A stretch of DNA of 64,000 bases from Cymbomonas tetramitiformis. Taxonomy: Eukaryota; Chlorophyta; Pyramimonadophyceae; Pyramimonadales; Pyramimonadaceae. The translations under genes and the position numbers were made by a program. The notes beneath the pieces were generated by a model. It did not search any database. It was given only the letters and a program-made list of their open reading frames with translations, and was not told the origin of the DNA. The stretch lies in the NCBI GenBank assembly GCA_001247695.2, contig LGRX02033391.1, forward strand, positions 1 to 64,000. The letters are read 5' to 3'. Of this stretch, positions 1 to 64,000 are shown one piece after another (the stretch's first letter is position 1; the number at the start of each line of letters is the position of its first letter).

Positions 1-84
1 GTAGGCCCCGTGATATGCTCAAGCAGCGGTGCGTGCAGGCCCCGCGATATGCTCAAGCAGCGGTGCGTGTAGGCCCCGCGATAT
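1..84. repeat. 34-bp tandem array, left remnant
   Basis: These are head-to-tail copies of a 34-bp unit containing the words GCTCAAGCAGCGGTGCG and GTAGGCCCCGCGATAT. The array stops at base 84 after GCGATAT and resumes at 8032 with GCTCAAG. The two parts are therefore one array interrupted by the DIRS-like insertion between them. Confidence 0.95.
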
Positions 85-323
85 TTCACAATTATCGCTC
101 GCGATAATTTCGGTTATTCCGAAACATAAATCGAGCAGAGGCGACTTTTGTCGCTCAGGGTTTGCCCCCGATCGAGAATGACACAGCTCGTGTGGCATCC
201 CGATCGGGAGTGTCACGGGGTGGCGCGAGCCACAGTTGGTTGACAACGACGGACGTTGTCGGAGAGTCAGTTTCCACACTTCCGAACCCCGAAAGCCCTG
301 CTTTCTGCTCAAAGTTTGTAAAA
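85..323 (+). repeat. DIRS-1 split direct repeat A1
   Basis: A 239-bp repeat nearly identical to 7288-7526; the one difference I saw is T at 127 against G in the other copy. It contains short palindromes, for example ATTATCG/CGATAAT near its start. In this type of element A1 supplies the 5' end and A2 the internal copy used to restore full-length DNA after reverse transcription. Confidence 0.93.
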
Positions 324-1036
324 AGTTTTAATGCCCATCAAAAGTTCAATTCTTCAGTGTACATTTTGTGTGGCAAAGGCGGACGTAGAGGTTACTTCGA
401 GCGCGGACGGGGCGGTTCTACTGTTGTGCTTTCGTTGTGTGCCAAGTTCTCCGGAAGGCACGGTACCCTGGTGGCGTTGTAACAGATCTTGTTGGAAGCT
501 TTTGCGCTAAAGAAGTAGGGAAGTTTAATGCCGCGGGTGAGGCCACAGTGCGATCAGTGTTTCAGGCGCGCAGCAGTGAAAGTTACGGAGGACCCGTTTT
601 ACCACGAGTACCCGGGTGTCCTCTTCCTCTGTTTTTCATGCCTGAGAAGGACGGTTCCGTTTGCGCTTTCTGATTGGGAGATCTTGTAGCTGCTGGTGGG
701 GAATTTTATCGTAGAATTTTAGTTGGATGCCGCCGATCTGGGAGATTCAGCAAAAGTTGGGGAAGCGAAACAACCGCACGGGCAAGCTTGAGAAGGACGT
801 TGCTTCGCAGACCGAGATTTCTTACCCTCCCTTTAAAGTAACTGTGACGCCAGTTTTTGTTCAGTGCGCGTGCAAGGAAAACTGCAAATTTTGGTTGCCG
901 CGGTTTCCGGCGGATTACTCGGTCCCAAAGCACTGAGCACAGTCGTAATTATCGGTGGAGACAGTTCGATATTTTTGGCAGTGACGTCAGCGATCAGTTA
1001 GTTGGTTACAGCAGTTAATTTTTCTCCGACAAAAAT
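324..1036 (+). other. DIRS-1 leader, no convincing gene
   Basis: This is the stretch between the A1 repeat and the gag ATG at 1037. Short ORFs exist on both strands but none resembles a protein family, and composition is mixed. It is most simply the 5' untranslated leader and promoter region of DIRS-1. Confidence 0.6.
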
Positions 1037-3090
1037 ATGGCGAACGCGACGGGTAACGTTGTGCTCTGGACGGAGCCGGGAATGAAAGGAAAGCTTCAGA
1101 CACTGCTGAAGTTTTCGACCATCGGGGCGACCACGCGGATGACAACCTGGCAGAAGCAGCGTGAACAGATCATGGCATGGGTGGCGGAGCACGTTTCTGA
1201 GCTGCAGGAGATTCCCGCGGCAGTAGAGGGGCTTACGGAGGGGCTCATTGAGGCGGAGCTTTTCTCAGTGGATGTCGCGGGCAGGCTGGCACCAGGTCCG
1301 TGGACTGTCAGTGCTGGGACGTGGGCGGTCAGAAAGGTGGTCGAGACCGGCCGATTCAGCGCAGTGGCGGAGTGGGCGAAGGCAGTTCTGGCACTTCGAG
1401 TGCCCACGCCCACAGCAGCAGCCCCTGGTGCGAGTTCGGGAACCGCTGGGGCCAGCGGTGGCGCGGTAAATGGACCTGGCGGTGGTGCGGTACAGGGACC
1501 TGGCGGGGGTGCGGGAGCTGGAGCTCATGCTGGGGGGGGTTCCGGTGGCGGCGCCCTGCGGGGGCGGCCGGGACTCATGGGGTCTTGGGCGTCGGGACTG
1601 TCGCTCCGGCGGCAGCGGCCCCAAGCGCGGTGCCACAAGCTGTGGACCCGCAGGCGATAGCGGCGGCTATCGCAGCGGCGATGGGGGCGAAGTTGGACGC
1701 GCTGGGGGACCGCCTGGCCACGCTGGAGGCGCAGCGGTCAGCGGTGGGGGGTGCGCCCACGGTGCTAAGCGGTGGATCCGAGCCGGAAGAGGCCAGAGAG
1801 CTACGGTGCGCGATCCGGGACTCGGTGGCCACTGTAGGGGACTGGGATGTGCCTCGCTGCATGCAGGCGTGCGAGGACCTGATTCATGAGGCCCAGAAGC
1901 TGCGTCCACAGCTCTCGGCGCTCAGGGGTCTCCACCCGTTTGGGAAGACCCCCATGCGCACGTTGGAGGCTCATTCGTTCGAGCCTCTGGTGTACGTGTT
2001 GCCGGAGCTGCGGGTGGAGGAGTGCGAGCTGGACGAGCTTCCGCCGTCGGTCGAGGCCACACTCGAGCACTGGAGGGCGTTTGTTCACCTCTTGCAGGCG
2101 CGGGTGGGAGAATTTCAACGGTACGTGAAGTCCCAGCGGCCGACGGTTCCGATATCGGACGTGATGGTGGCGTCCTTCTTCCGGAAACGCAAGAGGGTGA
2201 CTTTCGAGGGCGACGAGGAGGAGGCTCGGGTGGCTGGGGGGGGACATGGTGCTCTCCCTCCATTGGATGCTGCCCGCCGTGAACGGCTGGCGACCCTGGG
2301 CGCGGGGTTCCGGACGGTGAACGAGGAGCAGCTGGCGCGGGCATTGCGAGGGGAGCTGGCCCCGGAGGATGTCGTCCGACCTCCAGGTGCGGGCCCCTCA
2401 CTCACTGCAGTCCCGAGTAGGGGCCCCCTGGCGGGGATTGACCTGGTGGTATCGCCAGTTCAGCGCCTCTTGCAGGAGGAGGAGGGGCGGCTGAAGCTGA
2501 AGGATGGGGAGCTGACCATGGTGCCGAAGAAGAAAAAGTGCAAGGACTTCGCGGAGTGGGAAAGGGGTTTCTTGCGCATCTTGTGCGAGGCGCCGGCGGA
2601 GGCACGGGACGATCTCATGGACTTCGTCGAGTGGGCGAGGACGATTTCCTCGGAGTTCTCGTTTTATCACTTCAACGAGTTCTACGAGCATCTGGTGCGG
2701 CAGGTGCAGCGGTCAGCGACGGGCATCTCGCTCGACGGCTACGATCGAGTCTGGCGGGTGTACAAACAGACCGCGAACCTGAGGGAGAAGGCGACGAAGA
2801 AGCCCAGGGACCGGTACTCGTGGCGACGTGATGCAGACGAGCAGCCGAGAGCCACTGCCCAGGGGGAGACAGGCGGAGGCAAGGGCAAGGGCAAGGGCGC
2901 TGGTGGTCGTGGTGGCCGCGGGGGCCGCGGTGGAGGTGGCCGTGGGGGACGCGGTGGCATTTCAGACGCGTGCTACGGCCACAATGAGGGGAACTGCAGG
3001 CATCAGCCGCATTGTCACTTCAGACACGTGTGCAGCGCATGCGGGGCCGACGGACACGTGAGGGGCGACGCCTCGTGCCCGGGCCCGTGA
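1037..3090 (+). CDS. DIRS-1 gag-like protein, frame broken at a G8 run
   Basis: Probable nucleic-acid-binding structural (gag) protein of DIRS-1. It starts at ATG 1037 (MANATGNVV) in frame 2 with an alpha-helical N-terminal part, then a Gly/Ala-rich linker. The coding signal then passes to frame 1 near a run of eight G at 1532-1539, where a -1 shift (or one lost G) would join the two parts. Frame 1 continues with Ala-rich and charged segments, an RGG-like Gly/Arg tract at about 2880-2950, and a C-terminal cysteine cluster including CSAC-GADGH-x6-C, a CCHC-like knuckle. It ends at TGA 3088-3090. The pol frame follows directly in the same frame with no ATG. Whether the G8 shift is programmed, a mutation or a sequencing error cannot be told from one copy. 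Confidence 0.75.
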
Positions 3091-5703
3091 GGCGAAGGGC
3101 CGATCCCGGCGGTTGCTGTGCCGCGGGGGGAGCCGTCGAGCAGCAGGGAGGCCCCGGCGGGGGCAGTGGGGGCTCCGGTAACGGTGCCGGGCCCCATGGT
3201 GGAGGCAGATGCGGAGCTGGAGGTGGAGCACCCGATATCCGTGGAGGATATCGATGTCGCGGATGCACGTGAGGGATGTGGGCCTCCGGATGTGGAGGAT
3301 GGTGGTGCGGTCCCATTGGTATCGCCGGACGGGAGGGACGCCTCGGGCAGATGGTGGTCGGAGCTGAGGGAGGACGAGTTCATCCCGGTCTGGGACGTGC
3401 TTGGAGGCCCCCGGAGGCACACCCGGGTGCCCATGGCCTGGGAGGTGGAGCGCCTGGCGCCATTGCCGGTCACGCAGCTGCGCCCGGAGGCATGGACATC
3501 GCCATTGGAGTCGGGGCGGACTCGGTGCTCGGAGAGATGGCCACAGCTGCGGGAGGAGATCTTGCTCAGGGCGACGGTGGAGGCCATGGAGGCATGTGGC
3601 ACGAGCGAGGGCGAGCGGAGATGCTACGAGGAGGAGTGCGTGCGAGTTGGGTGCACCATCCCCACTCTCACCGGCCACGCTCACTTGGTGGCGGCCGCTT
3701 TCCAGGGATGGCACGATGTGGATTTCCTCGTCAGGTGCGCGGCGTGCGGGGCAGGATGGCCGTCCGAGGAGATGGCCCTCGAGGAGCCGTACCGGGTCCC
3801 CAATTACGTGGGCCCGGAGCACATGGAGGTGATGCGGGAGGAGATCAGACGGGAGAGCGCAGACGGGCACATCTTCATGGCCGGGTGGCGGCTGCCACTC
3901 GGGGTTATCGCTCTCGGCATGGTGGAGAAGGTGCGCAAGGGGAAGGTCAAGTACCGGCCGGTGAGCGATTACTCCCGGCCGGCTGACGTGGGGGTGAACG
4001 CGAGGATCGAGCTGGGGAGGGACGAGTTCACCACCGTCAAGGAGGCGTACGGGATGATGCGGCCGGGGTACTGGATGGTCAAGGTGGACCTGGAGTCGGC
4101 GTACAGAAGCTTGGGGATCTCCAGCCAATTCTGGCCGCACCAGTGCTTCGAGTTCGACGGGGTACGGTGGATGGACGCACGGGCCCCGTTCGGGAACAGG
4201 GCCCTCCCGGGGATTTTCATGAGATGGACGCGGGCGATTGTGGCATGGATGCGGGCTCGCGGTTACCCGACAGTTGGGTACCTTGACGACTTTTTCTGCG
4301 TGCTGGAGACCAGGGAGCAGGCGGAGGAGGCGATGATGCTGCTGGTCGAGTTCGTCACCTTCCTGGGCTTCAAGGTGAACAGTGCGAAGTGTGAGGGTCC
4401 CGCGCAGGTGCTGGAGTTCCTTGGTGTGCTCCTGGACACGTCAGGTGAGGTGTGCACCGCGGCCATCGACGAGGAGAGGATCGCAGTGGTGGTGCAGAAG
4501 GCTGGGGAGCTGCGGGCGCAGGCGGCGCGCGGGATGGTGGCCAGGCGGCGGCTGGAGTCCCTCCTGGGGTTGCTCGCGTTCTGCAGCCACGTGGTGTGGG
4601 GCCTCTCCCTCTACACGAGGAGGGGCTTCAGCTTCCTGACAGCCACGTCGGGCAGGAGGATGGTGCGGCTGCCACGTCCAGTGCTGGACGACTTGTCCGT
4701 GCTGGAGCAGGTGGTGAGGCGGTACAACGGCAGGAAGGTGCAGCTGGAGAGACAGGTGGTGGACCAGCGGCACTTCGCCACGGACGCCTCCGGCACGTTG
4801 GGCTTCGGCGGGGTGTGGGAGCGCCTCTTCTTCATGCTCAGCTGGGACGACTTGGCACGGTTGCCCCAGCGCCCATGGTTTCCGAGGAGGAGTGACTGCC
4901 GGAGCAGCTGGAGCATCAACTACATGGAGCTTTTCGCCGTGTGGTGGGCGATGGTGCTGTGGGGGCACAGGATGAGTGGGACCACGGTGGTGGTGAAGAT
5001 CGACAACCAGTCCGCCATGTACCAGGTGGGGAGCTGGTGGGGGCCGGTGGCTTACTTGCCTCTGCTGAGGCAGATCTTCTTCGTGTGCGCGCAGCACGAT
5101 ATCCGCCTACAGCCCGTGTACATCAACACCAAAGACAACCTCCTCGCAGACTTGCTTTCCCGACTGGACATGCCGAGGTTCCTGGTGGAGCACAAGGCTT
5201 TCTTGCGGGCGGATATCTGGCGCCAGGACCGGGACGACTGGATGGTGTGCCCGGTGAGGTGGGCGGCGCTGGATCAGGAGTTCGGGCCCTTCACGGTGGA
5301 CGCGTGTGTGGCAGAGTCGCGGGCTAACGCCTACTGTTACCTCAGCTGGAGCGCGGTGGAGGATGCTCGGGTGCAGAAGTTCGACGGCCACAACGCTTGG
5401 GGGAACCTGCCTTTCAGCATCATGTTCGCCATCCTGAAGAACTTTCTGCGGTGCAAGCGGCGGCAGCAGTGGGGGACGTCGGCGTGCTTTCTGGTGCCGG
5501 TGTGGGACGGAGATGCAGGCTGGGAGCTCGTGAAGAGCCTCCCCCATGTGTTCACAGTCGTGCGGGAGTGGGGGCAGGGCACTCATTTGTTCACAGCCCC
5601 AGACCTTCGTGGTCATGGCAGGACTGCCTGGGGGCCCACCAGGTGGCCTGTGGTGGTGGTGAGGGTGGGGCCGGAGCCCGTGGCCCTCCCTGACTGGGCT
5701 TGA
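3091..5703 (+). CDS. DIRS-1 reverse transcriptase - RNase H - methyltransferase-like polyprotein
   Basis: This copies element RNA into DNA. The frame is open from the gag TGA onward and has no early ATG; the first Met is near 3196. It may therefore be made by readthrough of the gag stop. The RT domain (about 3900-4480) shows YRPVSDYSRP, a VDLESAYR catalytic block and YLDDF at about 4279. RNase H follows with ATDASG (about 4785), MELFAVWWA and the KIDNQSAM aspartate near 5000. The C-terminal part (about 5280-5690) matches the methyltransferase-like domain of DIRS elements (FTVDACVAE), but its motif IV reads GNLPF where an active adenine methyltransferase has NPP[FYW]. The domain may therefore be inactive as an enzyme. 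It ends at TGA 5701-5703; the recombinase ORF follows in another frame. Confidence 0.9.
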   Translation, partial: GEGPIPAVAVPRGEPSSSREAPAGAVGAPVTVPGPMVEADAELEVEHPISVEDIDVADAREGCGPPDVEDGGAVPLVSPDGRDASGRWWSELREDEFIPVWDVLGGPRRHTRVPMAWEVERLAPLPVTQLRPEAWTSPLESGRTRCSERWPQLREEILLRATVEAMEACGTSEGERRCYEEECVRVGCTIPTLTGHAHLVAAAFQGWHDVDFLVRCAACGAGWPSEEMALEEPYRVPNYVGPEHMEVMREEIRRESADGHIFMAGWRLPLGVIALGMVEKVRKGKVKYRPVSDYSRPADVGVNARIELGRDEFTTVKEAYGMMRPGYWMVKVDLESAYRSLGISSQFWPHQCFEFDGVRWMDARAPFGNRALPGIFMRWTRAIVAWMRARGYPTVGYLDDFFCVLETREQAEEAMMLLVEFVTFLGFKVNSAKCEGPAQVLEFLGVLLDTSGEVCTAAIDEERIAVVVQKAGELRAQAARGMVARRRLESLLGLLAFCSHVVWGLSLYTRRGFSFLTATSGRRMVRLPRPVLDDLSVLEQVVRRYNGRKVQLERQVVDQRHFATDASGTLGFGGVWERLFFMLSWDDLARLPQRPWFPRRSDCRSSWSINYMELFAVWWAMVLWGHRMSGTTVVVKIDNQSAMYQVGSWWGPVAYLPLLRQIFFVCAQHDIRLQPVYINTKDNLLADLLSRLDMPRFLVEHKAFLRADIWRQDRDDWMVCPVRWAALDQEFGPFTVDACVAESRANAYCYLSWSAVEDARVQKFDGHNAWGNLPFSIMFAILKNFLRCKRRQQWGTSACFLVPVWDGDAGWELVKSLPHVFTVVREWGQGTHLFTAPDLRGHGRTAWGPTRWPVVVVRVGPEPVALPDWA

Positions 5704-5722
5704 GGGTTGGGCAGAGGAGCTG

Positions 5723-6736
5723 GTGCAGGAGCTGCAGAGAGAGGCGGAGCGCTACCGGGTGGAGGCCCTGGCACCGGAGACGAGGAGGTGCTACGGCACA
5801 GGGGTGCGGGCCTTCGTCACGTTCTGCATTACCTTCGCCTGCTTGGGGTGTCTGCAGCCCCTGTTGCCGGCAACGGACGTGACCCTGTGCATGTTCATCA
5901 CGTACTGCAGCTGGTTCGTCCAGCCCGGCACCATCAAGAACTACCTGGCAGGTGTGCGGCAGCTGCATCTGCAGCGGGGGCACGAGTGGGTGCCGGTGGC
6001 GGCCAGACATGCGGTGGCGGCCACCCTACAGGGGGTGAAGAGGTGCTGGGGGAAGCCCCCTAAGCCGGTCATGCCCCTCACGTTGGCTGACTTGGCCAAG
6101 ATGGCGGTGCTCATTTCATCGCACGACCTCGGGCAGGAGGCTCTCTGGGCAGCCATTCTCGTGGGCTTCTTTGGTTTGTTCCGCAAGGACAACCTCACCA
6201 CGGGGAAGGCGGGTGCCTGGAACACCCGGGGGGCGCTGGTGAGAGACGATGTGTTGTTCCACGAGGATGGCTCAGTGGTTTGGATCCGAGTGCGGTACTC
6301 GAAGACGATCCAGTGTGGCGAGCGGCACCATTGGGTGCCCCTGAGGGCGGTGCCAGGATCGATGCTGTGCCCGGTGCGGGCGCTCATGCGCCTCATGGAG
6401 CGCACGGCGGGGCGGCCGGGGGACTCGGCCCTCTTCGTCACGGAGAAGGTGACAGGCCGGCGGGTGACGGTGGTGCCCATGACCCACGATGCTCTGGTGG
6501 CGGGCATTAAGTCCCTGGCGGAGAGGGTGGGGCTGGACCCGTCCAGCTACGCGGGGCACTCGTTGCGGCGGGGCGGGGCCACTGCGGCAATGCGCCTGGA
6601 CGTGGCCTCCATCTACATCAAGATGCAGGGTGACTGGAAGAGCGACTGCTTCGAGAGGTACTGCGAGCTCGACACCGAGCAGAAGCTCATCCTTCCCGGG
6701 GCCATGGCAGAGGCCGCCGCTGCTGCGACCAGGTGA
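5723..6736 (+). CDS. DIRS-1 tyrosine recombinase
   Basis: Integrase of the lambda-Cre-like tyrosine recombinase family, which in DIRS-like elements inserts a circular cDNA without target duplication. About 337 residues. The N-terminal core-binding helices (ETRRCYGTGVRAFVTFC) are followed by the catalytic domain. That domain has the first Arg in GLFRKDNL (about 6175), the HxLRRG box in GHSLRRGGATAA (about 6556-6592), and Trp plus the nucleophile Tyr in GDWKSDCFERY (about 6630-6660). The catalytic set looks complete. No ATG lies at the start of the domain; the frame opens with GTG 5723 and no useful Met occurs before about 5890. Expression by frameshift from pol or from a non-AUG codon is likely. 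Ends at TGA. Confidence 0.92.
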   Translation: MQELQREAERYRVEALAPETRRCYGTGVRAFVTFCITFACLGCLQPLLPATDVTLCMFITYCSWFVQPGTIKNYLAGVRQLHLQRGHEWVPVAARHAVAATLQGVKRCWGKPPKPVMPLTLADLAKMAVLISSHDLGQEALWAAILVGFFGLFRKDNLTTGKAGAWNTRGALVRDDVLFHEDGSVVWIRVRYSKTIQCGERHHWVPLRAVPGSMLCPVRALMRLMERTAGRPGDSALFVTEKVTGRRVTVVPMTHDALVAGIKSLAERVGLDPSSYAGHSLRRGGATAAMRLDVASIYIKMQGDWKSDCFERYCELDTEQKLILPGAMAEAAAAATR

Positions 6737-6843
6737 CTCACTCGTGCTTTTGGCCCTCCCATGCCCCCGTTGGGTGAGTGTGTCCAGGGCTCAGAGTGCC
6801 CTAGACTCTGTCAGGTGAGCCCTGCTAGGTGCAGGATTGGGTG

Positions 6844-7287
6844 GAGGCTGCTGCTCAAGAAGCTGCCGAGTTCCAGCGAGGAACCTGCTATCCAGTTGCC
6901 GTGAAGCCAGCGAGGCTCAGCCAGAGAGGCTTAGGCACGGAAGTAGCAGGGTAGCTTCAGAGCAGTAGCCTGCTCCCTGACAGACTGAGAGACACTCATT
7001 CAGCCAAAGGCTCGGGAGTAAATGGGACAGACAGAGAAGACTCGCCAGAGAGGCTAGAGCATTGGGAGAGACTCGCCAGAGAGGCTAGAGCACCGGAGGG
7101 AGAGACTCGCCAGAGAGGCTAGAGCACCGGAGAGAAAGCTAGCCAGAGAGGCCTTAGCTGGGAGAAGAGAGAAGTAAGACTTGCCGAGTAAATGTGATTT
7201 AATCAAACTAGCAAGCATTCATTCATTCCTGCTCGTTCTTGCAGTGTGTCGTGTGTGCACCCTGCTTGCATTTCGATTCGAGAATAA
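6844..7287 (+). repeat. DIRS-1 split direct repeat B1
   Basis: A 444-bp repeat matched at 7588-8031 with a constant offset of 744. It contains internal tandem copies of an AGACTCGCCAGAGAGGCTAG-type unit (about 30 bp) near 7030-7140. It ends CGAGAATA and runs directly into A2. Confidence 0.92.
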
Positions 7288-7526
7288 TTCACAATTATCG
7301 CTCGCGATAATTTCGGTTATTCCGAAACAGAAATCGAGCAGAGGCGACTTTTGTCGCTCAGGGTTTGCCCCCGATCGAGAATGACACAGCTCGTGTGGCA
7401 TCCCGATCGGGAGTGTCACGGGGTGGCGCGAGCCACAGTTGGTTGACAACGACGGACGTTGTCGGAGAGTCAGTTTCCACACTTCCGAACCCCGAAAGCC
7501 CTGCTTTCTGCTCAAAGTTTGTAAAA
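7288..7526 (+). repeat. DIRS-1 split direct repeat A2
   Basis: Second copy of A1 at an offset of 7203, joined to B1 without a gap. It is followed by a 61-bp spacer (7527-7587) before B2. The B1-A2 junction mimics the closed-circle junction from which the recombinase acts. Confidence 0.93.
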
Positions 7527-7587
7527 CCCTCCCTCCCTGCCCAGGCTGACTCTGTTGGTTCTTTGTTGTGGGGGAAGGGTCAGGTGA

Positions 7588-8031
7588 GAGGCTGCTGCTC
7601 AAGAAGCTGCCGAGTTCCAGCGAGGAACCTGCTATCCAGTTGCCGTGAAGCCAGCGAGGCTCAGCCAGAGAGGCTTAGGCACGGAAGTAGCAGGGTAGCT
7701 TCAGAGCAGTAGCCTGCTCCCTGACAGACTGAGAGACACTCATTCAGCCAAAGGCTCGGGAGTAAATGGGACAGACAGAGAAGACTCGCCAGAGAGGCTA
7801 GAGCATTGGGAGAGACTCGCCAGAGAGGCTAGAGCACCGGAGGGAGAGACTCGCCAGAGAGGCTAGAGCACCGGAGAGAAAGCTAGCCAGAGAGGCCTTA
7901 GCTGGGAGAAGAGAGAAGTAAGACTTGCCGAGTAAATGTGATTTAATCAAACTAGCAAGCATTCATTCATTCCTGCTCGTTCTTGCAGTGTGTCGTGTGT
8001 GCACCCTGCTTGCATTTCGATTCGAGAATAA
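7588..8031 (+). repeat. DIRS-1 split direct repeat B2 and right end
   Basis: Second copy of B1, ending CGATTCGAGAATA at the return of the 34-bp array. It defines the right end of DIRS-1. Confidence 0.92.
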
Positions 8032-10322
8032 GCTCAAGCAGCGGTGCGTGTAGGCCCCGCGATATGCTCAAGCAGCGGTGCGTGTAGGCCCCGTGATATG
8101 CTCAAGCAGCGGTGCGTGTAGGCCCCGCGATATGCTCAAGCAACGGTGCGTGTAGGCCCCGCGATATGCTCAAGCTTAGCCGGTGCGTGTGAGCCCCGCG
8201 TGTGCTCAAGCAGCGGTGCGTGTAGGCCCCGCGATATGCTCAAAAAGCGGTGCGTGTAGGCCTGCGATATGCTCAAGCAGCGGTGCGTGTAGGCCCCGCG
8301 ATATGCTCAAGCAGCCGTGCGTGTAGGCCCCGCGATATGCTCAAGCAGCGGTGCGTGTAGGCCTGCGATATGCTTAAGCAGCGGTGCGTGTAGGCGCGAT
8401 ATGCTCAAGCAGCGTGCGTGTAGGCCCCGCGATATGATCAGAAACAGCGGTGCGTGTAGGCCCCGATATGCTCAAGCAGCCGTGCGTGTAGGCGCGATAT
8501 GCTCAAGCAGCGGTGCGTGTAGGCCCGCGATATGCTCAAGCAGCGGTGCGTGTAGGCCTTGATATGCTCAAGCAGCGGTGCGTGTAGGCCCGCGATATGC
8601 TCAAGCAGCGGGCGTGTAGACCCTGCGATATGCTCAAGCAGCGGTGTGTGTAGACGCGATATGCTCAAGCAGCGGTGCGTGTAGGCCCCATGATACTCAA
8701 GCAGCCGTGCGTGTAGGCGCGATATGCTCAAGCAGCGGTGCGTGTAGGCCGCGATATGCTCAAGCAGCGGTCGTGTAGGCGCGATATGCTCAAGCAGCCC
8801 GTGCGTGTAGGCCTTGATATGCTCAAGCAGCAGTGCGTGTAGGCCCCGTGATATGCTCAAGCAGCCGTGCGTGTGGGCGCTGATATGCTCAAGCAGCAGT
8901 GCGTGTAGGCCCAGCTGATATGCTCAAGCAGCAGTGCGTGTAGGCCCCGTATTATGCTCAAGCAAGCGGTGCGTGTAGGCCGTGATATGCTCAAGCAGCG
9001 GTGCGTGTAGGCCCCGCGATATGCTCAAGCAGCGGTGCGTTTAGGCCCCGCGATATGCTCAAGCAGCGGTGCGTGTAGGCCCCGCGATATGCTCAAGCAG
9101 CGGTGCGTGTAGGCCCCGCGATATGCTCAAGCAGCGGTGCGTGTAGGCCCCGCGATATGCTCAAGCAGCGGTGCGTGTAGGCCCCGCGATATGCTCAAGC
9201 AGCGGTGCGTGTAGGCCCCGCGATATGCTCAAGCAGCGGTGCGTGTAGGCCCCGCGATATGCTCAAGCAGCGGTGCGTGTAGGCCCCGCGATATGCTCAA
9301 GCAGCGGTGCGTGTAGGCGCGATATATGCTCAAGCAGCGGTGCGGTGTAAGCAGCGGTGCGTGTAGGCCCGCGATATGCTCAAGCAGCGGTGCGTGTAGG
9401 CGCGTATGCTCAAGCAGCGGTGTGTGTAGGCCCGCGATATGCTCAAGCAGCGGTGCGTGTAGGCCCCGCGATATGCTCAAGCAGCGGTGTGTGTGGAAAC
9501 CCCGCGCGATATGCTCAAGCAGCCGTGCGTGTAGACCTTTGATAAACAAGCAGCCATCTTGTAGGCCCCGTGATATGCTCAAGCAGCGGTGCGGTGTAGG
9601 CGCGATATGCTCAAGCAGCCGTGTTGTTGTAGGCCCGCGGATATGCTCAAGCAGCCGTGCGTGTAGGCCTTGATATGCTCAAGCAGCGGTGCGTGTAGGC
9701 CCATGTCTTCAAGCAGCGGTGCGTGCTTAGGCCCGCGATATGCTCAAGCGCGGTAGAGTGTAAGGCCCAGCGATATGCTCAACAGCCGTGTGTGTAGGCC
9801 CGCGATATGCTCAAGCAGCCGTGCGTGCCATGAGCCCCGCGACCCATGCTCAAGCAGCGGTGCGTGGCAGGCCCCTTGATATGCTCAAGCAGCGGTGCGT
9901 GTAGGCCCAGCGATATGCTCAAGCAGCGGTGCGGGTGTAGGCCCGCAATATGCTCAAGCAGCGGTGCGTGTAGGCGCGATATGCTCAAGCAGCCGTGCGT
10001 GTAAGAGCTGCTTGATATGCTCAAACAGCGGTGCGTGTAGACCGCGATATGCTCAAGCAGCGGTGCGTGTAGGCCCCGCGATATGCTCAAGCAGCGGTGC
10101 GTGTAGGCCCCGCGATATGCTCAAGCAGCGGTGCGTGTAGGCCCCGCGATATGCTCAAGCAGCGGTGCGTGTAGGCCCCGCGATATGCTCAAGCAGCGGT
10201 GCGTGTAGGCCCCGCGATATGCTCAAGCAGCGGTGCGTGTAGGCCCCGCGATATGCTCAAGCAGCGGTGCGTGTAGGCCCCGCGATATGCTCAAGCAGCG
10301 GTGCGTGTCGGCCCCGCGATCT
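8032..10322. repeat. 34-bp tandem array (minisatellite)
   Basis: About 67 head-to-tail copies of a 34-bp unit. Blocks at about 9000-9310 and 10040-10310 are nearly perfect copies, while 8160-8990 and 9310-10030 are degenerate with many indels. Because 34 is not a multiple of 3, the frame rotates each unit. The open frames seen here on both strands (repeating a MRVGP..CSSSGA pattern) come from the repeat and are not genes. It is not CRISPR: there are no unique spacers. It ends near GCGATCTGC at 10322. Confidence 0.95.
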
Positions 10323-10725
10323 GCTTTAGCTTTGGGTCCCACACATTCCCACCAAGTCTTACTCCGAGGGCCGATGCTTTTGCTTGCTTTGTCTCACCTC
10401 GGAGAGGTCTATGAATACACTTAATCTTTCATTCCTAGAGTGCGCTCTGTTCATGCTCACCTTAACCATGTTTCCATCCGAGTACAACCGTTCTCTTCTT
10501 TGAAAGCCACATCCAAATACTGTTGAATACATCAAATCTCCCTCTTATTTTCAACATATGAAAGTGCAAACTGCAGCACAGACAAATCAGTTTTCTTGTT
10601 CTTTGTAGAACCCAACACTCAGCGACTACAAGTTCACTTGCTCTTGAGTTAAACAACAGTGTTACAAGTTCACTTGATTATTAGATAAACAACATGAATT
10701 ATCACGATTTCAATCAACAACAAGA
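10323..10725. other. No gene seen
   Basis: Moderately AT-rich unique-looking sequence right of the array. Short ORFs on both strands lack recognisable motifs or splice-site support. I see nothing here that I can call. Confidence 0.5.
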
Positions 10726-11022
10726 TTACATGCACGCTGAGTTGACCGCGAGGTCAGCAACAAGATAGCATTCACATTCGTATGAGGTTTCAGTGACATA
10801 TTCCAAACAACCTTTGAATTGCCATCGATAACTGACAGCATGCCCAACTTCATTCGGGTTCCACTGTATTCGCAACTTGAAATACCGCATTTCCCCCGCC
10901 ATAGTGCACGATCCTAATTCATCCACCCACCCACTCACCAACTCACATGCATCCTCCCAACCATTATGACCTTCAAAGCCAGCCATCTCACACTTGCGAG
11001 GTTGCCGCCTACTATATCCCAC
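10726..11022 (-). CDS. Candidate 3' exon of an unknown gene
   Basis: A minus-strand open frame of 98 codons ending at 10726. Its composition looks protein-like, with several Cys and Trp residues (EDACELVSGWVDELG, LEYVTETSYECECYL). The only in-frame ATG near the start lies inside the frame (MAGFEG). It could be a terminal exon or a short secreted or cysteine-rich protein. I do not recognise a family, and no clean acceptor site decides the start. It may be chance coding. Confidence 0.3.
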   Translation of the reverse strand: MGYSRRQPRKCEMAGFEGHNGWEDACELVSGWVDELGSCTMAGEMRYFKLRIQWNPNEVGHAVSYRWQFKGCLEYVTETSYECECYLVADLAVNSACM

Positions 11023-11842
11023 AAAGCGGGCTAGTGTGGGGCTTATATTTGCACTCGGAGATTTTAACTACAAGACATCAGTGCACAAATGTGAGCCGAG
11101 AAACACTTAGAAATTTCTAGTTCTAAACGCAGAGGGTCCAGCTCAGCAGTGGCAGCAGCCTCGGACTGCAAAGGCCCTATATACGAGCCTTGGCACATTC
11201 AAGCCATGACGCGCATAAGGTGCAAGCTATGCTCCTTCATTATAGAACCTGGCAAGTTAGCTGAATGCAGGCCTCGTAGAGCTGAACCCTGAAGCGCTTC
11301 AAGGCTGCAAAAGTGAATCGGATACATGACTTCCATATTGTTTGGCTTCAAAAGACGGCCACGTGAGGATTGGGGCTTTCCCCCCAGCCGCGAAGATCCA
11401 GTGACCTAACTATTTCATGTGAGCCAAGTTTCTTTAGCGGGTTCAAGGAGCCCGGACGACCACCCTAGGAATTTGTGGGCCTATGAGGAGACCTCAGGAA
11501 GTGTAAAATTGGGGTAACTGTCAACACAAGCAAACTCTGCCAACTTGATAACATAACCAACAAGTAGCTAGTGGAGGGCCCTACGTATCATAGAAACGCA
11601 TTAAAAAAAGGGTCTCAAACTTGGAAATCCGCTACTTCATAACTTTGATAACTTCATAACTAATTCATAACATTTCGGAGATCGAAGGGACCAAACCTGG
11701 CGCTGCCGCCAAGTCGGAAGATCCATAGCACATTTCCTTCTGATTTTCGCCGACATGCCTTTCCAATTTCTTAGGGTCCTGAAGTAGGGGTTTGGCACCA
11801 ATGTGCACTTCTTCGCATCCTTAACGTTCCGTGCGAGGCACA
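11023..11842. other. Unassigned, one short minus-strand ORF
   Basis: Largely non-coding by eye. A minus-strand open stretch at 11637-11846 contains NPYFRTLRNWKGMSAKIRRK, which looks basic and helical, but there is no supporting start or splice site. No repeat or RNA gene was recognised. Confidence 0.35.
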
Positions 11843-13464
11843 TCACCGGTGCCCGCGCCGTTGTGCTGGATGAGGGCGTGCTGCTCGTCTCTCCCTGCCA
11901 CGTATGGAGAGAAGGTGAAGTAGTGTAAGAAGTTCACTAAGTCCAGGGTCCCTCCTTGCGGACGAGCAGTCGACGAGGCTCATCATGATTGCAAATGCTA
12001 GGTATAGTACGGCAAAGGGGCAGTGTACCACAACCAAAAAAGAGAAGAAGTAAGTGCAGATCTTAAGGGACTGGAACAAACTTGCATTGGCCCAAAGGGC
12101 GTGCGTGCACTCTAGGAAGCAAGTGAATCAGGATGGAGAAATGCGGAGGCTGAGGACTGACCTCTTTTTGCGCCGATGGAAATACGGATTCGAGATTCAC
12201 CATCATGAAAACATCAGGCAATCGACAACCATCCTTCGTGTAGCTTTGAACGATGCTGTTCATAAAATTCCGCATCAGTTTTTTCTTGTAACCAAGTCCA
12301 CGGACGCTCCTGTGCGTCCACGTTGCGGAACACCAAAAAGTAAGCGTGAACAGAGCATGAGAGGCCAACTTTGGTTGTTCCGACTTCCCTATGACGTCGG
12401 CGTATGCGTGTGGCAGGAATGCAACGGAGCTGTCACTGCAGAACGTGACTGCAACTCCCAAGAGTCTCACCATGTGTTATGCGTAAAATACAATGAGTTG
12501 TTATAGATGATCATCCCTTGCCATTGTTCGTACAAATCTTCGGGATCGGACACGTTCCTCCCGGTAGCCACTCCAACATCTTCTACTGCCGCAAATATAT
12601 CTTGCTCTGTTAGGCTCCCGGGTTTCCACTGTGCAAGACTGCGAGTTAGCTCGTAATCTGCTGGCTGCTGCCAAATTCTATTAGTAGCTTTATTTGACAC
12701 CTTCAACCTGTTTGAGCAAAACGATTTCCACATTCTCTCACCGCACTAATATGGAAGCTCCGAACGACGCAGATATCGAGGAAGACCGTGCAAACTCAAC
12801 TATCGGCCTTCGCCCACTGTCAGAGTAATTCAGTCATGCATTTCAGCTGAGCATTGCTTGCTTAACTGGCATTTCCAAGATATGGGGACGAACCCGTGGA
12901 TCTTCCAGCCATGTTCAGTACTGAAATTGAATTTACATTCAAGGGGAACCTATCAAACAACCCGTCCCGAACAGATTCACACGAACCACTTTTTGTGCTA
13001 CGAATCCCACTGCCGACGAGTGGCAGGATATTAGGATATATCGCAACCTTCTACACCCTCCGGGCAAAAGGACAAAAGGTAGTGCCAGAGACTAAAGACA
13101 ATGGCACACAGGATATCCGAAGGCAGAAAGGATACGCATCGATGGAAGAACATGTATAGCATGTAAGTAGTCGCTTAACGATTGCAGCGTCTTAGCGCAA
13201 TGACGCGGCAGTCTGAGTGATTTGGCGCGGAAACTTGCCCAGGGAGTGAATACTCACGGCAGCATGAGCGATTGTCATAGCAGTTGCCGATAATAGCAAT
13301 GAAATCACACACACGATGTTTTTGGAAACGTGTTTCGTCATGTCGTTGTTGGACTTCAACATCGCGTGCACCTTCTGAGCTGATACGAGGGGTGAAACAA
13401 CTATATTGTCTACAATCACGATGGTACTAGCCAACAGAAAAGCCACAGAGAATACGGATTCCAT
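11843..13464 (-). CDS. Candidate multi-exon membrane-protein gene (unrecognised)
   Basis: Several minus-strand open segments look like exons of one gene. Segment (i), 13464-13258, starts with ATG (MESVFSVAFLL), encodes two hydrophobic helices (VFSVAFLLASTIVIVDNIVV and VCVISLLLSATAMTIAHAA) and ends at a consensus GTGAGT donor in phase 0. Segment (ii), 12733-12467, reads as ordinary soluble protein (SLTEQDIFAAVEDVGV). Segment (iii), to 12162, ends at GTCAGT. A TTCCAG acceptor then opens segment (iv) from 12070, with a long hydrophobic stretch (CTYFFSFLVVVHCPFAVLYL); that 91-nt intron is phase-consistent. Segments (ii) and (iii) are in different frames and overlap, so a frameshift or unseen intron lies there. 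Segment (iv) also changes frame near 11950. It is either a decayed gene or one with small introns. Function unknown; several membrane spans are likely. Confidence 0.33.
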
Positions 13465-13499
13465 TCAGGCCCGTCCTTAACCCGTAATTGTAGACCAAT

Positions 13500-13990
13500 T
13501 AATGCACTTGTACTATCTCTGTGTCACTATGTCTGTGACACTACGTCTGTGTCACTATCTCGCGTTCTGTCCTACGTGGCAGGGGTAGTACAGAAATGAA
13601 TTTAAGCGATTAAATGCATTGTGACACTGTGACACTATGTCTGTGGACACTATGTCTCTGTACTTGTACTGTCCACGCGATCAAACGATTGTACCAATTC
13701 TAGTGCAAGCCGGTGGATTTATTAATTTATAATTATTTCTTGTACTATGTCTGTACTATGTCTGTACTATGTCTGTACTATGTCTGTACTATGTCTGTAC
13801 TATCGCGAAGCTTAACACTGGGGAAATCACTTTGGTCGCTATCCACGACATTCCGGCTATACTACGTCTGTACTATCGCGTGCCTCTGTAAAAACGGTGG
13901 ACTTCCAACCACAGACGTGGGAAGTGTCACGTGGCAAGAACGTAGTACAGACATAGTACAGACATAGTATAGTACAGACATAGTGACACA
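13500..13990. repeat. Fold-back of 11-bp TGTACTATGTC repeats
   Basis: About five and a half perfect copies of TGTACTATGTC occupy 13741-13804. Inverted copies (TAGTACAGACATAGTACAGA) lie at about 13941-13985, with GTGTCACTATGTC-type words outside on the left (13518-13560, 13618-13660) and GACATAGTGACAC on the right. Transcribed or single-stranded, the region could fold into a hairpin with a loop of about 140 nt. Confidence 0.8.
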
Positions 13991-14434
13991 AGTGCAACAT
14001 TGGTCTACTAATACGGGTAAGGTGACACAAACGGTGCGCCGAAATTCACCACGACCCCACACATAAGCGTGACTGACGGACCCGAGTTTGACGTGACGTG
14101 ACGGACCCGACCTGAGTTGGCGATTGTGACGCTACTGATTGGACACACACTACAGCATTACTTTCGGTGCCTCAGCACGTACAAGTTGCTACAGAGCGAG
14201 AGTCCCGACAGGAAGCTCGATAAATCGCCCACCGACGTTCCTCGATAAACCCCCGCCCGACAATCGCCCAAGCGGAAGCGGCAAGGTTCCCCGATAAAAA
14301 ATATGGATAAGAGCCGAACGTTCTCTTTCCAACAAACTCAAAAGTGGTTCTAACCCCATGTTGTAGATAGGAAACCTCCTACTATTTTCATTACTATTTT
14401 AGATTCTGCTATTTGGCCATGGAAGTCTTGCTAA
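13991..14434. other. No gene seen
   Basis: Contains short repeated words around GTGACGTGACGGACCCGA (14085-14115) and CCCGATAAAn. No coding frame or RNA gene that I can support. Confidence 0.5.
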
Positions 14435-14835
14435 GTGATCAGCCAGAAGCCAGTTGAACCGAGAGCACAGCGAAGGAAGCGACATATCTTTGCATATGAG
14501 TTTCAATATCGCTGCCTGGTGAGCGAGGCAACACACGCACACGGCGAAATGTTGGTGGCGACTTGGGGAAATCGGGAGTTGGGAGATATGTCTCAAGATT
14601 TGTGCGGTGAGTACACATATGCTATTATGTTTTCATCCGTACAATCTGTCTTTACTGTTGGTCCCCGTTGTAACTTTCACGTTACAACGATCTGTTTGTA
14701 TATGCCGTCGCAGCGGGGTTCTTTGCTCGTGGGCTCTGCAACGTACTTAACAAGCTGGTTCCGCAGATCCGCCACTGTTCAAGCATTCGCAGCGAGGAAC
14801 CAACGAACTCAGCGTGGAAAAATCTGAGGCTGTGA
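14435..14835 (+). CDS. Candidate two-exon gene fragment (unrecognised)
   Basis: An open frame containing ATG 14549 (MLVATWGNRELGDM) meets a strong donor, G|GTGAGT, at 14607. A plausible acceptor CGTCGCAG ends at 14713. Splicing out this 107-nt stretch keeps the frame open through 14714-14832, to TGA at 14833-14835, giving a continuous protein-like tail (FFARGLCNVLNKLVPQIRH). Without splicing, the same start reads into unlikely sequence. The frame is also open upstream of the ATG to 14435. No family recognised; it may be a decayed host or element gene. Confidence 0.35.
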
Positions 14836-15231
14836 TGTATTGCTAGTCGTGTTTAGGATAACGCAAGATCTTCCTCTGCCGTTGCCTTGCACCTTCCCTG
14901 CCTCAGCAGCGTTTCTCTAGTGGTGGTTGTTTCAGGAGAACACGTTGTGACAGCTTCGCGTTTTGTGTTGTGCACTTTTGTGTTTGGAAATGGCCACTAT
15001 CCCGCTGCAGTAGACTTTTAGAGGCCGTAGCCCGTGGAACTTGGGATTCCCGGCTTGGGATCAAACCCAACGGTCTCGCTAACGGGGCGTCTGTGCCGCA
15101 GGGCATTCTGCACAGGCTGCGGTTGTTTTGTTTTCGAACTGGTATGTTTTCCAGATATCTACCCCGCACTCGCACCGACTGTGCCAGACCTTCAGGTGCA
15201 ACGCACGTTGTTCAAGGTTTTAGCCGTACGA
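14836..15231. other. Unassigned sequence left of the SINE-like units
   Basis: No convincing coding frame. A polymerase III B-box-like word (GGGATCAAACCC, about 15058) is present, but I could not fold a tRNA around it. Confidence 0.4.
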
Positions 15232-15574
15232 GGGGTTGCAGTCTCAGCGGGATACCCCCGCCGAGCACAGGTTCAATTCCTGACAGCCCCGTCTGGAGCA
15301 CGCCGATCGGGCAGCACCGCGCCGGGCGTGCTCCCGAGACTTCGGTCTATATATCATGAATGCATCATCGCACAGCAAAGCACAACAGGGCAATGCCCTG
15401 CACGGCTTAGCACATTGCACCACGAGAGTGCAAAGCATATTACACACACTCACACACACGGCACACAGCACACACGGCACACAGCACACACATGGCACAG
15501 CATTGGCATAGCATAGCGACGATAGGTGTAGGGTTTTTGTGCAGGGAACTGCAGTGCCCAGTTGTGAAGGGAAT
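15232..15574 (+). mobile_element. SINE-like unit 1 (tRNA-like head plus hairpin)
   Basis: The head at 15232-15291 folds as a shortened tRNA. GGGGTTG at 15232-15238 pairs with CAGCCCC at 15284-15290. The T-arm is ACAGG-TTCAATT-CCTGA, with a canonical B box, and an A-box-like word GTCTCAGCGGG sits at 15241. The anticodon arm is missing or replaced by one short hairpin. A second stem-loop follows (GAGCACGCC paired with GGGCGTGCTC, 15296-15333), then GAGACTTCGGTCT and an A/C-rich body with CACA repeats. It looks like a tRNA-derived SINE; the tRNA-plus-stem-loop order recalls dinoflagellate SINEs, but I cannot confirm kinship. Confidence 0.6.
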
Positions 15575-15875
15575 GGGGAGCTGCAGTCTCAGCGGGAAAC
15601 CCCCGCCGAGCACAGGTTGAACTCCTGACAGCCCCGTCTGGGGAGCACACCTGACTGTCAGGTGTGCTCCCGAGACTTCGGTCTACATATCATACACGCG
15701 TCATCGCACAGCAAAGCACATCAGGGCAATGCCTTGCACACCTTATCACATTGCACGACCAGACTACAAAGCATGTCACACACACATAGCACAGAATTGG
15801 CTTAGCACAGCAACGGTAGTTGTAGGGCTTTTGTGCAGGGAACTGCAGCACAGTGTGCAGTTTTGAAGGGAATAA
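15575..15875 (+). mobile_element. SINE-like unit 2
   Basis: Same layout as unit 1, about 340 bp further on. The tRNA-like head is at about 15575-15636, with CAGCCCC at 15629-15635 and T-arm loop TTGAACT. The hairpin at 15641-15671 is a perfect 14-bp stem (GGGAGCACACCTGA with its complement, loop CTG). The 3' body matches unit 1 (GCACAGCAAAGCACA, GGGCAATGCC). Confidence 0.6.
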
Positions 15876-16009
15876 GGGGCTGCGGTCTCAGTGGGAGATA
15901 CCCACTGAGCTCAGGTTCAACTCTTGACAGCCCCGTTTTGGGCGCACACCGACCGCCGCCTGGCCAGGTGTGCGCCTGAGACTGCCAAAGATCACGCGAT
16001 CACGCGATC
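15876..16009 (+). mobile_element. SINE-like unit 3 (3' truncated)
   Basis: The head at 15876-15935 has a perfect acceptor pair (GGGGCTG with CAGCCCC), a 9-bp central hairpin (CTCAGTGGG/CCCACTGAG) and T-arm TCAGG-TTCAACT-CTTGA. The downstream stem (GCGCACACC/GGTGTGCGC) keeps pairing although its bases differ from units 1 and 2. The body is cut short where the 24-bp array begins. Confidence 0.6.
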
Positions 16010-16535
16010 ACTGCATCTGCATAGTTATCATGGGAGCATTGAATTCATAAATCACTACATTTGCATACCAATGCATCATCATATCACGGGAGCAGTGCAA
16101 TTGCAACTCACTTACGCAATGCATCTCAATGGCGCACTGCATCTGCATCTCACTGGCACACTGCATCCGCATCTCACTGGATCAATGCATCTGCGCATCA
16201 TTGGGTCAATGCATCGTGGGTAGCGCACTGCATCTGCACACTACCGGCGCACTGCATATCTGGCGCACCGCATCTGCACATTTCTGGCGCACTGCATCAG
16301 CACATTTCTGGCGCATTGCATCTGCATCTCACGGCACACCGCATCTGCATCTCATTGGCGCACTGCATCAGCACATTTATGGCGCACTGCATCAGCACAT
16401 TCTGGCGCATCTGCATCTCACAGTTTACTGGCGCACCGCATCCGCATCTCACGGGCGCACTGCATGTGCACACTACTGGCGCACTGCATATCTGGCGCAC
16501 CGCATTTGTACATTTCTGGCGCACTGCATCGGCAC
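16010..16535. repeat. 24-bp tandem array, left part
   Basis: Degenerate head-to-tail copies of a 24-bp unit around CTGCATCTGCATCTCACTGGCGCA, with CACATTTCTGG variants. Since 24 is a multiple of 3, several frames stay open on both strands. They encode an eight-residue repeat (HCICISLA-like on plus, QCASEMQM-like on minus) and should not be taken as genes. The array stops at GCATCGGCAC (16535) and resumes at 36897 with ATTTCTGGCGC. Confidence 0.93.
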
Positions 16536-16948
16536 GGCAAGGTGCAACCGACAGAATGAGGAGAAACGACGCTGTTCTGAATTTTTCTTGGCAGATACAA
16601 AATAGCAGATTTCAGGGGGCCCCTCTTAGGCCCGAAATTTTGGATTTCGTTCACTGTGGTAACCGTCGATTCACAGAGACAATTTTAATTGGATTTCGTT
16701 CGCTGTAGCATTCAGTCGAGACTATTCGTTCACTGTACGGTTCAGATTGAGTTACAGAGACAGTTTTTATACCTAAGAGCCACTGGCAGTATGACAGATT
16801 GACAGTTGGCAGCCTAGAGACAAGACCGTCGGAGAGTGCTCGTGCAAGCAGCTAAATAACCTAGCCTTCGGAGACCTCTGTGTTTTGGGAACTTCAGCCC
16901 AAATAGTAACTCTCTAGCTAACAATATTTCTTTGATTTATAAGAGACA
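16536..16948 (+). repeat. DIRS-2 split direct repeat A1
   Basis: A 413-bp repeat matching 36329-36741 at a constant offset of 19793. It starts GGCAAGGTGCAACCGACAGA and ends TTTATAAGAGACA. No differences were noticed by eye. Confidence 0.93.
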
Positions 16949-16989
16949 AATATTTTCCGAGTCCAAAACTTATATTTCGTACACTCAGT

Positions 16990-19584
16990 ATGCTCGGAGC
17001 TTCTAAGTTGGCTGTATTTGACGACGATGGGCACTTCTCGCTCGCCCTGGCGAAAACCCTGGTTGCCGATGTTAAGCTGAGCCCGCCCGCGCCAGATGTT
17101 TTCCTGAATCATTTGATGTCATTTATTGCGGAGCTGCCCCAGATTGTGCAACAAGAGCAGTCGTTTCAGCTTTTTTCGGAGTCTACTCGTCACCAACTCG
17201 TCATCATCTTCCGTGGCTTCCTCGAACCACAGAGCGCTCAGTACCTGTCGGAGCGAGCTCCGATTCTCTCAGATCTTTTTGTGGAGAGTGTCACGTATTT
17301 TTTGGAGCCAGTCAATAACGCTCTTTTTGGTGTTGGCTGCCCTGGGACACGCGACAACGTTCGTTGCTTTCGCACTGAGTGCGTCCCGACGTATATCCGC
17401 AACCCGACGTCATTAACATTTGGAACCTGTGGACTCTTGGTATGCGCTCAGAACCGCCTTGCTTGTCAACTTACTGGCATCGAGCTTAAACGCACACGTC
17501 GTAATTTTTGCGCGTTGACCCAGAAGCTACCTTACTGTCTCCCGATTTCATGTTCTGGAGTTTCATCTTCTTATGAGCGCTGCAGACTCTGCAGCACGAC
17601 GCTACACCGCGCGTGCGCCCTCAACCTTTTCTCCGAGGGCAACTACGCTTTTCCTTTGGAGGCTGGATCTCAGTTATTTTGCTCCCAATGTATCATCACC
17701 TTACCTCAAGTCATCACCATCTTCGCTACTGTCGCTTCGACACTGGCTAACACTGGGACGCCGCTCGAGTATCTCGTCGTCATTCCTACCCACACCACAG
17801 AAGCAGCGGAACTCCATCTTCGCTCGTTGCAAGACGCTGCAGAAGGTTTCGTGGGCATTAAGTTCGCATGGTTGGGCGACGCTGAGGGCGAGGAGGAGTT
17901 TTCTGGTCTTTCTGGTACGCCGGTGGCACATCGCGATCCTGAACGCAATACTAAGTTGGCGTTGCGAGAAGAACTTCGCCACTCAGTCCAGCGAGAACGA
18001 GACTTACGTGTGGCTCACGCTAACTCAGCTCGTTCGTCAGAGTCTGGCGACACACCCGAGGGTTCCATCCCGGAAGGTAACTACGGTTACAGCCCTGCTG
18101 TGGCATTTCAGGCCCCATCGAGCGGTGCGGCTCAGCCTGCCTTGGGCGTAACGCACCCATCCCACAGTATTCCGACTGTGGGCGTTGCGCCTAACTCTCT
18201 TCTTCCGCATCCTTTGGGGGAACTCACTGTTGAGCCCCAGCTCGCACCGGGCGAGCCCGCGACTTATCCCCCTGGGGCTTACATCCCACCTCATCTTCGC
18301 CCTAACGCCACCACTCACGCTTCCATTCCCGCCCCTCTTCGTGCCGTTCCACCTTCTGTCGTGAACCCGCAACCTGTTACAGCGGGTCTTCTTCCCACGG
18401 CAGCCGTGCCCGCACGGGGGCAGGTTGGCACAACTACTTCCACTGCACCCGCGGCGGGGCTTCAGCCTGACGATTTATCTTCTGACCTACTCCGTCTCCG
18501 AGTTACTGAGGAACTCCAACGTCAAACCGCCCAACGTCACGATGCTGCAGGTGCCACCTACGCCCTCATGTTAGCTGCGGTCACGCCTACGATGGGCATT
18601 TCGGAGTTGGTCACGGGCGAGATCGATGGTCTCGCGGTCACGGACCTTGACTCCCCTTCCGCACTTCGTCGGGAGATGCGGGAGAACTACTCGGGGAACG
18701 GCACCACGAAAGCGGACAAGACCGTTATGCGCCGCCTCATGCAAGTGGACACGTTAGGGGACTCGGCTGAGCTGCGGCACACCCCCTTCCGGGCCTCCTC
18801 CGAGTCGGTCACCATGGACGGCAATAAGCTGAAGGTTCGGGACCGTCTGCAGTTCCCTCGGCGGGACCGGTACTTGGCTTATTGCCGTAAGAGGAGTGCG
18901 GAGTGGAGGTCCATCATGGACTCCGGCCACGGTGTCTTTGCTGCCACATACGAGTCCCAGGTGTATCACCGTCGTACAGCCTTGCTCATTCAGGCCCGCT
19001 ATGAGTTCCTTATCGAGCTTGTGGACCATGCCGGCTTGGAGTGGTCGTGGTGCTCTTGGGAGAGCCTGTACGTGTTCATCACGACGAGGTATGTGTCTGC
19101 TTGGGAGCTGCAGCCGTTCACTGGAGCTGCTAAGTTGGACCGTGATCTCCTTCGTTTTCAGTGGGAGATCCCGGACGGAGACCGCCGCGACGTCGTACGT
19201 CGGTACGTGGTGGACACTCTTTCACCGAGCCAGGTGTTGGAGGCTCTGCAACGTGTGGGAGTACTGGGCTCCACCTCTCCTCCCGGGCCCTCCATTCAGA
19301 TGGCTTCGTCACCGTCCCCCCAGCCTCCACGGGGAGCTCCCGCGGCACCACTTTCCCGTACCGTGGCAACCTCTTCGCCGACGGGAACTCTTCGTTGCCC
19401 TCTGTGTTTGGGACCCTATCAGTATCATCGGGTTGACCACTACGATCGTCCCCCTGAGGAGCCCATCACCCAGACGTGCGGCAAGGAGAAGGTGATCCAG
19501 GGCGTTAAGAAGAAGTGCATCCTCAAGCATGCCTTCTCTGGACCCCTTCGTACCCCTTGCGAGCACACCGAGACCGTAGCCTGA
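16990..19584 (+). CDS. DIRS-2 gag-like protein
   Basis: Starts with ATG 16990 (MLGASKLAVFDDDGHFSL), just after the A1 repeat, and runs 864 codons to TGA 19582-19584. The N-terminal third contains a cysteine cluster (CRLCSTTLHRAC ... FCSQC) that looks like a zinc-binding module. The middle is Pro/Ala/Thr-rich and probably disordered. The C-terminal region is helical and charged and ends in a second cysteine group (CPLCLGPYQYH, CGKEK, CILKH). By position and zinc modules it is the gag-like RNA-binding protein; no named family recognised. The pol frame continues directly after the TGA in the same frame. Confidence 0.8.
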   Translation: MLGASKLAVFDDDGHFSLALAKTLVADVKLSPPAPDVFLNHLMSFIAELPQIVQQEQSFQLFSESTRHQLVIIFRGFLEPQSAQYLSERAPILSDLFVESVTYFLEPVNNALFGVGCPGTRDNVRCFRTECVPTYIRNPTSLTFGTCGLLVCAQNRLACQLTGIELKRTRRNFCALTQKLPYCLPISCSGVSSSYERCRLCSTTLHRACALNLFSEGNYAFPLEAGSQLFCSQCIITLPQVITIFATVASTLANTGTPLEYLVVIPTHTTEAAELHLRSLQDAAEGFVGIKFAWLGDAEGEEEFSGLSGTPVAHRDPERNTKLALREELRHSVQRERDLRVAHANSARSSESGDTPEGSIPEGNYGYSPAVAFQAPSSGAAQPALGVTHPSHSIPTVGVAPNSLLPHPLGELTVEPQLAPGEPATYPPGAYIPPHLRPNATTHASIPAPLRAVPPSVVNPQPVTAGLLPTAAVPARGQVGTTTSTAPAAGLQPDDLSSDLLRLRVTEELQRQTAQRHDAAGATYALMLAAVTPTMGISELVTGEIDGLAVTDLDSPSALRREMRENYSGNGTTKADKTVMRRLMQVDTLGDSAELRHTPFRASSESVTMDGNKLKVRDRLQFPRRDRYLAYCRKRSAEWRSIMDSGHGVFAATYESQVYHRRTALLIQARYEFLIELVDHAGLEWSWCSWESLYVFITTRYVSAWELQPFTGAAKLDRDLLRFQWEIPDGDRRDVVRRYVVDTLSPSQVLEALQRVGVLGSTSPPGPSIQMASSPSPQPPRGAPAAPLSRTVATSSPTGTLRCPLCLGPYQYHRVDHYDRPPEEPITQTCGKEKVIQGVKKKCILKHAFSGPLRTPCEHTETVA

Positions 19585-21367
19585 TGGTTCGGCAGACAGC
19601 CTGCAGGTGATTTGACATGCACAGAGACACCATCGAGTTCTGTTGTGCCCGTCCATGCACGGGTCGAGGCTGTTACCTCGACTCCGACGACACACTCTGT
19701 TCACGACTATTGTCCGTCCCCGCTGATTGGGGACGTGACGTCTACTCGTCACACACCTGAACTACTTAACGTTCGTAATCCGTATTCTGTTTTGTTAGCT
19801 TCCGTGGTTGATTCGGCCGATGTGGCTACCACGGTCCCCAACTCTGTTACGGTCTCTACTCCGAGCTCGTGCTCTGCCGGTGTTGGTGGAGGACCTACGA
19901 GACTACGAACGACTGGCTTTTCGGCTGCGGGGGCGCCCCTGTGTGGTGACCCCCCTGTTGAGCCTTTGGCTACTCCTGCAGCTCTCGACCTCGTTTTGCG
20001 GGAGCTGTACTATTGGTATCCGGACGGATGCCCGGTGCCATCCTCTTCGACCTCACTTGACCCTTTCACGGACAGTGCTCAGCTGTTCAAGTCCTACCTC
20101 ATGCGGTATGGCCATCTGCTTCGTGATGGTCGACCTCTACCTCCTTCCCTTTCTCATCTACGTTCACGACTTCACTGGAGCCGCCTTCGGGTTCAAGGCC
20201 GCCGGACACTTTTCTTGGTGGTCTATACCTCCGACGGTTATCATCGGCTGTTGGTCCTGAAGGTTCCCCCTCGTAAGTTCGCCAGTGAGGGGGTTCGGCG
20301 GGAGCACGCTTCTCGTCAGATGACTTATCACGATACGGCTGACGGCTTGTACGAGCCGGGGGTTCGTTATAGTGAGCTACTGTACGAGCACTTCTTGCCC
20401 TCGGAGCAGTCCCTACTGGAGGGCTGCCGTTCGGGCCACCGTATGAGCTTCGTCTCCAAGCCTCCTCGTTTCCATCGTGACAACCACCCCAGTTGTTACG
20501 AGTTTGCAGACCGGTCTCAGGAGGACTTGGAGCGGGGTGCCCGGGCCGGGGTTCTTGAGGGTCCACTCCACTACGAGCCTTGGTCTGTTACTCAGAACGG
20601 TTCGATCTATATCCCCGAGAAGGACAAGTTCCGCAACGTGTGGAATGCGCGTTCCTCGGGTGTGAATCGATCGATGGCACCGGCCTCGGCACGGTACGAT
20701 TACCTCGAGGACGTCTTGTCACTTCAGAGGCCTGGGTGCTACATGAGTGGTTGGGACCTCAAGGACGCCTTCTGGAATAATCCTAGATGGCAGCCCCGCT
20801 GTGATTATATGGGGGTCGAGTTTCCAGTCACGAAGGACTTCTATCGTGCTCGTTACGATATGTTCGGCTTTGCGGATGCCCCACAGCATCAAGCCGACAT
20901 GGCTCGGGTGCTGAAGCGGTATCTTAATGCTACCGTACATTCTGACGGCCGTTCTCAGTGCACCGGCATCTTCGTTGATGATGGGCACACTGTCCACGAC
21001 TCGACATTGGGGGTCGACGAGGCTACGGCCCGCACTGAGAAGGAGTTGACGGCCTTGGAGCGGATGGGCGTTCGGGTGTCTAAGCACAAGACCCAGTATC
21101 CATCCACTGTGAAGGACTACATCGGTAGAGAGATCCATTCGGTGCCTCAGTATGTGACGGCTTCCGGCTCTCGTATCGAGAAGTACACTCGGGCTGCTGA
21201 GGAGTTGGTCGAGTCCTCGACGGTGGACGGGAGGGTTTCCCGGCGTTCGTTGGCTGCCGTCGTGGGCAAGTATCAGTTCCTGGCTCCGTTGGTTCGTGGA
21301 GGTCAGAACATGTTGGTCCCACTATACCGGGCCCGTGATGCTTTCGTGGAGCCGTTTATGGCGGAGT
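19585..21367 (+). CDS. DIRS-2 pol, 5' half: reverse transcriptase (interrupted by LINE)
   Basis: RT of DIRS-2. The frame is open straight after the gag TGA and has no early ATG, again suggesting stop-codon readthrough. RT blocks visible: KFRNVWNARSSGVN (about 20628), SGWDLKDAFWN (about 20748) and the catalytic GIFVDDGHTV (about 20970). A connection region follows (RRSLAAVVGKYQFLAPLVRGG). At 21367 the LINE begins. Reading on into it gives an accidental fused frame with LINE ORF1; that long frame to 22599 is not one protein. The rest of pol resumes at 33415, in phase. Confidence 0.88.
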
Positions 21368-22599
21368 TTGAGAAACCCACAGCGAACGCCATCTTTTCAG
21401 AGATCTGCCCAGTATGTTTCCAATTAAAGTTTGAAATTACTGTTGTTTTAAAGCGCGAACGTTTAACCCTGCATTGCACCCCGTTGACAGGAGGCTTTGG
21501 CAGTGTCAATCTCACGGGTGACTACGTCAGCACGCTCATCGACCACGAAGAGTCGGGAGACTTCGATCCCACAGCGGTCTTACGAGCGCAAAAATATGCA
21601 GCCGCAATCGGAAACAGGACAGAGGTGCTTGAGGGGCACGAGGGGGATCTGTCCAACGAAGATTTCATACAGACGATCAAGGTCACACGTATGGAACAAA
21701 ACGACCGAAAGAAATTCACGGACAAAGAGATTAGCGAGATAACCCGTCAGATCACTGAACCGCTCGAGAGATCCGCTCTGGACATTTCACACCTTTCTGT
21801 AAAGGGTCTTGACAGAACTGCCGACGAATCAGCGGCTTTCGAGAGCAAAGTGCCTTTCATTCTCGTACGAATTAAATCCGAACGTGAAGCCAGAGCAATT
21901 TTGGAGAAAGCAGTTTTTTCTATAGACGGCAGCCGCTACGTCTCAGCTCCTAAATCAAACCGCCTGGTCAGATTCAACATAAGTTTCAAGGCAGCAGCAG
22001 CGAATCTTCAAGTTTCCACCGAGCGGATAGTAGAGTTCTTGAACGGCACTGTTTTCTCAGAATTCGTTTCGAGAATTGTCTACACGCAATCATACAGTGA
22101 GAGCACAAAGAGTGGCTCTAGATTCATTCGCCGCTTCTACGCCATTTTACGTCCGCCCTTGGGACCTGCCCCTGAGCCAAGTGTTTTGGATCCCGCTAAC
22201 ACGGCACATCAGATTTATTTCATACCCACACAGTACGTCTTCGATCCTATGGGAATCGTGTACATTTCACAGTGCAGTGCCTGGGAGTGCTTCAGGTGCC
22301 AGCCGCTCAGCAAAAGGTATGGCCACTGCTCGAAAGTCTGCCAGGATTCTCTCCCGAAAGGGAAAGGCAAAGGAAAAGGGAAAGGCAAGTTACATCGCAG
22401 CCCCACAGATACGGCCGGAGCGGGATCGAGGGGATCTAACTCAGCACGTTGGGAGCAGGCACGAGCCAGAGCACAAAAGAGGAAGCCTGAGCCGACCACA
22501 CAAAGCCCCGCCCACAAGCAGACTGCGGGGACTGACAGGAGAGACGAGATCCGAACTGCGGCTTTGCAAGGGGGTGCAGACATTTCTGGCAGATTTTAA
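21368..22599 (+). CDS. LINE ORF1 (RNA-binding, zinc knuckle)
   Basis: Likely RNA-binding protein of the LINE. The frame is open from the left boundary; the first in-frame ATG is 21691 (MEQNDRKKF), yet sequence before it also looks coding (DPTAVLRAQKYAAAIGN). That suggests a truncated 5' end. The middle part (PFILVRIKSEREARAILEKA) could be an RRM-like or other alpha/beta domain. Near the C-terminus is a single knuckle-like group (CFRCQPLSKRYGHCSKVC), followed by a (KG)n tract and a basic tail. It ends at TAA 22597-22599. Confidence 0.7.
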
Positions 22600-23007
22600 A
22601 TAGTAAGAGGCTGTTTCCTCCCTTCGGAATTAGTTACCGCACAAGTTCAATCGACAACGTCGGTTGCCGCTTTAATACGGAGCAGGGCAGAAGTAAATCC
22701 TTTTTGGCTACCTCTGATTCCATAATAGCATCTCACGTAAGAGGTGGTTTTTTTATTTACCTTATGCCCCCCAGTGCCCTGCAATACCTGAACCTTGATC
22801 ACCCTACTGCATTAGCACATAACTTGCCTCACAGTGTTCATCTTAAAGCTGCACTTCTTATGCAACACTTTAAGCGGTTTAAAATTTCAGCTTCCCAGCC
22901 TTTTCTCAGGCTTTCAGAGTGTCTAGAAATTCTAAAATCTGCCTGTTACTGGCTCCTTAACTACACTTTCAAACCTAACTACAAAATAAAGAAACTATAC
23001 CCAAAAC
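22600..23007 (+). other. LINE spacer between ORF1 and ORF2
   Basis: AT-rich. An open frame at 22704-23033 (109 codons) crosses the ORF2 start in another frame. It has no recognisable domain and is probably not a gene. Confidence 0.5.
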
Positions 23008-25530
23008 ATGGAGAAACAACGACATATGCATAGTTACATTACACTGAAACTTTACTTGACAATAATAATGTTACAAGCAATGTTTGCGGGGATAAGAAAC
23101 AGCGGTAATAACAACAGGAACAATACCCAAACACAAATACATGTCAGTTCGAACTACGAAAAACTAACCGCATACTTAAAGCCACTAAACACTTCACAAC
23201 ATGACAAACTAACGGTACCGTTCGTAAACTTAGTACACCCTGATGCCATAGCACCTCAATGTAATAACATTACATATAAACCCAAAACCCAAACACCTTC
23301 GCACGTCACGACGCACGAAACAAAACAAACGAAAACTTATTTGAACTCCGCAGATAATGCAGCATGTAATATAGAAAACGAAAAGAGAGCGGGAGGTAAT
23401 TCGCCATGGCCTATAGATAAAAACAATACTAACAATAATAACAACAACAATAATAATAACAAAAATAATAAAACATGTCTGACAAAACCGCCAGCAAGAC
23501 TGATTTCAAACCGGACCAGACCCGCAGTTTACCTTACACTAATGATAATAACCGCACTTGCTGGTTCACTCACTACAATTGGCATGACCATAAGAAGGAT
23601 GGGAATAACCCTCGCTGTAATAACTAAACTGTATATGTCCACCTACTGTTACCACACCGCTGTAATATACCTGGGGGGAAATGTCTCGAACCACTTTCTC
23701 ATTAACTATGTCATGACCGAGAGACACAGGGAACTATGCAGAGCCAAGATGTTCAAGACACTTTGCAACAAAGGGTCACGCCGAACCACCAGATGGGCCG
23801 CTCTCAGACCAACGGGATATAAGAGACAACATATATACGGCAGGAAAATATGCAAAATAATAAGACACGGGAACAAACTGAAACGAGTAAGATCGATCAG
23901 ACAGAACACAAACATTAAGAACCTTATACGAGGGACGCTTATACGCACGAAAACAAGAAAACCGCATGCCAAGAAAATGAAACACATGCACGGGGGGGCC
24001 GGGCCACGTAATGACGAAGGATCAGGTAACATGAGCTTGAGCGGCCTTCTGTCGGACACAGGCTGGCTCAGTTCGACACATGTAGATGATATAATGAGAA
24101 CACATGACACTAGCACGCTACCTCCCACTAGTCTAACAGACATACTCAACAAACTCACTGACGGCTCATATGACAGAACAATAGCTAAAGCTTTACACAA
24201 ATATGGCCACACACAAATAGGGATATGTGACGATGTGCACTGGAGGATGGTGATGTTTTTACAGACGCAGGAAAACGAGCTTTCGGCCTACATTTACGAC
24301 CCCATGGGAAATAGGGAGAACGACACCGCCCCGGCGAAACTGCAAACAGCACTCAAAACATGGCTAGCACGAAGAAACACGAAAGACAACTTAAACGAAA
24401 CAAATATATATACAAACATGCACAAGTATCAAACCGACAGTTACAACTGCGGTGTATGGATAGCGCAGGCGGCCCGTGTGTGGAACGACTGGAACAAGAA
24501 TTGCAGTGACACTCCGTTTTTCGAACATCTATACAGACGTCACAGCACGGACATAGCGGACTTCAGCAGCATGGAGAACTATATGTCTAACCTTAGACGG
24601 AACTTCAGAAAAGCGATTTCGCTGCCAGAAACCATCTCGGGACCGAGAGATCTGATCGAGAGTGGCACTGAAGATAGGCCTATAGAACCCGAAGGAATTC
24701 TGAGAACGGATGATGAGAATATACCGAAGGAAACAGGTGAAAGAATGCAAACTGAATTTACAGCAGTTGGATTGGCAAGCTCTAGCACCACGTTCCCACC
24801 GAACCTTACACGTAGAGGCCCAGTCACAATAGCCCAGATGCAAGCTCTGATAAACCGATACAAACTTGACTGGGTGGTACATAACAACCTTACTGAAGCC
24901 TCAGCGTGCATTTCCACATGTCATCGAGTACGAACAACGGTCACAGGAAATCTACAAAAAACCCTCCAAATACACCTGGTCATAGTTCAAGACCAGTGGC
25001 AGATACTTCTACATATGACGGGCCTCAAACCGGTCATTTGCAGCTTACTCTCACACCGGAACACACCCGCAATAACGGGATTGAATTTATCACTATCCCC
25101 CGACCTTTCTCGACAATGCATCAACCTAAAATACCTCATGCACCATAACAATCAGGGCGTTCTTACCTTCGTAGCGGCCCACACTTACTATAACATACTC
25201 TCAACTACCAAGTATTATACGGTAAAGCACCTAGAGCGTGACATAACTTTTGAGCTAAATAAACTAAATATAACCAGCACAGACCCCAATAAATACTACC
25301 GAGCACACAGACTGGAGAACGACGAGTCGATAACGCTAATAAGAAACTCTCTCAGAAACCACTGTAGCACCATAAGCCGGGAAGGCTGCCGAGGTCATGA
25401 CTTTAACCGAAAACCTACAAATACGAGAACATGCGTTGCGCGAACGCGAACAGAACAGCGCAAAAACCCCCCATGCCAAAACCGCAAGGACATAGGGCGG
25501 CTTATGCCAGGAAAATTAAAAGACGGGTGA
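23008..25530 (+). CDS. LINE ORF2 with Ulp1-like cysteine protease domain
   Basis: 840 codons from ATG 23008 (MEKQRHMHSY). The N-terminal third is Asn/Thr-rich with an (AAT/AAC)n Asn run at about 23430-23470. A hydrophobic segment (VYLTLMIITALAGSLTTIGM) and a strongly basic stretch follow. At about residues 370-500 is a C48/Ulp1-type protease with the catalytic set in order: His in DDVHWRMVMF, Asp in YIYDPMGNR, Gln and Cys in YQTDSYNCGVWIA. Such domains occur in some LINEs, presumably to process element or host (SUMO/ubiquitin-like) proteins. The C-terminal 300 residues are unrecognised. It overlaps ORF3 by 100 bp, which favours -1 frameshifting or reinitiation. Confidence 0.8.
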   Translation: MEKQRHMHSYITLKLYLTIIMLQAMFAGIRNSGNNNRNNTQTQIHVSSNYEKLTAYLKPLNTSQHDKLTVPFVNLVHPDAIAPQCNNITYKPKTQTPSHVTTHETKQTKTYLNSADNAACNIENEKRAGGNSPWPIDKNNTNNNNNNNNNNKNNKTCLTKPPARLISNRTRPAVYLTLMIITALAGSLTTIGMTIRRMGITLAVITKLYMSTYCYHTAVIYLGGNVSNHFLINYVMTERHRELCRAKMFKTLCNKGSRRTTRWAALRPTGYKRQHIYGRKICKIIRHGNKLKRVRSIRQNTNIKNLIRGTLIRTKTRKPHAKKMKHMHGGAGPRNDEGSGNMSLSGLLSDTGWLSSTHVDDIMRTHDTSTLPPTSLTDILNKLTDGSYDRTIAKALHKYGHTQIGICDDVHWRMVMFLQTQENELSAYIYDPMGNRENDTAPAKLQTALKTWLARRNTKDNLNETNIYTNMHKYQTDSYNCGVWIAQAARVWNDWNKNCSDTPFFEHLYRRHSTDIADFSSMENYMSNLRRNFRKAISLPETISGPRDLIESGTEDRPIEPEGILRTDDENIPKETGERMQTEFTAVGLASSSTTFPPNLTRRGPVTIAQMQALINRYKLDWVVHNNLTEASACISTCHRVRTTVTGNLQKTLQIHLVIVQDQWQILLHMTGLKPVICSLLSHRNTPAITGLNLSLSPDLSRQCINLKYLMHHNNQGVLTFVAAHTYYNILSTTKYYTVKHLERDITFELNKLNITSTDPNKYYRAHRLENDESITLIRNSLRNHCSTISREGCRGHDFNRKPTNTRTCVARTRTEQRKNPPCQNRKDIGRLMPGKLKDG

Positions 25531-28500
25531 TCGACACCAAATGTGCAAACCAAGTCTTTGAACTAGAAAACAACTACGATGACGCAGGTAGATGTAGGAA
25601 CCAGGCCAAGTATAAGACCAAACAAACCGAGAGAAATGACACGGAGAGACTCACCAGGCTGCAAGAAGCCCAAACATCAAACAACATAATTATCATGGGT
25701 ATAAATATGAGAGGGCTCAGGCATGCATCTGAGGATAAACGTAGCCTCATCAAACTTGAAACCATATGCAACCTAATTTTAGACAGAAGAGCGGATATAG
25801 TTTGCATATCAGAAACAAAAATAAATAATGAAAACCTGCCGCTAGTAAAAGCGCTCATGCAACAAAAAGGCATCCAATATCGCACAACCTTTGTCGACAA
25901 CAGGGCTACAAAAGATTCTATGATCTTATGGGACCCGTCAAGAATACCGCTTACACCCTCAGTCACCAAAGTTGATGGCAGTGAAAAACGTTCGGTAATG
26001 ATTAAATTCGTGGGGAAAAAAGGCTTTACGCTCTATGTAGCCAGTGCATACATGAACGATGCCTCACTCCAGGACGGACAGACAGAATTTTACGATACTT
26101 TAAATGACTGGGCCGCTAACGCAGGGCAGGATGTCGATAAGGCCTATATAGAGATAGGCGATAAAAACTGTACGCTGACACAACGCCAACGCATAACAGG
26201 AGGTAATATAATGACCTACCAAGAGCATCAAGAGAAAAATAAGCATCTTCTCTCCCATTTAAGCAATGACAGATGCATGCTAAAAGAAATATTGATGACA
26301 CACTTCCCGAAGGATGACATCTTTACACATGTCATATCTAATTCGTCGAAAGCCAAACTTACGCATGTCATTGCCAATACCACAATGGGTAACATGATAG
26401 TCAATTCAGGATGGACCGAATCGAACCCATACATAATGTCGGACCATGGAATAGTGTGGGCAGAAGTGAGAATGCCTACGACTGGACAACTAACCAAGAA
26501 GGCAACCGAGACGTCGAATGCTCCTCGTTTTGCAGGAGCTAAAGAAATGACACACGACGAGTATCCGGGTTATCCTGTTCGCATGAATTACAAAGTCCCG
26601 CACAAAAACCTCAGAACAAGAATTACCAAAAAAATGTTGGCTGCATTTCTGGAGTCAAACGGGTACAATGCCGATCACCTAATGCATGCGTGCCAGAACA
26701 GGAATAAGGCCAAAGCTGAAATATCCATAATATTAGGAGATACTTATGACTACGACCCTAAGAACACGAACCCGGATGGTACCCCTGTAACTGTTAATAA
26801 GTTATCCAAGGAAAATGGGAAAATGGACAGCATAGAGCAAGGATTAAAATGGCACAACAAAGCCAAAGAATGGTGGATCCATCTTAACGCCCCTTGGAAC
26901 ATGGCCCATTTGCTCTCCAGGGGAAGGGGAATGCCAGAAGGGGCATTTAACGTCAGTGTGTGCCCTGAAAAGAACACATGGACCATTGGTTTACCTACAA
27001 GCAAATGCAAGAAAGAAGTTTCGGCGTACATGAAGAACCACGCCCGGCTAGGTCCGTTAGAAATCAAGAAAATACAAAAAACCGAAAGTACTGAATCAAT
27101 GAATACATGGACGATCACGCTGCACTCCCACATACCCGCCCCTTTTTGGCAACATTATGGTACTGATCTAGAAACTGCAGCATTGGGAAACCTTAACCTT
27201 ACCTTTGACTACGCCACAGGATGGATCTCATACTCTAATAGATTGCACTCCTTACTGAACGCAGAGATAAGTACTAAGAAAGTACTAAGGCCGGAGGAGC
27301 CCTTTAATGCGGAGAAAACTTGGATTACACTACATGAACAGGCAACCAAAGCTGCAAGTCATGCCTTCGGTACGAAAAGTAATGGTGGGTACCATGCTCA
27401 GCCGAAGCCCTCAGCAGTCTCTAACTACACCTATAAATGGATGAACACTTTGCGTAGATCGGTGCACTATATGGAAAAACGTGCTCACTACCACATTATT
27501 CCTAAAGTAGCCATCAAAGCTATAGGTACAATCCCTTTCCCGTCACTTAAAGCCAAGCAAGGCGAAGAGGCAAAGGACTGGCTGAATAGACTTGCTTCGA
27601 ACCTACCATTGTTCAGAAAAGCGTTTCAAGAAAGTAGAAAAGCGGATCTGGAACGCAGGAACCTTATGGAAAAGGAAGCACTTCAGTTACTATTCACAAC
27701 TAACCTCTCACGCTTTTTAGACACGGTGATGGGTAAAGTCAAAGTAACGACAACAGGTGCCGCTCCTATACCTGACGAGCGAGGCATTATTCCAGATAAC
27801 GAAAAAGACAGATTGGACGCGAATCTGAGAGAATACAAGGACAAAAAATTATTTAGCACGAAACCTAATAGACCCGAAACGTTACCTGCCTGGTTACAAG
27901 AAATATTGAGAGATAGTCCGAAACTCCCTGGCACGGTAGTATTGGAACTCACCAAGGTGATACCGCAGAAAGAACTTGATTTGGCTTACACCACATGCGG
28001 AATTTCTACGGCACCGGGACCATCAGGTATGAGATACTCTCAATGGATAAAAGGTCCGGGAAACTTTCAAACCTTAACCCTAGAACTTTTCAATCACATT
28101 CTAAATACGGGTGCCTTCCCGAAAGATGCCAAAGCTGGCATCATCCTGCCGATCCCCAAGAACCCTCTCGAACCCTGCACCCCGGAAAATGCAAGACCGC
28201 TCACTATGCTCGAAACTGGACTCAAACTTTTTAACACAATCATTGCCAACAGAATTAAAGCCTCCCTTAATAGACATCCCATTTTCTTCCCGATACAGGA
28301 TGCGTTTTTACCGAACAGAAGCATTGACGATTCACTACACATTTTAAATGAAGTCATCTCAGATGCAAACAGGTTCGATAAGGAGCTGCACATAGTGTAC
28401 CTTGATCTTAAACAAGCTTTCGACAGGGCTGAGTTTTGGATGAGCAACATCGCTCTTGAAAAGTTGGGCTTCCCGGAGAAAATAATTAGAGTAATATCCA

Positions 28501-31500
28501 ATATCACCGAAAATGCCTCAAGAGCCGTCCTCACCGAAGATGGTTTGACTGATGAGTGGTCATTAGAATGCGGGGTTCCACAAGGTGAAGTTCTGAGCCC
28601 GCTAAGATTTGTTGCAATAATGGACATTTTAGCAATATGGCTAGCAAAAAGAGCGAGCGGTGCAAACCCGACAAAAGAGGTATACGGATATTCACTCCAG
28701 GAAACGACCAAGAAGGGGGCATCACCATCCCAAACGGGCAGTATTCTAACCCCTTTGGGGCCCTCAGTCACCGATATCTCACCAAACATCTTTGCCAGAT
28801 TTTTCTGCGATGACATAGTGCTAATAGGAAAGAGTAAGCAAGAAGTCCAAGACATGCTTGGAGTAGTGAATGAATTTATGAAATTTATTGGCATTCCCAT
28901 AAATACTAAGAAATCTAAATACACCTTCCGCAAACAAATTAAAACCACGCGAGCCAACGCGAGAAGATTTAGCGACACAGACATGCAACTGATGTCTGGA
29001 GGTAGCCTTGAATGTAACACAGACAACTGCGGTCCCTCACTGCAAGCGAAATGGATTCCCCCCGCAAACCCGGAGTTTTTAGATTTCAGCGATACCACCG
29101 AAGCAAATCGATACCTAGGAGTCTGGTATTCACTTGATGGCAAATGGGAAAAACAAACGGAGGTCCTTCTAAACAGACTTAAAAGTACTCTTGAGTCAAT
29201 TCAACTCCAAAATCTGAACCTGCACCAACTTAGATATGTTCTGAACGCTGTAGTGGTTCCAAGAATGGCCTACCCGTTAAAGGTTACCTCAGCTATAGCA
29301 AATAAAACGAAAAACGTTGCACTTGAACTAGACAGACTGATCGCTGCCTTTGTCATCAAGTATATGGGAAACCCTGTAGACACTAATCATCAAGCGATCT
29401 TCACCGCAGTATGCTACGGCGGGTATGGAATAGACAGTGTCCATGACATAGCAATAGCAAACTGCATAACTGAGACTATGTCCACATTGTGCTCGTATGA
29501 GGAGAGTGAGTACTGGCAGCGGAACAGATTTGAGCGATTTCAGGATCCATTTTTACGGGAACTTTACCTTAAACATAGCAACGCTTGGCATAAGATCATG
29601 AGGAACATCATAGCACGAGAATGTAAGAAAATAGGGATAAACGGGGGACCCTTTTCACACTATGCCACCTATGATCGGGACGAAGATAAGCATCTGAACT
29701 GGTTCAAACGTACTGCGCACATGATGGCCAGAACAGGCTATGCGATAGACTCTAAATGTCTGCCGCAGAACGTGCATGGAGAAAATAGTTTGATAGCAGC
29801 CCTTCCCTCCTCGGTCTACAACTCTCGTGCAACGATAAACGCGATTCAGAAATATGACTTGAAACAAACGGGTGCTTTTCTTTCACCATGTGGTGGTATC
29901 TTCAGACCTTGGGCTGAACTTAAGACGGTTCTAGGACTGTCGGGCAATGAGAAACCTGACTGGCTTAAAAACATAGAAAAAGAGATGACACTTCAACAAA
30001 ATGACCATAACTGTGACATTAGGTACGTTAAAAAGCAATACAGGGATATGTGCGAAGACTTGGCACCAAACTGCTTCTACTGGAAAGGGGGAGGTGCCAC
30101 ACAGAAAGTTGAACTCGTACACATTCAAGAGCTTGACGAGTTGTTACCCACAATTAAGTACAGAAAATACAACACAAACCTCGGTTGTTCGACCAGCTAC
30201 ACTGTGCAAGAAAACGTGTATACGATGACGTTGGACGAGAACACTCATATTCTTCACGGAGAGAGCGTTCTGATACCGGTAGGCAACCAACTTGATTATA
30301 TGGAAAATGACACTTTCCCCCAGACAGCAACACTCAAAACAAACACCCCGGCGCGATATCTTGAATATGTTCAAGATCGTCTTGAAGAAATATTACACGA
30401 AAGAGCCAGGACCAGAATGGCAGACGAAGACAGCGAATACAGCTGCCCAAGTGGATCAGATCAAGACACGACAGAAGTGAGGCAGACCACACCGCCACTT
30501 CACTCCTACGACACAGCAAGCGATGGGTCTCTTTTTTCTAGCAAGGGCACTGCATGTAGCGGCGCTGCGTACGCAGTCAGGGGGATGAATGGAAACCCGC
30601 CACTGATTAGAAAAGCAAACATTCCAATACACAAGCCGTTCTACTGTCCTGATTCCTTCATAAGATCGGATATACAACTTCCCAGCTCTACAACGGCGGA
30701 GATAGTGGGGCTACGACTTCTACTTAGTGAGCAGAAGGACTACATTTTGAGCTCCGTGGCCCCCACGATACATGCTATTGATTCCATGGCCACTATTACG
30801 GCGGTCACAAAGGACAAACGTAACATGAGCATACGCGATAAACTAAGAGAGCCCAACCGGGCAAATATACAAGCAGTCAGACTTGTGCTGGAGGAACTTG
30901 GTTACTATGAAGGCAATGAGAACAGCAAAATAATCCTGAAATGGATAAGAGGCCACAATGACGACACCTTACACGATAAGGTTGACCGAGCAGCCAAGAG
31001 GGCTTCATTTAGATGCGACGGGCCACCGCCTCGATTTGATCCTTCGGATGAGATGCCCCACTCACTTTTTTACAGGAATGTTCCGGTAATGGGAGATATT
31101 CGAACCCATGTTAGGAACATACAAAAACTAAGTCATTACCATATCTGGAAAAATATGAGACAGCAAGGTAGAAATCTTAGACTGCTGGAACATAATGAAG
31201 CCCCTCCCATTAGGGACCTGTCAAAGGCTGCACCTAAGCATTTTACGGCGAGCAGAAACAGAGAATTACTGGGACTACAAGCCTCTCCGGCACGACTTAA
31301 AAAACTCGGAAAAATTGAAATGTCGGATTGCCCATACTGTGTAGCGGGAACTACTTGCACGTTTGAACACATCCAGCTTCACTGTCCGGGACCCAGTGGG
31401 GCCTTGAACACCACCAGAAAAGAACAGGATGATAGCCTGAGGAAACTGGTTAAGGAAAACGTCAATGACACACCCAGGCTTGTCAACCCAGGGAAAGGAA

Positions 31501-32021
31501 ACTCTTTTCTAAAAATGGACAACTTAAACTTGTTTCCAATGGCTGATCTTAGAAATAATATGACTACCGAACTTCACCTCTCTGCTCTGCCTGAAGCCGG
31601 TATGTACAGGCCATCGAAAACGAAGAATGGAGCTTTGGCGGTCACTGCCAAAGGGAAAACCGAAGAAGGTGCTGACTCTATGGTCTACCCTGACTTGCAA
31701 TACGTGAGAAGACAGGAGTTTTGGAAGCTGATTGCATGGCACCATCTTTCCACTAAGAAAACCCCTCTGCACATGACTGAATACGCAGAGAGAGCACATG
31801 ATGTACATATGGCAGTTGAAGCATGCAAACACGAGTCGGGCGATCCAAAGAACTGCTATGCGATTAGAAGAGATTTGCTTGACATATCGATAGATGACAG
31901 ACATTTAGACGAAGACGGCTGTGAGCTTTTTAGCAACCCCCTCAATGCGCACCCCAAATCCATGCAGAAGATGCATTCCCACGAGAAAGATGAAGAGAGC
32001 GCTAAAACCCTTTTGCAGTAA
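25431..32021 (+). CDS. LINE ORF3: APE endonuclease - reverse transcriptase - RNase H
   Basis: The main LINE polyprotein, 2196 codons from ATG 25431. The APE-like endonuclease (about residues 85-345) keeps its key residues: Asn in GINMRGL, SETKI, GDKNC and SDHGIVW. The LINE RT (about 840-1160) has LPIPKNP, ARPLTMLET, VYLDLKQAFDR, GVPQGEVLSPL and the catalytic FCDDIVLIG near residue 1124. RNase H (about 1690-1860) has Asp in ASDGSLFS, Glu in TTAEIVGLRL, Asp in HAIDSMATI and Asp in KVDRAAKRAS. A CCHC-like group (CPYC...H....C, about 1966) follows, then a C-terminal region I do not recognise. No restriction-like endonuclease motif was seen after the zinc group. The ORF is intact. Confidence 0.93.
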   Translation: MRCANANRTAQKPPMPKPQGHRAAYARKIKRRVIDTKCANQVFELENNYDDAGRCRNQAKYKTKQTERNDTERLTRLQEAQTSNNIIIMGINMRGLRHASEDKRSLIKLETICNLILDRRADIVCISETKINNENLPLVKALMQQKGIQYRTTFVDNRATKDSMILWDPSRIPLTPSVTKVDGSEKRSVMIKFVGKKGFTLYVASAYMNDASLQDGQTEFYDTLNDWAANAGQDVDKAYIEIGDKNCTLTQRQRITGGNIMTYQEHQEKNKHLLSHLSNDRCMLKEILMTHFPKDDIFTHVISNSSKAKLTHVIANTTMGNMIVNSGWTESNPYIMSDHGIVWAEVRMPTTGQLTKKATETSNAPRFAGAKEMTHDEYPGYPVRMNYKVPHKNLRTRITKKMLAAFLESNGYNADHLMHACQNRNKAKAEISIILGDTYDYDPKNTNPDGTPVTVNKLSKENGKMDSIEQGLKWHNKAKEWWIHLNAPWNMAHLLSRGRGMPEGAFNVSVCPEKNTWTIGLPTSKCKKEVSAYMKNHARLGPLEIKKIQKTESTESMNTWTITLHSHIPAPFWQHYGTDLETAALGNLNLTFDYATGWISYSNRLHSLLNAEISTKKVLRPEEPFNAEKTWITLHEQATKAASHAFGTKSNGGYHAQPKPSAVSNYTYKWMNTLRRSVHYMEKRAHYHIIPKVAIKAIGTIPFPSLKAKQGEEAKDWLNRLASNLPLFRKAFQESRKADLERRNLMEKEALQLLFTTNLSRFLDTVMGKVKVTTTGAAPIPDERGIIPDNEKDRLDANLREYKDKKLFSTKPNRPETLPAWLQEILRDSPKLPGTVVLELTKVIPQKELDLAYTTCGISTAPGPSGMRYSQWIKGPGNFQTLTLELFNHILNTGAFPKDAKAGIILPIPKNPLEPCTPENARPLTMLETGLKLFNTIIANRIKASLNRHPIFFPIQDAFLPNRSIDDSLHILNEVISDANRFDKELHIVYLDLKQAFDRAEFWMSNIALEKLGFPEKIIRVISNITENASRAVLTEDGLTDEWSLECGVPQGEVLSPLRFVAIMDILAIWLAKRASGANPTKEVYGYSLQETTKKGASPSQTGSILTPLGPSVTDISPNIFARFFCDDIVLIGKSKQEVQDMLGVVNEFMKFIGIPINTKKSKYTFRKQIKTTRANARRFSDTDMQLMSGGSLECNTDNCGPSLQAKWIPPANPEFLDFSDTTEANRYLGVWYSLDGKWEKQTEVLLNRLKSTLESIQLQNLNLHQLRYVLNAVVVPRMAYPLKVTSAIANKTKNVALELDRLIAAFVIKYMGNPVDTNHQAIFTAVCYGGYGIDSVHDIAIANCITETMSTLCSYEESEYWQRNRFERFQDPFLRELYLKHSNAWHKIMRNIIARECKKIGINGGPFSHYATYDRDEDKHLNWFKRTAHMMARTGYAIDSKCLPQNVHGENSLIAALPSSVYNSRATINAIQKYDLKQTGAFLSPCGGIFRPWAELKTVLGLSGNEKPDWLKNIEKEMTLQQNDHNCDIRYVKKQYRDMCEDLAPNCFYWKGGGATQKVELVHIQELDELLPTIKYRKYNTNLGCSTSYTVQENVYTMTLDENTHILHGESVLIPVGNQLDYMENDTFPQTATLKTNTPARYLEYVQDRLEEILHERARTRMADEDSEYSCPSGSDQDTTEVRQTTPPLHSYDTASDGSLFSSKGTACSGAAYAVRGMNGNPPLIRKANIPIHKPFYCPDSFIRSDIQLPSSTTAEIVGLRLLLSEQKDYILSSVAPTIHAIDSMATITAVTKDKRNMSIRDKLREPNRANIQAVRLVLEELGYYEGNENSKIILKWIRGHNDDTLHDKVDRAAKRASFRCDGPPPRFDPSDEMPHSLFYRNVPVMGDIRTHVRNIQKLSHYHIWKNMRQQGRNLRLLEHNEAPPIRDLSKAAPKHFTASRNRELLGLQASPARLKKLGKIEMSDCPYCVAGTTCTFEHIQLHCPGPSGALNTTRKEQDDSLRKLVKENVNDTPRLVNPGKGNSFLKMDNLNLFPMADLRNNMTTELHLSALPEAGMYRPSKTKNGALAVTAKGKTEEGADSMVYPDLQYVRRQEFWKLIAWHHLSTKKTPLHMTEYAERAHDVHMAVEACKHESGDPKNCYAIRRDLLDISIDDRHLDEDGCELFSNPLNAHPKSMQKMHSHEKDEESAKTLLQ

Positions 32022-32985
32022 TGGCAAGATAGGCTTCGATGGCCTAGCATTAGATGCGTACATTAATCCCATAACAGGACGGGGCAGGAATGTTTATGGA
32101 AACCCCCCCTTTGACGGTAAGGATAACAATAGCGCCACTTCTGCGGTTATGACAACGTTGGCACTCGGTGCGCGAGCGGCTCAAACCTCGTCAGGCTTCA
32201 CTGGTGTATGGATACTGCCCTTATCTGTAAAAAATCAAAAGAAGTGGATTGCGAAAGGGTATGAACTCGTTTTCAGGTTTCCTCGGGACACCATTCCCTT
32301 TATCCCGCACGGATACTGGACCGGAGATGAGCCGTACAAACTGCCGGGGAGTGGTTGCTACAAAGACGACTTTTCGGATGTAGTCATCATAGCGATAGAC
32401 AGCAACAAATATGAGCGTAAACCAACTTTTGACTGGAGGGCCACTCAAAAGAAGATAGCAAGATGGTTCATTAATGTCCTGCCGGAGTCTAAGATCACAA
32501 ACCGCAGGCTTGAAGCCACTGGACTTCCACTCTCAGCCTGGAGAGAAATCCTTGATGAAAGAGACCAAGTCATGCCTACCTCGCTCTGCCCGTGGCCTGT
32601 AAATGATACGCCGTTGCGGCCTGAAACCTTAAGCACATATTTTGGCGGCCACCATGACACTCACTATACTTCGGACAAGCTGAAACCCTTCAAGAGTACG
32701 ATACTGTGGCCCAAGGAGCTTACTCTTACGGGACACCTCCCAAAGCACTTTGACAAAGTGCTCCATATCGTGGGGGTTTCCAAAAGGAAAGTAAAACCAC
32801 TTATTAAGAAAATATCGAGGCTTTGTAGACACCACGTGAAAATCAGACGAAATATCTTCTTGAACGAGTTCACTGAGCCATCTAATGATGAACCGTGCCT
32901 CTCGAACATTGATATGACCCCCACCGTTACCGAAGAAAATGCGATTTTTGACACTCGTGAGCACTTCACAAACATCGTCACGTGA
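31921..32985 (+). CDS. LINE ORF4: DNA adenine methyltransferase-like protein
   Basis: An open frame overlapping the ORF3 end by about 100 bp, in the +1 frame. The convincing part starts near 32020 (NGKIGFDGLALDAYIN). It has an Asp-containing motif followed by YGNPPFDGK at about 32100, the NPP[FYW] motif IV of N6-adenine methyltransferases, then a hydrophobic strand (GVWILPLSV). The same Dam-like domain type is known in DIRS elements downstream of RNase H. Here it closes a LINE. About 150 basic residues follow without recognised motifs; it ends at TGA 32983-32985. No ATG suits the start, so expression by frameshift from ORF3 is likely. Substrate specificity is unknown. Confidence 0.65.
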   Translation: MSFLATPSMRTPNPCRRCIPTRKMKRALKPFCSNGKIGFDGLALDAYINPITGRGRNVYGNPPFDGKDNNSATSAVMTTLALGARAAQTSSGFTGVWILPLSVKNQKKWIAKGYELVFRFPRDTIPFIPHGYWTGDEPYKLPGSGCYKDDFSDVVIIAIDSNKYERKPTFDWRATQKKIARWFINVLPESKITNRRLEATGLPLSAWREILDERDQVMPTSLCPWPVNDTPLRPETLSTYFGGHHDTHYTSDKLKPFKSTILWPKELTLTGHLPKHFDKVLHIVGVSKRKVKPLIKKISRLCRHHVKIRRNIFLNEFTEPSNDEPCLSNIDMTPTVTEENAIFDTREHFTNIVT

Positions 32986-33407
32986 GATTTCATGACTAAA
33001 TGTGATTCTCCCCTTTGGGGGTAGGGGTCTCCCCCCTCCCTACCCCCCTCCCTCCACCCCCGCCGTCCATCCGCCTCACCACCGCCCCCCTTTTCCTTCT
33101 TCCTCATCCAACTGCCCCCCTAGTTCTTCGTCTCCCCTCCACCACCGCCGGGCAGCAGCCAGCCGCTCCACTTCCGCTCGTTCCGCTCGGGCTGCTGACC
33201 GCCTGCCGGCTAGCCTTTTTGGCGCATACCGCGTTTTTTTGCTAGTTGTGCTTTCCTCAGTAGGCTACTGAGATGAGCTACATTGTAGCGCACCATGTGT
33301 GAGGGAGTAGCCCCTAGCTTCTGCTAGCCTGCCTTGTGCAGGGTTACAGCTTCCCAGGACCGTGTCCGTACACCCGGTGTAAATGTAATATTATTATTAT
33401 TATTATT
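32986..33407 (+). other. LINE 3' untranslated region and (ATT)n tail
   Basis: A strongly pyrimidine-rich block (33010-33160) is followed by a unique part containing GATGAGC, GTAGCCCCTAG, CCAGGACCG and GGTGTAAATGT, then the (ATT)n tail. The same order of words occurs at 40920-41350, marking a second, truncated relative. Confidence 0.8.
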
Positions 33408-33414
33408 GCGGAGT

Positions 33415-34637
33415 GGGAGCCGACTCGGCAGTGGGGGCCTGACGTGGACGTACGTCTCGACGAGTCTGCTCGGCTCGGCGTGCACGAGTTTTCGGAGGCC
33501 TTGCGTTCCGAACCGGTGCGTCGGTACTAACTTCATGAGGGGGGCCCTGAGCTCTCCGGCTGGTGGACGGGTCGGCACAGTGGAGATCGTGAGTACCTCA
33601 CGGACCATTGGTGTACCCCTGAGGGGGTCCTTGCTCCGGTCATAGATGCCTCTGGTTGGCAAGGGGGTATTGCCCTTCGTGATTGGAGGCACATTGTGGA
33701 CTTCCCGGTGGAGGAACGGGCCCCTCACAAGAGCTCTAACTTCCGGGAGGCTAGTACGGCTGCGGCGGCTGTGGAGCTTTTGGGTCCGAGCCATCGTGGT
33801 GAGCGCCTCCTGCTCAGGACGGACAATACGACTACGATGAGCATGGTCAACAAGCAGGGCACTATGGCCCCAGACTTGTGGCCGGTTTGTAAGCGTATGT
33901 TCGACTCGGCTGCTCTCTACGACCTGGACTTGGCTGCTGAGCATATCCCGGGTGTTGAGAACTGGCTGTCAGATGGTCTTTCGAGATATGTCCGGCGGAA
34001 GGACTGCTCTGATTGGCAGTATCGCAGAGACGAGTTTGAGTCCATTGCTGACACGATGGCTATGCCTTTCACTTTGGACGGCGGGGCGGACCCGGTTGGG
34101 ACTAATGCCCATCTGCCTCGTTATCGTTCTGTGGTCGATGGATTCACCCGATCACCTGTGGATGGGGAGCACGTGTACTCGAACCCCGATTATGCATGCG
34201 TTCGGGAGTATCTGGAGCACTTCCTTGCGTGCCAGAGGAGGTCACCCTTCGGGACGGCGGGCACGTTCGTTCTCCCGGTGTGGGACACCTATGACTGGTG
34301 GCCGTTGTTGAAGGGGGCCCACGTGCTGCGGGTGTACCCGACGGGGTCGGACCTGTTCACGTCACCTGAGTGGCGGAATCTGGCTGCGGGTGATGGCACG
34401 TATGCTTTCGGTGCGGAGCGGGCCTTCAGGGGCTCCACTCACTGGCCGGTGGTTGTGGTCCACTTTCCCCCCCTTCTTCCCGGCAGGCGAGACCGTGCGG
34501 CACCTGAAGGCTCGTGTACACCATCTTCACTCAGAGCTCGGCGGGCGGTGCCCGTGCTTACGGGGGACCCGGCACATGACCGTATGCTTATGTCTCGTGT
34601 GCCGCCGACTTATGTGTCGAAGCTGTGCCGGGATTGA
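33415..34637 (+). CDS. DIRS-2 pol, 3' half: RNase H - methyltransferase-like; one in-frame stop
   Basis: Continuation of the DIRS-2 pol frame after the LINE; the codon TGG spans the duplicated target. The reading frame is open except for one TAA at 33528-33530, which ends the first 38 codons and then the same frame continues. RNase H residues visible: VIDASGWQGG (about 33636), SSNFREAST (about 33730) and RTDNTTTMSMV (about 33820), then HIPGVENWLSDGLSR. The methyltransferase-like part (about 34070-34470) has YSNPDYACV in place of NPP[FY] and the partner segment GTFVLPVWD. It ends at TGA. The stop and the LINE make this copy's pol defective. Confidence 0.85.
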
Positions 34638-34743
34638 GATCGGACTCACGGGCATGGTCCGGTGATTGGGCTGCTGGGCCGGAGCTGCGGGGTGGAGGCA
34701 GGGGGCACATGCCCTCACACGGCTGACTTCCCGCCTGTTGGCC

Positions 34744-35826
34744 ATGCGGACGAGGGACTCCACGGACACGGTGCACGCTCGGGGCATCCGTGATATTTCC
34801 TTCTTCCTCGGGCATTTCGGTGGCACCACGTTGCCCGCCACGGTGGAGGAGGTCTTGGGGTATGCGGGCTATGCGGTGGAGCTGCGGGAGTTCCGGCTGG
34901 ACTCCTCGTCGGTCCGCACTTACGTCTCGGGTGTTTCCGCCTGGCATGTGGAGATGTCTGCGGTGTTGCGGGCTTGTGGCATGCGTGACTCTGTTGGCCT
35001 GCCATGCAGGTTGCAGAACCCGTGCAAGGCCTCTCTGGTGGGGACGATCCTGCGGGTCTTGGATAAGCACTACAAGAAGCCGTCCTCTGCGAAGTCGTGC
35101 TGGACTCTTGTGCAGTGGGTGACCATCTATCGGTATGGCTTCGTCATCGCTCGCCGGTCGGGTAGGCACCACCGGCTCCTCTTTTTGTTTTGCACGGTGG
35201 GTTGCCTTCGGCCTACAGGCACGAGGTACCTCCGTGTGTTCTATCGCCTTCGACGCTGCTCAAAGGGGGTGTCCATTGAGTTCTACTCCCCGGAGGACGT
35301 TTCCATTCCGCACGTTGTGGTGGTTCGTGCGGACGGGGACCTGCGGCCCTATGTTCGGGGCAGGCTGCAGCGGGATAAGAACGTGGATGCTCGGAGGCCC
35401 CGTTACTTCTACCTGCCGGAGCACATCCCTGGGCTGGGCTGCAGCCCGGTGGCTCTGTTGGAGGAGTACGTTCTGCGGGAACGTGTGTCATCGGGGGGGC
35501 TGCTGTTTGCGGCGCCTAAAGGGGCTTCGGGGTGGTATCCGGGGCCCTATATAGGGCACGGCCGTGCCTTTGTGCGGGCCTACGGGCGTGCCTACCCCGG
35601 TGCTCGGGATGGGCGCCTCTATGGTGGTGGCAGTGCCCGGAAGTCTTTGGGCCAGTGGCTTTGGACGTATGGGTGGGCCAGCCGTATGATTTCCGACGTC
35701 GGGGGTTGGTACACCCCCAAGACGGCTATGGACCTCTATTTCACGACACACCGCACCACCATATTGCAGGCATTGGAGCAGCTTGGTAGTGTTACGTCTC
35801 TTGTGACTGTGTCCCACTTGCGGTGA
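34744..35826 (+). CDS. DIRS-2 tyrosine recombinase
   Basis: Integrase of DIRS-2. The frame is open from 34666; the first ATG is 34744 (MRTRDSTDTV), chosen as the start. Core-binding helices contain LREFRLDSSSVRTYVSGV. In the catalytic domain the first Arg is in TVGCLRPTGTRYL (about 35200). The second box reads GGGSARKSLGQWL (about 35630), with Ser in place of the usual His of HxxR. Trp and the nucleophile Tyr are in GGWYTPKTAMDLYF (about 35705-35745). The set is close to complete and could be active. It ends at TGA 35824-35826. Confidence 0.85.
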   Translation: MRTRDSTDTVHARGIRDISFFLGHFGGTTLPATVEEVLGYAGYAVELREFRLDSSSVRTYVSGVSAWHVEMSAVLRACGMRDSVGLPCRLQNPCKASLVGTILRVLDKHYKKPSSAKSCWTLVQWVTIYRYGFVIARRSGRHHRLLFLFCTVGCLRPTGTRYLRVFYRLRRCSKGVSIEFYSPEDVSIPHVVVVRADGDLRPYVRGRLQRDKNVDARRPRYFYLPEHIPGLGCSPVALLEEYVLRERVSSGGLLFAAPKGASGWYPGPYIGHGRAFVRAYGRAYPGARDGRLYGGGSARKSLGQWLWTYGWASRMISDVGGWYTPKTAMDLYFTTHRTTILQALEQLGSVTSLVTVSHLR

Positions 35827-36195
35827 TGTGCAGGGTGCCTGGCGGAATTGCCCCCGGATCTGGCAGCTACGGTGCAGGCGGGGCTGGCGGCTGCAGGTGG
35901 AGGTGTGTTGCTGCGGGGTCAGATTGGTGACCACTACTTCTGCGAGCCGTATAATATGGCAATGGCTACGGAGCGGCCATTGGGTGCTGGTGACGATGAT
36001 CATGCATCTTCTTGTGGCTGCTCTGACTGTGAGTATATTGCGGCTTGGAGGCAGTGGGGCCAGGGTGGCAGTGATTCAGATCATTCATCGGATTCTCTCT
36101 GGTGCCCGTGTGGAGACGGCGGGGCAGATTGTCCGGCAGAATCTCTCTGATGTTGTGCTCGTATCCTTTACTGTTACATTGCTGAGATGGTGGGA
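35827..36195 (+). other. DIRS-2 3' non-coding region before B1
   Basis: Two short overlapping plus-strand frames (35828-36202 and 35848-36150) are present, the second beginning MPPDLAATVQAGLAAAGGG. They have no recognisable domain and may be chance frames or a small accessory ORF. Confidence 0.4.
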
Positions 36196-36328
36196 CAGTT
36201 GAGCCTTGCTGAACTGCTTTCAGCCTGGCCCAGCTGTTTTGGGTTCGGATTACAGCACACATCCGTTCGTTGTACAAAGCATTTGTTTATTCCTACTGAA
36301 GTGTAAATCTGATATTACTGCAAAGAAA
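36196..36328 (+). repeat. DIRS-2 split direct repeat B1
   Basis: A 133-bp repeat matched at 36764-36896 (offset 568). It starts CAGTTGAGCCTTGCTG and ends AAGAAA, running directly into A2. Confidence 0.92.
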
Positions 36329-36741
36329 GGCAAGGTGCAACCGACAGAATGAGGAGAAACGACGCTGTTCTGAATTTTTCTTGGCAGATACAAAATAGCA
36401 GATTTCAGGGGGCCCCTCTTAGGCCCGAAATTTTGGATTTCGTTCACTGTGGTAACCGTCGATTCACAGAGACAATTTTAATTGGATTTCGTTCGCTGTA
36501 GCATTCAGTCGAGACTATTCGTTCACTGTACGGTTCAGATTGAGTTACAGAGACAGTTTTTATACCTAAGAGCCACTGGCAGTATGACAGATTGACAGTT
36601 GGCAGCCTAGAGACAAGACCGTCGGAGAGTGCTCGTGCAAGCAGCTAAATAACCTAGCCTTCGGAGACCTCTGTGTTTTGGGAACTTCAGCCCAAATAGT
36701 AACTCTCTAGCTAACAATATTTCTTTGATTTATAAGAGACA
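36329..36741 (+). repeat. DIRS-2 split direct repeat A2
   Basis: Second copy of A1, fused to B1 on its left. A 22-bp spacer (36742-36763) separates it from B2. Confidence 0.93.
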
Positions 36742-36763
36742 CCCGACCCGGCCCTCCCATGGC

Positions 36764-36896
36764 CAGTTGAGCCTTGCTGAACTGCTTTCAGCCTGGCCCA
36801 GCTGTTTTGGGTTTGGATTACAGCACACATCCGTTCGTTGTACAAAGCATTTGTTTATTCCTACTGAAGTGTAAATCTGATATTACTGCGAAGAAA
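36764..36896 (+). repeat. DIRS-2 split direct repeat B2 and right end
   Basis: Second copy of B1, with two differences that I saw (TTC to TTT in GGGTT.GGATT; GCAAAG to GCGAAG). It ends where the 24-bp array resumes. Confidence 0.92.
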
Positions 36897-37733
36897 ATTT
36901 CTGGCGCACTGCATTTGAGCATTTCTGGCGCAATACATCTGCACATTTCTGGCGCACTGCATCTGCATCTCAATGGCGCACTGCATCTGCATCTCACTGG
37001 CACACTGCATCCGCATCTCACTGGCACAATGCATCCGCATCTCACTGCCGCACTGTATATGCACATCTCAGCACCGCATCAGCACATTCTGGCGCACTGC
37101 ATCTGCATCTCACTGGCGCGCCGCATTTGAATCTCACATCTCACTGGCGCACTGCATTTGCATCTCACTGACGCGCATTTGCACATTTCTGGCGCACTGC
37201 ACCCGCATCGCAATGGCGCACTGCATCTGCGTCTCACATCTCACTGGCACACTGCATCTGCATTTCACTGGCGCACTGCATCTGCACATTCTGACGCATT
37301 GCATCTGCATCTCAAGGGCGCACTGCATCTGCATCTCACATCTCGTTGGCGCACCGCATTTGCATCTCATGGCGCACTGCATCTGCACATTTCTGGCGCA
37401 CTGCATCACGCACATCTCCGGCGCACTGCGTTTGCACATTTCTGGCGCACTGCGTTTGCGCATTTCGCATTTGCATCTCACGGCACACTGCATTGCACAT
37501 TTCCAGCGCATGCATCATTTTGGCGCATTGCATGCATCTCTGGAGCACCGCATCTCATCTCATCTGCACATTTCTGGCGCATCTGCACAGCATCAGCATT
37601 TCTGGCGCATTGCATCTGCATCTCACTGGCACACATACGCATCTCACTGGCGCACTGCATCTGCACATTTCAGGCGCATTGCATCTGCATCTCACTGGCG
37701 CACTGCATCTGCATCTCACATCTCGTTGGGTCA
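36897..37733. repeat. 24-bp tandem array, right part
   Basis: The continuation of the 16010-16535 array, with units such as ATTTCTGGCGCACTGCATCT alternating with ATCTCACTGGCGCACTGCAT. The long frames through it on both strands are products of the 24-bp period. The plus frame runs on by chance into the RT fragment at 37734. Confidence 0.93.
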
Positions 37734-38609
37734 AGGGTGCTCCCGTACATGGACGACATCCTGTTGCTGCTGAGCAGCAGGATCGAGGCGCTTAGGGCGC
37801 GCGAGTTGACATCTCGGGTCTTGATGAGACTCGGATTAAGCCGCAACGAGAAGAAGGGGCAATGGGAGCCCACACAGCTGGTGGAGCACCTCGGGTTGGA
37901 GGTGGACCTCAAGGCGGGACAGTTCCGCGTTACGCCGGCGAGGCTGCAGAAGATTCACTTGCAGGCCAAGGCGCTTCTCAGCGAGGCGTCGAGGCAACGG
38001 CGGTGGCTGCCAGCGCGGAGGATTGCAGCGTTCGCGGGACTGTGCCAGTCCGTGTATCTGGCAGTCCCTCCGGCGAGACTGTATCTCAGAGAGCTGCACT
38101 TCGTGCTGACCACCAAGCGGGGATGGGGCGCGAAGGTGAAGCTGACAAGGCAGGCGTGGGGCGACATCGAGTGGTGGCTCAGGCTGCCGGCTCAGAGCCG
38201 GTGGAACGGTCGCAAGATCTGGCGCAGCCACACCGACGCCTCTCTGTTTGCGTGGGGCGGGGTGCTGAACCTCAAGCACGCCGCAAGAGGATTCTGGTCC
38301 GACGAGCTGCGGCACCTGCATATCACGCACCTGGAGCTGGAGGCCGTGTACAAAACGGTGCAATCCTTCCTGAGTGAGCTCACCGGCAAGGTAGTTCGCC
38401 TCTACTGCGACAACCAGGCGGTGGTGGCCATGCTCTCGCACTTCACCTCGCGCAACCCGGAGCTGATGCAGCGAATGCGAAGGCTGTGGATCCTCCTGGA
38501 CTTAAACGACATCGAGCTCCAGGCGAGGTACATCAGAAGCGAGGCAAACGAGTGGGCCGACCGCCTGTCCAGGGACAAGGACCTCGACGATTGGAGGCTG
38601 AACCGCTAG
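37734..38609 (+). CDS. DIRS-3 reverse transcriptase (3' end) and RNase H
   Basis: Begins in RT at LPYMDDILLLLSS (about 37746), so the upstream RT blocks are missing. RT thumb/connection: VEHLGLEVDLKAGQFRVTP. RNase H: SHTDASLFAWGG (about 38230), ITHLELEAVYK (about 38325), LYCDNQAVVAML (about 38400) and ANEWADRLSRD (about 38550). It ends at TAG 38607-38609. The apparent longer frame to its left belongs to the 24-bp array. As it stands it is a pseudogene fragment. Confidence 0.88.
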   Translation, partial: RVLPYMDDILLLLSSRIEALRARELTSRVLMRLGLSRNEKKGQWEPTQLVEHLGLEVDLKAGQFRVTPARLQKIHLQAKALLSEASRQRRWLPARRIAAFAGLCQSVYLAVPPARLYLRELHFVLTTKRGWGAKVKLTRQAWGDIEWWLRLPAQSRWNGRKIWRSHTDASLFAWGGVLNLKHAARGFWSDELRHLHITHLELEAVYKTVQSFLSELTGKVVRLYCDNQAVVAMLSHFTSRNPELMQRMRRLWILLDLNDIELQARYIRSEANEWADRLSRDKDLDDWRLNR

Positions 38610-39021
38610 CAGGTGGTTCCAGTGGGCAGAGCGGGAGTGGCACCGGCACACCGTGGACCGGTTCGCCTCAAAGCTCTCCGCCCATCTGCCTCGGTACTAC
38701 GGGCAATGGCACGACCCGGGGTGCGAGGGAGTGGACTCTTTGGCCTACTCCTGGCTAGGAGAGGTCAACTGGGTAAACCCGCCCTGGTCCCTCCTCGACG
38801 AGGTGGCGCACAAGCTGCGGGAAGAGGGGTGCGCAGCCACGGTGGTGGCGCCCTACTGGCCCGGGAAGATGTGGTTCCAGCAGCTGGAGGCCATGGCCGA
38901 CGAGGTGGTGATCCTGCTATGGGGCAGGGACCTCTTTACTCCCAGCAGGCTCCGGGGGTCCGAGCTGCTCGGGGCCTCAAAGTGGGACGCCATCATGTTC
39001 CGCATTTCCGCCTCCCGGTGA
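38610..39021 (+). CDS. DIRS-3 methyltransferase-like domain
   Basis: A Dam-like domain typical of DIRS elements: DRFASKLSAHLPRYYG (from about 38653), an intact motif IV in VNWVNPPWSLLDE (about 38770), and ATVVAPYWPGKMWFQQL after it. Unlike DIRS-1 and DIRS-2 the NPPW motif is complete. It is in a different frame from RNase H, so it is either frameshifted or separately expressed. It ends at TGA 39019-39021. Confidence 0.8.
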
Positions 39022-39084
39022 GCCATTACCAGCGGGATGGGGGGCGGGCGGCAGAGCGCGCCCCGCGGGCGGAGCCTGCTCGAG

Positions 39085-39278
39085 GCTGCAGGGTGAAGGT
39101 ATATTGGCGGTTGGATGATGCTTGGTACGCGGGCACGGTGGGCGACACGGGGCCGGACGGCAAGACCCACATTGCCTACGAGGATGGAGATGAGGAGCAC
39201 TTGGACATGGCCAAGGAGCGGTACGAGGTGATCCCGGCAGCGGTGCAAGAGGTGAGCGACTGGGATGTGGCGCTATAG
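39085..39278 (+). CDS. Tudor/Agenet- or chromo-like domain in DIRS-3
   Basis: A compact domain of about 55 residues: VKVYWRLDDAWYAGTV, then GKTHIAYEDGDEEHLDM. The aromatic-rich beta pattern W..D..WY.G.V....G...V.Y.DGD.E is typical of Tudor/Agenet-like modules, which bind methylated histones or arginines. It lies between the methyltransferase and recombinase parts and ends at TAG 39276-39278, after which the recombinase continues in the same frame. Such a reader could guide integration to particular chromatin; that is inference. Confidence 0.65.
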
Positions 39279-39663
39279 CAACGCTGGAGGGGTGAGCTGG
39301 GGAGCAGCTCCCTCACGGAGCTGGCAGTGCAGATGCAGGGTGCGGCGCTGGGCAGCAAGACGGTGGGCAACTACCGGCCGAAGGCTCGTGCCTTCATGAC
39401 ATTCTGTGAGGCAGAAGGCAGGGAGTGGCTCCCGGCAACGGAGGCCACGGTGAGGCTGTACATTGCCCAGATGTTGGACAAGGGCACGGTGCAGGCGTCC
39501 AACACGCAGCCTTACCTCTCCGCCATCAACAACTACCACGAGGACATGGGGCTCCCCGGACCTGCAAAGGGCCGGGCGGTCTCCAGGGCAGTGAAGGGCA
39601 TGTCCCGCCTGCAGGTGCAGGCAGCTGATGCCGCAGGTGAGGAGCAGCCGGTGCGGACCTGGG
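39279..39663 (+). pseudogene. DIRS-3 tyrosine recombinase, N-terminal domain only
   Basis: In frame with the Tudor-like part after one TAG. It shows the core-binding pattern of tyrosine recombinases (LTELAVQMQGAALGSKT, YRPKARAFMTFCE, YLSAINNYHEDMG). Similarity stops near 39660 and the catalytic domain with R-HxxR-Y is missing, probably displaced by the LINE fragment to the right. Confidence 0.75.
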
Positions 39664-41356
39664 ACCATGGGGGAAGGGGCTTTAAGCCTTTGGCTCTCTG
39701 ACTCCCTGTGGGACATACACCCTTCGGCCTCTCCACCCTCCCCTCTTTTCTTCCTCTCCCTCCTTGGGGGATTTTCTCTCCCCCTAGAGGTTTTTTTCCC
39801 GTTTGTTCTTTCTTTATTTTACTTTTTTCCCCCTTTGGGAACTTTTTTCCTCACTTTCATATTCCTTACTCTCTAGCTTTATATATATACCACCTTCCTT
39901 TTCTATATTGACCTTTGTCCCTCACTTGGTTTATTTTACCCTTTATTTATTTTATTTTCATTTTTATTTTTATCTATTTTTTCCAGCCTGGACCTGCCCG
40001 CATCCTCCCCTTCGATTTCGATCGCTGACCACGGCCTCTCGCATTTTTGACCCATCCCGCATTCCCGCGCGGACTAGCTTCACTTCCGCCTCCATTCCCA
40101 CTGTCCGTCTTTCATACTCTCGGCCTGATCTCTTTCCTTCGCTAGATTTTTGGCGCTGCGTCCTTTCTGATCTTGCCATCCCATTAGTTCATCCTTGGTT
40201 ATTTCCTCCCCCTGCCTTGGTTCCACGGGATCACCCTGCCTTACGTTCCACTGCGACGACGCTATCTGCCGACGCTCCGACGCTCGACGCTCCGTGCATC
40301 GGTCCCTGTCTCCCTGCTTCCTCCCTGCCCGACTTCTGTCACCCCACGGTGAGATCTTCTCCCCCTCTTTCTCGCCTGTGCAGGGTTGCTTTGTTTCACA
40401 CTTTCACACGACATACACACACAGCATACACAGCATACACAGCATACACACGAGAGTCAAAGCTCACAGTGCTACTGGGCCAGAGCAGCATGCACCACCC
40501 CCCTCTTTCCTTACTCTCCCTGCTTGATCTATCCTTCTTCTTACCCTTACTCTGCCTGCCTGAACCGTCGCGCCTTGATGGCTGGCAAGTCTGAGGAGCC
40601 CATTGCAAGCGGAGGAACCATGGTGATCACGTGCACCGCACCTTGATTCCTCCCCGAATTTCATCCTGACTTTTTGCTTGCATGGGTCCGAGCACCCCTG
40701 TCAGAGCCTCAGATCCTGACACACTATCCATGGGGACGTGCGGTGCAGTGTCGGGATAGAACCGACTTCCCCTCTGGCTTTGGCTTAGAACTTCTTGCTT
40801 TCCTTGTTCACTCTGCTTTTCGCCTCTCCCTTCCCTCTCTCTTCTCACCCTTCTCCCTTGCCTGACCTGCTTCCTCCTCCTTATTCTCTGCTCCCTGCTC
40901 ATTGGTCATTGGTCATTGGTTTAGGATAGGTGGGCGAGAGTCTCCTCCCCTCCACCACCGTGAGCAGAGGTGGGGAGGACTCCCCTCCCCGCCTCCTCCC
41001 CTCCCCACTCCTCCCTCCCCTTCCCCTTCCGCCATCCCGAGCCCCTCCGCCCACCCCTTCCGCCCGCCCGACCGATCCACCTCCCTCCCATCCAGTCGCA
41101 GCTCCACCACCGTTTTCCTGGCCGCAGCTGTTGCTCCGCCGGCATGATATTCTGGCACTACTTGTGCTTTGTTCGCTCTGCCGAGATTTCTCTTTTCGAT
41201 GAGATTAGGATGAGCCCCTCAGGGCGCGCTATGATATTTGGGGTAGCCCCACATGGACTTCCGTTAGCCTGCTTGCAGGAGTACATCACCCTCAGGACCT
41301 GGTCCTCTTTATCGGCGTAAATGTTTTATTATTATTATTATTATTTATTATCATTA
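39664..41356 (+). mobile_element. 5'-truncated LINE: 3' untranslated region of a relative of the 12-kb LINE
   Basis: A long pyrimidine-rich tract (39710-40560 and 40930-41110) is followed by a segment sharing ordered words with the 3' end of the LINE at 33000-33407 (GATGAGC, GTAGCCCC, TTAGCCTGC, CAGGACC, GTAAATGT). It closes with (TTA)n at about 41323-41350. A short CA-rich microsatellite (ACACAGCATACACAGCAT) is at 40418-40452 and triple TCATTGG at about 40900-40920. No RT coding part remains. Plus-strand frames of up to 263 codons here are low-complexity and are not genes. The exact left edge is uncertain. Confidence 0.65.
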
Positions 41357-41375
41357 AAGTCTTGAAATACCGCAC

Positions 41376-41555
41376 CTCATGATCTTGATGGTCCATGGTG
41401 GCGTCGGCTGCCGCCTGCATCTCCTTGCGCAAGCCCTCAACATCGATCGCCGTGCCATTTTTTTCAGCATCATCATCCACCTCCACTTGTGCCTCAGGAT
41501 GATTATTCCCACAAAACTCGAAGCCATTGGCAGGTGACGGTTTGAAGTCTCGTAC
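41376..41555 (-). CDS. Candidate internal exon of an unknown gene
   Basis: Exactly 60 open codons on the minus strand, bounded by an AG acceptor (AATTAG, intron end at 41556) and a GT donor (GAG|GTGCGG at 41375), both in phase 0. The protein is acidic and helical (PSPANGFEFCGNNHPE, EVDDDAEKN, GLRKEMQAAADATMDHQ). No family recognised. The (TTA)n end of the truncated LINE lies just downstream, which would place that LINE in an intron. Confidence 0.45.
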
Positions 41556-41913
41556 CTAATTAATATTAACCTCAGCAGGTTTCAACATGTATAATTGCTG
41601 TGACATGCTGTGCTAGAAGAATCGAAGCATATGTTGTACCCATATTTGTACATAAATTTGCATACTTGTACATGCCATGCATACGCGTGAATAAAAATGC
41701 AATCAAAAGTCTACCGGGGCTCGCCGACTACGCAAGCATCACACACAAATCACAAGTTATGTAATAATTTCTAATAAAACTTGCGGGGCGACTTGCGTGT
41801 CGCCTACGTGTTGCCTACGTGTCGCTTACGTGTCGCATTTGCTATGAAATGGCAACGATTTTTAGACCACTGCATATGCCAAAAAATCAAGGGTTTTAGA
41901 CCGCGCACGCAAA
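41556..41913. other. AT-rich, no gene seen
   Basis: Contains a short run of repeated TACGTGTCGC-like words (41800-41835) and poly-A/T-rich stretches. Otherwise I see nothing. Confidence 0.5.
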
Positions 41914-43074
41914 TCAAAAATACCATATTGTCTGTTTGGAGGAGTATTGGGGCGTACCTCGCCAGTAGTCTTCACAGACCCATCTATCTGCCAGAGTTAC
42001 TTGCATTGGTGCACCTTTGCGAATGGTAAGGTTGCACCGTTTGGCACACTCCTCAGACACAAAGTTGTCGGAGGCGCCGGAGTCGACCAGCACCTTGATC
42101 ATGTGGCCACGCAGGTACGCATAGAACACTAACAATAAGGGTCCATCATCATCCCTTACCGCAGCCAGAGTACTGGCGAGACGGGAACGCGCCGCGTACC
42201 GCCACTTAATGGTCCCATCCTTTCGGATGTGCTTGCAGTGACGGTCCTCCGGCAAGGCGTGCGACTTCAATGCACATATGCTGGCAACGTGTTCCCCTTG
42301 CCCACCCGCGGCGTGGTCTGCCGCACTGACAGGGGTGTCTTCACCGTCGACATCGGTGTCGCTGACATGTATGGCACCACTGTCTATAGTGGCATCGCTG
42401 GTGGCATCACCGTCAGTGGCACTGACATGTGTGGTGCTGGCGTCAGCATCAGTGGCACTAATATGGGCAGAATCGCTGTCCCCAGCGCTGTCGCCGATGG
42501 CATCATCGTCAGTGGCGCTGATATGGGTGGTGCTGGTGGCGGCAGTGTCAGTGATACTCACGAGGATGGAGTCGCTGTCCCCGACGCTGTTGCTGGTGGC
42601 ATCACCGCCGTCAGTGACGCTGACATGGGTGGTGCTGGTGGCGGCAGTGTCAGTGGCACTTACATGGGTGGGGTCGCTGTCCCAGGCGCTGTCGCTGGTG
42701 GCATCACTGTCAGTAACGCTGACATGGGTGGTGCCGGTGGTGGCAATGTCAGTGGCGCTCACGTGGGTGGAATCGCTGTTCCCCGCGCTGTTGCTGGTCG
42801 CATCTCCGTCAGTGGCGTTAGGTCCAGTAACAAGGGTCTCCTCTGAGATGGGGCGTGCAGATTTTGGACTCCACCTAACTGCTCGAACTGCTGCAATGTT
42901 CAGCACATCGGTCATCTCCTCCGAGGTCAGGCATGTGGGAGATATCTGCCGCGACCCAGCCCGCGCCATGCGCTGCGTGAAGTTCAAACTGTCGTCTGAT
43001 GAGACGGGGAAGGACAGCGGGTGTTGCATGATAACTCTGCGCCGCCCTTCTGGGGTCCAGGTCTCCTCGATCAC
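41914..43074 (-). CDS. Retropepsin-like aspartic protease of a decayed retroelement
   Basis: A minus-strand frame of 386 codons. The first two thirds are a low-complexity Ser/Thr/Asp repeat of about 16-20 residues (variations on HVSATD..ATS). The C-terminal part has an aspartic protease active site, VLVDSGASDNFVS (about 42090), preceded by a hydrophobic strand (LLLVFYAYLRG) and followed by GAPMQVTLADRW. This is the family A2-type retropepsin fold of Ty3-like elements and related domesticated genes. No RT follows: sequence after about 41950 is unrelated and the last residues before the stop look random. The element is truncated here. Confidence 0.7.
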   Translation of the reverse strand: MIEETWTPEGRRRVIMQHPLSFPVSSDDSLNFTQRMARAGSRQISPTCLTSEEMTDVLNIAAVRAVRWSPKSARPISEETLVTGPNATDGDATSNSAGNSDSTHVSATDIATTGTTHVSVTDSDATSDSAWDSDPTHVSATDTAATSTTHVSVTDGGDATSNSVGDSDSILVSITDTAATSTTHISATDDDAIGDSAGDSDSAHISATDADASTTHVSATDGDATSDATIDSGAIHVSDTDVDGEDTPVSAADHAAGGQGEHVASICALKSHALPEDRHCKHIRKDGTIKWRYAARSRLASTLAAVRDDDGPLLLVFYAYLRGHMIKVLVDSGASDNFVSEECAKRCNLTIRKGAPMQVTLADRWVCEDYWRGTPQYSSKQTIWYF

Positions 43075-43730
43075 TCCCGCTGGTGCCTCCTGTCGTTGCT
43101 GCGACCGGCATCCCCCTGCTGGCTGATGCTGTCAATGAGGCCAATCCCTTGCGTCGGGCCATGCATCCCCTCAGTAACATCTGCGGGTGCCACCTGCCGC
43201 TGCTGCGACCGGGCGTGCGGATGCTGGCCGGGAGTGTCCGAGCATACCTCCGGTGCCGGCGCTAGAGGTGGCCGTGTATGGGAGGCCTCCACCGGAGCGT
43301 CACAGCAGCTTTCCTCACGGTGCTGATGACCCCCATATGCTTGGAGACAAAGTTCCTGCATTCTCCGGGACTCTGCCGCACGCACTGAGCGAGGTGGTCT
43401 CGAGCGTTTGCGCCCACTCCTCGACGGCCGGGAAGGGAGGCCACCGGACTGTCGGCGTCACTGGGCGGCGTGTCCCCCGGAGAGCATGATTCGGGGACAG
43501 TAGAGTGCACCTCCGCTGTTGCGTTGGCTTGCTCCGCCCGCTCGATAGCAGCCGCAGTCTCCGAATTCATGCCCTGTGATTCAGCCTGCTGTTGCGCACG
43601 ATACTGGCTGCACTGGATCTCCATCATTGGAGTGGGAGACATCTCCCCATCGGTCTCCATGGCATCTCCAGCACCAGCCTGCAAGGCGGAAAGGGTTCCA
43701 AAGTGGACCTTCCGCTGCCCTCGAAACATG
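43075..43730 (-). pseudogene. Degenerate frames between gag and protease
   Basis: Several short minus-strand frames overlap (43729-43262, 43385-43071, 43180-42875). Each is Gln/Ala/Arg-rich, without domains and with stops between. The order on the minus strand (gag, this region, protease) suggests the decayed middle of one retroelement polyprotein. Confidence 0.4.
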
Positions 43731-44363
43731 CTAGCTAGTCACTGCCCGCCAAGCCATAGCCCCGCGGCGACGTATCTGCCTAACCGGAGAGGAGTCCGAG
43801 GGTTCTAAGGGGTGAGTGACGAGGGCTGAGTCCTGCTGCTGCTGAGCCCGCCTACTGCGACAGAGGCGGTACTGCCTCTGGATCACCAATGCCACAGCCT
43901 TCCTGCGTTTTCTAAGGCGCCTGATCCCCATTGCCTGCCATGCCTGCGGATGCTGCTTCACTGCCCTCGGGCCATACTCGCTGCTGGCTGCATGCAGTTT
44001 CTCAGCCGGGGACAGCTCCCTCCATGCAGAGCACAACATTTGGGTCCGCGCGTCCCCGCTGTCATCCCCCTCCTGCATGCCCTCCTGCAGGCGGTCTCTA
44101 ATCATCGAGCTCAGCCCCGCTCTCCGCTGCCCATGCAAGGCAGGAGACGTTGCGGAACGCCGCGTGGCAAATCGCTGGTTTTGCTCGAGTAACTTACATG
44201 CTGCCTCGGGGGACTTCCGTAGCTGCTTCTTCAGTTTCTTCATCATGGCGACAGGCGATAGCAGCCCAGGTACCCGTCTCCATTTCCAGAATTCTAACTG
44301 CTGCCGCTGGTCCTCCGGGGAATCCTGGTACACATCTGACGACCCAGGCGCGGGCAGGAGCAA
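43731..44363 (-). CDS. Retroelement ORF fragment downstream of gag (split by transposon)
   Basis: A minus-strand frame open from the transposon boundary to 43731. It is rich in Arg, Lys and Gln (MMKKLKKQLRKSPEAACKL, ALVIQRQYRLCRSRR, the latter IQ-motif-like). If the transposon and one copy of its GCAA duplication are removed, the frame stays open across the join into 62191-62260. That supports these halves having been contiguous. No specific family recognised. Confidence 0.5.
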   Translation of the reverse strand: MLLPAPGSSDVYQDSPEDQRQQLEFWKWRRVPGLLSPVAMMKKLKKQLRKSPEAACKLLEQNQRFATRRSATSPALHGQRRAGLSSMIRDRLQEGMQEGDDSGDARTQMLCSAWRELSPAEKLHAASSEYGPRAVKQHPQAWQAMGIRRLRKRRKAVALVIQRQYRLCRSRRAQQQQDSALVTHPLEPSDSSPVRQIRRRGAMAWRAVTS

Positions 44364-44372
44364 AACGCCACA

Positions 44373-44960
44373 GAGCGGTCGCAAAAAGTTAAATGTCACA
44401 AGTATGGTCACATGCATAATGCAAATATTTCATGTTTTGACTTTCGCCGCACCTTGCCGCGACTATTCTAAGGTTCACCGCGCATTTGGTTTTTGGAAAA
44501 AATTTTCTGGAGCTCGCAATTGAGAAAAAACTGCTGTTTTGGGCATGTTTTGGTGGTTTTATAGTGCGGGGGGTATATTGCGGGATGAAATAAGCTAGTT
44601 TTGAAGTTCGCCGCACCTTGCCGCGACAATTCTAAGGTTCACCGCGTTTTTGGATCATAGAAAAAATCTTTTCCAAGCTTGTAATTGCGAAAAAAACGTT
44701 ATTTTGGCCCTTTTTCGCCCATTTTGAGTGCGCGTGAGTGTGTTGGGTGAGTTGGGCGATGTAATAAGGGAGTTTAGAAGTTCGCCGCACCTTGCCGCGA
44801 CAATTCTAAGATTCACCGCGTTTTTGGATTATGGAAAACATCTTTTTCCAGCTTGGAATTGCGAAAAAATCGTTATTTCGGCCCTTTTTCGCCCGTTTTG
44901 AGTGCGCGCAAGTGTGTGGGTTGACTTGGGGGAAGTAATATGCGAGTTTTGAAGTTATTT
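44373..44960 (+). repeat. Inner transposon left terminal region (modular inverted repeat)
   Basis: The 18-bp TIR is followed by three tandem modules of about 165-180 bp, starting near 44443, 44607 and 44781. Each opens with TTCGCCGCACCTTGCCGCGA, then an ACAATTCTAAGGTTCACCGCG-like word, and continues with AT-rich GGCCCTTTTTCGCCC-type sequence. They are inverted copies of modules in 52800-53401. Likely transposase-binding subterminal repeats. Confidence 0.85.
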
Positions 44961-45227
44961 AGCAGAGTGTTTTAAGTCTGTTTGTGAATATCTTGATTAT
45001 TACGTGCTGCAACAAGCTGTGCAATGCCAATCGAACTTAAAAATAAGGAATCATATGTGTAATAATGCAGCAATCTAGAAACCATATGTCTAATGCGTGC
45101 AACAGAAAGACGACGCAATGGAAAACAATGAAGGCAACTAAAAACATCAAAGTATAAGTAAACAGCAGTCAAAACAAAGCAAAGCATATTAATGGTGATA
45201 TATCTGCATTTTTAAATTTCGGTACTA

Positions 45228-45695
45228 CTAACGCCTCCACTGCCACTGGGCAAACTCCTCCAGACTCAGGTTGCGAGGTGCTGCGTGTCCCGGAGTCTGC
45301 CCATATCCCCCAAAAGCAGCACTTAACATCCTTGCTTGTTGCAATGACATCGTGACCTGGGGCTCTGCCTGCAGCTGAGGCGCTACCAAGGCCCCTGCAT
45401 GCATCGGCAGGCTGGGCATAAATTGCCCCGCGTTGCTGAAATGCCCCCCCGCCACGGCGTAGTTTCCAAGGAGCGGCACAGGCTCGAGGGGGGTGCTCGC
45501 AGCCGCGGGTGCGGAAGGAATGGCTGCGGGGGGCACTTCCACAGCAGTGCGCGCCTTCAGCTGACCCTCCAACTCCTTGATCTGTAGCTCCACCTGCAGA
45601 TCAGCTAGGCGTTGCATGAGTTGGGCGTTGGCTTGCGGTTGGTCTTGCTGCTGCTCCGGCCGATGAGGCTGCTGAGCTTGCTGCTCCTGCTGATG

Positions 45696-45740
<45 letters not shown>

Positions 45741-48700
45741 AAGAGGCTGCTGCTCCAGAGTCTGTTGCTGCAGAGGCTGATGCTGGTGCGGCGGTGGCAG
45801 CTGCTGTGGCTGCTGCTGTGGCTGCTGCTGCTGAGGCTGATGCTGCTGCGGAGGCGGCTGCTGCTGACGTTGCTGCTGCTGCGGAGGCGGCTGCTGCTCT
45901 GGCTGCTGCTGCTGCTCCACATAAATCTGGGAGGCAGGCTGCATTTCTTCATCTGACCACAAGTCCAGAGTTGCCAGTGTCGACAGTGCCTCATCTCCCA
46001 TATCGATGTTCGAGTTTGCTGCCGGCTCCAACGACTGCGCCCCTGGCTCTGTCCTAGCCGCAGCCACCGCCATGCTCGTTGTCCTCCCGCGCTTCCGAGA
46101 TCCCCTAGACCCCGGCGGGGGCTCAGAAATGGTCGTCCTTGGCCGCTTGGGAGGCTTCGTAGGATTTCCCTTCCCCGCTCCCTTTCCCTTGCTAGCAGCT
46201 CCCCCCGCCGCCGGCTGCGATGCTATCCGCGGGGGGCGTTTTGGTGGACATCTCGAAGCAGGCTTGAACACTGCCTTTGAGGCATTCTTGGCTACAGCCC
46301 CACCCGCTGCAACCTTACCAGCCTTCTTCGTGGGTGCTGCTCCCCCAGCTGCTGCCCCTCCAGCTGCTGTTCTCCCCGTAGCTCCCCCCCCCGTTCCTGC
46401 CGTGTTCTGAGCAATCGCTGGGAGGTCATCGTAGTGCACAGGGGTGAGTTCACCTTCATACATCCACGTGTCTTCTTTCCGCTTGTGATGGTTGAAGTGG
46501 CGGACGGGTCTCCATTTCCACCTTAAGACCAACTCCTTGAAGGACTCCACTGCCTCCAACAGCTTGACGTCAATGCTGCTCCTTGCCTCCACCTTCTCGG
46601 CTTGTAACAGCAGAGCAGCAGAAGCGTTGAGGTTGCTGTGGCGAAAACACACCGTCCTCCGGCCGCCGCCGCGTATCGAAGCCGAGAATGGCACCGCCGG
46701 ATTCTCCTCCAACAGCCAGGGGCCATACACACAGACGCCCAGTGCATTCTGGGCTGTCTTTCCCCTGGCCGGCGCGAAGGCAATCCAGAAAAGATCGAGG
46801 TGCTTCTGATGCACCACAACCCTCCCGAAAGCCATATCACCCCTCAGGGTGTTGCGCAGCTTCAGGCTGTCCTGCAACGTGTTCCCAAGCGCCAAACAGT
46901 CCTGTGCGTGCCAAGCTGTCACGAATTGCAACTCGGCTTTGAGAGCCCGCATCGCAAAGCTCGGAAGTGGACGTTGTGATGAGGGGAGGAGTTCCGTGGT
47001 GTCCACCGCAGAGAAGTCCTTGTCCGGACCATACTTCCGGAACACGGGGAACGTGGTGTTCTCTGGCAGGATCACGCCCTTCTTGTCCACGTAAAAATGC
47101 GCTGACCATCGAGGCACCCCGGAGTAGTCGAACTCCACCGCCGCGTGCACCAGCGCCCCCGAAAAGATCACAACGCTCTTCGCATCGAGGTGCAACGTGA
47201 GCGAAGTCAGGGTCTCCTTGTCAAGCATTTCCCTGGGCACCAAGTGGGATCCAGGGTATACCCGAAACTGATACTGGTCGGAGATGATCAGCATCACCCC
47301 AACCTCCCCCGCGTCGTAATGGTTGTCCTGACGAGCCGCACCACCGTGTGTCATCAGCAACGTGCGCCCCATCTTCCCCGACCGCATCACCAACTCCACC
47401 TCAGTCCCAGAGGTAAGTGTGGATATGACGTCCGCCCCAACCCCCTCCAACCGCTTCATGAACCCCGTGCCATCCTCCACGTCCACGATACACCTCTTGC
47501 TATCTGGAACGGACGTGGTGTGCACCCCATCAGTTTTGAACGACATGAAATTCTGCCGGACGTTCTTCACGAGGTACCCCTCGTGAAATTGTTTCGCGAG
47601 GACTTCGACAGGCGAAGGGTCCTCCAGCCTGCACACGCAATAGCCGTCCTCCTCAAACTGCTTGCGCCAGTTAGAAGGCCACACCAGCCCAACCTTCTCC
47701 ACTGCTTCTGGCTGCCCCTGCTCCTGCGCCTCCCCAGTCTGCACCCCCGGCTGCTGCTGCTGGGATCCACCCGCGGATTCGCCAGCAGACCCCTGCCCCG
47801 CCTGCTTCTCCTGCTGCCCCTCCCCAGCCTGCTCCGCCGCCGCCTCCTTCTCCGCTGCCGGCTGCTGCTGCTGGGATCCACCCGCGGATTCGCCAGCAGA
47901 CCCCTGCCCCGCCTGCTTCTCCTGCTGCCCCTCCCCAGCCTGCTCCGCCGCCGCCTCCTTCTCCGCTGCCGGCTGCTGCTGCTGGGATCCACCCGCAGAC
48001 TCGCCAGCAGACCCCTGCCCCGCCTGCTTCTCCTGCTGCCCCTCCCCAGCCTGCTCCGCCGCCCGCCTCCTTCTCCGCTGCCGGCTGCTGCTGCTGGGAT
48101 CCACCCGCAGACTCGCCAGCAGACCCCTGCCCCGCCTGCTTCTCATGCTGCCCCTCCCCAGCCTGCTCCGCCGCCGCCTCCTTCTTCGCTGCCGGCTGCT
48201 GCTGCTGGGATCCACCCGCAGACTCGCCAGCAGACCCCTGCCCCGCCTGCTTCTCCTGCTGCCCCTCCCCAGCCTGCACCGCCGCCCCCTGTTGCTCCTC
48301 CGATACCACAGGGGCTTCACCAGAAGACTCCTCAAGCGCGGGGAAGTCTAGGGGCTGTATCGACATGGGGCCGGGCTGGAGGCCCAATGCAGCCGGCCAT
48401 CGCAGGGGAAGGCCTGCTCTGCCACTTTTACCGCAAAAATTGCGACCGCATGTGGTCGCGTCCTCAACCTCACCAGGCCTGCATATCCCATGGAAGGAGC
48501 GATGGCAGGCAGTGCAGCCGTGCCCTGGAGCACGATCGTCGTCCTTGCCCAACCCGCAAAATAGACACCAGTCCTGGGCGTATTTCCCGCAACGCCCGCA
48601 CTCTCCAGGGTAGGAGTCCCCAGCAGCGCAAACCCCATGGTAGTGCCCATCGCACATCGAACATGGCTGTGGTAGCACCCCCACTCGAGCAGCTTCGCCG

Positions 48701-48825
48701 TGTGGGCAGTTGGGCACCACGCAGAACTTGCGCGTTGGAAAAAGATCTTTTTTCATTAGTCGTTTTTTTGGTTCTTCTGTCCCGCTGAAGGCTTCTGACA
48801 TCGCAAGCCCCCGCTTTCCTGCCAT
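45228..48825 (-). CDS. PHD-finger + 2-oxoglutarate/Fe(II) dioxygenase-like protein (one-base frameshift)
   Basis: About 1198 residues if one extra base is ignored. Start chosen at ATG 48825 (MAGKRGLAMSEAF). Residues about 33-130 form two cysteine/histidine zinc modules of PHD type (CSMCDGHYHGVC; CTACHRSFHGIC). Five or more copies of a 37-residue E/Q/A-rich repeat (111 bp) follow at about 47749-48300. One copy (47971-48082) is 112 bp, with an extra C at 48062-48064, which shifts the frame. Then comes a jelly-roll dioxygenase: iron ligands HxD in DNHYDAGEVG (about 47320) and the distal His in GALVHAAVEF (about 47145), with Arg in GVPRWSAHFYV for 2-oxoglutarate. Next are an unrecognised domain, a basic Lys/Gly/Pro stretch and a poly-Gln (CTG)n tail. 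TET/JBP-type dioxygenases are known cargo of some fungal transposons; DNA or protein as substrate here is inference. Confidence 0.72.
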
Positions 48826-49519
48826 GTCTTCCCGATCTAAAACAAAAGTACCCAAAGTACTTCTTTTAGCTCGTCCAGGTGCTCTTGGCCAATAAATATA
48901 CTGCTCGCGCAAGGCAGGCACGCGAAGCCGTCGTGATGGTCTGTTATTTCCCACAACTCACAATCTTCACCAAAGGAGATGTATACTTTTGCTTCGCGTG
49001 TGCAATAATCACAAGGCTGCCTGGCAGGCATTTTGGGAGGTGATGTTTTTTAGTGTCGTGCATGTTTTCAATCACATGCCTTTCACCGCACGTAGGATCA
49101 ACACCCCACTGTGACTGGGACGATCGTGCGTGCGGTGAAGTGGTTCCTCAGTAACGACAGAATCTGGGATATAAGTCGATGGGCATTTCACCGCACGCAG
49201 GATCAAAACACCACTGTGACTGGGACGATCGTGCGTGCGATGAAGTGGTTCCTCAATAAGGACAGAATCTGGTAAAAAGTCGATGGACATTTCACCGCAC
49301 GCACGATCGAAACACCACTGTGACTGGGACGATCGTGCGTGCGGTAAAGTGGGTGCTCGCAAGAAAACATTTTAGCAACATGCTATGCACCCATATTTTT
49401 AAACTTAAACGCGTTGTTGCTTTAATAATTCACAAGTCGATAGTTGTATATTGTGCCGTTATGCCAGGTTAATAGCATGGGATTCACCGCTTGTGAGCGG
49501 TATATATCGTGCGAGAAAT
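48826..49519. promoter_or_regulatory. Divergent intergenic region with 104-bp repeats (inner transposon)
   Basis: Lies between the two divergent genes. Units at about 49081, 49187 and 49291 repeat at about 104 bp. Each begins TTCACCGCACG and carries the reverse complement CGTGCGGTGAA about 50 bp later, enclosing CACTGTGACTGGGACGATCG. A TATATAT word lies at 49500-49507, right before the transposase ATG. Probable shared promoter or transposase-binding region. Confidence 0.6.
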
Positions 49520-52500
49520 ATGGCTTCTCTGGGGTTCCTTGTGGATATGCTGCCATGGCTACACGACCTGAGTGCAGCAGCGCGCGATTTTCCGTTGAGT
49601 TTGCCAGTTGCTGTAGGGAACCAGGATCGAGGAACAAACCTAGTCCGAGAAATAGGCGAGTTTGTTGCTCATTGGAACCACCTCGCTCCTTCAAAAGATG
49701 TTACGCCAGTAGCGACTGCTGTCGCGAATGCGGGCACGCCATCTTCACCTGCTGTCCAGCGGCGTGCAGACGCTACGCCAGTCACCACAGATGGCGCACC
49801 TGCGCTCACCTCATCATCCCCTCCTGTCCAACAGCGCGTTGATGGTACCCCAGTTACCACAGGTGGCGCGCATGCGACCACACCTTCTTCCACTGCTATT
49901 AAACGGCGTAAAAATGCAAAGAAAAGGAAAAGTGACGAAAGAGGGAGAAAGCGTTTGAGGGAGGAAAATGCTGAAGCGCCACGGTCAGAAGGAACCCAAC
50001 CCGAAGCTAGCAATGCAGAAGATTCTGGAGGAGTGCCGCGGGGAAGCAAAACGTACTGGAACACGAAGTTGGCGACAGTTTTTTCAAAGGCCTCCAAGCT
50101 CATTCCAGGCGCGCTTGGGAACTATGTCGCTTCCTTGTCGTCGGAGGAGCAATGCGCGGTACGCGAAAAGATTTTGCGCAGGCCAGAGGACCGCGTTGGG
50201 AACATACTGGTCAGGAGCTTACGAGCGTCATTTCAGGCTGTCTCCACCAGCAGATGCAAAGAGATTCTCGACATTCGGATGGCAGGTGCAGCTATGGCGT
50301 TTGGGGGACCCGAGGAGAGCGTGGGCGAGATCGCCTCGGTTTTAGGCATACGATCACCTGTTGTGAATACAGGGATGATTGGACACAGTAACTTGCTTGC
50401 TGGAGCTGGCTTCGGGATGGAACATAGGCGACGAAGCGGGCTACTGGTTGGCTTGGTGAGGACCAACATTAATCTGCCTAACCAGGTAGTGAGCGCGGAG
50501 ATCGAGAAGAAAATCCGGGCTTTCTGGCTCAGTGATGGGATCACTCGAGTGTCCACGAGCAAACGGGATGTTCTTACGCTCCGGCATGCAGATGGGACAG
50601 TGGAGAAGGCTCCGAAGCAGTGGTTAGAAATGACGCAGCTTGAGGTGTATCGCAAGCTCATGAAGAAGGAACCTGGTTTGAAGATTGGGCTTAGGACGTT
50701 CGAGCAAAAGAAACCAAAGCAAGTCCGAAGACTCACTCGACATGACACAATTTCTTGTTGCTGCAGATACCATGAGGAGATGCGGCTGGCGGTTACTGGG
50801 TATCACAGGGCACACGAAGTACTGCAATCGAATTGTGATTGCGGGGACAGGGTTTGCTGCCCACTGGTGGGGGGGCAGCGGGCCGTGATGTCCAACCGCA
50901 AACCTACTCTTGCGTTTCCGGACAAAGTATGCGGACGTGTTGAGGTGGGTTGCTCTACGTCCAGTTTTACAGCTGCCCAGATTTGTCCGAAGCCAACTCT
51001 GGATAACGGGGAGCCGGCTGAGTTCCACGATCTCGCCTGTCTAGATGGTTCGTGTGGGAACTGTTCGGGGCTGCAGAACATGACTTTGTGTGCCTCGGAG
51101 ATTTCGCAGCAGCTGCCTTTGGTGGAGTGGAGCACGTATGAAAATGCGTTGCTTGGGCAGGACGCAAACGGGAAGAATAAGTATCGGGTGCAGTATGTTC
51201 AAAAAAGGACCCCTGTGGGGGAGCTAGTGGCAAAGCTGCAGGCCGTGCTCCTTGGGCACGTTCCAGGGGACTCCGCGAACTGCACGTGCTCTGGCAGTTT
51301 TGCGCAGAAGACGGAGCAGGGAAGCTGGGAGTTGATGCAATTAGACGGCGTGGGGGGACGGGCGTGTCCTTTTTTGAAGCCATATGCCTACCACTGCTTC
51401 ATGGCTCAGCACTCAATGAAGATGTTTAACATGTGCAAAGCTAACTTGCCCTTGGGACATGTTTGCCTTCTTTTTGACTACAGCGAGAACCATTCGCTGA
51501 ACATCCCACGGGCTATCCAGTCGTTGCATTGGGTATGTAAACAAGCGACACTTCTGTGTTGTGTGCTATGGCGGCATGCAACTCTGGAGGTGGACGGCGT
51601 GGAGTCCACGGAGGCGAACCCTGTCATTGTGAAGGACCTCATCTACCTCATCAGCGACGACATGCCACATAGTCACCGAGGAATTCAACATATGCGCAAG
51701 CTTATCGTGAGTGAGTATTTCGTGAAGAGAGGTATCCCGCTGCCAATATTCATCCACGAGTGGGCTGATGGATGCGGGGGTCAAAACAAGTGCGCAACTG
51801 CCTTTGCGGACGTGGTGGAGAGCGGACGGACAACGGAGTGGGTCAGAGGGCTCGGCATCCCGTGCCAGCGCAACTTTTTTGAAACATCGCACGCACGAGG
51901 CGAGCAAGACGCTATGGGAGTGGCAGTCAAGCATGAGGCGAGCCTGGCGGTGATGTCCACCACTGATAAGTGGCATGGGAGGATTCTAACCGCGAGAGAC
52001 TTGTACGAGTTCTGCATGGAGAGGCTTCAATTCGCCAAGGACCAAGGCTCTAATCGGCGTTCCGCGTTTGGACAGCGTTTCTTTTTCCTGGTGGAAGGAG
52101 ACGACGTGGATACCTCGGGGCCTGAGTTCGACACGGTGGACGGCACTTTGGCGTTGCACTCCATCCGTGCGGGAGTGGGGTTGTTGGTGGGCCTGAAGCG
52201 GGAGCGCCAATGCTACTGCGAGTATTGCTATGAGCAATGCACGCGCGCGGAGCCGGATTGTGAAGGGTGCCACTACGCGAGCCACGTGGACAGTTGGGTG
52301 CCCTTCACCCTGAAGGCCAAAACACAAGCGCAAGCCCGGCAAACACGAATGGCGGCTGCAGAACTAGCACACGACACGGGCGTGCTAGTTGCGCGAGGTA
52401 ATATTTTTGCCCGGCCTTCTAGGGGGGATGAGTTGCACCCCTACTATTTGGTGAAGGCACTTAGTGGAGTGCAAGAGGTGCGGGACGAGGGCGGGTGGCG

Positions 52501-52756
52501 AGATGACTACTACACACCAAGCGGGAGTGGTGTGCTTGCTGCTTTTGGAGATCAAGTACTCGAAGGCCGTTTCTTGGAATGGCTTGATGAAGGAACGTGC
52601 ACCGAATACTACATAGATAGCGCAAAGAAGTGTTTGACATATTCTCACCATGTAGTGTGCGCGGAGGTGTCCGTGACCAAACGCAGAATTAAGGGCCAAG
52701 ACATCTTCCGCGTATCAGATGAGGAGCACGAGCGTATCCTATCATTATTATATTAG
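49520..52756 (+). CDS. DDE/RNase H-fold transposase-like protein (inner transposon)
   Basis: 1078 residues from ATG 49520 (MASLGFLVDMLPWLHDL). Residues about 60-130 are a Thr/Pro/Ala repeat of about 28 residues (TPVTTDGAPALTSS, TPVTTGGAHATTPS), followed by a basic nuclear-localisation-like stretch (KRRKNAKKRKSDERGRKR). A cysteine-rich middle part (CCCRYHEEMRLAV, CDCGDRVCC, CLDGSCGNC) probably binds zinc. The catalytic-looking core has Asp in LLFDYSENHSL (about residue 652), Asp in HEWADGCGGQNKC (about 748) and the FFETSHARGEQDAMG block (about 790). The DxxEN / DG..GQxK / SH.[KR]G..D.[MI]G signature recurs in many uncharacterised transposon-like proteins of animals and algae. A CxxC-rich segment (CYCEYCYEQCTRAEPDCEGC) follows. 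The ORF is intact, ends at TAG, and is probably the autonomous transposase. Confidence 0.75.
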   Translation: MASLGFLVDMLPWLHDLSAAARDFPLSLPVAVGNQDRGTNLVREIGEFVAHWNHLAPSKDVTPVATAVANAGTPSSPAVQRRADATPVTTDGAPALTSSSPPVQQRVDGTPVTTGGAHATTPSSTAIKRRKNAKKRKSDERGRKRLREENAEAPRSEGTQPEASNAEDSGGVPRGSKTYWNTKLATVFSKASKLIPGALGNYVASLSSEEQCAVREKILRRPEDRVGNILVRSLRASFQAVSTSRCKEILDIRMAGAAMAFGGPEESVGEIASVLGIRSPVVNTGMIGHSNLLAGAGFGMEHRRRSGLLVGLVRTNINLPNQVVSAEIEKKIRAFWLSDGITRVSTSKRDVLTLRHADGTVEKAPKQWLEMTQLEVYRKLMKKEPGLKIGLRTFEQKKPKQVRRLTRHDTISCCCRYHEEMRLAVTGYHRAHEVLQSNCDCGDRVCCPLVGGQRAVMSNRKPTLAFPDKVCGRVEVGCSTSSFTAAQICPKPTLDNGEPAEFHDLACLDGSCGNCSGLQNMTLCASEISQQLPLVEWSTYENALLGQDANGKNKYRVQYVQKRTPVGELVAKLQAVLLGHVPGDSANCTCSGSFAQKTEQGSWELMQLDGVGGRACPFLKPYAYHCFMAQHSMKMFNMCKANLPLGHVCLLFDYSENHSLNIPRAIQSLHWVCKQATLLCCVLWRHATLEVDGVESTEANPVIVKDLIYLISDDMPHSHRGIQHMRKLIVSEYFVKRGIPLPIFIHEWADGCGGQNKCATAFADVVESGRTTEWVRGLGIPCQRNFFETSHARGEQDAMGVAVKHEASLAVMSTTDKWHGRILTARDLYEFCMERLQFAKDQGSNRRSAFGQRFFFLVEGDDVDTSGPEFDTVDGTLALHSIRAGVGLLVGLKRERQCYCEYCYEQCTRAEPDCEGCHYASHVDSWVPFTLKAKTQAQARQTRMAAAELAHDTGVLVARGNIFARPSRGDELHPYYLVKALSGVQEVRDEGGWRDDYYTPSGSGVLAAFGDQVLEGRFLEWLDEGTCTEYYIDSAKKCLTYSHHVVCAEVSVTKRRIKGQDIFRVSDEEHERILSLLY

Positions 52757-53401
52757 AATTTGGACCGCCTTGTTTTATTGATAGTTTGTGCAAATGAAAT
52801 GACATGAAATAATGCGGGCTTTAAAATTCATGTTTTGCAACCCACTTATCACCCCACGGGCGCGTACGCACCAAAACCCTAAATAAACAGTTCTGAAACA
52901 GTCATTTTAACCCATTTCAACCTGAAAATTCTAATTTGCCAAAATTCAAATGCGCGGTGAAGCTTAGAATTGTCGCGGCAAGGTGCGGCGAACTTCTAAA
53001 CTCCCTTATTACATCGCCCAACTCACCCAACACACTCACGCGCACTCAAAATGGGCGAAAAAGGGCCAAAATAACGATTTTTTCGCAATTACAAGCTTGG
53101 AAAAGATTTTTTCTATGATCCAAAAACGCGGTGAACCTTAGAATTGTCGCGGCAAGGTGCGGCGAACTTCAAAACTAGCTTATTTCATCCCGCAATATAC
53201 CCCCCGCACTATAAAACCACCAAAACAGGCCCAAAACAGCAGTTTTTTCTCAATTGCGAGCTCCAGAATTTTTTTTTTCAAAAACCAAATGCGCGGTGAA
53301 CCTTAGAATAGTTGCGGCAAGGTGCGGCGAAAGTTTTTGAAACAAAAATCATTATTTATCTTCCATTATGCATTTGCCGCACGAACTTTTTGCGACCGCT
53401 C
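52757..53401 (-). repeat. Inner transposon right terminal region (modular inverted repeat)
   Basis: Short 3' non-coding sequence, then inverted copies of the left modules, with GCGGCAAGGTGCGGCGAA at about 52975, 53148 and 53313. The region ends with the TIR AACTTTTTGCGACCGCTC. TTAGAATTGTCGCGGCAAGG is shared by the copies. Confidence 0.85.
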
Positions 53402-53405
53402 CACA

Positions 53406-53938
53406 ATCCTGAAAATGATAGTTCGCACACTCTCATTTCACTATCATTTTTGAAGATATTCGCAATGGGGTATATTTTGGGTGTTTAAGGTACATTTATT
53501 GGTGCTAATACACGGACGATCTTTGATTTTTTGAAATTTTTGGCTTAAAGCAGTTTTTGGGCGATATTTGTGCTCCGCGCGTGGCGCGGAGGACCCATAA
53601 ATAGCAAACAATTGGAATATAAAGCAAATGATGTATACGAAGGGTGTTCAAAGTACGTTTTTGGTTGGTAAATACAGGCTGTTTTGTCCGAATGCTAAAA
53701 AACTTTGTACACAGCAATTTTGGGGTCATTTTGTTGCCGCGCAGGAGTCATGCTTGATAGGGTTTAGGGTTCCCAAGTCAATCTAAGCAAATTTGAGCCA
53801 GTAATGCGTTGGATATAAGAGACAAGCTGAAAACGGTTGTCTATATCCTCGTTTGTATGTCCAGCTATCCTGGGGCCGTATGCCTGCTGAACACATATTC
53901 GTCATGTTAACACAATATTACTTCATTACCAGGGTTCA
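53406..53938. other. Outer transposon left subterminal region
   Basis: Starts with the inner part of the outer TIR (AATCCTGAAAATGATAGT, to 53422), then CACTCTCATTTCACTATCAT. That word recurs in the same orientation near the right end (62135). The rest is AT-rich non-coding sequence with weak repeats of a TGTTCAAAGTACGTTTTTGG type. No gene seen. Confidence 0.6.
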
Positions 53939-56900
53939 TCAATAGAGGTTGCGTCGATAGTACCATGCATACACGTCGTACAACCAACGGCTTACTGCAA
54001 TCCGTGGGTGGGGGTACACATCATTGTACCACCAGAACATGGTGAATATTCTAGTGGACCGTGGCAAATGAAGATACGTAAAGCCCCAAGCAGATGCTGC
54101 CCCCATGTGATATGCCAAGGTCACGGGCAACCGGACCTCCTCATAAAGACGCCGTGCGAAATTGTACCGGTACACCGGAACAAGTGTTTCTAACGCCCTG
54201 AGCATCCTTTCTTCCACCCAGTCCCGCACGAAGCAGCTCTCCCTCCACCTTCGAAGATCTCCTGTCCACTGCAGAACGATCCGCAAGGCAGCACCGGCTA
54301 GCTCCTCCGCCTGCAAAAACAAACCAATAAGTTTCAGTCACGTATCGACAAAAAAAACAGCAATTTTCGGTCACGAAAGTATCGAAATAAAGTTTGCATA
54401 ACAACTAAAAAGTGCAGATACTAAAGTTTCTTATATACACTATACATATGTACAAACTATATAACATTGTAATTTGTTTTTTCTAGTAGCTAAGACGTCA
54501 TCGAAGTTCTGAACTAAAGCCTTTGCGTATATCGTCTCCTTGCTGGCTGGTTGTGCACCATCGGTGGCCGCGGCCAGCCCTCGGTATTTAGCCAAAGCCG
54601 ACATTGCAGGAGCGTTTTTTGTCCTGTCCTGCGAGCCCATGTCCTCAACGATTTGCAAGGCCTCTTCGGCGGACTGATTGTACTCCTGAATGTCAAGGAA
54701 CGGTTCTCCAACTGGCGTTGTCGGGATTGGGGCGGAGTCCCCAACGGTACTCGGCCCCGAGCTGTGTTCCAAGAGCTGACCGGTGCGCTGCGTGAGTAGT
54801 CCCTGTTGAAAGCAAGCAGCCATGTGCAAAGTTATCATTCGCTCCGTCCTGCAGCTGGGTGCAAACCAAACAAATTGCGGACATTGACATCTTGGAGTGC
54901 GCCGTACCTGAATAAGCTGCATGCTCAGGTTTCGAACGTACGTGAGCTCCTCCGAATGGCCTTTGCGGAACATCTCGAACTGCTCGCGAAACGCGTCTTT
55001 CAGCGCGTTCATGGTATCAATCTGCTGGGCCTGGAAGCCGCCCTGAAGAGCGACGACGTGGCTGTGATTTTTATCGTTCATCTCGGAAAGTTGAGTCCGG
55101 TTCGCATCAGCTTGCGCGAAATAATCCTGCGCCAGTTGCGCCTGAACTCCCAACATCTTCTCCTCCCGAACAAGATGTTCTTGAATACGCTCTTTGGCCT
55201 CGGCCTTCTCCTGTCGAATTCTTTCTTCGTGCTGAGCTGCCAACTGGGCCTTCTCCTCCGCAAAACGTTGTGCCTGCTCCTGCAATTGGGTTGTGAGATT
55301 CGCCGAAGCGGCTTGCAAGCGCTTCACTTCCTCCTGCAGCGCTGGGCTGGTATCGTACCGCGCCTGCTTCTGGATGTCCTCCGCCGTCTGCCTCGTCAGT
55401 GCCGCAAGCCACGCCTTATTTGGACCGCCACTGGTTTTCATCTCCTCCTGCAAAGCCTGTTTCCTCTCCTTCCGCTTGTCTCCAGCCTTCGTAGAAGTAA
55501 CCACCACAGGCTCTTCCTCAAAGTCTTGAGTGTCTGCAGAGTTGCTGTCGGATACGTGCGGTCCTGCTGCTGTGATGCGTGCTGTGACCTTTGGCTTCGC
55601 GTCGACCACTGCGCCTCTTCGCAGGCGGCGGCTTCGCCTCAACGGTCTTGTCTTGGTTTTCGTTAGGAGGTGGAAATTCCGCGAAGCTCCACTTTTGCTT
55701 GGCTACCTCCGGAAATTTCGAGTATTCCACCACGATAACTCCGACCCCCCGGAGGTTAACCCCTGTCGCCATGTTCGAGTATGCCAACCGCCATCGTGCC
55801 GCAGTCCCGTTCTTCTTAGTAGTCTGCTTCGCCTCTTCTTGCTTAAGCTTGATAAGCAGCTTAGATGACGCCCACTTGTAAACCTCGTGAAGGTCGTGCT
55901 CCTCCTTCTTCTCGTTCTTAGAAAGAAGGAATGCGTCTTGTTCATCACCACCGACGACCTCCTGAATTGTGCGAAGCCGTACAGGCCACCCCTCGCTCTT
56001 CTTCTTATTCAGGCGAAGTGGGGGATACCCCTGGCAGTAACGCTCCACGCGCTGAATGGAAACAGCTCGATTATTGAGCGCAGGCATCTGAAAGTAAAAG
56101 AAGTATTGTCGTTGTCCTCTCTGGGCATTGCCTGGCTCCTCCCTCTGCGCACAAAGGGTGACATGCCACTGCCCACCCTTTGTCTGCGTCAGGGCAAAAA
56201 AACGCAAAATGGTGTCCTTGTCTAGCAGCATGGCGTACTGCCTGAGCGCGGTCTTGAACTTCACCTCCACCCGCATGCCTCGCACGATGGTGAAGTGAAA
56301 CGTGGACCCCGCGACGATGACGTGATACTGGAAAGCAATATACACCTGCAAAACCACAAAGCGTAAATCCACAACCCGCCAGCTTCAGTGTCAAGGTTAT
56401 GAATAAAGTCCGTTCACATGTATATTCCTTGAACAAAATACTCTATGGTATACAAACAATCCGATTAGAGCGAATGAGGACGGCACTCACCGCCTGAAGC
56501 TCATCGTTTATCGTATACTCGGGCACGTTCGACTGCACCGACTTGATGATAGACGACTGGCTCGCGGACTTCTCTGCCGACATTTTCTCTTTAGGGAAAT
56601 ACGTCATGTGCTCCGCCGCGTCGTCGTAGTCGGCTCTGAAAAAGTAGGTGTCCTCCAGCTTTCGAGTGTCTTGATTTCGTCCGATGGTGACAATCTTCAC
56701 GTCAATCACGTCCCCGCAGTCCGCAACCGTCGCCGCCAGTGCTTCAGCATAGGAGCCATACGTATCCATGCCCCCGTCATATGCGCGAGGGTCCTTGATT
56801 CTGGGGTTCAGGACTATTATCCTCCCCCCATTAGCATCATTGGCCGTCAACGTCCGAACAACACTGCTTGCCATGGATAAAAACACCAGTGCTGGCATCT

Positions 56901-57696
56901 TCCGCTTGTTCACATGCTTGAGCTCCACCAAGAATCCAGGACGCATGTCAGGATCCGAACCGTCCCAATCACCAAAGTCGGCGTTGTGCACGGCCTGAAC
57001 TTTTAAACTCAAATCGGTGCCACCATCGTCCACGCCGCAGTTAGAACTGAGAAGGTACTCGCATAGCATTTCCTTCGTGAACGGACTAAACAAATGTGTG
57101 TCGTCCGTGATGTCCAGGAGGTAGCGGTTCTTATCGCGAAGCCCGCCCTCTGTCATCATCAGACCCAGCTGCACGGGTTCCCATGCGGGGTCGATGTTTT
57201 TTACAGATGTGGGAAACACGACCTCGCGCACCTTTGTATCGCACGATCCGGGGTCTGCCGCTCGCAGGGCGTCAGCTAGGAACTCGCTTGGCTCAATGTC
57301 GTTGTCAGCGGCGACCCCGCCAATGCCCAAAGCTTGAGCATCCTCGATAGCCGCAGTTTCCTCCAGAGATTCTTCCCGTTCTCCAGTGTTGCACACCACA
57401 AGATTGGGCGTGAGGACATCTGGCTGACTAGCGTCTTCTGTCAACCTTTGGATTGCAACTGGCCCGAGAAACTGGAGGTCAAGGAGTTTCTCTTTGCTGG
57501 CGTCGGAAAGTTGTTTGAAGATAGTTTCCAGTTGTTCGCAGTCTTGATGAACTTCGCACTTCCTATCTCGCATCCAGGAGATATCATCCAAAGTCTCCTT
57601 GTCACTTTCTTGAAGTTCTATTACTATCTGCTGTATCGCCTCCCTGTCGCTGCCCCAATCAAATACTTCCGGGGTATTCTGTTGCGTTTCCGACAT
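53939..57696 (-). CDS. Multi-exon accessory protein of the outer transposon (unrecognised, coiled coil)
   Basis: Starts at ATG 57696 (MSETQQNTPEVFDWG). Exon 1, 57696-56491, is 402 codons of acidic mixed alpha/beta protein (VELKHVNKRKMPALVFLSMA, VKIVTIGRNQD). Intron 56490-56346 has GTGAGT and TTTTGCAG. Exon 2 runs from 56345 (VYIAFQYHVIVAGSTFHF) to 54908. Its frame shifts by one base around 55600-55640, joining a basic region (PPPAKRRSGRREAKG) to a long coiled coil (QEEMKTSGG ... LQAASANLTTQLQEQAQ). A possible intron, 54907-54803 (GTACGG...CAACAG), has a length divisible by 3 and no stop, so it may be retained. Exon 3 runs from 54802. The last exon, 54310-53939, follows a TTTTTGCAG acceptor and is aromatic and basic (FARRLYEEVRLPVTLAYHM); the donor before it is unresolved. 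About 1100 residues in all. It may be a DNA-binding or transposase-partner protein. Confidence 0.6.
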
Positions 57697-57749
57697 TTTT
57701 AAAAAGAACTAATTTCTTAACAAGAGAATATGTTTCTGAGACGTTTTGG

Positions 57750-58093
57750 CGCTAACGTGAAATTACCTGAAATAATTTGTTATATTGCTTTTGGCGCTTG
57801 GGTCTTAGTTTTTGGCTCTGCGATGGAGCTTTTGGCGCTTGGGTCTTAGTTTTTGGCTCTGCGATCGAGCTTTTGGCGCTTGGGTCTTAGTTTTTGAGCG
57901 CGATCGCTTGGTCTTAGTTTTTGGCGCTGCGATCACGGAATACCGTCGATTCAGAATCGTACATTCAGAATCGACGGCAGATCGAGCCAAAAACTAAGAC
58001 CCAAGCGCCAACAGCTCGATCGCAGAGCCAAAAACTAAGACCCAAGCGCCAAAAGCAATATGACAAATTATTTCAGGTAGTTTCACGTTAGCG
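57750..58093. promoter_or_regulatory. 344-bp palindrome between divergent genes (outer transposon)
   Basis: The left arm 57750-57824 and right arm 58019-58093 are 75-nt inverted copies with two differences that I could see. Between them a 41-bp unit (GCTTTTGGCGCTTGGGTCTT...) is tandemly repeated, and the centre is itself palindromic (CCGTCGATTC ... GAATCGACGG). Both flanking genes start close outside it (ATG 57696 and ATG 58098), and each protein begins Met-Ser-Glu. A symmetrical bidirectional promoter, a transposase-binding site or a replication structure are all possible. Confidence 0.75.
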
Positions 58094-58097
58094 TGCT

Positions 58098-61000
58098 ATG
58101 TCTGAGAATAGGAGGGCTTCCAGGAGTGTTGTTCTCGAAAATCATGCCGGGACAATCGGTCAGTTTTGCGAGGAATCGTATACTTGCGGTTGTTTGGCGC
58201 AATGCTCAAAGCTTTTTCAGTACCATTCATATGCCAACAACATCCAACACAAGAAACAGTTAACCCAAAAGGAATTCAAGTCTCTCATGATGAAAACCTT
58301 GGAAGCCGCGGTTGTACGGGACGTGAAAACGGGTGCGCGCCTGATACCGGATGGGGTACCTTTCAAGTTTAACGAGAAGCTCGTATGTCCAACCAGCTTT
58401 CGGAATCTTTGGGGCCTAACACCAGCTTCTTATTTTCGCTACAAAAACGATGTTTTGCAAGCGGGTGGAGTCTTCCCGGATACGAAAGTTTTTCGGGAAC
58501 CGAAGAAAACGAAGCTTTTGAAGGTGACTGCTTGCTACGAAGCTTTTAAAGATTGGGCGATGTTGCACTTCTTGAAAGGCCTTCCGCAGGATATGCCGGC
58601 AAGCGGTGCAAAACCGATTACTGCACCTGACTATGACGTCTTGTTTAAGTCGTACGTGGAGAGATGCCCCCTGCCGGTCCAAGTTGTACAAGGCGTTTTC
58701 CGCGACTTTTGCACTCGTTTGTTAGGCGAGGAAAAGGTGATTGTGCGGAAGAAGATTGAAGTCACCAGCATGTGCACGACGTGCGACGACCTCGGCGCCC
58801 AAAAGCACCGCCTGCAGTACGCGGATCCGAATCCCATAGAATATCGGGCGTACCTAGAGCGCAAACAGTATCACGAGACCACCCATAAGTTCCAGCGCGA
58901 TGAGTACGATAAGCGTAGGCGGGACGGGAGTGATCCCGGCGGAGAATGTGACTCAATAGCACTGGATGGGGCGGCCAACCAGAACACGGTGGTGCCGCAT
59001 GCGCCACACAAGGTGAAGAGCCTGAATGAGAAGAAGCAGCACTTTTTCAATCTCCACCTGCAACTCACCATTCTGCATGGTACACGCTTGCTTTTCCATG
59101 TGGCGTACCCGTGGAGCGCCCCCAAGGGTGCGAACATGATGCTCACCACGCTGTGTAACCTGCTGCAACTACAATGTCAGCCCACTGAGAACAACCGGTA
59201 CTTGCGGCGTACACTATGCCTGCAAGTGGATGGGGGATCGGAGAATTGGAACCGTCATGTCTTCGGGTTCATGGCCCTGTTGGTGCACTACGACATCTAC
59301 GAGAAAATAGAGCTGCATCGCTTGATGGTAGGCCATACGCACAACGACGTCGACGGTTGGTTCGGGCTTATGAAGATGCAGGTCTTCGGGAAAGATGCAA
59401 CCAAAGCCGGAAAGTGGCTTATCACCTTGGAAGAGTACATCGACTGGATCAACGGCTGGACCATTAAAAGGTTCGACAAGGATGTTTACGTGCAGGGTTC
59501 ACAGCTGGACTTCAAAGCGTGGATGCACGACCATGTAAACTGGTCTCTTACTGGATATGCGGGCCTCGAACGAGCTGTGCACTTTCTGCACTTTGAGAAA
59601 GACGTCGACTCGGTTGTGCGGATGAAGTACAAAAACGGTGTTCATATGAAGACGTTCATGCCAACGGGGGTGGACAATGATTCGAGAAAGGGTTTGATCG
59701 CCATGAAGAGTTATCCGGAGCTAACCAGCTCTCCAGAGTTAGCACCGGTGAAACCTTTGGAGGACGAGAAAGACACTCTAGCCGCCTTCGAACGCATTCG
59801 TGACCGCGCGGACTATCGCATCACTCACGAGCAGCAAGAAACGCTGTTGAAGTACTTCCCGTTACCCAAGAGTAATGCGGACTACGAGACATGGAACGGA
59901 CCTCGACCGGACGTGCAGGCGCCGTTGGACCTGCAGCTGATGCAAAACAGGGCGTGGCATAAAGCCCCGGTAGAAACTCACCCGTACGTGGGACCGGTAC
60001 AGGAGCGGCAGGTGGAAACCATTGCAGATGGCATCAACGTGCGGGTCAAGGACCTTCCGATTCAGGTCGACGTCATTTTGGCTAAGTGTATACACAAGGC
60101 AAACTTCGCGAAGGACATTTCATTTTGGTGAGTGGGTAGTTGTGTGCTTCGTTTATTGTTTTTCCAGGTATTTATTATCGTGCCTTCACGTCTAAGTTTT
60201 AAAGTACACTTTGCAGGTATAACACGCGGGAAGTGAAAGCCGTGTTGGTACACTTGGGCCTTCCGGTTGACGGTTATGCTCTCGACTTGGCTACTCGTTT
60301 GTTCAATCATACGAACGAGGAACGTCAAGCCGCACGGAGGCCCTCTGAAGTGAGGGCACGTGAGCCGCGTGGAGATGCAGCAGGAAGCGGCGAAGTTGCA
60401 GGGCGTGGTGCATCGACCAAAGGTTCTGGGCGCGGGCGCGCAGGAAGCGGCGAAGTTGCAGGGCGTGGTGCATCTGGCAAAGGTTCTGGGCGCGGGCGTT
60501 CAGCAAAAGGTGGAGTTGCAGCGCAGGCTCCGGGCCAAGGTTCTGTGCGCGGGGGGTCAGCTCCAGCTGCCAATAATGGAACGCGCAGGAATGGGGATAC
60601 CACGGAGTTGCCCTTCAGCTCCAAGGGAGGCGGACAGAAAGGAGGCGGTCGAACAGCGTCTTCAAAGCGTTTGCGACCTACTTCCCAAACAAGCTCGCCA
60701 GTGGAGAAGCCTGCTCCGAAGACTCGACGAGAGCAAGCAGCTATGAGCAAACGGACTCGAGATCCTCAGTCCGGAAGCTCGCCGATCGTATCCCCACCGC
60801 AGGCCAAACAACGTGGCCCGAGTAAAGGGTCCGGGTCGCAGCGGCGTTTATTTTCAGGAAAACGTGTTCAACTCACCCCGGCAACAAGCCCGGGAGCCGA
60901 TCCAGGCACACAGTCGCCGCAGGCGCACGAGCTTAATTCCCTTGCGAAGGAAGTGGAGAAAGGCGTCGCCGCCGACAATTCAGAGGACACGGACTCCGAC

Positions 61001-61537
61001 GCGGACTTGCCTTTGGTACTCCGTCGGGCAAAATACCAGCCTCAACCTCAAGATTCCGACTCCGCATCGGAAGACGACACCCCCCTGGCATGCCGCTTTT
61101 TGCCAACGGACTATACGTTCGAAATGCTTGATCCTGGGTGCTTCGCGGTTACCGCAGCAGGGGAGGCGGATGCAGCTGACCAGTGCTCATTCACGTTCAA
61201 GATATCACAGAGACAGCGTTCACCGCCACTCCACTTTGTTGAGGTTTTGGAGGTCGACAAAGCCAAGAAGCTTGTGCATTGGCAGTTTTGGCTACCTTGT
61301 GCCCATCATCTTATCAGCAACTCAAAGCGTACCAGCCGTACATACAAGAGCGTGGATATCCTGTTTCAGGCAGACGCTTTTCGGCGTGGAAACTCCAAGC
61401 TTCGAGCATGGCACCCCTTCGATGCAGACGAAGTTGTTACTTGTTGGGATGCAGGCGCAAAGGCACCCACAGGCGCCATCCCGATCGGAGATGAGAAGAC
61501 CGAGCTTTTGAAGGTGGCTACTGACAATGCTGAGTAG
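58098..61537 (+). CDS. Transposase-like protein with SAP domain (outer transposon), two exons
   Basis: Exon 1 58098-60127; intron 60128-60216 (GTGAGT...TTTGCAG, 89 nt); exon 2 60217-61537. Together they encode 1116 residues. The N-terminal half has a CTTCDDLG zinc-like group, then an RNase H-fold core: Asp in IALDGAANQN, Asp/Glu in LQVDGGSENWNR (about residue 375) and VGHTHNDVDGWFG (about 413). The LD/VD..ENxN and GHTHxDxD blocks match the DUF7869 type of transposon protein found in fungi, oomycetes and algae (recognised from memory of motifs, not searched). The intron sits right before a SAP domain (EVKAVLVHLGLPVDGY, about 680-712), a DNA-binding helix pair that only splicing creates. A Gly/Arg/Ser-rich tract with a near-perfect 60-bp duplication (about 60370-60490) and an unrecognised C-terminal domain (FHFTFKI-like, about 61180-61480) follow. 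Ends at TAG. Confidence 0.72.
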
Positions 61538-62190
61538 TTAGCCGGTGTCTCGCAGAGTTTTAGTACTTAGTACGCTAACGTGTATGCATACTTTCGTATG
61601 ATGTCTTACACCAAGTTTTTTTTAACATTACAGACTTAAACCCTAAGATGAGTGTCACTCACGGTATACATGAACCATTTTTTCGCACATCCTGAAGGCA
61701 TGATAGCTCAGGATATAAACTGTGATATGTTTTTTGTGCGTTGAGAGCCATTTGCAATCCTTAGATGTAATAAACTCTCCAAAGTCGTCATATATTGAAG
61801 GGAACCCTACGATTCACTGTTTTTCGTGGCGCGTAGAACATAAAATCAACCCCAAAAAGTGCCTTGACCCTCAAAAATGAAAATTCTGCCAACGTCCCAT
61901 TATTTGCAATTAAAAAATAGCTTAACTGCACCAGAATATGACGAACTTCCGCATACATATATAGCTTTTCGTCAATTCGACTTTTTTGAAATTCGGTGTT
62001 GACGCGGGCCACTAATACTGCTTAAATGGAGCATACGTACCACCTATCCCAAAATTCTGGACTAAAAACCATCGAGCATACTTATTCGTATCATATATAA
62101 CTACTTTAACCCAATACCACACTAAAATTCAGCCACTCTCATTTCACTATCATTTTCATGCAAGACTATCATTTTCAGGATTGAGGCGTT
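61538..62190. other. Outer transposon right subterminal region and TIR
   Basis: AT-rich and non-coding apart from a doubtful minus-strand frame (62012-61788, no ATG). It ends with CACTCTCATTTCACTATCAT (from 62135), two ACTATCATTTTC words and the right TIR ending GGATTGAGGCGTT at 62190. Confidence 0.7.
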
Positions 62191-62301
62191 GCAAGTCTCT
62201 GTAGTCTATGGCCCGAGGTGGGGGCCCAGTCACCACAGTATGATTCTGGTGTGCTCGGCGCCATCCTCGTGCAGGCAGTGGCTGTGACTTCGGGGCCATT
62301 G

Positions 62302-64000
62302 CTACATTCTCACTGGCACTGGATAGCCGGTGTGTGGGTCTTCTACCAGTGAAGCGGCCACATTTGAAGAGCGGGGCCGCGCGGGCGATCGCTGCCTCCT
62401 CAGTCGCTTCTGGTACGATAGAGACTCAAGGATGGTGGCAATCTCCTCCCCGAGGTCTGTATGTATGTCCGCCCACTGTGGCACACATGCCTCCTGCTGC
62501 TGAGGCAGCCGGGCGTGGTTCACCCCTCCTGTCTGCCCCAACACCCTCCCTTCATCTATGGGGAGGCACTCCGCGCCCGTAGGCGCATTCACTGTTCCTG
62601 CTCGGGGGCATGCTCCTGCCCCCCAGCCTACCCGAAAAAGATCCTCCTCACCCATCTCAGCGGCGAACAGCTGACAAGACCCCGGTGCCATGTTCTCCAG
62701 CTCCGCCAGCTCGTCATACACATTCCTTTCGCTGTGCTCAAGTGAATCCTCTTCAATGTCTCCCGCCAATGCTGCCAAGCACACCGCTGCCTGTGCCTTT
62801 CCTGCCAAGTAAACTGCCCTGTTCTCCAAGCACACCTTCAGCTTCGCCGAATCATTGCAGCCACCCATCAGATGCTGGTCGCTGCCACACGCGTAGCAAT
62901 CCCTCTTCCTAGGAGAACGGCGTGACGAGCCTGCCGCCCCGGATACTGCTGGCGAGCTTCGGGGAGGTGGTGCGACTGCAGCAACCTGCCCTGCCGACCT
63001 GTCGGCCACTGCTGGTGCAGCTTGCGCCCGCGGCTGAAATCTGGAGAATGAGCGGGGTGTCGCTGGCTGTTGCCGAAGCCGCAGCTCAGCTTGTACTCGC
63101 TGCGTAATGTTGGCGGCGAGGGCAGCCTCCTGACGGTCGTGGTATGCTTCCACATCAGTTGCAACCGTCCTGACCTGAAGAATGGCTGAGTGGTAGGAAG
63201 CTCCCCTCTGCTTCTGCTTGTCTTCCCACTCCTGCGGCCGGGCCAAAGAGAGGCCGATGTTGTCCAGCTTCGCCCGCACTTCCTCCTTACGCCGCAGACC
63301 ATTAAAGTATTGCTGCAACAGCTCCTCCTTTGTGAGTGACCCACACCCATCACACACCATGCTTAAGAAATTCACCGTGCGGAAGCGAGAGCCCAGTCGG
63401 AGGTGGTAGCTCCAATCACTCTCCGACTCCTGCCTGTCACGGATGAGTTCGGGTTTCAGCTCGCAAAGCTGTGCTTGGGTGAATTCCACAGAAAGGGCTA
63501 AGTCACCGACAAACCGAGCCACCGATGTATAGCGTTCCAACCGCTGCCGCCAGCCCCCCCCGTTGCCATCTCTGTGAGGTATCGCCGTTGAGCAACTTCG
63601 AGTCGGGCATGTGCAACATCCCACAGCAGTTTGGGGATGGAGGTCTGCGTGCCTCCAGCAGGCCTGCAACTCGGCTCCGATAATGCACTCGCCACTTCAT
63701 GGTGCTCGAAGAACCTCAACGAAGATCCGGAAAATGACTCCAGTGCATCTAAAGGTGCTACTTTATTCCCCGGTTCCATGAAGGCAGGCAGGTCGTGGGT
63801 GATCATTTCGGAGAGGGACTGCAGGGCCTTGTCCTCGTTAAACACCGCCCTAGAGTCAGGGGTGTACATGGCTGCTGGGTTCTCGGGCTCCGCGATAACC
63901 CGCTGGACTCGGCAGTGTGGGAACAAATGGCGGAGCGTGCACTGACGAGGGCGGAATCGTGGTTACTTGCCGCTGCGCAACCGCTGTGGAGAATAGTGAC
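62302..64000 (-). CDS. Gag-like protein of the decayed minus-strand retroelement (partial at window edge)
   Basis: Minus-strand gag running in from the right edge of the window. The first frame (to about 63555) is helical (DKALQSLSEMITHDLPAFM). The coding signal then shifts frame at a run of eight C on the plus strand (G8 in the gene, 63554-63561) into 63550-62302. The second part has a capsid-like helical region (SDWSYHLRLGSRFRTVNFL, EELLQQYFNGLRRKEEV), a Pro/Ser-rich linker and one canonical CCHC zinc knuckle (CYACGSDQHLMGGC, about 62880). The layout (capsid-like part, then CCHC) is that of LTR-retrotransposon gag. The upstream start lies outside the window. The rest of the element is at 41914-44363, across the DNA transposons. 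Confidence 0.75.

Follow-up and report, generated by a model that had tools for sequence, protein, structure and literature searches.

A head-to-head gene pair in a Cymbomonas transposon family: transposase and a predicted PhyH-like oxygenase with PHD-like fingers, possibly erasing a repressive mark

A DNA transposon of 9,029 bp occupies positions 44373-53401 of the window, a stretch of 64,000 nucleotides of Cymbomonas tetramitiformis DNA. It probably belongs to the DDE/D-type cut-and-paste elements and is one member of a large family in this marine green alga, in which a transposase gene is accompanied by a second gene predicted to encode PHD-like zinc fingers fused to an oxygenase. The second product is most likely a transposon-encoded eraser acting on chromatin or DNA, by analogy with the TET+ transposons of fungi, and would come from an enzyme family other than TET. 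The full reading, a nuclear PhyH-like Fe(II)/2OG oxygenase that erases a repressive mark and helps the element to resist silencing, is given a probability of about one in two.

The ends of the element are directly visible, and its description in the first-pass annotation as a mobile unit with exact 18-bp terminal inverted repeats (TIRs) and a CACA duplication is confirmed. Both TIRs are complementary at 18/18 positions, and the motif, allowing up to three mismatches, occurs twice in the window, a count reached in 0/100 shuffles. The same four bases, CACA, flank each end. The element is inserted into the end of another transposon; its excision together with one CACA rebuilds the TIR end of the surrounding transposon at 25 of 26 positions. 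The inverted arms extend over about 480 bp and contain repeats at 164-174 nt spacing, and CpG observed/expected reaches 1.39 over the left end and arm (44373-44960). An exact TIR match (L001), with no wider similarity to the window, was set aside as chance. The features of the ends and of the intergenic region are the following.

44369..44372, no strand: target duplication CACA, left copy (flank comparison; excision restores the TIR of the outer transposon)
44373..44390, + strand: left TIR, 18 bp, GAGCGGTCGCAAAAAGTT (complementarity and shuffle test)
44434..44956, + strand: left subterminal arm with internal repeats spaced 164-174 nt (repeat spacing, CpG)
49078..49376, no strand: three intergenic direct repeats at 104-105 nt spacing, containing palindromes
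52905..53334, - strand: right subterminal arm (complementarity with its left counterpart: 93% over 384 nt)
53384..53401, - strand: right TIR, 18 bp (complementarity and shuffle test)
53402..53405, no strand: target duplication CACA, right copy

Intergenic tandem arrays of a period similar to that of the 49078..49376 repeats were found in 4/4 subfamilies examined. On either side of this region, two genes diverge: the transposase on the + strand (49520-52756) and the zinc-finger/dioxygenase gene on the - strand (48825-45228).

49520..52756, + strand: transposase, 1,078 aa; FDYSENH, HEWADG and HARGEQD hold the candidate acidic residues
48310..48825, - strand: N-terminal region with two PHD-like modules of C4HC3 type; start codon at 48825
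47729..48285, - strand: repeat array, unit of 111 nt (37 aa), with a single 112-nt spacing
45228..48347, - strand: ORF with the dioxygenase domain, a second conserved domain and a Q-rich, coiled-coil-like tail
47055..47708, - strand: predicted double-stranded beta-helix oxygenase domain (conserved residues; fold predicted from the motif)
47319-47321 (H130), 47313-47315 (D132), 47145-47147 (distal H188) and 47109-47111 (R200), - strand: oxygenase residues
46431..47054, - strand: second conserved domain, C-terminal to the oxygenase (alignment)

The transposase motifs FD(F/Y)SEN, WxDGxxxQNK and HxxGEQD, with their candidate acidic residues, are kept in 90-100% of 15 sequences; the assignment to the DDE/D type comes from these motifs, and the catalytic residues would lie among the acidic ones. 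As first proposed, the transposase does not look like that of KDZ elements: none of the 15 sequences matches the KDZ profile at E<=10 (hmmscan against Pfam), and the duplications CACA and CTAT, the latter from a second copy, are of 4 bp versus 7-8 bp in KDZ according to the excerpted text of PMC12730594. The same source gives TAYGG...CCRTA ends and a 6-bp duplication for IS3EU, whereas the ends here are GAGCGG...CCGCTC with 4 bp, and membership in both groups was rejected. Target duplications of 4 bp are shared with Sola2 in the Sola superfamily; those of Sola2 are AT-rich in the part of PMC3627910 available. The AlphaFold model of the transposase, with a core largely below pLDDT 50, gave no Foldseek match at E<=0.001, and a match to MRP-S34 (E 0.014) was discarded as chance.

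The second gene is split in this assembly into a zinc-finger ORF (47671-48957) and a dioxygenase ORF (45228-48347) in different frames. The repeat array between them has four unit spacings, three of 111 nt and one of 112 nt, and the frame offset is attributed to the latter. In a second full copy of the element (C25322:34537-43543, 98.98% identical), the gene is likewise split and the array much altered. The fusion is nevertheless considered real because fingers and dioxygenase form one uninterrupted ORF in two relatives, C17475 (1,502 aa) and C9843 (1,268 aa). Thus, of the initial proposal of two genes, one joining fingers to an HxD...H domain and a Q-rich tail, both genes and the fusion stand on the evidence of the relatives, and only the single reading frame fails in the window.

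The fingers form two C4HC3 modules, the ligand pattern of PHD fingers, and their Cys/His positions are kept in 4/4 subfamilies, each represented by one sequence. No Pfam match of PHD type rose above the cut-off; the matches to C1_1 (E 1.3-3), PHD_P300 (E 2.3) and zf-HC5HC2H_2 (E 9.4) were weak, and the fingers of the window gave none. The conservation of these modules supports a somewhat unlikely alternative, in which the PHD-like fingers direct the oxygenase to histones or some other protein of chromatin, which it would modify instead of DNA. A signal that is PhyH-like and not TET-like also speaks for it, whereas the fingers, lacking a PHD family match above threshold, could bind DNA or RNA instead. 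The Arg at +12 of the oxygenase, together with the absence of a JmjC match, argues against a JmjC demethylase.

The predicted oxygenase domain carries conserved residues expected to bind the metal and 2OG, and its type appears to be PhyH-like. Across 23 domains aligned out of 98 (42-98% identity), HxD and PGSH are kept in 23/23, and the distal His and the Arg in 22/23. The order and spacing of HxD...PGSH...H...R are those of PhyH-type oxygenases (PF05721), and PGSH itself is a PhyH-like motif. This pattern, defined post hoc, arose in 18 of 200,000 domain shuffles and occurs once in the six frames of the window, while a loose 2OG motif is frequent by chance (4,768/20,000 shuffles). Since HxD and the distal His are common to 2OG oxygenases generally, they are not specific to TET/JBP.

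Profile searches of the window proteins and their relatives gave no significant match to any oxygenase or PHD family. Pfam PhyH matched 2/23 domains (best E 0.076), below the gathering score and in a register that fits the motif, and PDB chain 8zyb_E was matched at E 0.03 over the span PGSH...VHC. DUF3297 (five members) and Fn3-like (four) matched more of the 23 domains than PhyH, with similar E-values; these matches and one to Rubella_E2 were set aside as chance, as was one to dUTPase (E 0.009). The PhyH match, no stronger by E-value, was kept solely for its register, which agrees with the motif and with the 8zyb_E alignment. What little profile signal there is, weak and sub-threshold at E 0.03-0.08, points to the PhyH type. 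The single dioxygenase sequence of the window found no sensible match in the PDB, searches against PHROGs and NCBIfam found no family, and the AlphaFold model of the dioxygenase, built from only 2 sequences, has a pLDDT of 28.9.

The TET/JBP identity originally suggested for the dioxygenase is not supported, Tet_JBP matching 0/23 domains at E<=10 (Pfam, HMMER filters on). A true TET/JBP-type 5mC dioxygenase diverged past profile detection is accordingly improbable; it has a precedent in fungi, in transposons of 11 lineages, where the PE type is recognisable only through structure comparison, as far as the excerpts of PMC12730594 go, whereas the weak PhyH matches and the PGSH motif point elsewhere. 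A search of the Cymbomonas genome with the TET profile PF12851 gave no match, and neither did its controls.

The second gene is no accident of one insertion. The genome holds at least 98 copies of the dioxygenase domain: from 1,026 candidates at first look, 98 were scored, and 93 of these lack stops. For the transposase, 50 were scored from 2,497 candidates, and 49 lack stops. A scored dioxygenase lies within 10 kb of 18 of these 50 transposases, head-to-head in all 18 cases. Seven of the other 32 were examined: the three with 6 kb of flank all carry fingers and dioxygenase, two (C19238 and C17749) show fingers before the contig ends, and two had too little flank. The gene pair is common to at least four diverged subfamilies, and the "independent capture" of the first-pass annotation was hence an understatement. 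That one copy happened to pick up a passenger or a metabolic gene of the host, as suggested by protein searches in which the dioxygenase found one relative only, is very improbable and already contradicted by the number of copies and by the constant order of the pair across several subfamilies. Likewise, an early reading from the same searches that most copies lack the dioxygenase was overturned by the whole-genome search. Relatives of either gene were absent from viral contigs and from prokaryote genome contigs, and phage records gave one meaningless match.

Besides the full copies, gene-less and truncated ones exist. Among 13 arm-bearing contigs fetched, three have a dioxygenase match (C25322, C17475 and C9); two have fingers without it, namely C17749, where the contig ends, and C2634, where it is absent within the remaining 2.5 kb. 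Transposase pieces alone occur in C23377, whose truncated transposase is followed by no fingers in the remaining 2 kb, and in C6961; six (C10291, C25066, C21495, C18737, C24586 and C7065), some of them short stretches, match neither gene. Copies without the dioxygenase, named at the outset as a finding that would refute the proposal, are therefore found among degenerate elements but not among full-length transposases with enough flank. The C25322 copy has CTAT on both sides and a left TIR changed at its first base, whereas the flanks of the C17475 copy, GCTG and TGGT, show no duplication, which counts against a clean 4-bp rule there.

Between subfamilies, dN/dS is 0.28-0.45, which was counted in favour of the preferred reading, but dS is saturated (1.3-1.7). 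Counted against it, near-identical copies give dN/dS above 1 in 8 of 11 pairs computed, on few changes, and a comparison of the dioxygenase domain between the window and the 98% copy shows 12 nonsynonymous changes and 3 synonymous ones. Transposons encoding two proteins are common, and this nonsynonymous excess, like the coiled-coil-like and Q-rich tail, would suit a second protein acting mainly as a DNA-binding transposition cofactor, its oxygenase fold structural and its catalysis dispensable. Such a role is of low probability, as 22-23 of 23 domains, with identities as low as 42%, retain the residues expected to bind metal and 2OG, which is unexpected for a dead enzyme.

For the preferred eraser, we infer a chain of steps in which the PHD-like fingers would dock the oxygenase on chromatin, where, at the element itself, it would remove or oxidise a repressive methyl mark carried by DNA or by histones. 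Removal of the mark would keep the promoter repeats and the transposase-binding arms open, and the transposon would thereby resist silencing. The model presumes that a methyl mark is the substrate and that the host methylates its transposons; the CpG observed/expected of the window, 0.87, is little depleted and was counted against it. The PhyH family is not known to act on chromatin. The domain resembles PhyH-type oxygenases (PF05721) in its sub-threshold profile matches and in the family order of residues, with HxD first, then PGSH, the distal His and finally the Arg; it differs in falling below the family cut-off, in its fusion to fingers and in being borne by a transposon.

The closest known systems are the fungal TET+ DNA transposons, reported for Kyakuja, Dileera, Zisupton, Plavaka, IS3EU, hAT7, PHISTA, EnSpm, ESTA and Helitron; in the available portion of PMC12730594, oxygenase-carrying DNA transposons are fungal and of TET/JBP type. 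The Cymbomonas family shares with them a gene for a predicted Fe(II)/2OG oxygenase next to that for the transposase and a proposed anti-silencing role, but differs in its green algal host, PhyH-like motifs without a TET/JBP match, fused PHD-like fingers, non-KDZ transposase and shorter target duplication. Plant Vandal MuDR proteins and the SET methyltransferases of oomycete HarbingerS/MuDR elements (as cited in PMC12730594) are also second proteins with a known or proposed effect on epigenetic silencing, whereas their protein families and chemistry are different. Among the top matches listed from the open-licence PMC literature, none described a green-algal transposon that carries a dioxygenase, and no paper on the identity of DhiD was found in that literature. 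A KDZ element in Chlamydomonas is attributed to Iyer 2014 in the part of PMC8226300 available, and Iyer 2014 may already mention green-algal oxygenase transposons.

A bolder reading, put forward tentatively, holds that epigenetic erasure by transposons was invented a second time and independently; an abundant green-algal family would keep a PHD-finger/PhyH-like oxygenase unrelated to TET/JBP as standing partner of the transposase, and this enzyme would remove a repressive DNA or histone mark by a chemistry not known for the fold. If true, counter-silencing oxygenases arose more than once, here in the green-plant lineage, from another oxygenase family, with fused fingers and in a recurring head-to-head pair. 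With its many copies, the family provides a broad set of natural variants of an enzyme whose target may be a mark on DNA or on histones. It would also make self-erasure of silencing by transposons directly testable in a repeat-rich alga, whose published assembly comprises 68% interspersed repeats according to the text available of PMC10675990.

The element is bounded by exactly matching 18-bp terminal inverted repeats (TIRs; 44373-44390 and 53384-53401) that no other site in the window resembles within three mismatches, and none of 100 shuffles reached two matches to the TIR motif. It is flanked on both sides by CACA and has inserted into another transposon, whose left TIR it splits. Once joined without one CACA, the flanks read AACGCCACAATCCTGAAAATGATAGT, of which 25 of 26 positions equal the inverted right end of that second transposon. 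This nesting provides independent proof that the element is a real unit. The features concerned are:

44373-53401: DNA transposon (the element)
49520-52756, + strand: transposase, 1,078 aa
48825-45228, - strand: zinc-finger/dioxygenase gene
44364-62190: second DNA transposon, TIR AACGCC(A/T)CAATCCTGAAAATGATAGT, interrupted by the element
58092-60131: DUF7869 protein of the second transposon (Pfam E 9.7e-24)

The second transposon also displays a 4-bp duplication, GCAA (44360-44363, 62191-62194), and includes four long ORFs besides the DUF7869 protein, with an inverted repeat pair (110 nt, 96%, 124 nt apart; 57750-58093) lying between divergent ORFs. Elsewhere in the window, an ORF (41914-43131, -) gives a signal for an aspartyl protease of retroviral type (gag-asp_proteas, E 4.5e-6, slightly below the cut-off) and is probably a retroelement remnant, and the long ORFs 1252-6736 and 25407-32021 (+) resemble retrotransposon proteins, as judged by eye.

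A second full copy on another genome contig (C25322:34537-43543) is 98.98% identical to the window element over 9,034 alignment columns and occupies a different site, with CTAT on either flank. Copies on contigs C17475 and C17749 share 99.76% identity over 4,567 bases from the exact TIR start and have unrelated flanks. The C17475 flanks, GCTG and TGGT, show no duplication, which counts against a clean 4-bp rule. The anatomy proposed by the first-pass annotation, namely exact TIRs, a CACA duplication, and a transposase gene beside a dioxygenase gene, proved right. In protein searches, seven of 14 transposase relatives are CYMTET proteins, linking the window to the prasinophyte green alga Cymbomonas tetramitiformis, the others including metagenome sources; CYMTET_40683 is the single protein relative of the dioxygenase. 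One protein encoded on an 8,541-base ENA contig (P0002) matches the transposase at 98% identity, which would fit sampling of the element or its host at some other place.

The gene pair recurs in the 851.7 Mb of genome searched. At least 98 dioxygenase-domain places on 97 contigs were scored among 1,026 first-look candidates, the matched stretch being stop-free in 93 of the 98, and at least 50 transposases were scored out of 2,497 candidates. For at least 18 of these 50, a scored dioxygenase lies no more than 10 kb away, always head-to-head (18/18), with 2.3-4.7 kb separating the matched stretches. Seven of the 32 others were inspected: two had less than 1.2 kb of flank, and all three with 6 kb carry fingers and dioxygenase in broken frames. 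On the last two, C19238 and C17749, fingers are visible before the contig ends. Degenerate copies are different. Among 13 contigs chosen for carrying the subterminal arms, three match the dioxygenase, two have fingers only, two have transposase pieces only, and six have neither gene. Of these, C2634 has fingers but lacks a dioxygenase in the 2.5 kb before the contig stops, and C23377 has a truncated transposase and no fingers in its remaining 2 kb. Thus, the dioxygenase accompanies full-length transposases, alongside which there are derivatives poor in genes, as is usual in most transposon families. Among the copies inspected, those without the dioxygenase, named at the outset as what would refute the proposal, are degenerate ones only and not full-length transposases with 6 kb of flank.

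The protein of the second gene starts with two Cys/His modules. A linker that is variable and of low complexity leads to the oxygenase domain, which is followed by another conserved domain and a tail rich in Q or A. The whole fusion is a single ORF in C17475 (1,502 aa) and C9843 (1,268 aa). In the window, the zinc-finger and dioxygenase ORFs lie in separate frames, offset within a 111-nt repeat array by a single spacing of 112 nt. The C25322 gene is likewise split and its array altered at many places, so that either an assembly error in the repeats or true decay is possible. The modules are of C4HC3 type, with ligands present in all four subfamilies (one sequence each). By pattern search, a coiled-coil-like RLADLxxxLxI and a VTMSLQQ end are found in the window and C17475 and are absent from C9843; C4620 has RLADLKLQLEI in a different ORF. 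The second conserved domain (46431-47054, -), with FGRVVxHxK, VYGPW, and HH motifs, aligns in 23/23 sequences and has no credible family match.

In an alignment of 23 of the 98 scored domains, which are 42-98% identical to that of the window, no sequence departs from PGSH or from the H and D of HxD. All but one also keep the distal His and, 12 residues downstream, the Arg (22 of 23), the exception, C17997, being frame-disturbed there. The bare 2OG motif arises in 4,768 of 20,000 shuffles and has little proof value. A stricter PhyH-like pattern, defined post hoc, arises in 18 of 200,000 and occurs once in the six frames of the window. Profile matches are weak: Pfam PhyH matches two of 23 domains (best E 0.076), about equalled by the unrelated DUF3297 (five domains, best 0.16) and Fn3-like (four, best 0.15), and PDB chain 8zyb_E aligns weakly across PGSH...VHC (E 0.03). 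The AlphaFold model was too poor for use. The TET/JBP kinship first suggested is not supported, as neither Pfam with the 23 domains nor PDB gave a match to TET/JBP, JmjC, or AlkB.

No Pfam match above cut-off relevant to function was obtained with 15 transposase sequences. The blocks FD(F/Y)SENH, HEWxDGxxxQNK, and ETxHxxGEQD retain their acidic residues in 90-100% of them, as expected of a DDE/D transposase, whose fold is putative here. Most of the modelled core is below 50 pLDDT, and Foldseek on this model returned zero matches. The transposase departs from KDZ in duplication length and in profile; the 4-bp duplication is compatible with Sola (PMC3627910), to which the element is not assigned.

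Between subfamilies, dN/dS is 0.28-0.45 with saturated dS (1.3-1.7; five pairs), and it is 0.2-0.49 inside the 44-45% dioxygenase group (three pairs). Inside the recently multiplied 45-46% group, it reaches 1.2-9.5 (six pairs, few changes). Nonsynonymous against synonymous changes number 5 and 1 between C17475 and C15682, and, between the window and C25322, 12 and 3 in the dioxygenase domain and 6 and 4 in the transposase. This pattern indicates an enzyme maintained long-term, with relaxation or something odder in recent copies, including the window. Nonsynonymous changes make up most of what separates near-identical copies in the 45-46% group (C15962, C11209, C24076, C18618, and others), for example 15.5 to 0.5, 18 to 1, and 26.5 to 2.5 in comparisons that all have C15962 as one partner, a share that suggests an excess over neutral drift. 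Between the window and C25322, 18 of 48 transitions with readable context fall at CpG sites, a slight excess at best, which does not prove methylation.

The arms carry repeats at 164-174 nt spacing on both sides of the element, with a CpG observed/expected of about 1.4 vs 0.87 for the window. The spacer between the divergent genes holds three palindrome-rich repeats 104-105 nt apart. Tandem repeats of 105-115-nt period occur there in all four subfamilies examined (window, C17475, C9843, C4620), with inverted self-matches for the first three among the matches listed, which suggests a shared two-way promoter. Four arm-bearing contigs (C21495, C18737, C24586, C7065) with TIR GAGCTGTCGC have an identical 12-bp flank, ATGAATTGAAAA, in 4/4, and so may belong to a single larger repeat instead of marking four separate insertions; neither element gene matched in the stretches fetched.

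The element, the pairing, and the conserved candidate active-site residues are shown; the best reading is an accessory nuclear oxygenase. Its fingers would recognise chromatin and its putative metal-binding domain would oxidise a repressive mark, which would keep the arms and promoter repeats accessible and benefit transposition. Fungal TET+ transposons are a precedent, their function likewise lacking experimental validation (PMC12730594), and the present pair is a variant of this known kind, in which a DNA transposon brings along an oxygenase gene. The finding is larger than first described: a recurring gene pair in a large green-algal transposon family.
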